DNA from: Liolophura sinensis
Lineage: Eukaryota > Mollusca > Polyplacophora > Chitonida > Chitonidae
Reading direction: 5' to 3'
NCBI RefSeq assembly: GCF_032854445.1
Contig: NC_088300.1
Coordinates: 6,572,001-6,636,000, forward strand
Length of the DNA stretch: 64,000 nucleotides
Shown: positions 1 to 64,000 of the stretch, piece after piece
Layout: every line of letters starts with the position of its first letter
Position numbering within the stretch: position 1 is the first letter of the stretch
Made by a program: the position numbers and the translations under genes
Notes under the pieces: model-generated
Databases searched by the model: none
The model's input: only the letters and a program-made list of their open reading frames with translations
Told to the model about the DNA's origin: nothing

Positions 1-3000
1 CAGAGACACATGCCACAGTCTTCACACCCTTCTCTTTCAGCTTACTGTAGTCCTGAACATAGCCTGGTAGGTGAGTCTGCAGGTAACAACCAACCAATTA
101 GTGCTATCAGCAATTTACTGCAAATAATAAAATAAATGTACAGTAAAATTCACTTCCATTATGCAACTTCAGGTACCATACAGGGTTTTCATTCAGAATT
201 GGAGAAGAAGGTCAGGGTTCAAAAGTAGGCGGCTGAATGGAAAGTAATTATGTCACATTTACTATTGATTTAAATAGTAAGAATATTCAAAATAGGCGGC
301 TAAGGTGATGGCAGTAGACAGCTGCCTGCAGCCTGCTGCTTGCCCTTTTTGAACATCCTGTCACATGAAGACAGTGTCCTAGTCTATACCATTGTCCAAC
401 TCAAATCAACTCCTGTAAATCTTCAAACTTTTCAACAATTAAAACCCTGTTTGCAGTGGAATTTATGCACACAATTATTATGAAAATTATGCTAAAAAAG
501 ATTTGTGTCATTAAAGATGAAAGCTTCATAAAATTGTGCAAATTATTTCTCTACACCCCACAGTTCTATCTTAGAATGTTTCAAAATATTAGTCACAGTG
601 GGGGGGAGGGGGTGAAAAAGTTGAAGGATTAGGGTATCTATTATGGCTAAGTGCTGTAATTCTTCAACCTTTTTGCATGTTTCCTAGGTGTTTATTAGTC
701 TGTGTACGCCGGTAAAATTATACCTTTTTGTCAAGACCTGAAATTGGCCAACCCAATTAGAGTAGTTTTGTATTCAAAATAAAATGAAAAGGGTAAATAA
801 ATTTCACTGAAAGTTGCACAAAGGTTGAGGAATTAGGCTAAGTTAGCAATAAATGCTGAACTATTATTTCCCACTTGGCAAAATACCAGACTGTGATACA
901 AGTACACCCGTCATGTATAATATGAAACCTTTGGGCAGGTAATGCCACATTCTTGGGAATATAGCAATGACAACAACCATGATCATGAATGGTTTTGCCC
1001 TACCACAAGGTACATCAATCCTGCATACATCTCAGTACATGGTCATTATTTAAACTGTAATTCAAGAAATTACGGTACCATATTTTGGCCTAGACCAAGA
1101 TTGCTCTGGAGGAGCGAGATTTTGTTAGATAGCCCTACATAGCTTTACATTCTTAAATGGAGCTCACTATGGCATTGAGGAGGAACTTTCATTCTTTGAG
1201 AAACAAAACTGTGCCAAACCCAATGCCATAGAAAATGTTGGACTAACATCAACTATCATCATGTTTTTTGTTGTTCTCTTTCCTCATAAGATTCTAAGAA
1301 GGGCATGTTCAGAAATAACAATGACCATTCCAATGAATAGTGAATGTCATCAACATCTGACACATCTGAGCACCTACATCACCTCTCGCTTACACACCTG
1401 AGATGAAAATATTGCTTAAATTTAACACTGCAGTTATTGCAAAACTGTGCTTCACAGCCTCAAAAGTCTAAAACTAGGCTTTGCTGACAACACATCCTGT
1501 GTAGGCTGCTCTATTGTTTATCATCTACCTTATGTACAATTTCCAATTATTATCAGCCGTAGTTCTCCTTCAGTGTTGTTCCACATATCTTCCCCTGTTA
1601 TCTTTCATCTCATTGTCAGTTTGCCACTATCTTATGTAAGTTAATAGTGTAGAAGTGTGCCGTCATAGGGCTTAAGCAAGTCCCTAGTTTATGGGAGATC
1701 TGTGTGGTGAAGCTAGCACATGTACCCACAGTTTGAGGAGTAGCATAGCAGTTCACAGCCTTGGCCAACATAGGAGTTGGGCAGTTCAGCGTGCTTTCAG
1801 TCACAAAAAAGTCCACGTTCTACCTTCAGTCATGACTTACATTTATATTTGTTTTTTCTAATGTCTGTTGAGATTTTTTGTCATATTTTTTGTGGCAATA
1901 AGCATACATGAGAGTAATTTATTTAGATCGTATGACACACTTACCAGCATGAGTGATGTGATTGAGATCAGGAAATAAAAATCAGAGTTTAGTAAAGATA
2001 ACAGTGGTAGCGATGAGCCAAATTCTGGGGTAGACTTCCACTCCCATGAAAACGAAACCCACTAGGAGCTATCATGGAGCTATATATGGAAGGAGGAACA
2101 ACTCGCTCAGTCAGCCAGGCGAGTCGGCTAGACATACTTGCTGTGCCTTTCTACTCTGAATGAAATCTCCTGTGGCCACACAGCCTTTGATGCTCAATGT
2201 ATGATACCGCACCCTACCGTGCGTACACCAGCCAGGCTTAGGGTGAACTGCCAAGAAAAGTATTCCATTATGCCCACTAACTCTAAGTAAAAAGCATCAA
2301 CTCTAAATTCTGCAGACAATGAAGATATAGTAAGATCATATTTTTGCATGTAAGTGATCACTTTAATCACAACTATGCTACTGAATCGGAAGATACAGTT
2401 TGTATGGGACAGTGATATTTATTCAGCTATCGTGAACATTTTCCAACTTTTGCTACATTCCAGCGGGATTAGTATGATAAAATTATGCTTTCCAGTTAGC
2501 ATTAGTTTCTGCGATTTACCAGGTGCTGACAGGTTATGGGCCTTGAGGGTAAATTTTTTTTAAAGCGATGATTGAAAATTGAGAAACTGCCTATTTGAAA
2601 TACCTGGGCCTTTTTCATGGCCATTTTTGAGTTCCATAAAATCACATTTCCATACGACTAATGATGTACTGCTAGTAAATGTAAGATCGGGGAAATACTT
2701 TTACTGAACGTGCCTGTGGCAATTTAGGGCCATGTAAGCCGTTTCTTACCAAGCTTGATTTTTATGAACACTACATTCCTATTTTTCTCAAAGCACTGCT
2801 GGTTAACATTGGTGCGCATGGGTAGTCCCACTGATTAGGAGAAGTAACTCAGGAGGATTACCTGCTGTGATCACACGCCTCTGCTGAACATTCATTAGCT
2901 GTCTATATAACCTGTAAACCATTGGTTAAGGAGATTTCGCAAAGGTAGCATTAATTGCAGTGTACCATCGTGTGGTGCAACAAAATGGAATGTGGCCAAA

Positions 3001-4737
3001 CCCCATTGCCATCTAACAGGACTGCCATCCACACTTGTAATATGTCATATATACATGCTCTATATGCACACAGGTTCCTACTGTTTTTAAGAATACTAGA
3101 ACCCACTGGGGGGTAAAAATACTAGGGAGTATATAGAGGGCTTAGTGTGGCACAACTTACTGGTTAATGCCAAAAGTCCATATACAAAGGCATATATGCA
3201 TTGGGCCGGGCCCAACAAGAAATACCAGGGAAACGTATGTTGACGACATGTTGATCAGTAACCAAGCGGTAATTCAGTACAATAAATATGCACGAATAGT
3301 TTGGATAACTGTTAAAAACAAGAAAAAATGACAAAAACTTTGGTCATAATTTTGTTGAAAAACGAAGACGAAATCTGAATGTGATTTGTTTATCATCATG
3401 GTGAAACAATGCACCTTGTTTCAATTCACTGCGAGCATGTTTTTGTTTATACTGTTATTTACTTTAAAAAATAAAGTTCACAAGGAAATTGCCTACTTCT
3501 TCTACTGCGATAAGTGAATCAAAGTGGTCTCACATTCTGTTATCATATCTTCTTTCCTATCATTATTGGCTGCTTGTACAGGAGGTCTCTATTGTGAGCA
3601 AGTGATGCATGACTGGGTACTAAGTCAGTGGGATCATCTGCCATAAGGACAGACAGGTTAATCCCCTGTTAAAACAAAGCCTGAGTCCTGCCGTGTCAGT
3701 ATCGTACACTGAACACTTTGCAGAGCCTAAATTATTCCTCCTTCCATATGTACGTCCATGGTTTTATTGACTAGAAGAATCTCTTTTACCTTAGAACAGC
3801 CAGGTGTGAATGCCCCTGGAACAGCAAATATCACACCTTTACCACTTGCAAAGAGCTCAGCAATGTTGACCTTGTCATTTGGGGAGCCCTCAAATAGGGT
3901 GACACTGGGCAGCTTATCCCCTACCTAAAACAAAGAGAGTGAGTCAGTGAGTGCTTGACAGTTTAACATCGTACTTAACAATTTTTCAGTCATATGACAA
4001 CAAAGGTATCCTTAGAGTGCATGTAATGTGCCTCCTTGTTGCAGGACAGATCTTCACCACTCTTTTATCTAGTGCTGCTTCACTGAGATGCCTTAGTGAA
4101 GGAAAGTAAGGCGCCCCGCCAAGGCCATTACACTGATACCGGTCAACCAGTCGTTGCACTATCCCTCCATGCTGAACGCAAAGGGAGGAATTTACTTCCT
4201 CTTTTAAAGTCTTAGGAGTGACTCGACCCAGGATCTACCTCTCCCGAAGTGGACGCTTGACCAATTGTGTTATAGGGGACAGTAAAAACAAAGAGAAGAT
4301 AGTTTCACCAAAGACACTGATTACAGTATATATCAACACAACACCTCGATAAAAGATATAGGCCACCTTTATGTATGATGTTGAAAGCAGGCCAAGCTTG
4401 AGCGAACATTCACGGCATACATAACTTGTACAATCCTAAACCCTTTGAGGTTTGACTCAAGCTCTCATCATCATTGAGAGTGGAATTTTGCTTATTTGGT
4501 TGTTCAAAATTTGGAAGAACTCCTGCTGCAACAGACTACAATGTCCAAAGACAACCAAAGTCATTACGTGTAGGCCCTACCGTACACTTACTACCTCACA
4601 ATAACAGTCAGCACCGTCATGCACATACATGAGCCTAATGTGCGTTACCAGATTACCTTGATAGGCATGTTTGAGGTTGCAGACGTTGTTATCTGTCGCG
4701 ACGAGATGAACACACTGTGAATTGCACGACGAAACAT
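1..4737 (-). CDS. PRDX5: Peroxiredoxin 5, 5' part (partial, runs off left edge)
   Basis: Atypical 2-Cys peroxiredoxin that reduces peroxides in mitochondria, peroxisomes and cytosol. Three coding exons fit in phase: 4657-4737, 3790-3924 and 1-76 (continues left). Exon 1 encodes 27 residues starting MFRRAIHSVF, rich in Arg and Ser with no acidic residue, a typical mitochondrial presequence, and ends MPIK. Exon 2 reads VGDKLPSVTLFEG and ends PGAFTPGCSK, which holds the peroxidatic Cys motif of the PRDX5 family. Exon 3 opens THLPGY and reads on to a VACVS strand. All junctions have GT donors and AG acceptors. The resolving Cys lies beyond the window. The internal Met24 matches the start of the known short human form, so two isoforms by alternative initiation are likely. 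Intron 1 carries a SINE beside the exon 2 acceptor. Confidence 0.93.
413..635 (-). mobile_element. MITE-like element, family 2, copy 1
   Basis: A 220-bp AT-rich segment bounded by similar inverted ends: CTGTAAATCTTCAAACTTTTC at the left and GAAAAAGTTGAAGGATTAGGG at the right. A related copy in the other orientation lies at 6409-6624, sharing an internal run around ATATTTTGAAACATTCT. No coding capacity. Classified as a non-autonomous DNA element on its ends and dispersion only; target duplications were not resolved. Confidence 0.45.
653..838. mobile_element. MITE-like element, family 1, copy 1
   Basis: About 185 bp with inverted ends: left CTGTAATTCTTCAACCTTTT, right GGTTGAGGAATTAGGC preceded by TGCACAAA. 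The interior contains GGTAAAATTATACCTTTTT and TGAAATTGGCCAA. Two diverged relatives occur at 40488-40693 and 43146-43364. It is almost adjacent to the family 2 copy. Non-coding, likely non-autonomous. Confidence 0.5.
3939..4284 (-). mobile_element. SINE family B, tRNA-headed, beside PRDX5 acceptor
   Basis: About 346 bp, closely similar to 32738-33103. The tRNA-like head is at the high-coordinate end, and the GAGTGAGT...GTGCTTG...TTTAAC tail at the low end. A target duplication AAAACAAAGAGA flanks it at 3927-3938 and 4285-4296. It sits in PRDX5 intron 1, with its near edge only about 14 bp from the exon 2 boundary. Confidence 0.8.
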
Positions 4738-4982
4738 GTTTCTTCTGATCTCCTTCGACCGGAAGTCGAGCGATGATGTATGAGCCGTGACTTCCGCTGT
4801 CAACTTTCGCACTTCTTAAAGCTTTGCTTGACTTGCTATTGCAATTATATGCTGAGGGACATACTTTATTCCTATATATAATTGCGCAAAACTTCACTTT
4901 CGCAATAGTTTCAAAACCTACTTGTTTGCAAACAAGAACTGAGGAGGAATATACATGTTCAGGGCCGACTTTCGCTTGTAAG

Positions 4983-5014
4983 TGCGCGTGCGCAATGCAG
5001 AAGCCGCCATTTTT
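4983..5014 (-). promoter_or_regulatory. NRF1 and YY1 sites in the PRDX5 promoter
   Basis: The reverse complement of 4983-4994 reads TGCGCACGCGCA, a full match to the NRF1 consensus YGCGCAYGCGCR. Only 8 bp further, 5003-5014 reads GCCGCCATTTTT, a good YY1 core. Both lie about 250-280 bp upstream of the PRDX5 start codon. NRF1 and YY1 are established regulators of nuclear genes for mitochondrial proteins, which suits PRDX5. The transcription start is not known, so the assignment is an inference from position. Confidence 0.6.
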
Positions 5015-6770
5015 GAAAGCGGTTTTAAAGACAGTAGATTTGATTGTATTGCAAACTGACAGCTTTACACAAAAATTTCAGCATGCATAAGGTATGATAT
5101 GCTTTCTCGCACCATTAACGAAGCCTCATTGCTATTTTTACTTTTACATAATCCAAAAAAACTCACAACACACAGTACGGTAAACTCACTCACTGTTTCG
5201 TGTTCGTTGGATGTCATTATAACAGTATAAGTCGCAGCAAAACAACGCAAAACAAAGGCGTGTTAAGAATTTGATCTCCATTCAGAAATCTCCGCCCTTC
5301 CCCGTGCCCGGTTCTCATCATCTCAAGGACAATATCATAGTACACTGCCTGGTACTATGACGGGCGATGTCCTGTCACAGCCAATCTTCCCCCTCGTTAG
5401 CACAATTCTAGGACAAACCTTTTATTTATACCAGCCTAGCCCTACCACATCGCTATGCTTATACCTGATGGAAGCCGCTCCATCAGACTTATGCTCGGAT
5501 TATTCCTACATGTATTCTAGCTCAACATTGCTCTATACCTTTGCTAACACTACGGTAGAACTATACAAGGTTCAGTTTTGATATTCTGGAGTAGTACTAG
5601 AGTTCTGCGCCTCAGGCCCTATTGTTATGTCTCCTGCGAACGTACAGGCCAACACAAATACATGTGCTACAATTTTGGTGACCTCACCTTCCTTCTAAAG
5701 ATGGCTTATATTTACTGATATGCAGACCTCTACCATCCTTAGACCTGACAACGCATACAACTGATTATTACATTGGACAACAATGTTGTTTGGAAAGCTT
5801 AGTCTTCTGTGAAGTAGAAGCTGTGAATTGCCAAATGCTTTTAGAATGACAAGAAATTGACGCTTTGACTGTGAGTCATTTTTTCACCACCAAAACGTCA
5901 ACCACAGGTGCACATGCCGCGCTCAAAAACAATAGCTGCACGTGTAACATGATGACATGATGACATTTGTGAGTAGGGCACAAAAGTGAGATACATGTGT
6001 CTTGGAATTACCACTTGTATATGCCAAGCAATGAGATAAAATTGCACAAAAGACCATGAATCTGTCGATAAATATGATTCACTAGTCTTTTGCACATAAC
6101 ACATGTTTGACTCGTATTTTGTTCTCCTGACTTCCTCAGCTGAATGCTCCTTTCACTATTTATACACAACATATAAACACACAAAAATAAAATGAACTGA
6201 GTAAAATTAAAACTGCTGAACTATGAGTAGACAATTTTTAAATACAGCTTTAAAACAAGTAAATAAAGAAATAAAAATTGAATCATAAAGAATTAAGATA
6301 ATTCAAGAATAAAATGTGTTTTAAATTAGAAAGATTCATTATTGGCTCTCTCTCTAATATTTTTGTCGTGCACATAGTGGAAATAACATGTCAGGTGCTC
6401 TCTGATGTACCCTAATTCTTTTACCGTTTCAACCACCACCACTACCAATATTTTGAAACATTCTGAGAGAACTATGGAGTCTAGAAAAATAATCTGCACA
6501 GTTTTATAATGCTTCCGTTATTGGTGATACAAGCAAATCATCTTAGGTGTCATTTTCATAAAATTGTATGCATAATTTCCACCTCAAAAGGTGCTTTAGT
6601 GGTCAAAAGGTGAAGAAGTTTGCCAGTAATTCAAAAGATTGACAGCTTGTTCCATTTCCTCTAACCATATACACAATGCACAAAGCATCATTAATGTGTT
6701 AATTCCACCTACATGTATGTTTATTCTGTATACATGTCTTTTGTAGTGATGTGAATGGGAACTGTAAATT
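5015..6770. other. PRDX5-KNL1 intergenic region
   Basis: Divergent interval between the PRDX5 promoter and the KNL1 start codon. Expected to hold the KNL1 promoter and 5' UTR exon or exons, which I could not place. The only repeat seen is a second family 2 MITE-like copy at 6409-6624. Open stretches here are short and unsupported. Confidence 0.6.
6409..6624 (+). mobile_element. MITE-like element, family 2, copy 2
   Basis: Aligns by eye with the reverse complement of 413-635: start ACCCTAATTCTTTTACCG, shared interior AATATTTTGAAACATTCT, then a common GCATAATTTCCAC-like stretch, ending near GGTGAAGAAGTTTG. It lies about 150 bp upstream of the KNL1 start, so it could fall in the KNL1 promoter or 5' UTR. 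Confidence 0.4.
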
Positions 6771-9700
6771 ATGGAGCCTATCGATGAAACAGAAAACCAT
6801 GTGTTTCGGTAAGGGTGCTGTTTTTCTTTTTTTTAAACAAACTAGGGAATTTCACTTGGCATCTTTGTTGCAGATTCTTTACCCTTTGCATAATAGACAG
6901 TTACATGTGGGTTTAACCAATTAGGTGTCTTGAATTCAAATAACATGAGAAAGATGAAATAGTTATACTTTTGCCTCCAATGCAATATGATACCCATGAC
7001 TGACTTTTATGTAAGCTATGGATCACTGGAATTTCTGAATTATGAGAATGCCTTACGGTTGTTGTTGTGTGGGAGTTATAACATTAGAACATAGTAATGC
7101 CAAAATGGTTAGCAAGCAAATGAAGTCATATTTCACATGCCGCATTTGTTACTAAAAGTTTCCTCTGTTTTAGCCTGAAGCCAAAGAAAAGGAAATCCAA
7201 CAGACGGTCCTCAGTAAGTACATGTACTTACTTTTGCACATGTACACATGGTACACACAACAAATGTGTGGGCGGCTGGTACTGAACAATTCATGCTAAG
7301 AAAGACCCCAAAACCAGGCTGTATTATGTGAGCAGCTGGCTCAGTATTATGAGGCAATTTGCACACTCTCTTGGTTTGTGCTTTGTACATGTGTGTAGGG
7401 GTTTCCAGCTAAAAAGGTGGGGGTGAGGTCGCAAAACATTCGGTAATGGGCTGTCTCCTACTACCATGTCCGTCTTGTTGGTTGGGGTAGTGTCAGGGTT
7501 GGTAGTCAATGTTTGTCCTTAGTCACTTTATAACTTTTGTTTCTATATATTGTTTTCTTTGTGGCCTTGTGGAAGAACAGCTTTGTTTGACTGAGCTACA
7601 TGTACCTTTCAAAAAAAAAAAAAATTTTAATTTCATGACGGTACTGGTACCACTTGGTCATTTCATTTGTTTTAAATTTTCTTAAATCATGGAGCGTTAA
7701 GTTTCTCATCTTAAGTGATGACCAGTACAAGAGTTTCTATTTCACTTGGAGATCGTTTCTCATGAAAATCAGTACTGTATGTTAACAGTCACTGAGTGAT
7801 TGTCAAATAATTTCAAACACCATACACGTATAACTATAAATTAGAAGGTACACTGTTGAATCATTTTATCAAATAATTTTTGATGTATTTATAGAAGAGG
7901 TAATTAAGGGTTCAAATATAAGGTTAGGCAACATGAGCACCTATGCACCCACCTTTTAGCCAGTGCAGTGAAAATAGTTTACCAGAGTGCAGCCACATTG
8001 TCAGACTGGGTGCATTTGTGCAAAAATAACATTTTTTCTAATTTAACCCTGGTAATTCATGAAACTTTTGCACATATTTTAGTTTGAAAGTAAAAGGTCT
8101 TGGGATTTATTGTCCAGTTTTGTCTTTTGTAGATTTTGAAGTCTCCAAGCCGTAACAATGCACTAGGAGACTTGGACCCAAATGCCCAGGTAAGTATGAT
8201 ACTCTGAATATCAGCTGTTGTAATATTTGTCTGTGATGTCTTGAATCAGGTATGGCCTGTGCCATTGCAAATGTTATCTGATGTATTATTTTGGCGTATA
8301 CAGCACTTCATACGGTTTGTGGCAGGCATTTTATCACCTGAATGTACCTGTATATTGTATCCCCTGTAAGATGTTGTATATATGTATTAACAGGTGGATG
8401 ACAATCGTATGTCACGCCAGTCTCGGTCCAGGAGAGTCAGCTTTGCAGACACCTACCAGATTTTGTGAGTAGCTCTAAGGTAGTGTCAACTGGAAACTTC
8501 AGAATTATAAACATAAGCCTTATTGTATTGTTGGAAATACACACTTCACCTTTGTGAATTAATGTGATTTGATATCAAAATTTATGTTTGTACTAAGTGT
8601 GCTGTTTCTTTTCAGAGAGTTTGCCAAGGACATCCACAACACACCTGACCTAGGTATCCTGGAAAATACTTGTAAGTTTATAAATAAATGTGCTCTCTTT
8701 CAGTGCAGAGTTTGCTTAGCTTAAAATGTGGCCAAAAAAAGTAATAAAAATACTTTTGTTTTTGTATGTTTGACAGTTTTTTTTTTTTGTTTTAAAAAAA
8801 AAGTAACATAATACATTTAAAGCTGCAGATGTAAATTTACAACTAAACGCGACACTCCATATTATTTAACCCAGTGAACCATTTGGCCCAGTGTTTAGTT
8901 TGGTAGCACAGCGTGTCTTAACCGTCTCACCAATGCATACACAGTGTGTTCTAAAATGTTGGAGGGGCCTCCTTGGCTCAGTTGGTTAGCGCACTAGCGC
9001 AGAGTAATGACCCAGGAGTCTCTCACCAATGCGGTCACTGTGAGTTCAAGTCCAGCTCATGCTGGCTTCCTCTCCGGCCATACGTGGGAAGGTCTGCCAG
9101 CGACCTGCTGGGTTTCCCCCGGGCTGTGCCCGGTTTCCACCAACCATAATGCTGGCCGCCGTCGTATAAGTGAAATATTCTTGAGTACGGCGTAAAACAC
9201 CAATCAAATAAATAAACAAATAAATAAAATGTTGGAAGTTCAAGCTCTTCAGATTGATGACCTTGACAAAAACTAATGTCATCTGATTTAAAGGTGTGAA
9301 TTGTATTAGATTCCATTCAGAGGCATTGTAAGACTTCATGGGAGTGATTAAGTACAACAAACAGTCATTTAGGTGTTTGAACTGATGAATATTTACATTT
9401 ATAGCCCATTTACATTCAAAGTCATCTCTGTGATGCCCTGGGCTCAGTAGTCATCATTTTTCTCTTTAATTGTTAGAAATGAGGGAATGACCAAACCATT
9501 TGACCTCTGTGTTCAAGTCCATCTCATGCATGTCTTTTCACATATACACACTTAACCAAAAAGAGAAGGGGGTATTCTAGTTAGATTTTATGGCCAGTTC
9601 ACATATATAACATTACACATAACCACAAGGATATGGGGGCATTCTAGTTAGGTTTTTATGGTCATCCAGAACATATTTGATCTGAGTGAGTGAGTGAGTG

Positions 9701-11315
9701 CTTGGGGTTTAACGTTGTACTCAACTATTTGATCTGAAGTAAGTTGTTGTCTAAAGTGTAAAGTGATATTCCAAGGACTTGAAATGTATCAGATTATTGA
9801 CCTTTAAAACCCTCAAACTTTCAGATGTTGAGAAAGAGGAGAATGGGGTTAGTGTGAATGATGCTGGCAGTCATATATCAGGTAACCTTCTTAATTATTA
9901 TTTTAGTTCTTGGTTTAAAAACCTTTGTAGATAACTTGGAGGTGAGATTATAACTGGCTGTATTTTATCAAATTCTATGGGCTGTATTGGAAGGTAGTCA
10001 TTTTGCTATTACACTTGGTTATATAAGCACTTTGTAATCTCCTGAGACCATGGTTAACACCTGTTGTATTCCTGGGTGTGCCCAGGTGTGCATACTTGTC
10101 CCTGTACCACACATCCCCGTACCGCATATTTGATCATGAATTTTCTTTTGGAAATTCATTCATGGTTAGGCAGTGCAGCTGCAAACATTCACATAATAAA
10201 ATGACTTTTTGTCAGTAGTACACTTGCAAATCAATTGGCATGGCCTCAAATCCTTGAATATGCCATGTATATGTCTAGTATTGTTGTTGCTATATTGTGA
10301 TAGTTTTACCAAGGTATACATTGCAGCCTGTTTAAAGTGAAAGTTGACCGGTTAATAGTTTATTGTAAAGAGTTTATGATGTGACTTTACTCTTTCTTTG
10401 TGTGTGCAGTTGGTGCTCAGATTTTGTCTTAAGAATCTCAGGGATACAAGGGGTGACCTAATCATTGTTTTATGCCATGTTTGCATTTGAATGCAAGTGG
10501 TTGTATTATCTTTTTCATGGTTAAACAGGTCTGGACAAGCTTCTGACAGGCTCTCTTTGTAATCAACTGTTGGATGACACCCATGAGGTTTGTACGCTGC
10601 TAGTCTGTGTTTGTGTTGTTTGCATTACACACACCACAGAATCGCTTGATGCGCCTTGGCACACTCGACACAACTTTTAAACCTAAAACAAAACTTGATT
10701 ATTTCGTTTTATTGTACCCGTGGTGTGCTGACGTGTAAGAACCTATTGATTCATGTCATCTGCTTTTAGTGCAACAGAACTGTTTAGACATGAAAGTAAC
10801 ATAGACAGAAATACAGACCTGTTTATTTGGTCACTAGTCTACATATGAGTTTGCCCATAAATTTAAACCGTTCCAAGCCTTAAATGGGGCCTTAGAGGTA
10901 ATAAGTGGTTGACAATGTTTGTGTGGCCATTAAAGTGGCCTATGTTAGTTTAACACCAAATCTAGAAAAGCAGCCTTCTGTCCAGTTGTTGGTTCCCAAA
11001 GTTGTAATAGAAAAGAAATAAAGTTTTATTAAGTTTGAGATTATTGTTGAAATGTGCCTCGTGTTAACAGGTTAAGGAACTACCCTTCCCCAAAGACCCT
11101 GATGGGTCTAGCCTGTTGTCTCAGTCTAGCAGCCCCCATGCCAGCTCTGAGCCAGACCAGCCAGGTGCAACAGTGGACATGACTACTTTCATCCAATCCC
11201 TGAGGTCAGCTGCTGATAACCTGGAGCAAGTCTCTGACAGCCCTCCCAAAAAAGTGGATATGGTGGCTTTCCTGAAGACGTTGAGAAAGGTATCCCCTGT
11301 CAAACAACCGCCAGA
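6771..11315 (+). CDS. KNL1: KNL1 exons 1-8: PP1-docking and first two KI-like motifs
   Basis: Encodes residues 1-208. A basic patch KPKKRKSNRR (15-24) is followed at once by SSILK (25-29), split across the exon 2/3 junction, then RSRRVSFADT with RVSF at 59-62. SILK and RVSF are the two PP1 docking motifs of KNL1, and Ser61 sits in an Aurora B type RRVS context. The basic patch next to them matches the known microtubule-binding N-terminus. Exon 8 (11071-11315) carries VDMTTFIQSL (about 161-170) and VDMVAFLKTL (188-197), similar to the human KI motifs (K-I-D-x-x-x-F-[LI]-x-x-L) that bind BUB1 and BUBR1 TPR domains. Exons 1-7 are only 38-71 nt each, so gene finders may miss them. Confidence 0.9.
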
Positions 11316-14300
11316 GTAAGTCCCATTAATGGCCCAAACGCTATTTAACTCATGCCTTTTTGAACAGAAATTTGAAAAGATCATCAATTTTGAATGTTGC
11401 ACCATGTCCTTTCTTCTAGCCATTACATCTTTCTCATTGCTATGTGCCAGATATATTGAATAAGGTGGAAATAAAACCTTTCAAGCAAGAAGATAGTTAC
11501 CTAAATCTTTAAGTCATGCAAATGATGCACTGAAACGTCGTGCTACATGTACATTTCTGATGTATTTTTATTTTTTTTCTGACTTTTATTTCAGATCTGT
11601 CTCTGAGCAGGGGTTTCTTCAGAGCCTCAGTAGAGGAATTTATAATACATCAGATCAAGGTGATGTGTCCACTATAATTAACACTTCATTAAACAAGTAC
11701 CTTTCAAGCCCAGTGTCTGCTGATAAGGCAGGCTTGGGTGTTGAAGAGTTGGTGCCAAGACATAAGTCAGCAGGTGCTCCTGCCAGAGACTTGATGTGCC
11801 ATGAAACTTTTGCAGCTAAGAACCTGAAATGCTATCCCCATACCAGTGAGCAGTTTGCAGAGATTACAGCACACAGGAGCCAGCAGTTGATTTGTAATAC
11901 ACAAACTAGCACAGATGAAATGGTGAAGAAATATGACATCAAACGGTTTCTACAGAAACTGGGAGGTAAAACGTCCACAAACCCCATGATAAGTGATAGC
12001 ACTACCACTCGTCCCAGGGGATTTATGACACATCTAGGAACTCTGCAGGAATCTTCGGAGAACTCTTCTCCAGAAGACCACAACCCAGGCCACAAGATGA
12101 CCTCAGCAGAATTTGCCACATTAAGATGCAGGAAATTTGCAGGGAAACATAAACCAGTTGAGGATAAAGAAAACATGTTTGTGGGTTGTCTCCAGTTCTC
12201 CGTACCCAGGGAAACGAAGGATGGTTATGATCACAGAGAACCAAACTTTTTGGCTGAGGAAAAAACTAATAATGTCCTGAAAACTTTGGACATTACTCAA
12301 AGATTTTCGGGAACTGAAAGCGAGGCAGGAATGGAAATGACCGTGTGCCATGGCAACATTGTTGTTGATAATCATATATTTGGGGAAAACTCTAAACATG
12401 AAATGAAATTCACTGATATGACCCAAAGATTTTCAGGACTGGAAAATGAGGCAGCTATGGAAATGACCATGTGCCACGGCAATTTTGCTGTTGACAGAGA
12501 TGTTGAACAAATGAGAAATCCCACTGATTTTACTCAGAGATTTTCAGGACTGGAAAGTGATGGAGGAATGGAAATGACAGCTTGCCATGGCAGCATTTTT
12601 GTTCACAAACCATTATTTGGGGACAACTCAAGACATGGAATGCAATGCACTGATGTTACCCAAAGATTTTCAGGTCTGGAAAGTAATGCAGGAATGGAAA
12701 TGACAACTTGCCATGGCAACATCATCGTTGACAAAAGCATCCAAGGACAAAACATTAACCACTTGGTGAAAGTTCAAAGTGCTGGACAGGAAGCAAATGC
12801 AGTTATAGCAACAGAAAGCTTAAGTGGAGAAATCAACATATCAAATGTAATCAAATATCAAATAAAAATCCCAAAACATGGAATGAAACATACTGATGTC
12901 ACCCAAAGATTTTCAGGGCAGGAAAGTGATGCTGAAATGGAAATGACAACTTGCCATGGCAACATTGTTGACAAATTTCTTTCAGAGCAAAACACAAAAC
13001 ACACCATGAAAGACATGGATGTTACACATAGATGTTCAGGACAGGACAGTGATGCTGGGATGGAAATGACAATTTGTCATGGCAACATTGCTTTTGACAG
13101 ACCATTCGTTAAGGATAGTTCAAAAGATGGGATGCAACCTACAGATGTTACCCAAAGATATTCAGGACAGGACAGTGATGCTGGGATGGAAATGACAACT
13201 TGTCAAGGTAACATTGTTGTTGACAGACCATTCGTTATGGATAATGCAAAAGATGGGATGCAACCTTCAGATGTTACCCAAAGATATTCAGGACGGGAAA
13301 GTGATGCTGGGATGGAAATGACAACTTGTCAGGGTAACATTGTTGTTGACAGACCATTCGTTATGGATAATGCAAAAGATGGGATGCAACTTTCAGATGT
13401 TACCCAAAGATATTCAGGACAGGAAAATGATGCTGGGATGGAAATGACAACTTGTCAGGGTAACATTGTTGTTGACAGACCATTTGTTAAGGATAATGCA
13501 AAAGATGGGATGCAACCTTCAGATGTTACACAAAGATATTCAGGACAGGAAAATGATGCTGGGATGGAAATGACAACTTGTCAGGGTAACATTGTTGTTG
13601 ACAGACCATTCGTTAAGGATAATGCAAAAGATGGGATGCAACCTTCAGATGTTACCCAAAGATATTCAGGACAGGAAAGTGATGCTGGGATGGAAATGAC
13701 AACTTGTCAGGGTAACATTGTTGTTGACAGACCATTCGTTAAGGATAATTCAAAAGATGGGATGCAACCTTCAGATGTGACCCAAAGATATTCAGGACAG
13801 GACAGTGATGCTGGGATGGAAATGACAACTTGTCAGGGTAACATTGTTGTTGACAGACCATTCGTTAAGGATAATGCAAAAGATGGGATGCAACCTTCAG
13901 ATGTTACCCAAAGATATTCAGGACAGGACAGTGATGCTGGGATGGAAATGACAACTTGTCAGGGTAACATTGTTGTTGACAGACCATTTGTTAAGGATAA
14001 TTCAAAAGATGGGATGCAACCTTCAGATGTTACCCAAAGATATTCAGGACAGGAAAGTGATGCTAGGATGGAAATGACAACTTGTCAGGGTAACATTGTT
14101 GTTGACAGACCATTCGTTAAGGATAATTCAAAAGATGGGATGCAACCTTCAGATGTGACCCAAAGATATTCAGGACAGGACAGTGATGCTAGGATGGAAA
14201 TGACAACTTGTCAGGGTAACATTGTTGTTGACAGACCATTCATTAAGGATAATGCAAAAGATGGCATGCAGCCTTCAGATGTTACCCAAAGATATTCAGG

Positions 14301-17300
14301 ACAGGAAAGTGATGCTGGGATGGAAATGACGACTTGTCAGGGTAACATTGTTGTTGACATGCCATTTGTTGAGGACAGCACAAAAGATGGGATGCAACCT
14401 TCAGATGTGACCCAAAGATATTCAGGACAAGAAAATGATGCTAGGATGGAAATGACAACTTGTCAAGGTAACATTGTTGTTGACAGACCATTCGTTAAGG
14501 ATAATGCAAAAGATGGGATGCAACCTTCAGATGTTACCCAAAGATATTCAGGACAGGAAAGTGATGCTGGGATGGAAATGACGACTTGTCAGGGTAACAT
14601 TGTTGTTGACATGCCATTTGTTGAGGACAGCACAAAAGATGGGATGCAACCTTCAGATGTGACCCAAAGATATTCAGGACAAGAAAATGATGCTAGGATG
14701 GAAATGACAACTTGTCAGGGTAACATTGTTGTTGACAGACCATTTGTTAAGGATAATGCAAAAGATGGGATGCAACCTTCAGATGTTACCCAAAGATATT
14801 CAGGACAGGAAAGTGATGCTGGGATGGAAATGACGACTTCTCAGGGTAACATTGTTGTTGACATGCCGTTTGTTGAGGACAGCACAAAAGATGGGATGCA
14901 ACCTTCAGATGTTACCCAAAGATATTCAGGACAGGAAAATGATGCTAGGATGGAAATGACAACTTGTCATGGCAATATTGTTGTCGACAAACCAATCCTT
15001 GAGGATAACCAAGAACAGATCCATGGCAGTATCATTGTTGACAGGTGTCTTGGAGAACAAAGCACTGGAGTGGAAAGCCATTCAGAAATGAAAATGACAA
15101 ATTATAATGGGGAAATAAACTTGGGTAAAAGCTCAGAAAGTAGCCTAAAAGTGGAAAAGTCATGTAAATCGTCCTCTGAACCTAAACTTCAAGGTTACAG
15201 ATGTGTCTACTCGTCCACACTAGACAACAAGTTTAACACAGTCAGTTGTGTACTAGGGAAGAGAACTTTTCCACTGGGAAGACAAAGTTGTGAACCATCA
15301 CTGTACCCACCTGAAAAGGTGCAGCGTTTATTGGGTCAGACAAAAATACCTTCAAATCTGAGTTACCTCAATAAAAAATTAAATTCTTTGAAGCAGGATC
15401 CAAAGAATTGCAGTTTAGTGTTTGGGAACTTGAGGAAAGCAGAAGAACAGATTTCACATGTGCCAGATGGACCTGGTCCTGTTGCTGGCACAAGTGAGAC
15501 ACGAATGGATAACATAATCAAGCCTATACCTGCAACAGAACGTGATTGTACAGTTAGCTCGGGCAATGAAGATGTCCAAACGACACCAATAAGTGAACTC
15601 AAATGTCACACAGAGGATGCTGGGAAGAAGTCCTCTAATACAAACTTAGGTGAAACATCAGATTGTATTGATAAGCATGATGAAGATGTAGCTAAATCTG
15701 CAAATGCCATTTCACAGGCATTGCTCCATGAGGCCATAGCAGCAGAGTCTGAAGCAGTAAACCAACATAGGACCAGAAAACAAAGCAGTACTGATTCTGA
15801 GGAAGGTAAGTTTACCTCACTCCACGCCTTCATTTATTTTATGATGCTCTTAGTAAATATTTGCCAAGCCCCATAATCACAAGCCGTTTAAGTCAAGTTT
15901 AAGTCTGACTTAAGTTGGATTATCCAGTCCTGTGGGTTATCTTTATTTACTTGTGTACTTGGCTGGTATTTTTTGCTGTACTTAGGTATACCTTATTTAA
16001 CACAGATCAAAGCTTAACTACCAAGGAAAACTGAGCGTAGCTTGGAAGTACCAGATAAAACCTCCTACTTACAGGAGAAGAAAGCGTAACAATGATGCCT
16101 CAATCAGATGACAGAGAATGAAAACTTATTTGCCACTATGCTCTTTAATATTTTTGTTTCTGATTTTTTCTTTTAAAAGAAATGGGTACAGTGTATTTGA
16201 AATTATTTTGGTATGTGTTTGGTGGGCAAACAACCTCTTGGTATGTAACATCGTTGCATAGCAATGATCTAAATAACATTAGGCAAAGACAATATGTACA
16301 AAGAGGTGATCCCAAATACCCAACATACAAAATTATGTTTTTGGGTCTTTCATTTTTAAGTGTCTTTGTGTATTTAAAGGAAAATCAAAACAAATATTGA
16401 AGACCACATTTGCAACTAATTCTTGTCTTCACACTGTTATGTAATTTAATATATAGATTAATTCAAGCCAGCAAGTGATTGATTTGAACAGGAAACTGCC
16501 TTACAATGGTAAAGGTGATAGTGATCTGGACTTGGGCAGTGAAAAACTATTCTATGATTGCTAACCCGCGATTATGTTGATGAATTCACAAGTTCAATCA
16601 GGTGCTTTATCATGTATAAGCTTTAAACAGTTTATCTGTCATACTGAAAATGATATTGAGTATAAGTTATTTTTTATCACCAGACATGCCAGATATCATG
16701 AATGAGCTTGAGCCTGAGCTGTGTGCTCTCTCAGACTCCCCAGAAACTACGCCCCAGAAAAAGATGCCAGATATGGAGCCCATGTTACCTCCCTTTAATG
16801 TGCAGTCAGACCATGTGACAGATGGTCAGAATCCTGGTCCCGAGGATGTTGATGGTGTTGTCTCTGATGGAAATACAGCACCAGAAAGAACAATAAAATT
16901 GTCATATGCCACCTTCACTCAAAAGACTGATGGCGACTGTTTGCTGACAGAAAATAGTTGTGACATGTTAAAACAGTTCTCACTCCGCAGGGGAGGAAAA
17001 CAGGAAAGTGTACAGCTATCTGGGATGTGTGACCTGCTTGAGCAGACAAACAGTGTTCTTGTTACAGAGGCTACCACTGACACTGCACCTGTGGAGACTG
17101 CAGGGTTGTCAAAGCCAAGGGGAGACAAATCCATCATGGATGTGTCTATTCTGCAGTGTTCCCAGGGTGGTAGGGCAAATGTATCCATGAGACGCGAGAA
17201 CACAAGCTGCCAGAACCTCTCCTCGTTCTCATTTCTGGTAAGTCCACAGATTTTGTCTTGTTATCATGATGGTGACATGAGCAAAACTACAAGATCATCC

Positions 17301-20300
17301 AATAAGAAATTCTACAGCCTGGAAAGAGCTTATATTGTTATGCTTATCACTTGAGATATTATTTCACTTAAAGGCAATGGTAATATTTACGGGTGAAGAA
17401 AAATACTGTAACAAGGTGAAGTCTGTGAATATACAAATGCTGTAACAAGGTGAAGAGTCAGTGATTATAGAAATACTGTAAAAAGGTGAAGAGTGTGTGA
17501 GGATACAAACACTGTAACACGGTGAAGTCAGTGAGTATAAAATTACTATAACAAGGTGAAGAGTCGGTGAGTATAAAAATACTGTAGCAAGGCGAATTGT
17601 CAGTTAGTATAAAAATACTGTAACAATGTGAAGCCAGTGAGTATAAAATATTGCAACAAGATGAAGAGTCTTTGAGGACAAAAATACTGTAACATGGTGA
17701 AGAGTCAGTTAGTATAAAAATATTGTAACAGGGTCAGTGAGTATAGGAATACTGTAAAAAAGGGAAAGAATCAGGGTATAAAGCCACAATAACAAGGTGA
17801 TGAGTCTGAGTATAAAAATACTGAAAGTCATTGACAAGTCAAGTACAAGTATGTTAGTCTGCATGTTTAGCATTGTACCTTTGTATTTATTCTCTTGACT
17901 GTATGATCTGATAACTAACACTGACAGATTGATGTCATGTATGAACGTGATTAACCAGTGATCACTCGACCATAAAGCTGTTTATTTGACCCTGTTAGAT
18001 AGGTCATGGTTTAATGTCAGTGTGTCCATCTATAGGTGCATTTGTCTGTACCTACATTGTTTCTGCAAATTTTCAAGTAATTTTCGTAACCATGGATAAA
18101 AAACCTTATGCAGACTCAGCCATGTAATTGTACTCAAGTACTAGGTACATACCTCAGGCAACAAGAAAACCTGTATATCAGTTGTTCTTTTTTTTTTTCT
18201 TTTTTTTTTTTACTGTTTTTTATTCTAAGTAGATGTAGTATTTTATGTCATATAAATTGTGGTATCTCGTATTTACAGTGTAAATGAGATAGTCTTGGTG
18301 ATTCTGTTTCCAGCAGACAGAGCCGTACCTCAGCAAAGCTCCTTGTACAGCTGAACAGTTCATGCAGATGGTCTGTATCACCACATGTATGGACTGGTCT
18401 GCCACAGGGCGCAGGAGCAGCTTCGCTCCACCTCAGGTGACTATGATGTTTTCAAGCTCTGTATTTTTGTGTTTGTCCTACTTCTATGTCCTTGTACTTG
18501 TAGTGTATGTTCCTAGTGTAAAAGAATACTTGTGATATACTGATAGCTTTCTATCAGAGCAGCTACCGTAGATGTGCAATTCATTTGTTGATCACATTTT
18601 TCACATTTCCATTTTGTTCATGTATCTTGTGACATTCTGATAATTAGTTTCATAATACACAAGATCTTTAAGCATAACTTGCTTTATGGCCTGATTTGCA
18701 TGGCATCGAATAGACTGGTGTTTAGGTGTCAATCCTATCATGATGAAGACAGTTCACATTAAGAAGGGGGATTTCACATTAAATGAACTATGCCTAAATC
18801 CTGTATCGTTGGTTTCTTTACAGCATTAAGTCTGGATGGTTGTCGTGTTCCTGGTGAAGGGCAGTACCTTCCCACATTCTATGTTTTGTTTCTTCCACTC
18901 ATAAATCATTATACATTAATCAGTTTATACAAGTGCCATATTCTTGTGTGTCTCAATGAAGTGAATAAATACATGACTGTGATGAATGATAAAGTGTCCT
19001 TGATTGTTTAGTGTCATGTGGAAGACCTGAGCTTGAGTGAGATCCTAGACAAGGTGCTTATTGACAGAGCAGAGGTATTGATGGTAGAGACAGCAGTGGA
19101 AGAAATGGAGAGCCAAAGGACCAGGTAAACCTTTACAGTTACAGCTGAGATTTGGAGTGAGGGGTTTTGAGGTGGGGATGGAGATAGACACAAAGTAGTA
19201 TACATCTCTATCTACTGTTGCTGAGTGAGAAGTGTGGACAAAGCAGCCTACATCTAGCTCTACCTTCTACTCTGTTATGATAGAACAAAGTTAGTGTAAA
19301 CTGTTAGATATGAGTGTAACATATAATGTAGGAAAGAGTTATTACTTTTACACCTGGAAAGCCATGGAACTAGATGTATACATGTATAAAGTAATTCTAA
19401 GTTATGAGAGGGACATGCATTAGTACTGTATTTATTAATACATCAGAAATAGGTAATTTTTATTGCTAACTTTTTTTTAGATATTATTAATGCTGCTATA
19501 ATGATTCAGTTGTAGATGAAAAGTAAAAATTAAATTTTCCTTTACTCCTAGAAATAGAACCAAGTTACAACCATGTACTGTTAGACAGGAAGGGCCTCAG
19601 AACTAAGTAAACTAACAAGACTGGTCATTGTATTTTGTCCTAGTTATACTGTAGTATTCTCTTTTATGGTATTATGGCGGATTCTCACTATTTTTATGTC
19701 TTGTTTGTGTAGACTTTTATCAATAATGAGAGAACTAGAGCAGGATATAGAAGACAACAGTCCGGATGTTTTTCAATACATCGTCCAGTCAAAGGAGGAG
19801 GTAAGTCTGAGAACCTACAGCAACGGCCTGAACACCATTATGTGACACCCAAACTGACAGACAAATAAATCAGAATGACAGATTTTGAAAAAGTGGTGGT
19901 GGTGTCATAAGAACATGTATAACAGTATTTTTAATGATCAGTATTAGGGATATCTCAGCATAAAGAGTATTTTCTACACTGGTGTCTTCAGGTTTGGTGC
20001 GACTGCTTGTCTTTGGCTAAGTAAGTGATTATGAGTGCTTGTCCGTGGCTTTTTATTGATAGGTTAATGAGTTACTTTAGACGCTGTTATGGTTTCCTTC
20101 TGGGGGCATTTCTTCTTTCTTGATACCTGATTCAACCCTTGCACACATGAAACTGTATTGCATATGCTGGGGAAGAAAGTAGTGAGAAAGTAAAGGCATT
20201 GTTTGTTTTGTGTTAGTTTGAGGAGATCAAGAGGCAGTCGCTATCGTGCTGGTCAGCTTGTAGGAAGAAGGCCAAGCTGATGGGCAAAGAGAGCAAACTA

Positions 20301-23300
20301 AGATGGCTTGTGGGGGAGAACGCTGCTCTACAGGTGAGCCTCATTGCTGTGCACATGTGGAACATCAGTTTGGGTTAGAAATTACCCCACATTAATTTAA
20401 CTTGTATTACTGGTGGAATTAATCTTTTTTGAGTGTAGGGTGGAGGGTATCAAAATTAAAGTGGAAAATCATCTGTATGCTCTCTCAGATATTAAAAGCA
20501 TTGCATGTAATTTATTTATCGAGGCCTTTAGGCACATAAGGGCCTTAAAATTATACTTTTTACACCAACATTTATGTTTATCCTATAAGAAATTAATCAA
20601 GCTTCACAAGAACTAAGAGTAGCCCTATAATGTAGATGAATCAATCAGAATTAAGTAAAGTGTGTCAATTTGAAAATGGCAAACTTAAGGTGAAATACAA
20701 TATTTCCATCAAAGAGATAGAAATATTAAGCAGATGGAAATAGCATATTGATGAAGTTACCCTAAATAACACCTTAAAATTTCACCCACAAAAGTGCATT
20801 TTTAGAGACAAATAAATGTAACAGAATATTATTTTTTTTGGCTGTAACTTTTGGCTGTAACTTTTGGCTGTAACTAATTTGCCAGTAGAATATCATCCCA
20901 TGTTCAAAGCAAACCTCAAAATATCCGGCTAAAATTAATACAACTCTCAGAATCATGATAATGGGCAAGGTAGTTATGGACGAAAGTTATGGTTAGTTAG
21001 GCTACTTGTATTGGCAGTGTGTCTTACATGTTTTCACTCTTTTGGATTCCTCTTTTTCTGTCTAGAAGATGTCAAGCATGTGAAGTTTGTATTTTGATAT
21101 TGTAGGCCAACAAAGTCAGGATGTCTGAAGCATTGCAGGAAGTCGAGGATAAGTGTCAGTCTGCAGACATGTTACTGCAGACTATTGATGAAGGTTGGTT
21201 ACCTTGACGCAGGTGAACATGAGCTAGTTGGTTGTAAAAGGGGCTGGGTTTACACTGGCATACATGTAAATAGTGTTAGTTACACCAGACACATATAGCT
21301 CTAGCATTTTACAAGCAGTGATCTTTTGAGGGGGTTCTTCATATAAAAACTGACAGTATTTTGATTACCAGCAACAGCTTTTCATTATCTTGTTCCAGAA
21401 ACGAAAGGAAATGTTTTCTACTGATATCAGTTTACCGAGCATCCATGATGAAACAATAATAATGCCGTGTTACTTCATACATTTTGCCTCTAAACTTTTA
21501 GTTTCAGCTGAAGATTCCATGTTTTTGTGAAAATTTGGTTTTGTTTATTTTTTTATAGTTCCTTGGAGATTTTTTTTTATCTTACATTTGGTGGGAAAAT
21601 AGTCACATGTCAGGAAATCTACACATGATGAGAAATTATTGCCTGTCATATTCAGGCTTCATTGAAGAGAATTTTTGTATGAAGTTGTGACTGGTTCATT
21701 GAAGCACTTCAAATTTTGGTAAAATGAAGATGAAGGGTTCAATGTGCTTCAGTTTGATTCACTAAGTATCTTATGCACTATGTTAGTATAACCAGCTGTG
21801 ATGTTTTTTTTTTTGACCATTGATGTGTGTGTGTCGCTTCAGCTATGGCAACTGAGTTTAGTGAGTTGGGCAATAGCTGTGAGCCCTCAGAGGAGGTGGA
21901 TGAGACAGATGGTAGTTGTGCAGCTTCAGAGGCTGGCCTCTGTGAGGAAAATCAACTTCAGGCTCAACTTGAACTAGCTACAAAAGGTGAGTTGTTTCTT
22001 TTTTTCATTCAATTCAAACACACTTTCAGAAAGGAAACAACATAGGGAGACCATGTTTATCTGCTCCATATGAACAAATGGCTGGTGAATAATGTGACCG
22101 TTCCTTTCTTGTGAGTATTGTGAGATTTTTCTAAGGGACTTTCCTGTTGAGTGATGTATGATTTTGACATAGGGCTGCTAGTGTTATGGTGCACATAAAG
22201 TGTATGATGCATTTTCTTAACCATAATGAGTTTATGTGTGTTCTAAAATGGAAACCTTATGATTTTTATTGTACTATACTTTACAGGAAAAGATGAATGT
22301 GAAGCTAAGGTGGCCACCCTGAACAGGTACAGTATGTCTCTGTTACAACTCCTGAAATAATAAACTTAGCATTACACAAGTAGTGTTACACTGAAAAACG
22401 AAACTTACCAGTGGATCTACTGGATTTTAAACTTAGTATATCACAAAACATACACTTTCCCTGGACCGTGTTCTCTCTTGGTTGACATTTAGCTGGTTAC
22501 ATGTTGAAACTAGGTTCATTCTCTTTGAATTCAGGACTGTCTTATTCATGTACATGAATAACAGCGATGTACATGTGGTTGTGATTATCAGAAAGTTGCA
22601 GTTGATCAGCTATATGATAGTCACTTTGTTTTCTTTGTGTTGCTAGCTTTGAATATTTTCAGTGTTAACAAATGGTGGTGTTTCTTTTTCAGGGATTTAA
22701 CACAACTGACAGAAAATAATGAGATTTTAAATGTGGAGATGATAAAACTGAATAAGGAATTGAATGAATTGACAATAGAAGAGGAGGAAATAGACAAGGA
22801 AATAGACAAGCTGAGAAACCAGTTCATTGCTCACAAACGGTTAGTTCTTTCCTGGAGAATTTTAACTGCCTGTTATATCATATATTCTGAAATATATGAA
22901 ATATAATGTAATATAGTGTCATGGAAGGAAATAGGAATCTGTCAAAGACTTCACCTCTGCACCAGTAGGTATGGAACCTGTTTGTTAGCTGGGCTTTAGA
23001 GTGCTGAGAACATTTTGTGTAAAAGTCACGACCGAAAACATTTGTATGGCACCAACTCAGCTCCATCATGGAGGTCAACTTCCAGAGCTTAACTAAATAT
23101 TTATTCATTTCACATACGTGTTAAATTATTTTTATATGAAGTGCTCGAAACGTGAGTCTGCATATAGGTGTTACATTTAATGATGACTCAAATAATTACA
23201 TGATCTATTGCTGATCAATCTAGTATGGCTTTATGGTGTTACAGTTTAGTAGAGTGGACTGTGGTAGAATTCTGTGAGCAATCTGCTAGCTTCCTGTTCC

Positions 23301-26178
23301 TGAATGGCTATATCCGTGTGGTGGTGGAGTTTGGGCAGGACCAGAGCACTGACCTAGCTACACCTCTCATAGACCTCATCAAAGTACAGTTGGCTCTCAC
23401 TGGTATGTACTACTGATGCACTCACAGCTAAACCTTTGCTCTCTTGTAGAGTTAAACGATAACTACAAGATTAATATGTTGTATAGCTGTAAGATTCCAA
23501 TATGTGTTCAGATTAAAACAAATTTGTGGTAAAGATGATTTATCAGCATTAGTATCAAATTTCAAATCTGTCCTATCCCAAGTTATCAGTGTTGTTTTGA
23601 TTACTAATATTTTCAGTGTATGCCTTGTATGTATACTGAACAAAAAAAGAAACTTCACATTTGGAGAAATTAATCATGTTGAAAATGGTTTGTAAAAGGC
23701 AGTTAATATGAGCGAATAACATTATACCCAGGTCTAACCTGACGCATCCAGCCACGTGTGGTGAAGCAAGCAAGGTGCATGCAGCTCACTCTTTTGTGAA
23801 AAGGCAGATGTTCAAGAGCTGTGTGCCATGTTGATACAGCAGTGGCACAGGTTGCCTAATGCTGTGTTCACAAGTGTTAGGCAGTCAGTGAGACAATGAT
23901 GCCTTGCTGTTTTGAATGTGAGAGGGGGCAGGTACTGAACAAGCTCCACCCAATACAGATGGAAAGTCATCATGCTACTGTTTACTGTGGAGGGTGCACC
24001 AAGGGCACCTGGATGCCTTATTCTGCTTAGTGTATGCTCATTGCACCCCTAAACCAGATTTAGCTACTAGCAATACACTTTGTTCTATATACAGTGTATG
24101 TGGGTATGTTTTGAACATAAAGTAACAGATATAAAGTTTCATTTGTTGTTCATTATGTATCCTTGTAGAGATTATAAAGTGCTTGTTAGCTCTATTAAGT
24201 TGTGATGTATTGATATTGCCACACAGACGATGACAGGCCAGAGTTTGTACTGGCTCACAACATGGTGGCATCAGCCTTGTCTGCAGATATTCTGGAATGC
24301 TACGAGACAAAAAAAGATTTGCCGAAGGTGAGAACAAGGTTAAAATGGTGACTACTGGACATTGTGTAAATTTGGTCGTTTTGAACTTGAGAATACTAGA
24401 CCTGATTAGACTAAAGATTGTAGGTTAAGCAATGAATAATCAGACTGTAATATGCCACTGGTGTCCTGTGTAACTCCCAGAAACTCCCAGAAAATTTTGA
24501 TTCCATATTTTGGCCTATGGAATCAAAATGATTTTTTAGGTTTTTCGAAGTGACATTGTGATGTTAAAGTGACTCTGGTCCATTCATCTATCAACAACAT
24601 CACAAACAGCTGTTTCAAATGTGATTATACATGAATGGAGAGTGTCACCAGTGACGTTGTAGTGTCCCAAAAACAGATAAGGCATGGACTTTTTCCATTC
24701 TTTGTAAGATTACACATTTGTAAGGATTTATTTCAAAATTCTTAACTATTTTAAAAATACTTGATGAATTATTTTCAGAAAGAAAATTTACACCATCTTA
24801 TACAATAACAGGAGAAACATGTTGACAACAATTATGGCACAAACTGAAAGCAATGCAGTTCACTGTTGATGCTTTATTGGGGACATATATGTCCAGCTAA
24901 ACCGTGCTATTCTCCACCTTTCAGCTTTTGATGGATATTTCCAAAACTGTATGGATAGGCAAGTCTCTACAGAGGGACCTGAGACATGTTCAGTGTACAC
25001 ACCAAGTACAGGTGTGTGGCACAAGGTATGGTCACCTGTCATTCTTTAAGTAGTTGGTGAAATTTTCATCATTCAGTACTGGCAAATATTTCCATAGCAT
25101 GTGTCTTCTATAATAGTTTTATTGTTTGATTCATGCTTCACTCTGTTCTCAAGAATATACACTTATGGGACATTTGGGCATTTGGACTGAAGTAGTCATG
25201 CTACCCTGCCTAGCCACTGTTTTACATTGTTCCCAAGAATATACACTTATGGGACATCCGGGCATATGGACTGAAGAAGCCATGCTACACTGGTAGCATA
25301 TATATATATTTGATATATGTAATCAAATAAATAAATAAATAAAATAAATACACTGCCTAGTAGACATGTCACTACATTGATCAATATGTAGTTGTCAGAA
25401 TAGAGGCATGGTAATAATAATCCTTGCAGTGACATGCAGTATTGGCGTATCTCAAGACAGTAATGGTCAATCTTAAGTTACACAAGTTCAAGGTAGTTTG
25501 TTCCAATGGTCTGTCTCATGTGTACGTTTCACATTTTGTTTATTTCAGCATTTCAGTATACTTTATCAGTATCTCCAAGGTTCAGAAGTGTTGTGTTAGG
25601 TTTGACTTCACTCCAAGTTTAGGCGACCTACCTCCAGCTGCAATTACCGTCCAGACCATTATTGGGGATGTTGAGTAAGTCATTCAGCATTCATCAATAA
25701 TATATTTCAGCAAAGATGTGTTTTAAGTCCCAAAACCTAAAGAAAGAATTCTTCACTGAAGTGGAAGTTTACAGGCAGAGAAAACCAGTTTTGTATTATC
25801 TACTTTGTAACCTTTCGTTAAGTCTTCATGCAAGGGAAGAAATACTGTAGTAAACAGGGCACTGTTGATCAGAGGTGTGCATTATCCAAGCAGGAGTCTA
25901 CAGATGAATTTGTTGTGACTGTAAAATAGATGTACGTGTAGGCTGATACATTCACACTTACAGGTGCAAATGATTATAGGGCATCAATCGGAGACAAAAA
26001 CACTAAATGTTTCTTAATGCTTTCTGAATTTTATAGGGAGAAGAAAATAGCGAAGGCTGTTGAAGGGTTGTCAACAGAGAAGAACTATCTGAAGAGCATG
26101 GTGGAGGCTGTGGAAAAAGTAGTCCTGGACAAAGATGTGGATAACTTGTGGCCCTCACATACAACTATATACTCATGA
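6771..26178 (+). CDS. KNL1: KNL1 (CASC5/Spc105/Blinkin), kinetochore scaffold, complete
   Basis: Outer-kinetochore scaffold of the KMN network; it recruits BUB3-BUB1/BUBR1 and PP1 and binds the MIS12 complex. Twenty-three coding exons join in one frame (6876 nt, 2291 aa): 6771-6808, 7174-7213, 8133-8189, 8394-8464, 8616-8671, 9835-9891, 10529-10587, 11071-11315, 11595-15805, 16684-17237, 18314-18436, 19012-19124, 19713-19800, 20217-20333, 21106-21193, 21843-21986, 22287-22326, 22693-22839, 23245-23402, 24227-24327, 24925-25025, 25549-25674, 26037-26178. All have AG acceptors and GT donors and every phase matches. Order: basic N-terminus, SILK, RVSF, KI-like motifs, KEN box, 21 MELT-like repeats, coiled coil, tandem RWD. 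The start is the first Met before the basic patch. Length is near the human protein (about 2300 aa). The 5' UTR was not placed. Confidence 0.93.
8964..9225 (+). mobile_element. SINE family A, full-length, in KNL1 intron 5
   Basis: tRNA-derived SINE of 262 bp. Head GGCCTCCTTGGCTCAGTTGG holds a pol III A-box, and GAGTTCAAGTCC a B-box. Body GCTGGCTTCCTCTCCGG to CCGGGCTGTGCCCGGTTTCC, tail GAGTACGGCGTAAAACACC and an (AAAT)n end. Perfect 11-bp target duplication AAAATGTTGGA at 8953-8963 and 9226-9236. Open frames in it are not genes. Confidence 0.9.
9685..9732 (+). mobile_element. SINE family B tail fragment in KNL1 intron 5
   Basis: GAGTGAGTGAGTGCTTGGGG and TTTAACGTTGTACTCAAC match the tail end of the 32738-33103 element. 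Only about 45 bp remain. Confidence 0.7.
11595..15805 (+). CDS. KNL1: KNL1 exon 9: giant exon with third KI-like motif, KEN box and MELT array
   Basis: A 4211-nt exon, open throughout; true boundaries are the acceptor TTTCAG before 11595 and the donor GTAAGT after 15805. The open frame seen 5' to 11595 and past 15805 is intron. YDIKRFLQKL (near residue 320) is a third KI-like motif. DKENMF (near 398) is a KEN box, placed as in human KNL1 where DKEN follows KI2. Residues about 438-1347 are the MELT-like repeat array (separate entry). After it come a degenerate MKMT unit and an unstructured Ser/Lys-rich tail. Confidence 0.93.
12283..15012 (+). repeat. MELT-like phospho-docking repeat array (21 units, mostly 126 bp)
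   Basis: Protein repeats about 42 residues long. Core: D-[VIM]-T-Q-R-[FY]-S-G-x(6)-[GRAE]-M-E-M-T-x-C-[HQ]-G-N-I-V-V-D. TQRF/TQRY fits the T-x-x-aromatic part, MEMT the MELT core (MPS1 site that binds BUB3), and C-H-G takes the place of S-H-T of the human repeat. Units 1-6 are diverged and variable in length; unit 4 has a longer spacer. Units 7-20 are near identical, 126 bp each. Units 16-21 alternate two variants, giving a 252-bp dimer. A 22nd degenerate unit with MKMT lies near 15090. DNA identity among units 7-20 is high, including silent positions, which points to recent unequal exchange. Confidence 0.92.
16684..22839 (+). CDS. KNL1: KNL1 exons 10-18: linker and coiled coil
   Basis: Exon 10 (16684-17237, 185 codons with the split codon) is an acidic, Pro/Ser-rich linker. 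Exon 11 encodes TAEQFMQMV and, at its end, GRRSSFAPP, like the conserved segment with a RRS box that precedes the coiled coil in animal KNL1. Exons 12-15 are helical and charged (for example LLSIMRELEQDIEDN). Exon 16 is a Ser/Glu/Cys-rich insert, and exons 17-18 return to heptad-like helix with many Glu, Lys, Leu and Ile residues (KLNKELNELTIEEEEIDKE). This coiled coil is where ZWINT binds in vertebrates; that role here is inferred. Confidence 0.85.
17398..17828 (+). repeat. Minisatellite in KNL1 intron 10, about 36-bp unit
   Basis: About 12 degenerate copies of a unit near AAAAATACTGTAACAAGG followed by TGAAGAGTCAGTGAGTAT. Unit length varies from about 30 to 38 bp, so it is not frame-preserving. 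It starts about 160 bp after the exon 10 donor and is purely intronic. Confidence 0.85.
20833..20877 (+). repeat. Short 14-bp tandem repeat in KNL1 intron 14
   Basis: Three consecutive copies of TTTTGGCTGTAACT-type sequence. Short and intronic; no function implied. Confidence 0.75.
23245..26178 (+). CDS. KNL1: KNL1 exons 19-23: C-terminal tandem RWD domain
   Basis: Encodes about residues 2083-2291. Exon 19 opens LVEWTVVEFCEQSASFLFL, like the human EWDVVEW...VFTFVY start of RWD-N. Exon 22 gives strands ISVYFISIS and CCVRFDFTPSLGDLPP, the second RWD sheet. Exon 23 has LSTEKNYLKSMVEAV, matching the human LENNYLKNVVKQI helix, then a short tail ending with TGA at 26176-26178. In human this module binds the NSL1 tail of the MIS12 complex and so anchors KNL1 at the kinetochore. 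Introns 19-22 contain a transposase relic and an 84-bp duplication. Confidence 0.9.
23640..23990 (+). pseudogene. Degraded Tc1/mariner (IS630-like) transposase fragment in KNL1 intron 19
   Basis: Starts with AACAAAAAAAGAAACTTCAC, typical of Tc1-type ends. Within it, 23830-23940 translates to QQWHRLPNAVFTSVRQSV, a stop, then CLAVLNVRGG. This resembles the C-terminal W-x-x-[IL]-P...R-R-C-x-A-V...R-G-G-x-x-R-Y block of IS630/Tc1 transposases. It is broken by an in-frame stop and lacks the catalytic core. Family call is from recall of that motif. Confidence 0.4.
25144..25288 (+). repeat. 84-bp tandem duplication in KNL1 intron 21
   Basis: Two copies starting AAGAATATACACTTATGGGA at 25151 and 25235 and ending near CATGCTAC. 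A few substitutions separate them. Intronic. Confidence 0.8.
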
Positions 26179-26229
26179 TATATCAACACTTGTGTTTAGT
26201 GCTGTCTACTGCTGTCACTATAAAGTATC

Positions 26230-26965
26230 ACTAACAGGGAGTCCTACACAAAGATGTGTTTAGTAGTAGTGACCTTTGCTCTATAGTACAAAAAGCACAG
26301 AGTGGCATTTTGATACATAAAGATTACATAAGTGTTCTGTAAATTAGTAAGAAATGTAATTTGTCATCAGATATATATGGTGCTACACACAAAGATGTAT
26401 TTAGTGTTAATGACCATTGTACCCATGATGCATTGATGCTTGCAGCAACATATTGATACATTAATGGTAAATATGTGTTCATAAGAAATGTAATTTGTCA
26501 TCAGATATATACATGTACATGGTGCTACGCACAAAGATGTATTTAGTATTAAAGACCATTGTAGTATAGTGCATAAAGCATTGATACATGTAGCAGCATT
26601 TTGATACATGAATGGTAAATAAATGTTCTGCAAATAAATAAAAATTGTAACTTGTCATCACCCAGCTCATGCTGGCTTCCTCTCCCACTGAAGTTCTGGC
26701 AGCAACCTGCTGATGGTCGTGGGTTTCCCCTAGGCTCTGCCCGGTTTCCTCCCATTATAATGCTGGCTGCCATGAAATATTCTTGAATACAGTGTAAAAC
26801 ACCAATCAAATAAGTCAAATAAATAAATTTGTCATTAGATACACAAATAGATGTTTGTTGTATGAATGACCATTGTACTAGTCTTTGGCACAAGAAGCAT
26901 TGATTGTGTCATGTTGATACATGACCAGTAAAAAGATGTTCTCTTAGTTCAATAAGAAATGTGTT
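26230..26965 (+). repeat. Degenerate long tandem repeat behind KNL1, unit about 140 bp, split by a SINE
   Basis: Four diverged copies sharing AAGAAATGTAATTTGTCATC, then AAAGATGT.TTTAGTATTA, then GACCATTGTA and TTGATACATGAATGGTAAA. The SINE fragment at 26662-26828 interrupts the third/fourth copy boundary. It begins about 50 bp past the KNL1 stop, so it is probably in the 3' UTR or just beyond. Confidence 0.7.
26662..26828 (+). mobile_element. SINE family A fragment (5' truncated)
   Basis: Matches the body and tail of the full copies at 8964 and 30357: CAGCTCATGCTGGCTTCCTC, CTCTGCCCGGTTTCCTCCCA, AATGCTGGC, GAAATATTCTTGA, AAAACACCAATCAAATAA. The tRNA-like head is missing. Confidence 0.8.
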
Positions 26966-27104
26966 TAACTATTTGGTTATACTGTATATGTATACTATGT
27001 CTGTACTGAATAGTAGACACTGACAGACTTAAACACATAGCACCATTGAAGTACTGTCAGGATGTTTCTGATGATTTGTATGTCTAGATAGCTCACAATT
27101 ATCG

Positions 27105-28505
27105 AATGTGAGTCAAGGTGGTTCTGAGACCAGTACCAGCCAGTCCCTGAAACTCCTGCTAGTGTGCCAGTGAGTGCCAGGATAGTTGTCTAGTTCTTGG
27201 TGAGGTAAGGTGGTTCTGAGACCAGTACCAGTCAGTCCCTGAAACTCCTGCTAGTGTGCCAGTGAGTGTCAGGATGGTTGTCTAGTTCTTGGTGGGTCAC
27301 GGTGGTTATGAGAGCAATACCAGCCTGTCCCTGAAACTCCTGGTAGTGTGCCAGTGAGTGTCAGGATAGTTGTCTAGTTCTTGGTGAGGTACAGTGGTTT
27401 TGAGACCAGTACCAGTCAGTCCCTAAAAACTCCTGCTAGTGTGCCAGTGAGTGCCAGCATAGTTGTCTAGTTCTTGGTGAGGCACAATGGTTTGGAGACC
27501 AGTACCAGTCAGTCCCTGATACTCCTGCTAGTGTGCCAGTGAGTGCCAGCATAGTTGTTTAGTTCTTGGTGAGGCATGGTGGTTCTGAGACCAGTACCAT
27601 TCAGTCCCTGAAACTCCTGGTAGTGTGCCAGTGAGTATCAGGATAGTTGTCTAGTTCTTGGCGAGGTACAGTGGTTCTGAGACCAGTACCAGTCAGTCCC
27701 TAAAAACTCCTGGTAGTGTGCCAGTGAGTGTCAGGATAGTTGTCTAGTTCTTGGCGAGGTACAGTGGTTCTGAGACCAGTACCAGTCAGTCCCTAAAAAC
27801 CCCTGCTAGTGTGCCAGTGAGTATCAGGATAGTTGTCTAATTCTTGGTGAGGTACAGTGGTTCTGAAACCAGTACCAGTCAGTCCCTGAAACTCCTGTTA
27901 GTGTGCCAGTGAGTGTCAGGATAGTTGTCTAGTTCTTGGTGAGGTACAGTGGTTCTGAGACCAGTACCAGTCAGTCCCTAAAACTCCTGCTAGTGTGCCA
28001 TTGAGTGCCAGCATAGTTGTCTAGTTCTTGGTGAGGCACAGTGGTTCTTAGACCAGTACCAGTCAATCCTTGAGACTCCTGGTAGTGTGCTAGTGAGTGC
28101 CAGGATGGTTATCTAGTTCTTGGTGAGGCACAGTAGTTCTGAGACCAATACCAGTCAGTCCCTAAAACTCCTACTAGTGTGCAAGTAAGTGTCAGGATAG
28201 TTGTCTAGTTCTTGGTGAGGCACAGTGGTTCTGAGACCAGTACCACTCAGTCCCTGAAATTCCTGGTAGTGTGCCAGTGAGTGTCAGGATAGTTGTCTAG
28301 TTCTTGGTGAGGCACAGTGGTTTGGAGACCAGTACCAGTCAGTCCCTGAAACTCTTGGTAGTGTGCCAGTGAGTGCCAGGATAGTTGTCTAGTTCTTGAT
28401 GAGGTAAGGTGGTTCTGAGACCAGTACCAGTCAGTCCCTGAAACTCATGCTGGTGTGCCAGTGAGTGTCAGGATAGTTGTCTAGTTCTTGGTGAGTTGTG
28501 GTGGT
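27105..28505 (+). repeat. 92-bp minisatellite downstream of KNL1, about 15 copies
   Basis: Unit of about 92 bp built from GTGGTTCTGAGACCAGTACC, AGTCAGTCCCTGAAACTCCT, GTGTGCCAGTGAGTG and GTTGTCTAGTTCTTGGTGAG. Copies differ by a few bases, with small indels near CTGAAACTCC versus CTAAAAACTCC. Starts about 930 bp after the KNL1 stop. No long frame in it. Confidence 0.92.
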
Positions 28506-30342
28506 TCCAACTCAACAATTGTACATTTACATTTTCAATAGAGTCTTGTTTACAAAAGTTCACAATTCCTTCACTTTCAGTGACTTACAATTTCCTTTCT
28601 GCTTGATGTACGTATGTAAGTGGGATGTGGTTAAGAGAGTACAATGTAAGCCAAAATGAAAAAAAAATACTCAACTTTGATGTGAGTGATCAAGATTATT
28701 GTCAATACCGTTATCAAAAAAGAAAACGTTCAAGCAGAATTATCTGGTGAACTTGCAAGGTTACTGGTACCTCTTGGAATCTGGCATATCTTTCATCACT
28801 TAGGCCTGTATGATGAAAAAACTTGGTGTTTATTCTTAATATGATGTTTAGGATGTGGCCTAACATATGAAAGTACAAAAAAGATCAGCTTTTTTCTGGG
28901 GGCGCACAAAAGTTCAAACTAGTTTTCCTGAGGTTCCAGCGGCGAATCCAGAAATAAAGTAGTCTGATTCAGTGAACTTAGTGGGGATAACATGCCTCAA
29001 AAATGAATTTTTTTCTCAGTGTTATGCCATAACAGCCCCTTGCCATGTAGGTCTACCTGAAAATCCCTCTGACTTCAGGCCGCTGCCAAAACAGCAAGAG
29101 CTGTATATAAAGACCTGGTCCCGTGATCGCAAAGTGATCTAAGACTTAAGTCCAAATTTCAAATCATACATTATAATCAAATATCAGTGGTCAAGTAACT
29201 GACCAGAGCAGCAAGCCAGTGCTTTATGGGCCCCAACCTAGGATAAAGTAGATGTACAATGTATTTACCTGTATACATATATTTATCTGATTGGTGTTTT
29301 ACCCCATACTCAAGAATATTTCACTTACTACAGCAGTCAGCACTATGGTGGGAGCAGACCAGGCAAACCCACAAAGTATTTTATCATAATTATCATGTAC
29401 CAAATCTTAAATCCTACATTAAACGAAAAGAACTCTAAAGTAAAAGTTGGCATCACTAAATAAACCACTTTAAACTATGCATAAATATTTTTTCATTTGT
29501 TTTTTTAGATTTTTGTGAAAGGAGTTAAAGGCATTAAAACATTTTAATTCTTTGATGTGCTTTATGGACCATACTATCTGAGTTTAGGGACTCGTCATAG
29601 GAAGATTTCTATACTCTAATCACGACACTGACTGTTGGAATAACTCTTTTTACCCATGAGTAAACAATTACTGAAATAATGTTCCCAAAAATTCCTTCCT
29701 TCATGTGAATATCAGAAAAACAGGTGATGTGATATCATCCGTATGGCTCACAAGCCCACCATAAATTACAAATGTTTCAATGCCTTTAAACACTCTTAAA
29801 AAACATCTGGAAATATAAATGAAAGGTTTTTTACCCATAGTTTTCAGTTGTCTGTTTGATGAACTTTATTTCATATTTTAGCTTTCTTTTACTTTAAAGT
29901 GTGTCAGCTGTTCTACACGTTATCTCAATTATTTTTTTAACACATCAACAACTGTTCAGGGTATCCTGCCTGGTGCTACACATGTACCTTAAAATTTTAG
30001 GTTAAATATTCATACATTATTACTTGTATGCTGGCAGGCTGAAGTTTCCTATTCAAGCTTTGGGCTAGAACCTCTGCAATTGGCCATCACCATGCATGTA
30101 TTTAGTTCCCAGTGCTTTGCCTAAATCAGACCCACACACACCCATCCCCCACTCAACTACATTTGAATCAATCTTGTCTGTGACAATGTAGATGTGGAAA
30201 AGTTCATCAAAACTGTGCCAAAGGTCGTCGTTTTAGTGTACATGTTTTTTGCATAAACAATACGTCAAGAGTAAGTTTGCCAGACCTGTTATCTTTCTTT
30301 ACTGAACTGGGGTTTAGGGGTGCATGATGTTTATCTTTCATC
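28506..30342. other. Intergenic, AT-rich
   Basis: No gene recognised. It contains a SINE family A tail fragment at 29279-29373 (listed separately). Otherwise nothing I can name. Confidence 0.65.
29279..29373 (-). mobile_element. SINE family A tail fragment
   Basis: Reverse-strand tail: ATTGGTGTTTTACCCCATAC, then CTCAAGAATATTTCACTTAC and CAGCACTATGGTGGGAGC, then decays. Head absent. Confidence 0.75.
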
Positions 30343-30356
30343 ACATTTGTCAGCTA

Positions 30357-30615
30357 GGGGCCTCTGTGGCTCAGTTGGTGCAGCGAAATGACCTAGGAGT
30401 CTCTCACCAATGTGGTCTCCGTGAGTTCATATCCGGCTCATGCTGGCTTCCTCTCCAGCTGTACATGGGAAGGTCTTTCAGCAACCTGCGTATGGTCATG
30501 AGTTTCTCATGGGCTCTGCCCAGTTTTCTCCCACCATAATGCTGGCCGCCATCATGTAAATGAAATATTCTTGAGTACGGCGTAAAACACCAATCAAATA
30601 AATCAAATAAACAAA
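30357..30615 (+). mobile_element. SINE family A, full-length
   Basis: Head GGGCCTCTGTGGCTCAGTTG with an A-box; weaker B-box GAGTTCATATCC; body and tail as in the 8964 copy, ending GAGTACGGCGTAAAACACC and (AAATC/AAAT)n. Perfect 14-bp target duplication ACATTTGTCAGCTA at 30343-30356 and 30616-30629. Confidence 0.9.
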
Positions 30616-31276
30616 ACATTTGTCAGCTACATATTTTACCAGACAAAAAAATTTGATATTCACCAACGTAAAACTTAGAACATGGTGGTCGCTCTAAGAG
30701 ATTATTTTTATTCTTCATACATATTGAATAATTTCTAAAGTGAATAACTGCGTGAGACATGTTTTGTTTGCACAATGTTTCCTCCCTCTTGGTTGTACAA
30801 AAAAACAATAAAATGAAAGCCATTTGCTATGGAATTATTTGGCTTGAACAACAACAGTTTATACCATCAGGAAAAATAAAACAACAAGTCTTTATAATAA
30901 AAAATATATTATAATTGAAAAAGACATTCAGGAAAGACATTTCTGCCACAAATGTATACCAGGTTCATCGAAGTGATTTTGTTCATTTTACATCTTTAAC
31001 TCCATTGCACATATGTTAAACAGTTTAAAGTGGATTCTCACAACATGATGGCCAATATCATAAAGTTGGTATTAAGATAATTTGCATAACATCAAGAACT
31101 GGAACTTCAAAAGTGCATGTCCACTCACACTAAAAGGCAATCATTGCTGATATATATTAGCAGAGGCTTGGACTTATAACCAACAAAACACATCCTTAGT
31201 GTACAGTAATGAATCTATCCATGCTAATAGCTGAAAGTACATGTAACACATTGTATTGTATCTATGATGCATCCAG

Positions 31277-34200
31277 TCATGCTGCATGTTCTTCTAAACA
31301 GGTAGTGTGTTTCTCAACTTTGCTCTCACTTGCTCCTTGAATGTTTGACTGAAGCAGTTTTAATCTCTCTTGAAACCTGCCTTTGGACTCGACACGGTTT
31401 CTGTTTTCCACATTATACATCATCTGTTCACGTTTTTCCAGAAACAAATTTTCATCATGTTCATAATGAGGAACTCCTCCACTGGAGGCATTCTGAAAGA
31501 AAAGTGCAAAATCGAAAATGTAAATTATCAGTTTAGCAAAGAGTTTTGTAAGTTATAATGTATGAATACATTTTTCCTGAATGCTAAATATTCTACATGA
31601 GCAAAAAAAAGTCTTTCTCTGTTTATTTTACTACGGACATAAAGAAAAAAGGTAATAAAATAAAGGGTCTATGAAGGTTATATCTCTTTTAAAAAAAAAC
31701 CTTGTGTGCAAAGATGTGTAATAATTAAAACGATTTATGAAACAATGATTCCTGTCATCTTTAATTAGTTTAGTTCAGTAAGAGATGAGTTTCTCATTTT
31801 TTTTATGATATAAAATTGGGTTTAAAGATGAGGCTTCATCAGCTCTTGGCAGTAAGGTTGTAAAAACTGTCATAACCACTGGAACTTTGAATTAAGCTTG
31901 TGTTTCTAAGTATGCACGCGAACTGTATTTGAGGTCACTACCAAAAATTCCAATGTCATGACAGAGTATCCATAATCTATCATCGTAATGATAATATATG
32001 CCTCTCTCCCCCAATGATATATCTGCATTAACTTTTTTCTCCCTTTTTATAGTAGGCCCTATTTAGCAAGCCTTTAAAATCATTGTTAGTCACCTTTCAT
32101 CCTTTGACATATATATATATATATATAGCCTACATGTATATTATCAATATCGTCAGCTTGATGCTGTTATCATCACTCAATCCACAGCAACAATTTTGCA
32201 GATATCTACATGGATGTCCAACAATAAAAACATTCTGCATGACATCTTCAAATTAGTGTTCAAAATGTCTACACTTGGTAACTGTTTGTGTTTGGAAGAC
32301 AATGATTCCTCAGCCACAGCAATGGTAACATCCCACTACACATTCTTCTGGCTACCAGTACCTACATGCCATTCATTTGTACCAAAAAAGTGAATAAAAA
32401 GCTTTGAGTGACAAATGGTTTCCAATAATTACCTTAATTATGAGATTTCTGTTCCTCATGTCAGTTTTCCACTCTGGTACATACAGATGGGGAATAACAG
32501 GATGCTGTTTGGAATACTGTGGTATCCTGTTAAATATAAACAGTAACCCAAATTTTGTACATGTTGAAGTGATGTTTTAATGTATGTCAATGAACAGGAT
32601 TGTAATTCTTTTGAACACACTTGTTACCATGATGACAAAAATGCAAATTATATGGACAATACTAAATGGCCCTCTTCATATTTGGAATGGCAGACCCAAC
32701 ATACGGTGTCATTAATTTGTGTAAATAACATGCAAGAGTGAGTGAGTGAGTGCTTGGGGTTTAACGTCGTACTCAACAATTTTTCAGTCATATGACGACG
32801 AAGGAATCATTTAGGGTGCATGTACGTATAATGTGCCTCCTTGTTGCAGGACGGATTTCCACCGCTCTTTTATTTAGTGCTGCTTCACTGAGACGACTTA
32901 TCGAAGGCAAGTAAGCCGCCCCGCCCGAGCCATTATACTGATACGGGTCAACCAGTCATTGCACTATCCCCTTCATGCTGAACGCCAAGCGAAGAAGTTA
33001 CAACTTCCTCTTTTAAAGTCTTAGGTGTGACTCGATCAAGGATTGATCCTGTATCTACCAGTCCCGAAGCGGACGCTCTACCAACTGTGCTATCCGGACC
33101 GGTAATAACATGCAAGACTGCAGGGTGAACTCATTGCATTGAAATATAGGTCCAATGGACGTCACAAGAGTGTAGCGTCATCAAGTATGACATTCCACAA
33201 CTGCGACATAACAAACTGATGTTGCTGGTGTCATGGCAGAATGTTGATCTTTATAACAAAATAAGAAATATGTAGAATTAAGGTCTATTGTGTGGCATGA
33301 CATGGTCAGCCCTGTATTTGCGTTGGTCCTATCAACCAAAAATCAAATCTTCACAATCTCTGCAAGTAGGCTAAGCACCTAAATATGAACACTAATCACT
33401 AATGTGAAACCTGGTGAAACTAATGTGTCACCCTGTATCCATAAGTATAAATCTACCAAAAATTGAGACTTCATCTGCAAAACAAAAGGTTCTAGCCAGG
33501 AAAACTGCAGAAATTGCAAGTCAGTCACCACAGGCACTGTGAATTATATGTATCCACCCAAAATCAAAACTGCATGTGCAAAACAATATAAGTTACCGGT
33601 ATACCGTTTATAGTGGTTACCATGGCAACAGCAGAGATAGACTAATGAGAAGCGCAGCACATCATCTCCCCTAATTTTAGGTAAAATGCACATGCATACC
33701 ACTATGAGAAGTAGCCCAGAGAGGATGCCATGCAAACTATATCCTTGATGGCATCAGTACTGGGGGGACACACACCTTCTCACAAGAAATGATCTCCATA
33801 ATATGTAAAAGACCTTCCCACGTATAGCTGGAGAGAAAGGCAGCAAGCGTTGAACTCACAACGACCGCACTGTTGGGAGGCTGCTGGGCCATTGCACCAC
33901 GGATGCACTCTCATTCCCTCGTACTCCTATTCTGTACAATTCTACGGCTTGACTTATAACAGTATAAGTATGGCTCTAGAAGTAGAATGGTGCTGCTAAT
34001 TCCCATACAGTATTAAAGATACGTGCAACTTAAGCGTAATGTGTCTTCTAAGAACTACATGTCAATATACTTCTGTAAAGTTAGTTAAGCAGCAAGGCCC
34101 ATACAACTACTTAACTTTGCGTTCTACTACCCAGGTTTCAAAATCGTCACATCCTACATGTTCATTACCATAGTTACCTTACTCTAACTAAATAAGGCTG

Positions 34201-34317
34201 CTACTTTGCGGTTAAAACAAACACATCATGAGAAACAAAGTCACCTTACCTCTGTCTCCCATACTTAAAAAGCTGCTCAGCAAACTTCTGGTTGATGTTT
34301 CCGTAATGGTTGGCCAT
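31277..34317 (-). CDS. Unrecognised small conserved-looking protein, 3 exons, 125 aa
   Basis: Exons 34250-34317, 32433-32526 and 31277-31492 join in phase (68+94+216 nt) with AG acceptors and GT donors at all junctions. The protein starts MANHYGNINQKFAEQLFKYG, continues QHPVIPHLYVPEWKTDM, then SSGGVPHYEHDENLFLEKRE, and ends with a charged helix and EEHAA. The N-terminal half is rich in Tyr, His and Pro with PHLYVPEW; the C-terminal half looks like a short coiled coil. I do not recognise the family. The Tyr/Pro-rich small-protein style is reminiscent of ciliary microtubule-associated proteins, but that is only an impression. A SINE sits in intron 2 (32738-33103). It is divergent from the GPATCH2 homologue, 629 bp start to start. 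The longer overlapping minus-strand frame at 34212-34427 fails to join downstream. Confidence 0.7.
32738..33103 (-). mobile_element. SINE family B, full-length
   Basis: 366-bp element with target duplication AATAACATGCAAGA at 32724-32737 and 33104-33117. On the minus strand it starts with a tRNA-like head containing TAGCACAGTTGGTAGAGCG (A-box) and GGATCAATCC (B-box region), and ends in a conserved tail with CGTCATATGACTGAAAAATT and an ACTCACTCACTC terminus. Related copy at 3939-4284 and fragment at 9685. Confidence 0.9.
33810..33908 (-). mobile_element. SINE family A head fragment
   Basis: CCTTCCCACGTATAGCTGGA, GTTGAACTCACAACGACCGC and GGGCCATTGCACCACGGATG match the head half of the family A SINE in reverse orientation. 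Tail missing. Confidence 0.65.
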
Positions 34318-34946
34318 AGCTCGGAGATTTCCAGACTGTTAGAGTAGCGACGGACAAGCAAGTTTTTAAGTGGGTTGCCGTCGTCCCTGACATTTGTTTG
34401 ATCACGTGGTTCAGCTTTGACAGCCACGCGTGATCACGCGAGAACAGTATCAAAACAAGTATGGCGGAAACGCAGATGGTGCCCAACGATCGCGTATTTG
34501 AGGAAAGATCAAGTTGATTTTTCAGGGGATTTTCTATTTTGAAATGTGTCAGGTATGAATTTTTTGTGTTAGTTGTCTGTAAGCACCATAGCACCGATGT
34601 AAGGAAGTAGTTATAAGCTGTAAACAAGCTATAAATGTCTGTCACTGCCATTACAAATTTCTCTGTATCAGATCGCTCGCTCAGCTGTATTTTGAATGAC
34701 CCGTTGACACACATCTGCCTGGACCTTTGTTGATCCGTACCAAATAGAAGTGTGCGGCTGGCGCACGGTAACGCAAGGTCACGGCTTTATAACGTAGGAA
34801 ACAGCAGTGGTTTTATCAACTATTTATGTGCTCTATTTTTTCTTTTATAGTCTCTATATGTAGGCTAACTTGCATTTTCATCTGTAAGTCCTTAAAAAGG
34901 ACGATGCACAATTCACCTACTTTTCAGATTCAGAAAATCGAGCCTC
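34318..34946. promoter_or_regulatory. Bidirectional promoter region with a 14-bp perfect palindrome
   Basis: The 629 bp between two divergent start codons. It contains CGCGTGATCACGCG (34427-34440), a perfect palindrome, and ATCACGTGG (34401-34409), an E-box. A plausible non-coding first exon of the plus-strand gene ends at 34552 (CAG before GTATGA), with an acceptor TTTTCAG just before 34928. No TATA box at a fitting place. Promoter function is inferred from gene layout. Confidence 0.55.
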
Positions 34947-39843
<4,897 letters not shown>

Positions 39844-40487
39844 TGCAACCAGCATTGTAATCTGCAGTATTTTAACACCATTGTCATGCATGTAGGAACC
39901 AAAGATTTGGACCAACAAATTCACGACTTTCCCTTTCTTATTGATGCCCTGTGGCCTGTTGGATTGCTGGGTAATGTGGAATGATGCACACGTTTTTCTT
40001 GTGCCTCTACATTTGTGAAATGAAGCAACATGAAATCAGTGTTTAATGTATGTGGTGTTAGTACAGAATAATGAAATCTGCAAATATCAGGACAACTTGG
40101 GTTGATATAAATACAGCGATGTAGTTCAGTATACCAGTAGGAGAGCTACAGTATTATCAAGAGTTGATAGGTGTTTCTGAAGTCATACCTAACTCTTTTT
40201 CATGTTGATAGAAAGGAACACAGTATTTATCTTCAGCATGTACTAATTCAAAACACTTCCTTTTAACATAATTTTTTTTGTCTTTGAGTGGTTTTATTGA
40301 GTAGTTTATGAAATGTGTAAATCATTTTTTTACATCAAATATAAATGTTCTGTAGTCTATTTCTGGTATTGGTGATTTGGTGGTGATGATGATAACTGAA
40401 TTTATTTGTTCACATGATGTTTGCAATACCATAGTTAACATATGTCATGGTGTGATAATTGGAAATTATGATATCTACTGTTCTTCA

Positions 40488-40693
40488 ACCTTTTCGCATG
40501 TTGGCAAGGTATTTATTGAAGCATATTCTGAAGACAATATTCGCTATAGACTGATAAAATTATACCTTTTCTGAAGCCCTGAAATAGGCCAATCCAACCC
40601 ATGTAGTTTTGTCTCCAAGATAAAATGAAAAATATGCATAAATAGTACTGAAAGTTGCTCTGTCATGTGCAGTAAGATTGAGGAATCAGGGTG
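40488..40693. mobile_element. MITE-like element, family 1, copy 2
   Basis: CTGTTCTTCAACCTTTTCGC at the left, GATTGAGGAATCAGGGT at the right, shared interior TAAAATTATACCTTTTCTG and CCTGAAATAGGCCAATCCAA. Diverged from the 653-838 copy. Confidence 0.5.
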
Positions 40694-42419
40694 ATCAGTG
40701 CACAGCATGAACTGGTGTTTGAGTTACAGGTTACTGTACTTATCCTGGCAGTGTTGTAACTTCCAGCCATTGCCATAATACCATACCTGAATCGGTGGAA
40801 TTTTGTTTCATTTATTTTTTCTTCTTGTTTATTGCTATATTTGTCCAGGAGCTACAGTATTGGATGTGTTACATGTCTGTATAATGAGTGCTACCAGTAA
40901 AGAGGTCATTAGTATTTTATTAGTAGTTATGCATCCTAATGGAATTATCACTTACATTTCACTTTTATTGAGATTTCCGACATAACTTGTATGAGTGTAT
41001 ATAAATGTATATGAGCCTGTTGCTTTTCTTAGTAGTTCTATAGTTCACATTCAGTGTCTTACTTTATTGAAGACAGAAATAACTACTTACATCAACATCA
41101 TTTTGTTTTATTGAGAAAGTTTCTAACCATTTTCAATCATGTTTTAAGGTAGATTTTTGAGGAGATTAAATTTTACTTTATTAGGGATTGTTCTAAAATA
41201 AAAATAATGCATGGTTTAATTAAGGATGTGTCAGCACCAAAACTCTCCCTATTGTTTTATGTACTGAAGGGCTGTACATGTATTTATTGGCTGCTCAAGG
41301 CTTACAGACTTGACTTCTTTTCTTTTAGGCCTTTTTTTTTTATTGGCGCAGTATACCAAAAGAGCCATCTTGTGGCAACAGTTCCTGGAGTTTTGCAGGA
41401 TATGAATCAATATATTCTAGTGAATTACAACAAGAGAAACAAATAGGAAACTAAACCAAACAAATTCTACCACATTTATTATCTGGACATAATGTTAAAG
41501 TATTTATTTTACTAGTGCAATGTCCACTATGACATCATTGCCCAATTTGCATACGCAATACACATTATTTGGAATATTGGGTAGTGTAAATCCTTTGGTC
41601 CTGAGTAATATACGCCACAAGTGTGAAGTCCATCAGATGAACAATAGTGGATAAAATAGAAGGACAGGTGTACAGAGATCCGATCTTAAACATGTACAGG
41701 TAGTTAGATCAGTGTTGTACTCGGTAATGTTGGGTTTATTGGAGGTTCGGTTTGTAGGTATAGAATGCTGGGCAGAGTCTGGAGGAACCTGTGTCACTCA
41801 GGACCTCAAAAACAGCTCACCCATCGAGCACAGCGGATATTTGTTTTTTTTTTTTTAATGACATGGGTGGATTGTTAATGGTGGATAGAGAAGGATGCAT
41901 TCAACAGACTTTTTAGAGTTGGTAGATAGATGGAAAGTAATTGTAGGATTAACATTAGATATAACATAATAGCAAGGCTTGATCAGTTGCCGTAGGGCTG
42001 TTACAATATAATAGTAACGGTATGCATAATAGTGAGATTATGTGAAGTACAGATGTCCCTTTTGCATGGACTGAATGCATGTGAAACTTTTCAATTTTAC
42101 GACATATGAGAACAAAACTATGTCAAGAATTGTGTGTTGGTTGTACAAGTATCTGTTGTCATCCTACAGTTTCAAAGGAATCTGAGTGTTCAGATGTCAA
42201 ATGAATAAAAACATTTAACTGACATGATTTTTTTATATGTTGCAATGGAATTTTAATTTTCCAGTTAGGTTGTCTGGTATTTTAAATTGCATTTTGTCAT
42301 GTGCACGGTATTCAATGAGAGAAACAACTGCATACTGTATTTGTATTGGTACTAAATTACAACATGGTGTATTGAGTACAATGTTGTGAATACACAAATA
42401 GAAACTTTTAATTAATCTT

Positions 42420-42421
<2 letters not shown>

Positions 42422-42457
<36 letters not shown>
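42422..42457 (+). repeat. (TA)n dinucleotide run
   Basis: Eighteen TA steps in a row. A shorter run lies near 32109-32126. Confidence 0.95.
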
Positions 42458-42460
<3 letters not shown>

Positions 42461-42822
42461 AGGAAGTGTCATAATTTTAAATTTGTGTATTTATTTGCAA
42501 GAATCCATAGTTCATTATAATCTGTGAAAACAGAATTATTGAATTGAATCGTTTAAATTAATAGGGAGTCATAGGAATTGAAAATTGGCTTTTGCCTTGA
42601 AATGTTAATTTTTTACAGTGCAATGAGATTTCATCAGAAGTGAGTGTTTTCTGGACCTCGGACATGTGTGTAACATTCACTCACTCATTTGTAAGAATGC
42701 ACTATCATACCATGACTTACTTTTAGGACTGACGTCACTTCATTCTTATGTCAGTTTTGAGGGGGATTGAAATACATGTATGATAATGAAAACTTGAAAG
42801 TGTGATCTGTTTTTTTTCTTGA

Positions 42823-42941
42823 AGAAATTTTAGATTTATTTACTGATGTATTTGATTGGTTGTGTGAAGGAAACAATAGTAGAAATTTTAGATTTATTTA
42901 CTGATGTATTTGATTGGTTGTGTGAAGGAAACAATAGTAGA
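42823..42941 (+). repeat. Perfect 58-bp tandem duplication
   Basis: AGAAATTTTAGATTTATTTA starts at 42823 and again at 42881; the two 58-bp copies are identical. A recent local duplication in intergenic DNA. Confidence 0.92.
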
Positions 42942-43145
42942 ACACATACATGTATATATGGCCACACAATCCTTTCATGAGAATTAGTGCTAAAATTATG
43001 AGAGACTGATACTCCAATGTGAAAATATTTCTATGATCTACCTTAAAAAGTTAATGTGACATATTAGAGGTGAACTCGAGAAGAATATTGATGGAGTGTT
43101 AGGTAGAGGTACCGTCTCCCACTATCTTCTTTATTCAGAATTCAC

Positions 43146-43364
43146 CAGTTCCTCAGCCTTTTGCAGTGCATGTGAACTTTCAGTGAGATCTACGCACCTG
43201 CTTTTTAATTTGATGCTGGAGACAAAATACATCAGTAGGATTGGCTAATTTCAGGGTTTCATAAAAAGTATAATTTTATCAGCAGACACAGAATAACACA
43301 TCTTCACAAAATGCTTGAATTAACAACCTGCCTATGAAAACATGAAAACGTTGAAGGATTACAG
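43146..43364. mobile_element. MITE-like element, family 1, copy 3
   Basis: Reverse relative of the 653-838 copy: left end CAGTTCCTCAGCCTTTTGCA, interior AAGTATAATTTTATCAGC and GGCTAATTTCAGGGTTTCAT, right end ACGTTGAAGGATTACAG. Confidence 0.5.
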
Positions 43365-43971
43365 TATACACAATTCTGTGGATTTCAGCCTGTTGTATGT
43401 ACGGAAATTAGTAGGTGTTTGGCACTTCTTGCTGTCAGTAATAAAAAGTCAGCCTAAGTATTTTAGGGTATGTTTCCTGATTTACGTGTATAGTCTTCTG
43501 ACATTTGCTCCTTAGATGATTTCATTCTGATTTCTCAAGCCTTGGAATTTCACATCAGAGTAATTATTTCTTAGCTCCGTTGTCATTTGTTAACAGGAAA
43601 ACTGAAAATCAGTTCTGAACTTCATGGGGGAAGAAGTTTTGTCTACTGTGGTTTATTTCAGTCCTGGTGTAACTCTGTCAACCACAGTACCAACACATAA
43701 TACTAGGCTCTATAAAACACCAATCAAGTATATAAACAGTACCAACAGTGACTTCACATCAAACTACATGACATATCACCCAGGTTTAATCTATCCACCA
43801 GGCTATTGCCAGTGTTAGATCATTAGATTTGTGGTTTATGACAAAATGATTTCAGTTAGGCTGTCTTGACCTTCACACAACCATCGGTCCCAAATCAAAA
43901 AAAATAGAAACATTGAAATACAAAAATAAAACAAAATACATAGGGAAAAGATATCTGTCTAAATTATTTTC

Positions 43972-44250
43972 ATTTATTTGATTGCTGTTTATTGCCGTAC
44001 CTAAGAAGTTTTCACTTACATGATGGTTGTAAGTTTTTCTGGGTGGAGGAAATCCCCAACCTTTGGCAGATTACTGACAAATATCCTCACATGTAATCCG
44101 ATGTACAGATATGCCCACCATATTGGTCTGCTTATCATTACCATGGCCCCACAATCCATGTGAATGGGGGAATTTCCAAGGCTAGTTTTGAACTCCTTCA
44201 CAGCGACTGAAAGGCAAGATTCCTTAACCACTAGACCACAACTCACTCCC
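43972..44250 (-). mobile_element. SINE with a different head, tail related to family A
   Basis: Low-coordinate end ATTTATTTGATTGCTGTTTA and CCGTACCTAAGAAGTTTTCA is a diverged family A tail in reverse. The middle differs. The high end GTTTTGAACTCCTTCACAGC and AACCACTAGACCACAACTCA looks like a tRNA-like head with a CCACTAGACCAC A-box strand, distinct from family A. Target duplication not found. Confidence 0.6.
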
Positions 44251-45185
44251 AAGTTTCTTTAATGTAGCCACCCACTATCATTTGTTGGCAATAGGGTGCC
44301 AATTAGAACAGACAAACTGTTTTTCATTATTACTTGCTGCACACTATACATATTTCAAATCAGCCAATGCGCTTGAGGATCCCTTCTAATCTTAAAATTA
44401 AAGTACCAAAAAAGTAAGCCAAAAACTAACCTTAAACTGGAAACTGATTTCTATCTCTAACACTTTTATTTTCTTTCGTTGCTCTTTACAAGATATTTAA
44501 TACAGCCCTACATTTCATTCCTCACAAATTTGATTTAATTGACACATGCTTTCCACAAATCATATATACATTCATATATGTATTATGAATACTGCCTTTA
44601 ATAGATAGTAAACATGTATTTGGTTATGTGAACACAGAGTCAATGAACTCACCAGTCCTCTACAAAGGGAAGCAAATCTTGTAAATCTTGGAATAGCACC
44701 CCCATACCACACCCATGAAACCCAATATTATAATCAATGTAACTGATGCTTGCGACCTCTATCTACATGAATAATAAAACAAATCACAAATGATTATGGC
44801 AGGAATAGTTATTCAAATAGACAGAAGGCACTGCTGCCCCAAGGCTGAAGAGTTCCAATATTAGATTCCTTATGTTTGAGGTCTGGTGAGCTCCAGTGAC
44901 ATCAACCACATGCGCACTGCAAACTAGAGTCTGCTTCACAAAACATTTTTAGTATTACACACACCCACACATTTAACATCTGTCGTAATCACCTATGGAG
45001 GTTCCGTCATCATGGCAGTTAATGCCCATGTAACACAACAAACACTTCATGACAGTGGCCTCTGAAAAAGGAACTAGAACTTTTTAATTCATCTAGTAAA
45101 CAAGAAATGAACAAACATTGCTATTTCTCTACTAACGATACACATGCATGTAGGTGTGTGCTAATTTATCCGACCTACAAGTAGG

Positions 45186-45930
45186 ATCTTAAATCTTGGC
45201 AGTATACATATACCTTGTACAGGATTTATAAATATTGGCAGTATACACAAACCTTGTACAGGATTTGTAAATCTTGGTAGTATACATATACCTTGTACAG
45301 GATTTGTAAATCTTGGTAGTATACATATACCTTGTACAGGATTTGTAAATCTTGGCAGTATACACATACCTTGTACAGGATTTGTAAATCTTGGCAGTAT
45401 ACACATACCTTGTACAGGATTTGTAAATCTTGGTAGTACACACATACCTTGTACAGGATTTGTAAATCTTGGTAGTATACATATACCTTGAACAGGATTT
45501 GTAAATCTTGGCAGTATACAAGGTGTACAGGATTTGTAAATCTTGGTAGTATACATATACCTTGTACAGGATTTGTAAATCTTGGCAGTATACACATACC
45601 TTGTACAGGATTTGTAAATCTTGGTAGTACACACATACCTTGTACAGGATTTGTAAATCTTGGTAGTATACATATACCTTGAACAGGATTTGTAAATCTT
45701 GGCAGTATACAAGGTGTACAGGATTTGTAAATCTTGGTAGTATACATATACCTTGTACAGGATTTGTAAATCTTGGCAGTATACATATACCTTGTACAGG
45801 ATTTGTAAATCTTGGTAGTATACATATACCTTGTACAGGATTTGTAAATCTTGGTAGTATACATATACCTTGTACAGGATTTGTAAATCCTGGCAGCATA
45901 GACACACCCTGTACAGGATTGGTAATTCTT
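45186..45930. repeat. 39-bp minisatellite, about 19 copies
   Basis: Unit CTTGTACAGGATTTGTAAAT then CTTGGTAGTATACATATAC (39 bp). Because 39 is a multiple of 3 and the unit lacks stops in several frames, long open frames of up to 287 codons arise on the minus strand, and shorter ones on the plus. Their 13-residue periodic translation is a by-product of the repeat. Two shortened units with ACAAGGTGTACAGG recur 191 bp apart (45519 and 45710), so a block of about five units was itself duplicated. Confidence 0.93.
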
Positions 45931-48157
45931 TGGAGTACTCAAGACCACAACATTCAAATGAGAGAGAAAAATTAATGATCACAACTTGTTTGACTTCACT
46001 CAAAAACAAAAACAAATGTATCAATCCATCAGTTACATGTACTCATTTGAGAAAAAAAAAATGAATCCTTACAAGTATGTTTCCTCTCTTTTCATTTTCG
46101 CCTTATGAACAATTGTTTTGTTTTTTCAAACAATATCAAATATTTAATCCCTACATATTTAATAAGCAAAGAATTGATACATGCACAACTAACTGTTTAT
46201 CCTTGATTTCAAGTATTCCAAGTTCAAATCAAACACACTTAGTTTCCACCTTTTTTAATTTCCCTCCTGTCTGACGTAGGATAAATGTACACAATGCACA
46301 CATAAAAACACATTAACTTAACTGGCCATAGTAAAGAGTTCTCAGTTAGAATACATGTGTACACAGTTTAAGTATATACAAGGTTCAAGAACTATAGAAT
46401 CTTAATATTATTTCATTATGTGAGGTTAAACAAGTGCTGCTACAGGCACCTAAACAGGACCAACACATTCCTTATACAGCATAATATTTATTTCTTTTAT
46501 TAATATTTGATTTAAAGTTTACGCCATACTCAAGAATATTTCACTTAAATCACGGCAGTCTACATACAGATGGGAGGAAACCTACACAGAATAATATGTC
46601 ATTTCTATATATGTGCACAAATGTAAGCTATAAATAGATGTATGGACAAAATGTTAGTGATTACTGTAAATATGAATGAATGAATATCTGATTACTACCA
46701 CAATAAAACATGAACAAACAGGTACATGTAAACTTGAACCTTTGTGTTTTCTAGAGTCTTATTTATCAGTCATTAACATCATCCCTTTATAATGATTCAT
46801 GATTTTATTGATGTCTTTCATAATTAATGAAAACAGGAAGAAAAAAAGCACCATCACTTCATCCAATGCTAAATACCTGAACAATTTTCCTTGAAAATGT
46901 CCCAGCCTTATGCCCTCATCAGACATATGAACAACACATTTCCACAGCATTTACTTCGGCCTTGTCCTGTCACTTTCATACAGGTATTAATACACAGATC
47001 CCTCAGAAATATTTTTGAGAATGATGATATTTATATAAAAGGCAATGGAGCTTCTCTCTAGACCCCAAAAAGGTCAAAAAATACAATTAACACATATAAA
47101 ATCAGAATAAATACAGACATGACTAGTGATTAAATCCACACTCTCATTACAGCAAGTGATTTTTAGAAATTGTTCAATATTCATTCGTCAGCATTAATAC
47201 ACTGTGGAATGCTGCACAAACAACTTTAGAACTGTGGTGAATCCTTGTGGAAATGTACAAGTCTATTTATTAACACTCAAATATGCCTGCACTTCAGTTG
47301 AGGGGTTGGAAGGGTTGGGGGGTGTGGATGCATGGATGGATACAGACAGAAGGCATGGCAGGGTACAATGTGACTTGAAATCTAGCAAAGCATACACAAC
47401 TCATGACAAACTTGTGAGACTGAGATTGAATGAGTATACACTCGACTCTTCAGGATTTAAGCTGTGTAATTTGTGTAACAGATGAAGTACTAAGGACGAC
47501 ATACTAAATACAATTATACATCAGTATAAAACAGCTTTCATAATCGGGTTAATGAACCCAGTAAGCATTCTTAGTTCCTTTTGATATCAAAATACAAATA
47601 CATGTAGCAACAAATACCATTATACTTACTGTGAACTGAAGTTTCCATGGTTATGACAGTACAAACTTGTTGTAACACAAAACTTCCTGTTATAATCTGA
47701 CACAGGAATGACTGATTTATAATGTCTAATTATTCAATTTATCAAGACTAATCTTCACCAGAATGCCCTCAAGAACATACTAGTAGGTATTAGTTTTTCA
47801 GCTTATCATACAACAGAATACCAAAAGTGGTAAACTATCATAACATTCCGTTCTGACCTACTTATTCAGCAAAATGTTGATCATAATTATGAATGAAATC
47901 ACCAATAACTAGTGTTCACATTTTCTGTGATAGGGCCATTCTTAAAACATTCTTTGTTGGGAGTAACACAATCCTATTAGAAAAATAGGGTCAACCAGTC
48001 CATAGAGAAATTACTTTCTTATTTTGGCAAATGAAAAAGAAATGGATTTAAAAGAAAAAAAAAGCATCAATAGTGCACTAAATAATTTACCACAAGGCCC
48101 TTTTTTCTGAGAAATCTATTTTTAATGATGGCCCATTCACAAACTGACAAACCAAAC
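45931..48157. other. Region downstream of the zinc-finger gene
   Basis: AT-rich, partly the likely 3' UTR of the minus-strand zinc-finger gene. A SINE family A tail fragment lies at 46497-46590. Otherwise nothing recognised; open frames are short. Confidence 0.6.
46497..46590 (-). mobile_element. SINE family A tail fragment
   Basis: TTTACGCCATACTCAAGAAT, ATTTCACTTAAATCACGGCA and GATGGGAGGAAACC match the tail in reverse; the rest is gone. Confidence 0.7.
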
Positions 48158-49267
48158 TCATGTGTCGTCACAGCCACTTACTGACAATTCATGAGTTTTT
48201 AAATGATTTTTTAAAATGCAGTCTCTGGCAAATGTTTTTGTGCACAGGTTGCACTGGAATGGTTTTTCGCCTGTGTGGCGCCGCCTGTGGACATTCAAAG
48301 TGCTGCTGTGTGAAAACGGCTTCCCACAGATGTCGCATGTATACGGCTTTTCCCCAGTGTGAACGCGAGCGTGAATCTTGAGTGCACTTACGTGGGAGAA
48401 GGCCTTGCTGCAGTTTGGGCACTGGTACGGCTTCTCTCGGGTGTGTGTCCGCAGGTGAACCCTCATGTTGTGTTTGTGGGAAAACTGGCGACCACAAATT
48501 TCACACTTGTACGGCTTTTCCCCAGTGTGTGCTCTCATGTGGATTTTGCGGTTACAGTCATGGGAAAACACTTTGTGACAATAAGGACAAGGGAAAGCCT
48601 TACTCTGGGACACATGTGTTCTCATATGCTGAGTAAGATTCCACTTATGCTGAAAGGATTTTCCACACTCCACACAGTCATACTGTAGCTCTCCTTCTTC
48701 ACCACCACCTGAACAGTTACTCTCCATTGAAAACTGGCCATTGTGACGCATCTGAATGTGGATTTCTCTGGCGGCTTGCTGGTTGAAGACTTGGTCACAA
48801 TGTAAACACGGGAAACTCTCCTGTGTGACGGTGAAGTTTGACAGGGCAGCACCCTGCAACATCTCCTGATTCACACTGTTTGGTGACAAAACTTGGAAAC
48901 TTTCCATACCAGGTGGAAAATAATAAAATGGACTGCTTGTAAGTGCTTGATGACTGACAAGTTGAGCATCCAGGAAACTCCTGTGGGTAACATCTGAATT
49001 TGTGGTTACCTGGGAAAAAGCTGACAATGATTTGGAACCAAAGCCAACAGCAGATTGAGACAGATGTTGATCTGGGTTCATTTCTTTGGTGGCAGGAGTG
49101 ACATGGTTATCCTTGATTTCTGACTCAGCCACAGGCACTTCCTCACTGACTGGGTCTTGTACACCTAACACCACATAAGACATGGACGGTTTCGAGCTGC
49201 TACTTGCCTCATTTTTTCTGATGATGCGGCGAGGTTGACTCTGTTTTCGTCTATACTTTGTTGCCAT
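48158..49267 (-). CDS. C2H2 zinc-finger protein, seven fingers, single coding exon
   Basis: 369 aa from ATG at 49267 to TGA at 48158. Residues 1-145 are low-complexity, with a basic start MATKYRRKQSQPRR (possible nuclear signal) and many Ser, Gln and Val residues; no KRAB, BTB or other known N-terminal domain is visible. Fingers: FPCLHCDQVF...H-x4-H (about 151), YDCVECGKSF (about 196), FPCPYCHKVF, YKCEICGRQF, YQCPNCSKAF, YTCDICGKPF, FQCNLCTKTF. Fingers 3-7 are joined by TGEKP-type linkers (HTGEKPYKC, HTREKPYQC, HTGEKPYTC, HTGEKPFQC), typical of Kruppel-type DNA binding. Finger 1 is separated by a Gly/Glu-rich gap. Likely a sequence-specific nuclear regulator; orthology is not assignable. A 5' UTR exon may lie upstream. 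Confidence 0.92.
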   Translation of the reverse strand: MATKYRRKQSQPRRIIRKNEASSSSKPSMSYVVLGVQDPVSEEVPVAESEIKDNHVTPATKEMNPDQHLSQSAVGFGSKSLSAFSQVTTNSDVTHRSFLDAQLVSHQALTSSPFYYFPPGMESFQVLSPNSVNQEMLQGAALSNFTVTQESFPCLHCDQVFNQQAAREIHIQMRHNGQFSMESNCSGGGEEGELQYDCVECGKSFQHKWNLTQHMRTHVSQSKAFPCPYCHKVFSHDCNRKIHMRAHTGEKPYKCEICGRQFSHKHNMRVHLRTHTREKPYQCPNCSKAFSHVSALKIHARVHTGEKPYTCDICGKPFSHSSTLNVHRRRHTGEKPFQCNLCTKTFARDCILKNHLKTHELSVSGCDDT

Positions 49268-49624
49268 GGCGACACATCAGACTTGTCTGCAATTTATCAT
49301 AAGACAGCTGCAAAATGTAATGCCCATCTTTTTTGGAAACAATCTTTATAGTTAAATATTTGCATATACTTTGATGCTATGGTAACACATATAAGACAGA
49401 TCTGTAATTTATAAGAAGTTGCAATTTGTAATGTCTCTCTTTTTGGAAACAATCTTTATATTCAATGTGCCTACATTTACACACTTCTTAACCACATTAA
49501 GACTACTTCAGCTACTTTCACAGCCTTTTGGGGAATAGTACATATCATGTGGTAGAGGATTAGTCACAGCCTCCAGCCGCCATTCGGTGTCGCAGAATAG
49601 CCGAACCCAGTGTTGGGCTATTTC

Positions 49625-49898
49625 TTTATTTTTTTATGTATTTATTTGATTGGTGTTTTACGCCGTACTCAAGAATATTTCACTTATACAACGGCGACCA
49701 GTATTATGGTGGGTGGAAACCGGGCAGAGCCCGGGGGAACCCACGACCATCTGCAGGTTGCTGACAGACCTTCCCACGTACAGCCGGAGAGGAAGCAAGC
49801 ATGAGCTGGACTTGAACTCACAGCGACTGCATTGGTGAGAGACTCCTGGGTCATTGTGCTGCGCTAGCACGCTAACCAACTGAGCCACAGAGGCCCTC
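49625..49898 (-). mobile_element. SINE family A, full-length, upstream of the zinc-finger gene
   Basis: Complete reverse copy from TTTATTTGATTGGTGTTTTA to GCTAACCAACTGAGCCACAG and AGGCCC. Perfect 11-bp target duplication TGGGCTATTTC at 49614-49624 and 49899-49909. It lies about 350 bp upstream of the start codon. Confidence 0.92.
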
Positions 49899-50184
49899 TG
49901 GGCTATTTCACATCCGGTTAATATAAATAATGGACTTTATTATAGTGTTGTTAAAAAAAGGACACAAAGCGACAATATTTTCGAATACAACTGATGCTTC
50001 GAAATTCTTCTTGTGCATTACGTTAATGTGCTAATGACATGATCTACATGAGGTGAATGGATGTGGGTTAGTCATGCTCCACCAAAATTTTGCAAACTGG
50101 CACAATATATTTAAAGCTTACAATATCCTAAACAGAAGACCATGATTAAGAATCGATGGCGCGCCACAACAGTGTAAAGCACAC

Positions 50185-50270
50185 TGTCACCAGTCTCAGC
50201 ATTGAACCCCGGGCCTTCCGCTTACGAATCAGACGTTCTAAAAGTCGTAGCTCTGCTAACTCCCTAGACC
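50185..50270 (-). other. tRNA-like remnant (Thr-type), not a functional tRNA
   Basis: The minus strand reads AGAACGTCTGATTCGTAAGC then GGAAGGCCCGGGGTTCAATG, like the anticodon and T arms of a tRNA with a CGT anticodon. The anticodon stem does not pair fully and the D arm and acceptor stem are not convincing. Probably a SINE head or tRNA pseudogene. Confidence 0.35.
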
Positions 50271-51435
50271 TCAAATTTGAAAGGCACAGGATAAAACTTA
50301 CAAAACTATTTAGACTACTCAATGAGCAATCCCTGCAAACTGATCGCACCAATGTTGACAAGGAGATCGCGAGAAGAAATGCCGCTCAACCACGTCGACG
50401 TTAAAACTGATTCAACAAATTTTACTAAAAACAATATCCATAAAGTGATCAAATTTCGTGACCTTTGTCAAACCCCGTTCATGGGACTGTCGACACTGAC
50501 ACTAACTTGAGTGCAAGCATAATCTTAGGTAATTGCACAACTGAACAATCCTCTCTGTGACATTAAATACACGGTTTTCATTTTCCACTGACCTTAACGA
50601 AGGCTAAAAACTTACAATCTTGTCGGTAATAAGACACAGTCCCCAAACACTCGAGGTTGTTGTTGTGCAGTCTGTCATAGAGTTACTTCCCTTGTACCAG
50701 TGTTGCGATAGAGAGTGACCACTTTTCTCATTTCGCTATTTTTCATGTACCGGTACTGATAGACACACTCGCACCGGAATACAGGTTGGTCAGGATGTAA
50801 TTTCAGCGTCGGAAAACGGTTACTTGACCTTACTAAAGCGAACACACGAAAAAATTATTTCACTGCAGTGAAATTAATTTACATCGCGGTAAAACTATTT
50901 TTAAAACATTGAAATTCAGCAGTGCACAGTGAAAGTATTTTCCTATGAAAAAATAATTTCCTGTCCAAATTAATCAGGGGTTAAAAAAGAGAAAAACAAT
51001 TTTTTTTGTGAAATAATGTTTTTTAATAAATTTCACTTAATAAGATTTATTTAAATCCTGAACCTGACCCGCACATTTATGTTTTCTATCCTAGTTATAT
51101 GGTACTCTTTTTAGTTATGGTTTTTCTGTCTGACCAAATTAGTATCCTAAATGATTCATATTACCTCTGCTTTTTAATGGCAGTTATACATTGTAGCTCG
51201 TAATCAACATGATTTTAATCATGCTGTTATCTGTTTCACACCTGATATGTGCGCCTACTATGCATTTCATGTATGATATACATTGCTATATATACTCAAC
51301 CAGATTAAGACAGGGGAGTTGGATTCAAAAATTTCTGTCGATCAGACAAGACACCTTTACGTAGCCTTTTAAAGGAACATAGGCCTATACCAGGTACCGG
51401 CAGTTAAAACAAAAAGTCATTGGCTAAAGTACAGT

Positions 51436-51815
51436 CATCTTGGAAAGGCTGTAACAATGTGACTGTTTGGATGGGCAGTCTTCTGTATGTGACGCTTTGT
51501 GTGTGGCGTCACAAGTAGGCCCACGTCGTCATCACATTGTTCTTTACTATAGGAACCATTGTTTACAAGTGAAGACGTTGATGGAGTATGGAAGTATGCA
51601 CACAAGGTGAAGTTTACCACTTTGATTTGTATTGACTGTTTCAACATTTATTAACATTAACGATCATCCCGTGAAAATCAATGTCAGAGTTCTTTTGTTG
51701 ACGGATCGAGTTAGGCCTTAGGAACGAAATCTAAGTGAATGAGTCTCACAAATCGACTAACCAATTGCTTATAAACAGCTGTAATTTTACATTGTATGAT
51801 TCTGTGTTATTTTTT
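51436..51815 (+). repeat. Duplicated segment, copy 1
   Basis: Shares CATCTTGGAAAGGCTGTAAC, ACTATAGGA.CCA.TGTTTA, CAAGT..AGACGTTGATGGA, ACGAAATCTAAGTGAA and GAGTCTCACAAATCGACTAA in the same order with 52798-53095, about 1.36 kb away, same orientation. Non-coding. Confidence 0.8.
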
Positions 51816-52797
51816 CAGCCCCTAAATGAGTGAAGCTGTTTACTCCGTATTTGCTTTCCAGTTTAAATTGGATTCTATAAAACACAAGATCCTTATAGAA
51901 AATATTCCAATGGATTTCAGTAGATCAGTTTGGTATATCCTTCCACCATTCTGGTTTGTTTTAAAGCATTATTACAGTATCTTTACGTAGGCCTATGATA
52001 CATTTCATATAAGCATAACTAGAAGCAATAAATAGCTCATTTACTAGATGTAGTATCTCAATCTCGGAACAAGGATTAGCTACTTCCGGCACACAAGCCA
52101 AGGAAACATCTGTATCGCATATATGTGATATTATAAATGTTTAAACATAGCTTTTATTTCTGTTCTAACACAATTTATATTTGTTGTGGTAATTGCTAAT
52201 ATGTTGAATATTTCAGTTTTTTTCTAAGGAAACAAAGCATTCAGCTTTAAGATTTTCGGAGTACAATATTCTATAGTTTCTCAGCAAGTTACTAACTAAC
52301 ATATTTTTGACCTGTACAAGAAGAGTTGAACCTTTTTTCAAGCCCCATGCTGTATAGCTTAAAGGTTCTGTTGCATAACATGTCAGGTGTGCTCAAATAT
52401 GGCAAAATAACTTTACTCTGACTTTCGTTATGAAATTTTAAATGTTGTATGGATTTAGGGTAGTGTATAAGCTATCCGGTGCATTCTTAATTCTAGTTTC
52501 CTAAATCAACCTAACGCCATCTCCAGAAACATGGTTAGAAGAATGGTTGCACATAAAGCGACACCAAAGAGCGTGGAGGAAGAAGTGTGCGAGAAGTGTG
52601 TATAGAGTTAAATAACTATATGCCCTATAGAGCCTAGAGGGCTTTGCTCCCATCAGTAGTTTATGAAAAATATAGATGAAATTTTGAAAGAATCTAAGTA
52701 AAATGGAACAATGCCACTGTTCTGTCGATATGTGCAATGGTTTGTCCCTTTTGGTTTTTCAAACTCGGTCTATCTGGCCGGCACACTCATCTTGGAA

Positions 52798-53095
52798 AGG
52801 CTGTAACATTGTAACCGTTTTGATGCGTAGCTGTCTTGTACATGTGACGTCACATTGTCCGCCACTATAGGAGCCACTGTTTACAAGTTCAGACGTTGAT
52901 GGAGGACTTACCTTTACAGCATTTGGTAACTTTAGGAAATGTTGGTCATCGCGGGAAAATCACGCTAAGAGTTCGGATTGAGTTTATTTCAGGTACGAAA
53001 TCTAAGTGAAATGAGTCTCACAAATCGACTAATCTTTTGCCTATTAACAACTGCATCTGTATATGAATGGCTTTGTATTATTTTTGTCGATGTCT
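52798..53095 (+). repeat. Duplicated segment, copy 2, with a CRE-like site
   Basis: Second copy of the 51436 segment. Carries TGACGTCA (52845-52852), a perfect CREB/ATF palindrome, where copy 1 has only half-sites. Could be a pair of decayed long terminal repeats or a simple duplication; no primer-binding site or polymerase coding was found between them. Confidence 0.75.
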
Positions 53096-53541
53096 TCTTT
53101 GATCGTATCCTTAAATTTACCGGTACACTATATTTCCAAAACTTAATACCTGATGTAAGGCCAGTAAACGCTTGATTTCTTGTTTCCCTTCAGAATATTT
53201 TGGAAAATTGTGCGGGCGGTTATTATTTCATTATTTCGCCTTTTTTATGATAACCTCACCACTAATAACAGTTTCTGGCAAAAAACAAAATAATGAATTC
53301 CGATACAGGGGATAAAATAGCATTGGGGTGCATGGTGACGGAAACTAGGAATCTAGTGAGATTTACATATAATTATGGTATGAATAAATCGTTTGTATCG
53401 AACCCCAATTTCTCCGCAAAACTTTGGACAACATTCATGATCGGCTAGGATTTTACATTTTTGTGACTGTAACCAACATGTTGAATACCTAGGACCCAGA
53501 TAATAGATGTTACTTTCATTTATTACTATCAGCCTTAATTC

Positions 53542-54196
53542 ATGTCCATAATTGCACGAATGCATGCCATGTCCATTCAACTTATGTTGTCTTTTCTTTA
53601 TAAGGACATGATTAAAGTACTGGTGATAGACAGCCGTCATATTCATAGACTGCATGGGGGATGTAGTATCTTTCGAAATTTTGCCCATAATCAAGATTGG
53701 ACTTTCGGACAGATCAAGAGAGTCAGTTTTTATGGCATTGGATGTGCTCGAGTTGGGACACTTAGGCATTCGAAACGGTTGGAAAGTCTTCTGGACAAAC
53801 TTGCCGACCTTGTTATTATACATACTCGTGGAAACGATGCAGATTTTTTCAAATCATCACCATTTATTTGTTCTAATATTTTGAATTAGTTAGGTGCTCT
53901 TAGAAACAAATTCACAATCGCAAGGATCTTCATTAGTACAACTTTTCTTTCTTCAGGTGACTCGGCACATTTCGGAAGTTACGTTTAACAACAAAATTTA
54001 TGAAAGTGATAACCTATCGGAAAGCAACATGGCCACTCTCTGGAAACACCGGGGAATGATCCACCACCAAAGAAAAATATGGCTAAAAGCTGAAGTGCAC
54101 CTAAATTCTTTAAAACAGGACCTGTTTTACAGGATGATCCGTGAAGATTGCTGTTTGTGCAGCCCTCAGAAATACCAAACTAATTGTCATATCTAG
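53542..54196 (+). pseudogene. Decayed SGNH/GDSL-hydrolase-like coding relic
   Basis: Two open stretches in different frames look like one protein. The first (53605-53845) has KVLVIDSRHIHRL, then FYGIGCARVGTLR, then DLVIIHTRGNDAD, like the block I to block III layout of SGNH-fold proteins (V-I-G-x-S-H-x-R-x-L ... I-I-x-x-G-G-N-D). The expected Gly-Asp-Ser at the start reads Asp-Ser-Arg and GGND reads RGND, so catalysis is doubtful. The second (53955-54170) has WKHRGMIHHQRKIW and AEVHLNSL, like the terminal D-G-x-H-L-N block with Asp-Gly replaced by Ala-Glu. Such domains occur in repeat-associated ORFs of invertebrate genomes. Could also be two exons of a diverged gene. Confidence 0.45.
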
Positions 54197-56112
54197 GTAA
54201 GTCATTTAATTATTTGATTCCATTGTGTTAACGGCATACTGAAGATTTTGTTATTTACACAGTGGTGGAGAGTTTCATTGGTGTAGGAAACCAGAGTGCC
54301 CTGTAACGTTAGCAAGTTATTGACTTTCCCATGTCGTGTGACATACGTATATACACTTCTTGTCACCAATTTCTCATCAACGCTGGAAGCGGGAGGTATC
54401 TACGCATTTCCCGTCTGAAGCATGGATATATATTTCTAATTAATGCGGATAAATGAAAGCTAGTAGTTAGATTTTTACGTCATTAGAATTAATTGTTAAA
54501 TGTCACTACAGCCTTTTAAATAATATATATATGCTGGGTCTAAAAGTAATGTTTGAAACGGTTATGGTGAAGTTTGAAGTAGGAAAATTGTTATACATTA
54601 TAACATGTTCTGAGGTACATATTCATTGACGGTATCCCTCTTTTATGATGTTCAAATGGCAAATTATGGATTGGATAAAAGTTTTATTTGTTAAAAATGT
54701 GTGGGATGTACAGACATGTCATTCGATATGAAAAAGTAAATGTCATTTTATATTGTTTCATTGTCTTATATTTACCTACTTTGCATACAGATGAAGTTCT
54801 CATGTCTTCTATATGCCTTGTCAACCTTCCGGAACTGACGGTGAATCGTTCATGTGTCACGTGGAGAGTGTTTCCATGGAGTGACAAGATTAAATCTCGA
54901 GAAGATCCCTAGTGAAACGAATTTTTCCTTGCGTATGTGTGTCTCACACTTGGTATTGGTTAATGTATCAGTACATCGAAACCTGGCAAAAAAGTATTGA
55001 TTTTGATAGATAATAAGTCATTTACCGAGAATTTATTCTTAGGATATGTATACAGCAAACAGTATAAGTGATGGCGAGAACAGCGTAGTTTATGTTTTAT
55101 AATCCACGTACAACTGCCCGGATATGAAATAGTCTTGTCCCCCTGAAGTATAGGTCGAATCTGTTGAATTACTGGACGTATTTGGGCGTCGTAATTCTGG
55201 TACATATAGCCTTATACACAATAACTGACACTTATCTAAACTTCTGATGATTTATTTTACATCGCAAGCATGTCAGCTATACTGCTCTTCCCACAGTAAT
55301 GTGAAAGATGAACAGACCGTCCGAAAGGTCACAACTATAACATATCATTCATTTGATAACGTCGAGGCTTTTCATTCGTCATGATCATATACAGGATGTG
55401 CGTTACTAATTAAGGCACATTTTTAGAGTTTTACAAGTGGACAAATTCCCATAAATAGGCTAAACGTGCATATCAAATGAAAGCAAATCTGCACTGCCAA
55501 TGGACAGTTGCTATAGTTCAGAAATATATATAATGTATAGCAGCCTTTGAAGCTCTATTTATTTCCTTTCTGTCGTTATGTGTGATCTCGCCTTTAGCTT
55601 TGATTTAACGATAGGCCCTCACAAACGCATTACTCCTTATTGTGGGTCCATTCCACTGCCTTTTTCTTCTAAGACGTCCCTGCCATTTCCAGCAGCCCTC
55701 CTGATTCCAGCAATAAAATGTTCCGCACAAGGTTGGCGTTAGCGGATGCTGGATTTCGGTTGTTTATAGCAGTTTAAGCAGTTTACGCTGAGATGTCCAA
55801 ACACGGATTTTATGAATTTGTCATATATGAATATTAAGACAAATCTTGGCCTACGGTGCTGTTTACGTTTAAGGCTGGCCGTTTCAAAAAAAATCTGACG
55901 GCATTTCGTCCTGTGAGGGAAAGGTAGTTGTAGTTACCACGAACAACCTAGGCCACCAAAGGCCTTCACTGATTCCTATGTCAGCAATTAAATACTTGGC
56001 TATTCTATCATTTCCTGATCTGGGAAAACTGAAATACCGTTAACGGCAGACTTCTCATATGATATCAGGCAGGTCACACGTGACAAGTGTGTAGTTCATT
56101 GGTTCACTGTGA
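54197..56112. other. Intergenic, no feature recognised
   Basis: Only short unsupported frames. No repeat identified. Confidence 0.6.
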
Positions 56113-56253
56113 TCACGTGACCACCGATTCCATTCCTTTTTTCATGAAGTAAGCAATGTAGTCAAACAGCTTGTACCAAGCTCTCTCCGTCTCCGACGTC
56201 CATACGTCCTCCAGTTCAGACTTAATAGACTTGACAAACTGCGGACCAACCAG
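56113..56253 (-). CDS. Globin, last exon (partial gene)
   Basis: Acceptor TATATTTTCAG precedes 56253 and the exon ends with TGA at 56113-56115. The 46 codons read LVGPQFVKSIKSELEDVW, then ETERAWYKLFDYIAYFMKKG. This fits globin helices G and H (the A-W-x-x-L-F-x-Y-I-x-x-x-M-K pattern of neuroglobin/cytoglobin/globin-X types). A phase-0 intron at this place fits the classic G7 globin intron. Upstream exons with the haem histidines were not found at higher coordinates, so the gene may have long introns, start outside the window, or be a relic. Confidence 0.65.
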   Translation of the reverse strand: MVGPQFVKSIKSELEDVWTSETERAWYKLFDYIAYFMKKGMESVVT

Positions 56254-56389
56254 CTGAAAATATAGACGCAATTATTAGTTACGGAAGAAAAAGAGTTTTT
56301 ACTGTAATGATTTAAGCAAATCAATCCGAAGTTCTAAACAGACATCATTTAACTCCAATACTCCTTCCTGGGCCTGTAATGTGACTATG

Positions 56390-56640
56390 TATGTATGGGA
56401 CTACCATATGAATGTGGTAATTGAATGTCTCAGTGCATACATGTAGGTGAATATCCCAGTACATGAGTGTGGTAACTGGATATCTCAATATATGGATGTA
56501 GTTGTATGCCTCAATACATTCATGCGGTAATTGAATGTCCGAGTATATAAATGCAGTTGAATGATTGAATGACCCAAAATAATAATGTAGGTGACTGTCC
56601 CAACATATTAATGTGGTTAAACGTTCTAGTGAATCTTGGT
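56390..56640. repeat. Degenerate minisatellite, unit about 35 bp
   Basis: Loose repeats of ATGTGGTAATTGAATGTCTC with CAGTACAT-type linkers, about seven copies, in the presumed last intron of the globin gene. Confidence 0.6.
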
Positions 56641-57242
56641 GACATTGATGGTGTCCAAGTGGGACAAGGTTAACAAAGTTACGACGAATTAATACGACTT
56701 GTGTCCACAGAGAGACTTACACCCAGAAACGCTTTCTTTACAGAATGAGGCCGTTTTGGCGACACGAGTTTCAAGTTCACTCGAGATTATGAATAAATGA
56801 TGACTGTTTTAGGACAAGCTCATGCATGTCACAGTCATGAAGTTAGATAAAGTCATATCAAAAGTTAAGGAATTCAGTTCATAGTTTGCGACTTTGAAGA
56901 AGTCTTGTTGTTACAGAAATGCCTTAGAACAGTTATAAAATTATTCTTACTTAGGTATGACACAAGTAGAAAATCGTTTTGAGAAAATATTCCCAGATAT
57001 TCCTGTTGGACATAGCATTTGTATAAGGTATAAGCTCATTTTAGCATTTCTTGTATTTGTCTTATGTGCTGTCGTTTCTTATGGTGTCTTCTCAAGCATG
57101 CAGGTACCTATGAGTGCGACACCATTCAATCAGTTTAATCCTGTTTGAAATTTAACGAGCTTGTTAAATGAATAAACCAAACAGGATTCTCTTCCCTGAA
57201 CTCGGAGACGCCGCTATTTGGATAGGATTTCATAAGATGGAT

Positions 57243-57441
57243 AGTCCCAGAATTTTGGGACTGGGAAAAGTATCATGAGACTCGTCTCAAATGATAGTAC
57301 AAAGTTCAGGTGATTTATTCTGGTATATAATCTCTGTGGTTCACTTTTGATATCTCAGACAAGTTCCACTTGTCTGAGACTGGACCTGGATTCTCAGGTA
57401 TCGTGAGACTGAAGAGTCCCAGAATTTTGGGACTGGGAAAA
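57243..57441. repeat. Direct repeat pair flanking a strong hairpin
   Basis: AGTCCCAGAATTTTGGGACT plus GGGAAAA occurs at 57243-57269 and 57415-57441; each copy is itself near-palindromic. Between them, 57353-57379 is a perfect inverted repeat: TCTCAGACAAGT, loop TCC, ACTTGTCTGAGA. Possibly a small foldback element; no family recognised. Confidence 0.75.
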
Positions 57442-57686
57442 TTCTCAGATTTTTGACACCGCATTCCCGGCTTCCTGGGAAAGGTTCCCACCAAATGTCA
57501 ACTGTCTCTGAATTCTTAAACTGGATCACAAATCACTATTCCCGATACTGGGACTGTTTCCCAATTCACGGTACAAGAACTTTCCCACTCTTAATAAAAT
57601 ACCTCCTCACTGAGAATGCTTACCAACAATCCGGTGTCAATTCTCTGCAGATTCCAAGGTCATCTGCAGACGTGGAAAAATCAGCG

Positions 57687-57801
57687 TATTTATAGATTTC
57701 CACATGGTGTGGGCGGAGCAATGAACCAAATCACGAGACTCTGATTGGTCAGAAGAGCAATTTTTTGACAGTTTGTAAACACAGATGACAGGATGACGTC
57801 A
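57687..57801 (-). promoter_or_regulatory. Promoter-like cluster: CRE, CCAAT, GC box, TATA (minus strand)
   Basis: On the minus strand, in 5' to 3' order: TGACGTCA (57794-57801), CCAAT (57744-57748), CTCCGCCC (57711-57718) and TATAAATA (57687-57694). Order and spacing suit a core promoter starting near 57660. A candidate non-coding exon then ends at 57624 (TTG before GTAAGC). The next minus-strand coding exon known to me is the globin exon at 56253, so it might serve that gene, but the missing globin exons leave this open. Confidence 0.45.
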
Positions 57802-59323
57802 TCACGATCGCAACCAAGAACTCCACAATAATGGCTATTCAGCCAATGTCTGAAAAGTCCATATTTTTATCCATATTACTCAAAAAGTATAACCAATTTC
57901 CACACAAGGGTATTAAATGATAAATTCCTTTTCAAACTGTGGTGGGAAAATCCTGGTCCGATTTCTAAAAGCCTGTAAGTGCGGGTTCTATGGACACCCT
58001 AATTACCATAAATGTACAAAATTGGCGGCAACACAAACTTCTGCTTTCGAGGTTGAACTGAGGACAATAAAGGTCATATTTTCTGTGTGAAATAAGAACG
58101 AAAATAGAAGGTAAAGATTTTCCAGATAAGACAATGACATAGAATTTCGTAATTTCTACATTATCATCACTGCATTGCTGAAAAATAATTATTCCAAATA
58201 TGTGGGAACGCCGATACAACAACATCACTCGCCCATGAAACAGATAAACGTAAGTTTAAAACTTCCTACGAGAATAAATAAACGCCATACTGGTAAATAT
58301 TGACTGTGTAAATTAAATAGTATAGACAACGATCTTACGTAAACTTCCGTGAAAATTCATTAAAACATGAATATATGAAACTTCCCTATGTTAAATTTAT
58401 TTTTTAAATCCTACTTCCTTAAATCCCGCTACACTACGATTGCTTTGTAAATCAATGTCACGAATAATTATTTCTCCGAGAAAAAACAAATTTAATAGAA
58501 GTTGTTAAAATGTGATTTAAACAGGTGAAAAATGTAGGTCTTGAACTTATAGTCCTACTAGTAAACGTGACAACTTTACCATGGTAATATAGGCCTTCGA
58601 AAACCACAAAAAAATAATCATCTTTAACAATTTATCTGGTTGCGATATTATAATAAAAACACTCTCGCAAAATATATGATAAGTCAACTACATTCGAAGA
58701 AAGCCCACAATTTCCATCACTGCATTTTTGTTTTGACGTCGTTTGTGGACGTATGAAAACGTTATTGGAATGAATGTGAATAAAACTCCGGAGAGGGAAA
58801 ACTATAGAATACAGTTTTAAAAAGTAATTTAATGAAATTGACTTTACTCTTTTTTTTCAGATACACGCCACTGAAACTCACTGGTTGTCTTTTAAGATGT
58901 GGTTATAATAATAGTCATTCAGATGTCAGGGACCAGGTGTATTTTGTGAAGAACACCCGGAAGAGTAATCAAGAATCTAAATAATATTTCACATATGTAT
59001 ACATGCACGCAGAAAATCGTACGGAATGTAATTCACATATGAACATGAATGTGTCCAGAACATATAATTGATCGTAAAATTTACGATTCTGATATCACAA
59101 CGCGACAGGAGCGCCATAATGCTGACATTATCGAGTTGCCATGGTACACAAGCCCGTGTTTATCATAGCATTAAATTTTGTATCACATTTACTGAAAACT
59201 ATTACTCTATGCAAAAATCAATATCTGCTTAAAATAAACAAATGAATATGTAGTGAAGAAATCAAGCAAAATGAAAAGCCCTGTCCCTAATACTAACCAT
59301 CTTCTCTGACCAATTCTATAACT
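57802..59323. other. Intergenic, AT-rich
   Basis: Nothing recognised beyond short, unsupported frames. Confidence 0.55.
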
Positions 59324-59500
59324 AGATTTATTAATTTATTTGATTGGTGTTTTACGCCGCTCTAGAGAATATTTCACTTACACGACGGCGGCCATCATTA
59401 TGGTGGGAGGGGACCGGGCAGAACCCGGGGGAAACCCACTATAATCTGCAGGCTTCTTGAAGAACTTCCCACATACCGTAGAGGAAGCCAGCATGAGCTG
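59324..59500 (-). mobile_element. SINE family A, head-truncated
   Basis: Reverse copy from ATTTATTTGATTGGTGTTTT through ACGACGGCGGCCATCATTAT to GGAAGCCAGCATGAGCTG. The head is missing, yet a 10-bp target duplication TTCTATAACT flanks it (59314-59323 and 59501-59510), so it inserted already truncated. Confidence 0.85.
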
Positions 59501-59610
59501 TTCTATAACTCGATGCCTACACAAGCACAACTATACGGTATAAACAAGACCTGAACACATTATCGTTGCGGGACATTTGTATAAACCGCATCCACTGCTT
59601 GTCTGATGAT

Positions 59611-59640
59611 CCACCCCCACCCCCCACCCCCCACCCCCGG
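59611..59640 (-). other. Candidate G-quadruplex
   Basis: On the minus strand four runs of five or six G separated by single T residues. Very short loops make this a strong quadruplex candidate by sequence rule. Confidence 0.7.
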
Positions 59641-61689
59641 TATATACAGCTGTAGGATTTATTCCTTCCCCAATATGAAGCGCAATATCGAATCCTGGCA
59701 TTTTCTATTAGAACCCCCACTGAATCGTATTGAATTTATTAAAATGCATTCAGAGTATTGAAAACGACTAAATAGGTTTGCACACTTCACTCATGCGAAC
59801 CTTACACTTAATTTGAACAACACTAAATAACAATAGTTTGTCTGGGATAAGTTTGATATGAATATTTTGAGTGATCTGTTCACATCCAAAGCCCTCATAT
59901 ATGAGCATTGCAGAGCATAACACTAAAGCATGACACAATTAATGGTCAAAGTTCCCGATAAGATCTAAATTCAGCAGGACGAGTCATTTAATATGGCGCT
60001 ACTGCAAATTGGCTGCATAAATATCAGCGGGAGGCATCTGATAAACAGATAATTACTGGCTTGTCATAACGCACTCTATAAAGTTGTCTTTGTTGTCAGC
60101 AAAGTAAATAGCATCTATACAGGCTCTAGAATCTAAGTAAACCATGACCTTTTTCTGCACATATCCCAAGGGAAGCATCGGCATATGTTATTTACATGAA
60201 GCACTATACGTCCAAGTTATTCTAATCGTGTTCGTTGTTGATGGGAAAACACTCATTTGCATCTTTGATGTGCAAGAGGTTTTGAGTCAACACGAAACAG
60301 AGGTGCACACATGCATTTCCCTCACGGTAGATGAGTGGCCTTGTTATCCCTGCTGTGTGCGAAGCCTCCTGATTGAGGTGGCTGCTGGGTTAAGGAGCTC
60401 ACACGGCAGGCAGAGCCCCAGACAGCGGCAATTAACCCCTGACAAACACTCTCCTTCCTACACACCTCCGACCCTTCCAGTTAAACGTCATTCAGGCGGC
60501 ACGGGCAACACGGGCTGCAGCACTCATGCTGGTCAGTGTCACCCGCCCTATCTGTACAGCGATCTGAAACACTGGACATTTCTGACTGCAGGCGACATAT
60601 TGGATGACAGTCAGGCACAAAGATCAAACTCCTGTTTGACACAAAAAATGTCAGTCAAACAGCATAAGCAACCAGTAGTACAAAAGGATTCGGCCGCCGG
60701 CGCCCATGCACACGGCCATCACTTTATTACATTAGGACCTGGCTGAGTTGAAAACCAGAAAGCCAGTCCATTTTGACATGTTTATATGGGATGTGATATG
60801 AACTAATAGATCTGTTGATGAATTAGACAAAAACCCACCGGAACTGTTTCCTTCGACAATGTTGTCATTTTCATGCAGGCTCCGGCATATACATGTACAT
60901 ATATATGTTATAGGTTGTGGGTACTGAAAACTTGTGATCTGCAGTCACACACAATCTTACCAGTGATTCATACTAATATACAAAAACCATTGCATAGAAC
61001 TTTATTCTCTCTGTTCTGGCGCTATACTTCACCATAGCATGTACGTACAACGATCTCTTTAACCAGCCATATGACAGGATGTAGCTGACATCGCAGATGA
61101 GAGTTTGTGCTGCAGCCTCATTTCGGCATTGTTAAACACGATATACAGAGTACCTATGACCAACGTCCAAGGTTTCAATAGACGAGATGTGCGCATACAT
61201 GTTCTTTAAAATTGATTAAAAAAAACATTTTATTTTGTGCTATAAGAACAAATAATGCACAGTTTGCGACAATTCCACGAATTTATGTCATTTATTTTCG
61301 ACAAAATGAGAAAGACTGGTTGATTGTATACAGTCAATAGTCTATAGTCAAGAAAATGATTGACGCGTCTGGCCATTAATGGTTACCTAGCAAACATTCT
61401 AAGCAAACAATGATATTACTTAAATGTCTGTAATTAAGTTATTGTCATGGAAGAAAAGTGAATGTCCCTTACATGTTTAGTGTACAATCGGCTGCATCAG
61501 TTTACCACGTCGTGTCTTGTTAATCGCAGGGAGAGCATTGACACAAGGTTACAGCACGGCGTCAACCGCTCCATATCCAGTCACATCCCAACTCTCACAC
61601 AACAGATGCACCGCCATGCAATACGACCATCCCTACAAGACAAAAGTTGATGCCCTGTCGTCTCCAGTCAGATCATCTACAAGGAATCA
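59641..61689. other. Intergenic, with a doubtful 200-codon frame
   Basis: 60144-60746 (plus) is open for 200 codons, with a GC-rich stretch at 60330-60560 rich in Ser, Thr, His and Pro codons. No domain, no homologue that I recognise, no clear splice sites. Listed as non-coding by default. Nothing else recognised. Confidence 0.45.
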
Positions 61690-63525
61690 CCAATGTCACC
61701 CAACCTAATTTGACCGAGCACTATGACAATCACCGATGTTATACAGCCTAACCTGATCAAGTGCCATGACGATCGCCAGTGTCACCCAGCCTTACTTGAC
61801 CAAGAACCATGACAATCACCGATGTCACCCAGACTAACTTGACCAAGCGCCATGACCATCGCCAGTGTCACCCAGTCTAACTTGACCAAGCGCCATGACC
61901 ATCACCAATGTCATACAGCCTAACTTGACCACGCACCATGGCGATTACAAAAATTTCACCCAGTCTAACTTGACCAAGCGCCATGACAATCACCAGTGTC
62001 ACCCAGGCATAACTTGACCAAGCGTCATGATGATCGCCAGTACCCTCAGCCTAACTTGACCAAGCGCCATGACGATCGTCAGTGTCACCCAGCATAACTT
62101 GGCAAAGTGCCGTGATGATCACCAATGTCATCCAGTTTTACCTGACCAAGCACCATGACGATCGCCAGTGTCACCCAGCATAACTTGGCAAAGTGACGTG
62201 ACGATCGCCAGTGTCATCCAGTTTTACCTGACCAAGCACCATGACGATCGCCAGTGTCACCCAGCATAACTTGGCAAAGTGACGTGACGATCCCCAGTGT
62301 CATCCAGTTTTACCTGACCAAGCACCATGACGATCGCCAGTGTCACCAAGCCTAACTTGGCCAAGCACCATGACAACAATCAAGGTCACCCAGACATAAC
62401 TTGACCAAGCGCCATGACGATCGTCAGCGTCACCCAGACTAACTTGGCAAAGTGCCGTGACGATCACCAATGTCATCCAGTTTTACCTGACCAAGTGCCA
62501 TTACGATCGCTAGTGTCACCAAGCTTAACTTGACCAAGCGCCATGACGATCGCCAGTGTCACCAAGTCTAACTTGACCAAGCACCTTGACAAACACCAGT
62601 GTCACCCAGCCTAACTTGGCAAAGTGACGTGACGATCGCCAGTGTCATCCAGTTTTACCTGACCAAGCACCATGACGATCGCCAGTGTCACCCAGCATAA
62701 CTTGGCAAAGTGACGTGACGATCCCCAGTGTCATCCAGTTTTACCTGACCAAGCACCATGACGATCGCCAGTGTCACCAAGCCTAACTTGGCCAAGCACC
62801 ATGACAACAATCAAGGTCACCCAGACATAACTTGACCAAGCGCCATGACGATCGTCAGCGTCACCCAGACTAACTTGGCAAAGTGCCGTGACGATCACCA
62901 ATGTCATCCAGTTTTACCTGACCAAGTGCCATTACGATCGCTAGTGTCACCAAGCTTAACTTGACCAAGCGCCATGACGATCGCCAGTGTCACCAAGTCT
63001 AACTTGACCAAGCACCTTGACAAACACCAATGTCACCAAGCCTAACTTGACCAAGCACCATGGCAATCATCAAGGTTATACAGACTAACTTGAGCAGGCG
63101 CCATGACGATCACCAATGTCATCCAGTTTAACCTGACCAAGCGCCATGATGATTGTCAGTGTCACCAAGCTTAACTTTACCAAGCGCCATGACGATCACC
63201 AAGTCATCCAGTTTTACCTGACCAAGCACCACCTCATGTCAGCTCCATGATGATCGCCGGTGTCACCCAGCAAACTTGACCAAGAACCATGACAATCACC
63301 GATGTCACCCAGATTAACTTGACCAAGCGCCATGACGATCACCAATCTCACCCAGCTTAACCTGATCAAGTGCCATGACAATCTCCAATGTCACCCAGCC
63401 TAACTTGACCAAGAGCCATGAGGATCGCCAGTGTCACCCAGCCTAAACTGAACAAGCATCGTGACAATCACCAATGTTATACAACCTCACTTGACCAAGT
63501 GCTATGACGATCACAGGCTAACCTG
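61690..63525 (+). repeat. 43-bp satellite, about 42 copies, with 431-bp higher-order repeat
   Basis: Unit CCATGACGATCGCCAGTGTC then ACCCAGCCTAACTTGACCAAGCG (43 bp), with variants such as ATCCAGTTTTACCTGACC and AACTTGGCAAAGTGACG. A block of ten units starting AAGTGACGTGACGATC at 62191 recurs nearly unchanged at 62622, about 431 bp later. The array has no long open frame and lies near the right edge. Confidence 0.92.
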
Positions 63526-64000
63526 TCCGGACGGTAAGCCACCATCATGGCTTGGGTAGCTAGAGTCACCAGTCCATGGGACAGTTCAATGTCAATGTCA
63601 GTTCAATGTCTAATAGCCTGGATTCATGGTTCTTTATGGATCAGCAAAGGGGACAACAATTTATGTATATCGGATAAACCTACCAGACAAATGACCGACA
63701 GACCTGCAGACAGCCACGTGGTATATAACCATTACCAAAGTAATGCAACATTGACTAAACATACTCGGTCCCAAGCTTGATAGAGAACTGTTTATACGAT
63801 ACATGTTTACTGCTATCACCTCAAGACCCACTAGCTCTCTCGATGTTTGTAGGCGTATCTATATACTACATAGGTTGGATATTCTTACTTCACTTTGCGG
63901 GTAGGTTAAATTGATTATGTCTGACAATAAGTTCCGCATCTCATGACTTACTAAACCCTGGCTGTCTGAACAAAGTTCATGTTACACAAGACAAACACGC
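63526..64000. other. Right edge, no feature recognised
   Basis: Unique-looking sequence after the satellite, with a 77-codon frame at 63547-63780 that has no support. Confidence 0.6.

Follow-up and report, generated by a model that had tools for sequence, protein, structure and literature searches.

A probable KNL1 orthologue in the chiton Liolophura sinensis with 21 MEMT motifs in a single exon

It is established in other organisms that MPS1 phosphorylates the Thr of MELT motifs in KNL1, that BUB3 reads the phosphorylated motif, and that PP1 reverses the signal. Published MELT counts range from 2 to 27. Human KNL1 (CASC5, Blinkin; PDB 8ppr_K) has 19 motifs and about 10 TxxF/Y modules (PMC7614552), and only about 7-8 of its modules are active (PMC10577578); many of its MELT-like motifs are degenerate, and SHT follows most of the strong modules. 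The MELT2 motif of budding yeast Spc105 that was crystallised with BUB1-BUB3 (PDB 4bl0) reads MEMT (PMC3779320), as do the chiton motifs described here, but Spc105 has only five or six motifs and, in the part of the literature available to us, no report of a TxxF/Y-CHG module. A close counterpart in array composition is the engineered human KNL1-19xMELT (PMC10577578), which like the chiton protein has about 19-20 near-identical intact modules per KNL1, but is artificial and carries SHT, whereas the chiton array is natural and lacks the SHT Thr. Human cells with 19xMELT KNL1 disassemble BUB defectively, form hyperstable attachments and align their chromosomes poorly (PMC10577578). A literature search found no paper on mollusc KNL1.

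The window, which is the whole stretch of DNA analysed here (64,000 nucleotides of contig NC_088300.1), contains on its forward strand a gene of 23 coding exons (6771..26180) that encodes 2,276 amino acids from ATG to TGA in one continuous frame with AG/GT splice sites. The exon model was built by hand, and the stretch joining exons 20 and 21 is its least certain part. Exons 1, 1b and 2 (6771..8189) encode the N-terminus, including the PP1-docking SILK motif as SSILK at residues 25-29, and exon 3 (8394..8464) encodes the PP1-docking RVSF motif as RRVSFADT at residue 58. Human KNL1 has SILK and RVSF near the same residues, 25 and 58, with KI, TxxF/Y-MELT and RWD in the identical order. The sole PDB match of the N-terminal 630 residues is to CASC5/KNL1 (6czo_B, a CASC5 PP1-binding fragment; E 0.13), and it is aligned over SILK and RRVSFADT. 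Exon 7 (11071..11315) contains two pattern matches to KI-like motifs of the BUB TPR-binding type, TVDMTTFIQSLR and KVDMVAFLKTLR, and a third, KYDIKRFLQKLG (11929..11964), is in exon 8 (11595..15805; 4,211 bp), which also holds the entire docking array and the sequence downstream of it. All three lie between RVSF and the array and are close sequence matches to the human KI definition, KI[D/N]xxxF[L/I]xxLK (PMC3267040), with none exact; the KI-like pattern has three matches in 438 residues and none of 20,000 shuffles had three, although the pattern was written post hoc and this significance is overstated.

Downstream of the array, exons 10-17 (18314..22839) encode a helical region that is read as coiled coil from its sequence only, and exons 18-22 (23245..26180) encode an RWD-like C-terminal domain, which in human KNL1 is the Mis12-complex anchor. 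The C-terminus aligns weakly to human CASC5 (4nf9_A) in two colinear stretches (phmmer, whole-sequence E 0.00073); the PF18210 (KNL1 RWD) profile has no match in the genome searched exon by exon, which we do not read as absence of the domain. Because SSILK, RRVSFADT, the three KI-like motifs, the MELT array, the coiled coil and the RWD-like C-terminus occur in the human order, the gene is very probably a true chiton KNL1 orthologue, acting as a spindle-checkpoint scaffold. The features of the KNL1/Spc105 family are present, namely multiple M-[E/D]-[L/I/V/M]-T motifs, SILK with RVSF, and a coiled coil with an RWD-like end. An initial annotation had named the gene KNL1, which is borne out by the alignment of SILK/RVSF and the RWD-like end to CASC5 and by Pfam MELT_2 and MELT matches to the array.

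Neighbouring genes in the window include a redoxin-family exon resembling peroxiredoxin 5 (3727-3924, reverse strand), a G-patch exon (39622-39843, forward strand) and a C2H2 zinc-finger protein gene (48158-49276, reverse strand). Three minisatellite arrays with higher-order periods are found at 27118-28495 (92/277 bp), 45183-45937 (39/191 bp) and 61685-63514 (43/431 bp). A SINE-like dispersed element, tRNA-like in its head and AAATAAATAAA in its tail, has four core copies, one on the forward strand (9143-9170) and three on the reverse (38712-38739, 49683-49710 and 59377-59404). Elsewhere in the genome we note eight mollusc-type haemocyanin domains in a row on contig C8, and seven tandem mitochondrial COX1 copies on contig C99, which was apparently assembled as a concatemer of the mitochondrial genome.

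The array (12286..15030, forward strand) lies within one exon, as had been proposed, with the acceptor ATTTCAG before 11595 and the donor GTAAGT after 15805. An exact motif count in the exon 8 frame gives 21 MEMT motifs at 12331-14961, all contained in an open frame of 1,459 codons at 11497-15876, and the units are mostly 42 amino acids (126 bp) long. TRF reports a 126-bp period with 17 copies at 12872-15008 and related copies from 12292, and with a score of 3400 the array is not a matter of chance. Both Pfam MELT_2 (E 2.5e-29) and MELT (E 3.4e-16) match the array exon above cut-off, a single unit searched against the PDB gave no match, and the array locus is single in the genome. The array is predicted to be disordered.

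Twenty of the 21 MEMT units match the strict pattern T-Q-R-[FY]-x8-MEMT, in keeping with their description as TxxF/Y-MELT-type docking modules, and 19 of these 20 also have C-[HQ]-G. The two departures are unit 6 (13015..13140; motif count and unit alignment), in which THRC replaces TQR[FY], and unit 20 (14779-14904), which has SQG in place of C[HQ]G. The initial annotation had listed 21 complete repeats and had ascribed TQR[FY] and C[HQ]G to each; its number is right for MEMT, falls to 20 by its own rule for completeness, and its uniform formula fails at units 6 and 20. Its coordinates and its geometry were correct, the MEMT starting 12 residues from the Thr and nine from the aromatic position in every unit. 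The residue at +1 after MEMT is Thr in 17 of 21 units (MEMTT), and the +4 position, equivalent to the Thr of human SHT, is Gly in all 21. Two degenerate units beyond the 21 had been overlooked: one without MELT between units 4 and 5 (12760..12880), where the unit 4 interval is 81 amino acids and which appears to be a decayed unit, and a last unit (15031..15130) with MKMT (at 15088) but no TxxF.

In addition to its 21 MEMT motifs, the chiton protein differs from human KNL1 in having C[HQ]G, three KI-like motifs and a longer spacing between Thr and MELT. This spacing is 12 in the chiton, outside the 9-11 of human modules with a clear TxxF/Y (one further regular-expression match at 14 being doubtful), in a comparison that used a human KNL1 sequence one residue off 8ppr_K in the stretch shown. 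The initial annotation had proposed a lineage-specific spacing and had noted that nearly all units retain both core parts; the chiton has 20 TxxF/Y-MELT modules that are intact, and human KNL1 about 10. It had also pointed to the missing SHT Thr; the Thr is indeed replaced by Gly throughout, but this is not a striking loss, since SHT priming is thought to be unique to vertebrates (PMC7614552) and its absence is to be expected. Taken together, chiton KNL1 is of an ordinary kind; its motif number falls high within the known range, and what distinguishes it is its uniformity.

How this uniformity arose can be approached from the relationships among the units. Among units 7-20, which are recently duplicated, most pairs share about 90-98% identity (lowest 88%), and the most divergent units are at the array edges (units 1-6 and 21). 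At the array end, units 16-21 (14275..15030) form repeating pairs with a higher-order period of 252 bp, and the core of unit 16 is the same as that of unit 18. Most probably, the 21-unit array expanded by tandem duplication, units 7-20 and two-unit blocks being the latest to be duplicated, and selection preserved the docking core of almost every unit during this growth. Unit-to-unit dN/dS in the docking core is 0.09 for all units and 0.05 for the divergent units only, compared with 0.50 and 0.55 outside it, with core columns picked with the alignment in view; using motif columns preset from the human definition, the permutation p is 0.0003 when only the divergent units are compared and 0.034 with all 21. 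The units share ancestry and comparisons among them are not independent, and these values are to be taken as indications, but they point to purifying selection on the docking core between units, with dN/dS of about 0.05-0.09 there and 0.4-0.55 outside it.

Homogenisation alone would also preserve unit sequence, and the strongest alternative, to which we give somewhat less than an even chance, is that array size is near-neutral, being set by tandem duplication and unequal exchange with few working units, the uniformity reflecting recent homogenisation and not selection for number. The near-identity of units 7-20, the identical cores of units 16 and 18 and the position of the most divergent units at the edges are consistent with this, as is the fast turnover of MELT motifs across eukaryotes (Tromer et al. 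2015, as cited in PMC7292645 and PMC10577578). However, the older, divergent units keep TQRF, MEMT and CHG although core dS is about 0.7, and only two units are degenerate, which counts against it.

Genes for the expected partners are present in the genome. The BUB3 gene was assembled from six exons, and its product is the same as human BUB3 at all nine MELT-pocket residues. Relative to the nine yeast BUB3 residues named by Primorac et al. (PMC3779320), K193, Y194, R217, F238, R242 and W278 are unchanged, and the other three are conservatively replaced, F236 by Tyr and both R239 and R283 by Lys. An MPS1-type kinase exon (HSDLKPANFL...VGTLNYMSPEAI) is on contig C1. One MadBub locus was found using a Pfam search and its own TPR exon as a query, an approach that a divergent second copy could escape; its TPR matches human BUBR1/BUB1 (E 1e-27). 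The locus (L013 and L014, G000:C6:64956000-64975999) encodes a KEN box (WELSKENVQPL), the TPR, a GLEBS-like stretch, ABBA-like motifs and an HGDIKPDN kinase motif. The PF08171 (Mad3_BUB1_II) profile has no match exon by exon in the genome, which again is not read as absence. The MadBub gene is apparently undivided and of the pre-duplication type, and molluscs are not among the 16 lineages with duplicated MadBub listed in PMC5204127. We note that three KI-like motifs occur with a single MadBub gene found, whereas human KNL1 has two KI motifs, which bind the TPR domains of BUB1 and BUBR1 and are divided between these two proteins.

By analogy with the established pathway, the RWD end would attach chiton KNL1 to the Mis12 complex, and MPS1, perhaps with PLK1, would phosphorylate the Thr in each MEMT, so that one BUB3-MadBub complex could dock per phosphorylated module. 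The KI-like motifs near the N-terminus would hold the MadBub TPR domain, and PP1 bound at SILK/RVSF would reverse the signal. The Gly at +4 would remove the second phospho-site, and many of the modules are likely to be usable; phosphorylation, binding and cellular occupancy of the chiton modules are all predictions from these comparisons.

The initial annotation had further suggested an unusually high valency, which is only partly supported: the motif number is within the published range and close to the human 19, although only about 7-8 human modules are active, and it is the uniformity of the 20 intact modules that stands out. The stronger form of this idea, that each chiton KNL1 recruits far more BUB complexes than that of other animals, offset by weaker modules or fewer KNL1 copies, we consider rather unlikely. 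In its favour are the 20 intact TxxF/Y-MEMT modules, compared with about 10 TxxF/Y (PMC7614552) and 7-8 active modules (PMC10577578) in human, and the abnormally high BUB loading per KNL1 of engineered human KNL1 with at least 12 active modules (PMC10577578). Against this, few human modules are occupied simultaneously (PMC12102207), a single strong MELT can be enough in yeast (PMC7292645), and the missing SHT Thr may reduce affinity per module. We suspect that most modules can be used but that only a fraction is occupied at once. A still more speculative picture, and an improbable one on present evidence, is that of a natural high-valency scaffold with about 20 equivalent, singly phosphorylated modules lacking the SHT boost and serving one undivided MadBub. 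Scarcely credible, and rejected, are the readings of the array as untranslated, as a pseudogene or non-coding minisatellite, or as part of an unrelated repeat protein, given the open frame of 1,459 codons and its canonical splice sites, the KNL1 N- and C-terminal features flanking it in order, the excess of synonymous over amino-acid changes between units, and its single locus in the genome.

The strength of the checkpoint and the speed at which it is switched off are set by how many MELT modules there are and how strong they are, and human cells with 19 active modules mishandle chromosomes (PMC10577578), whereas the chiton naturally has about 20 intact and uniform modules. If high functional valency were true of this animal, its checkpoint strength would be tuned differently, by many uniform weaker modules as opposed to a few strong ones, and it would tolerate an array size that is harmful to human cells. 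Chiton KNL1, without the SHT site and with an apparently single MadBub, provides a test case for the co-evolution of array size, module affinity and the BUB1/BUBR1 split.
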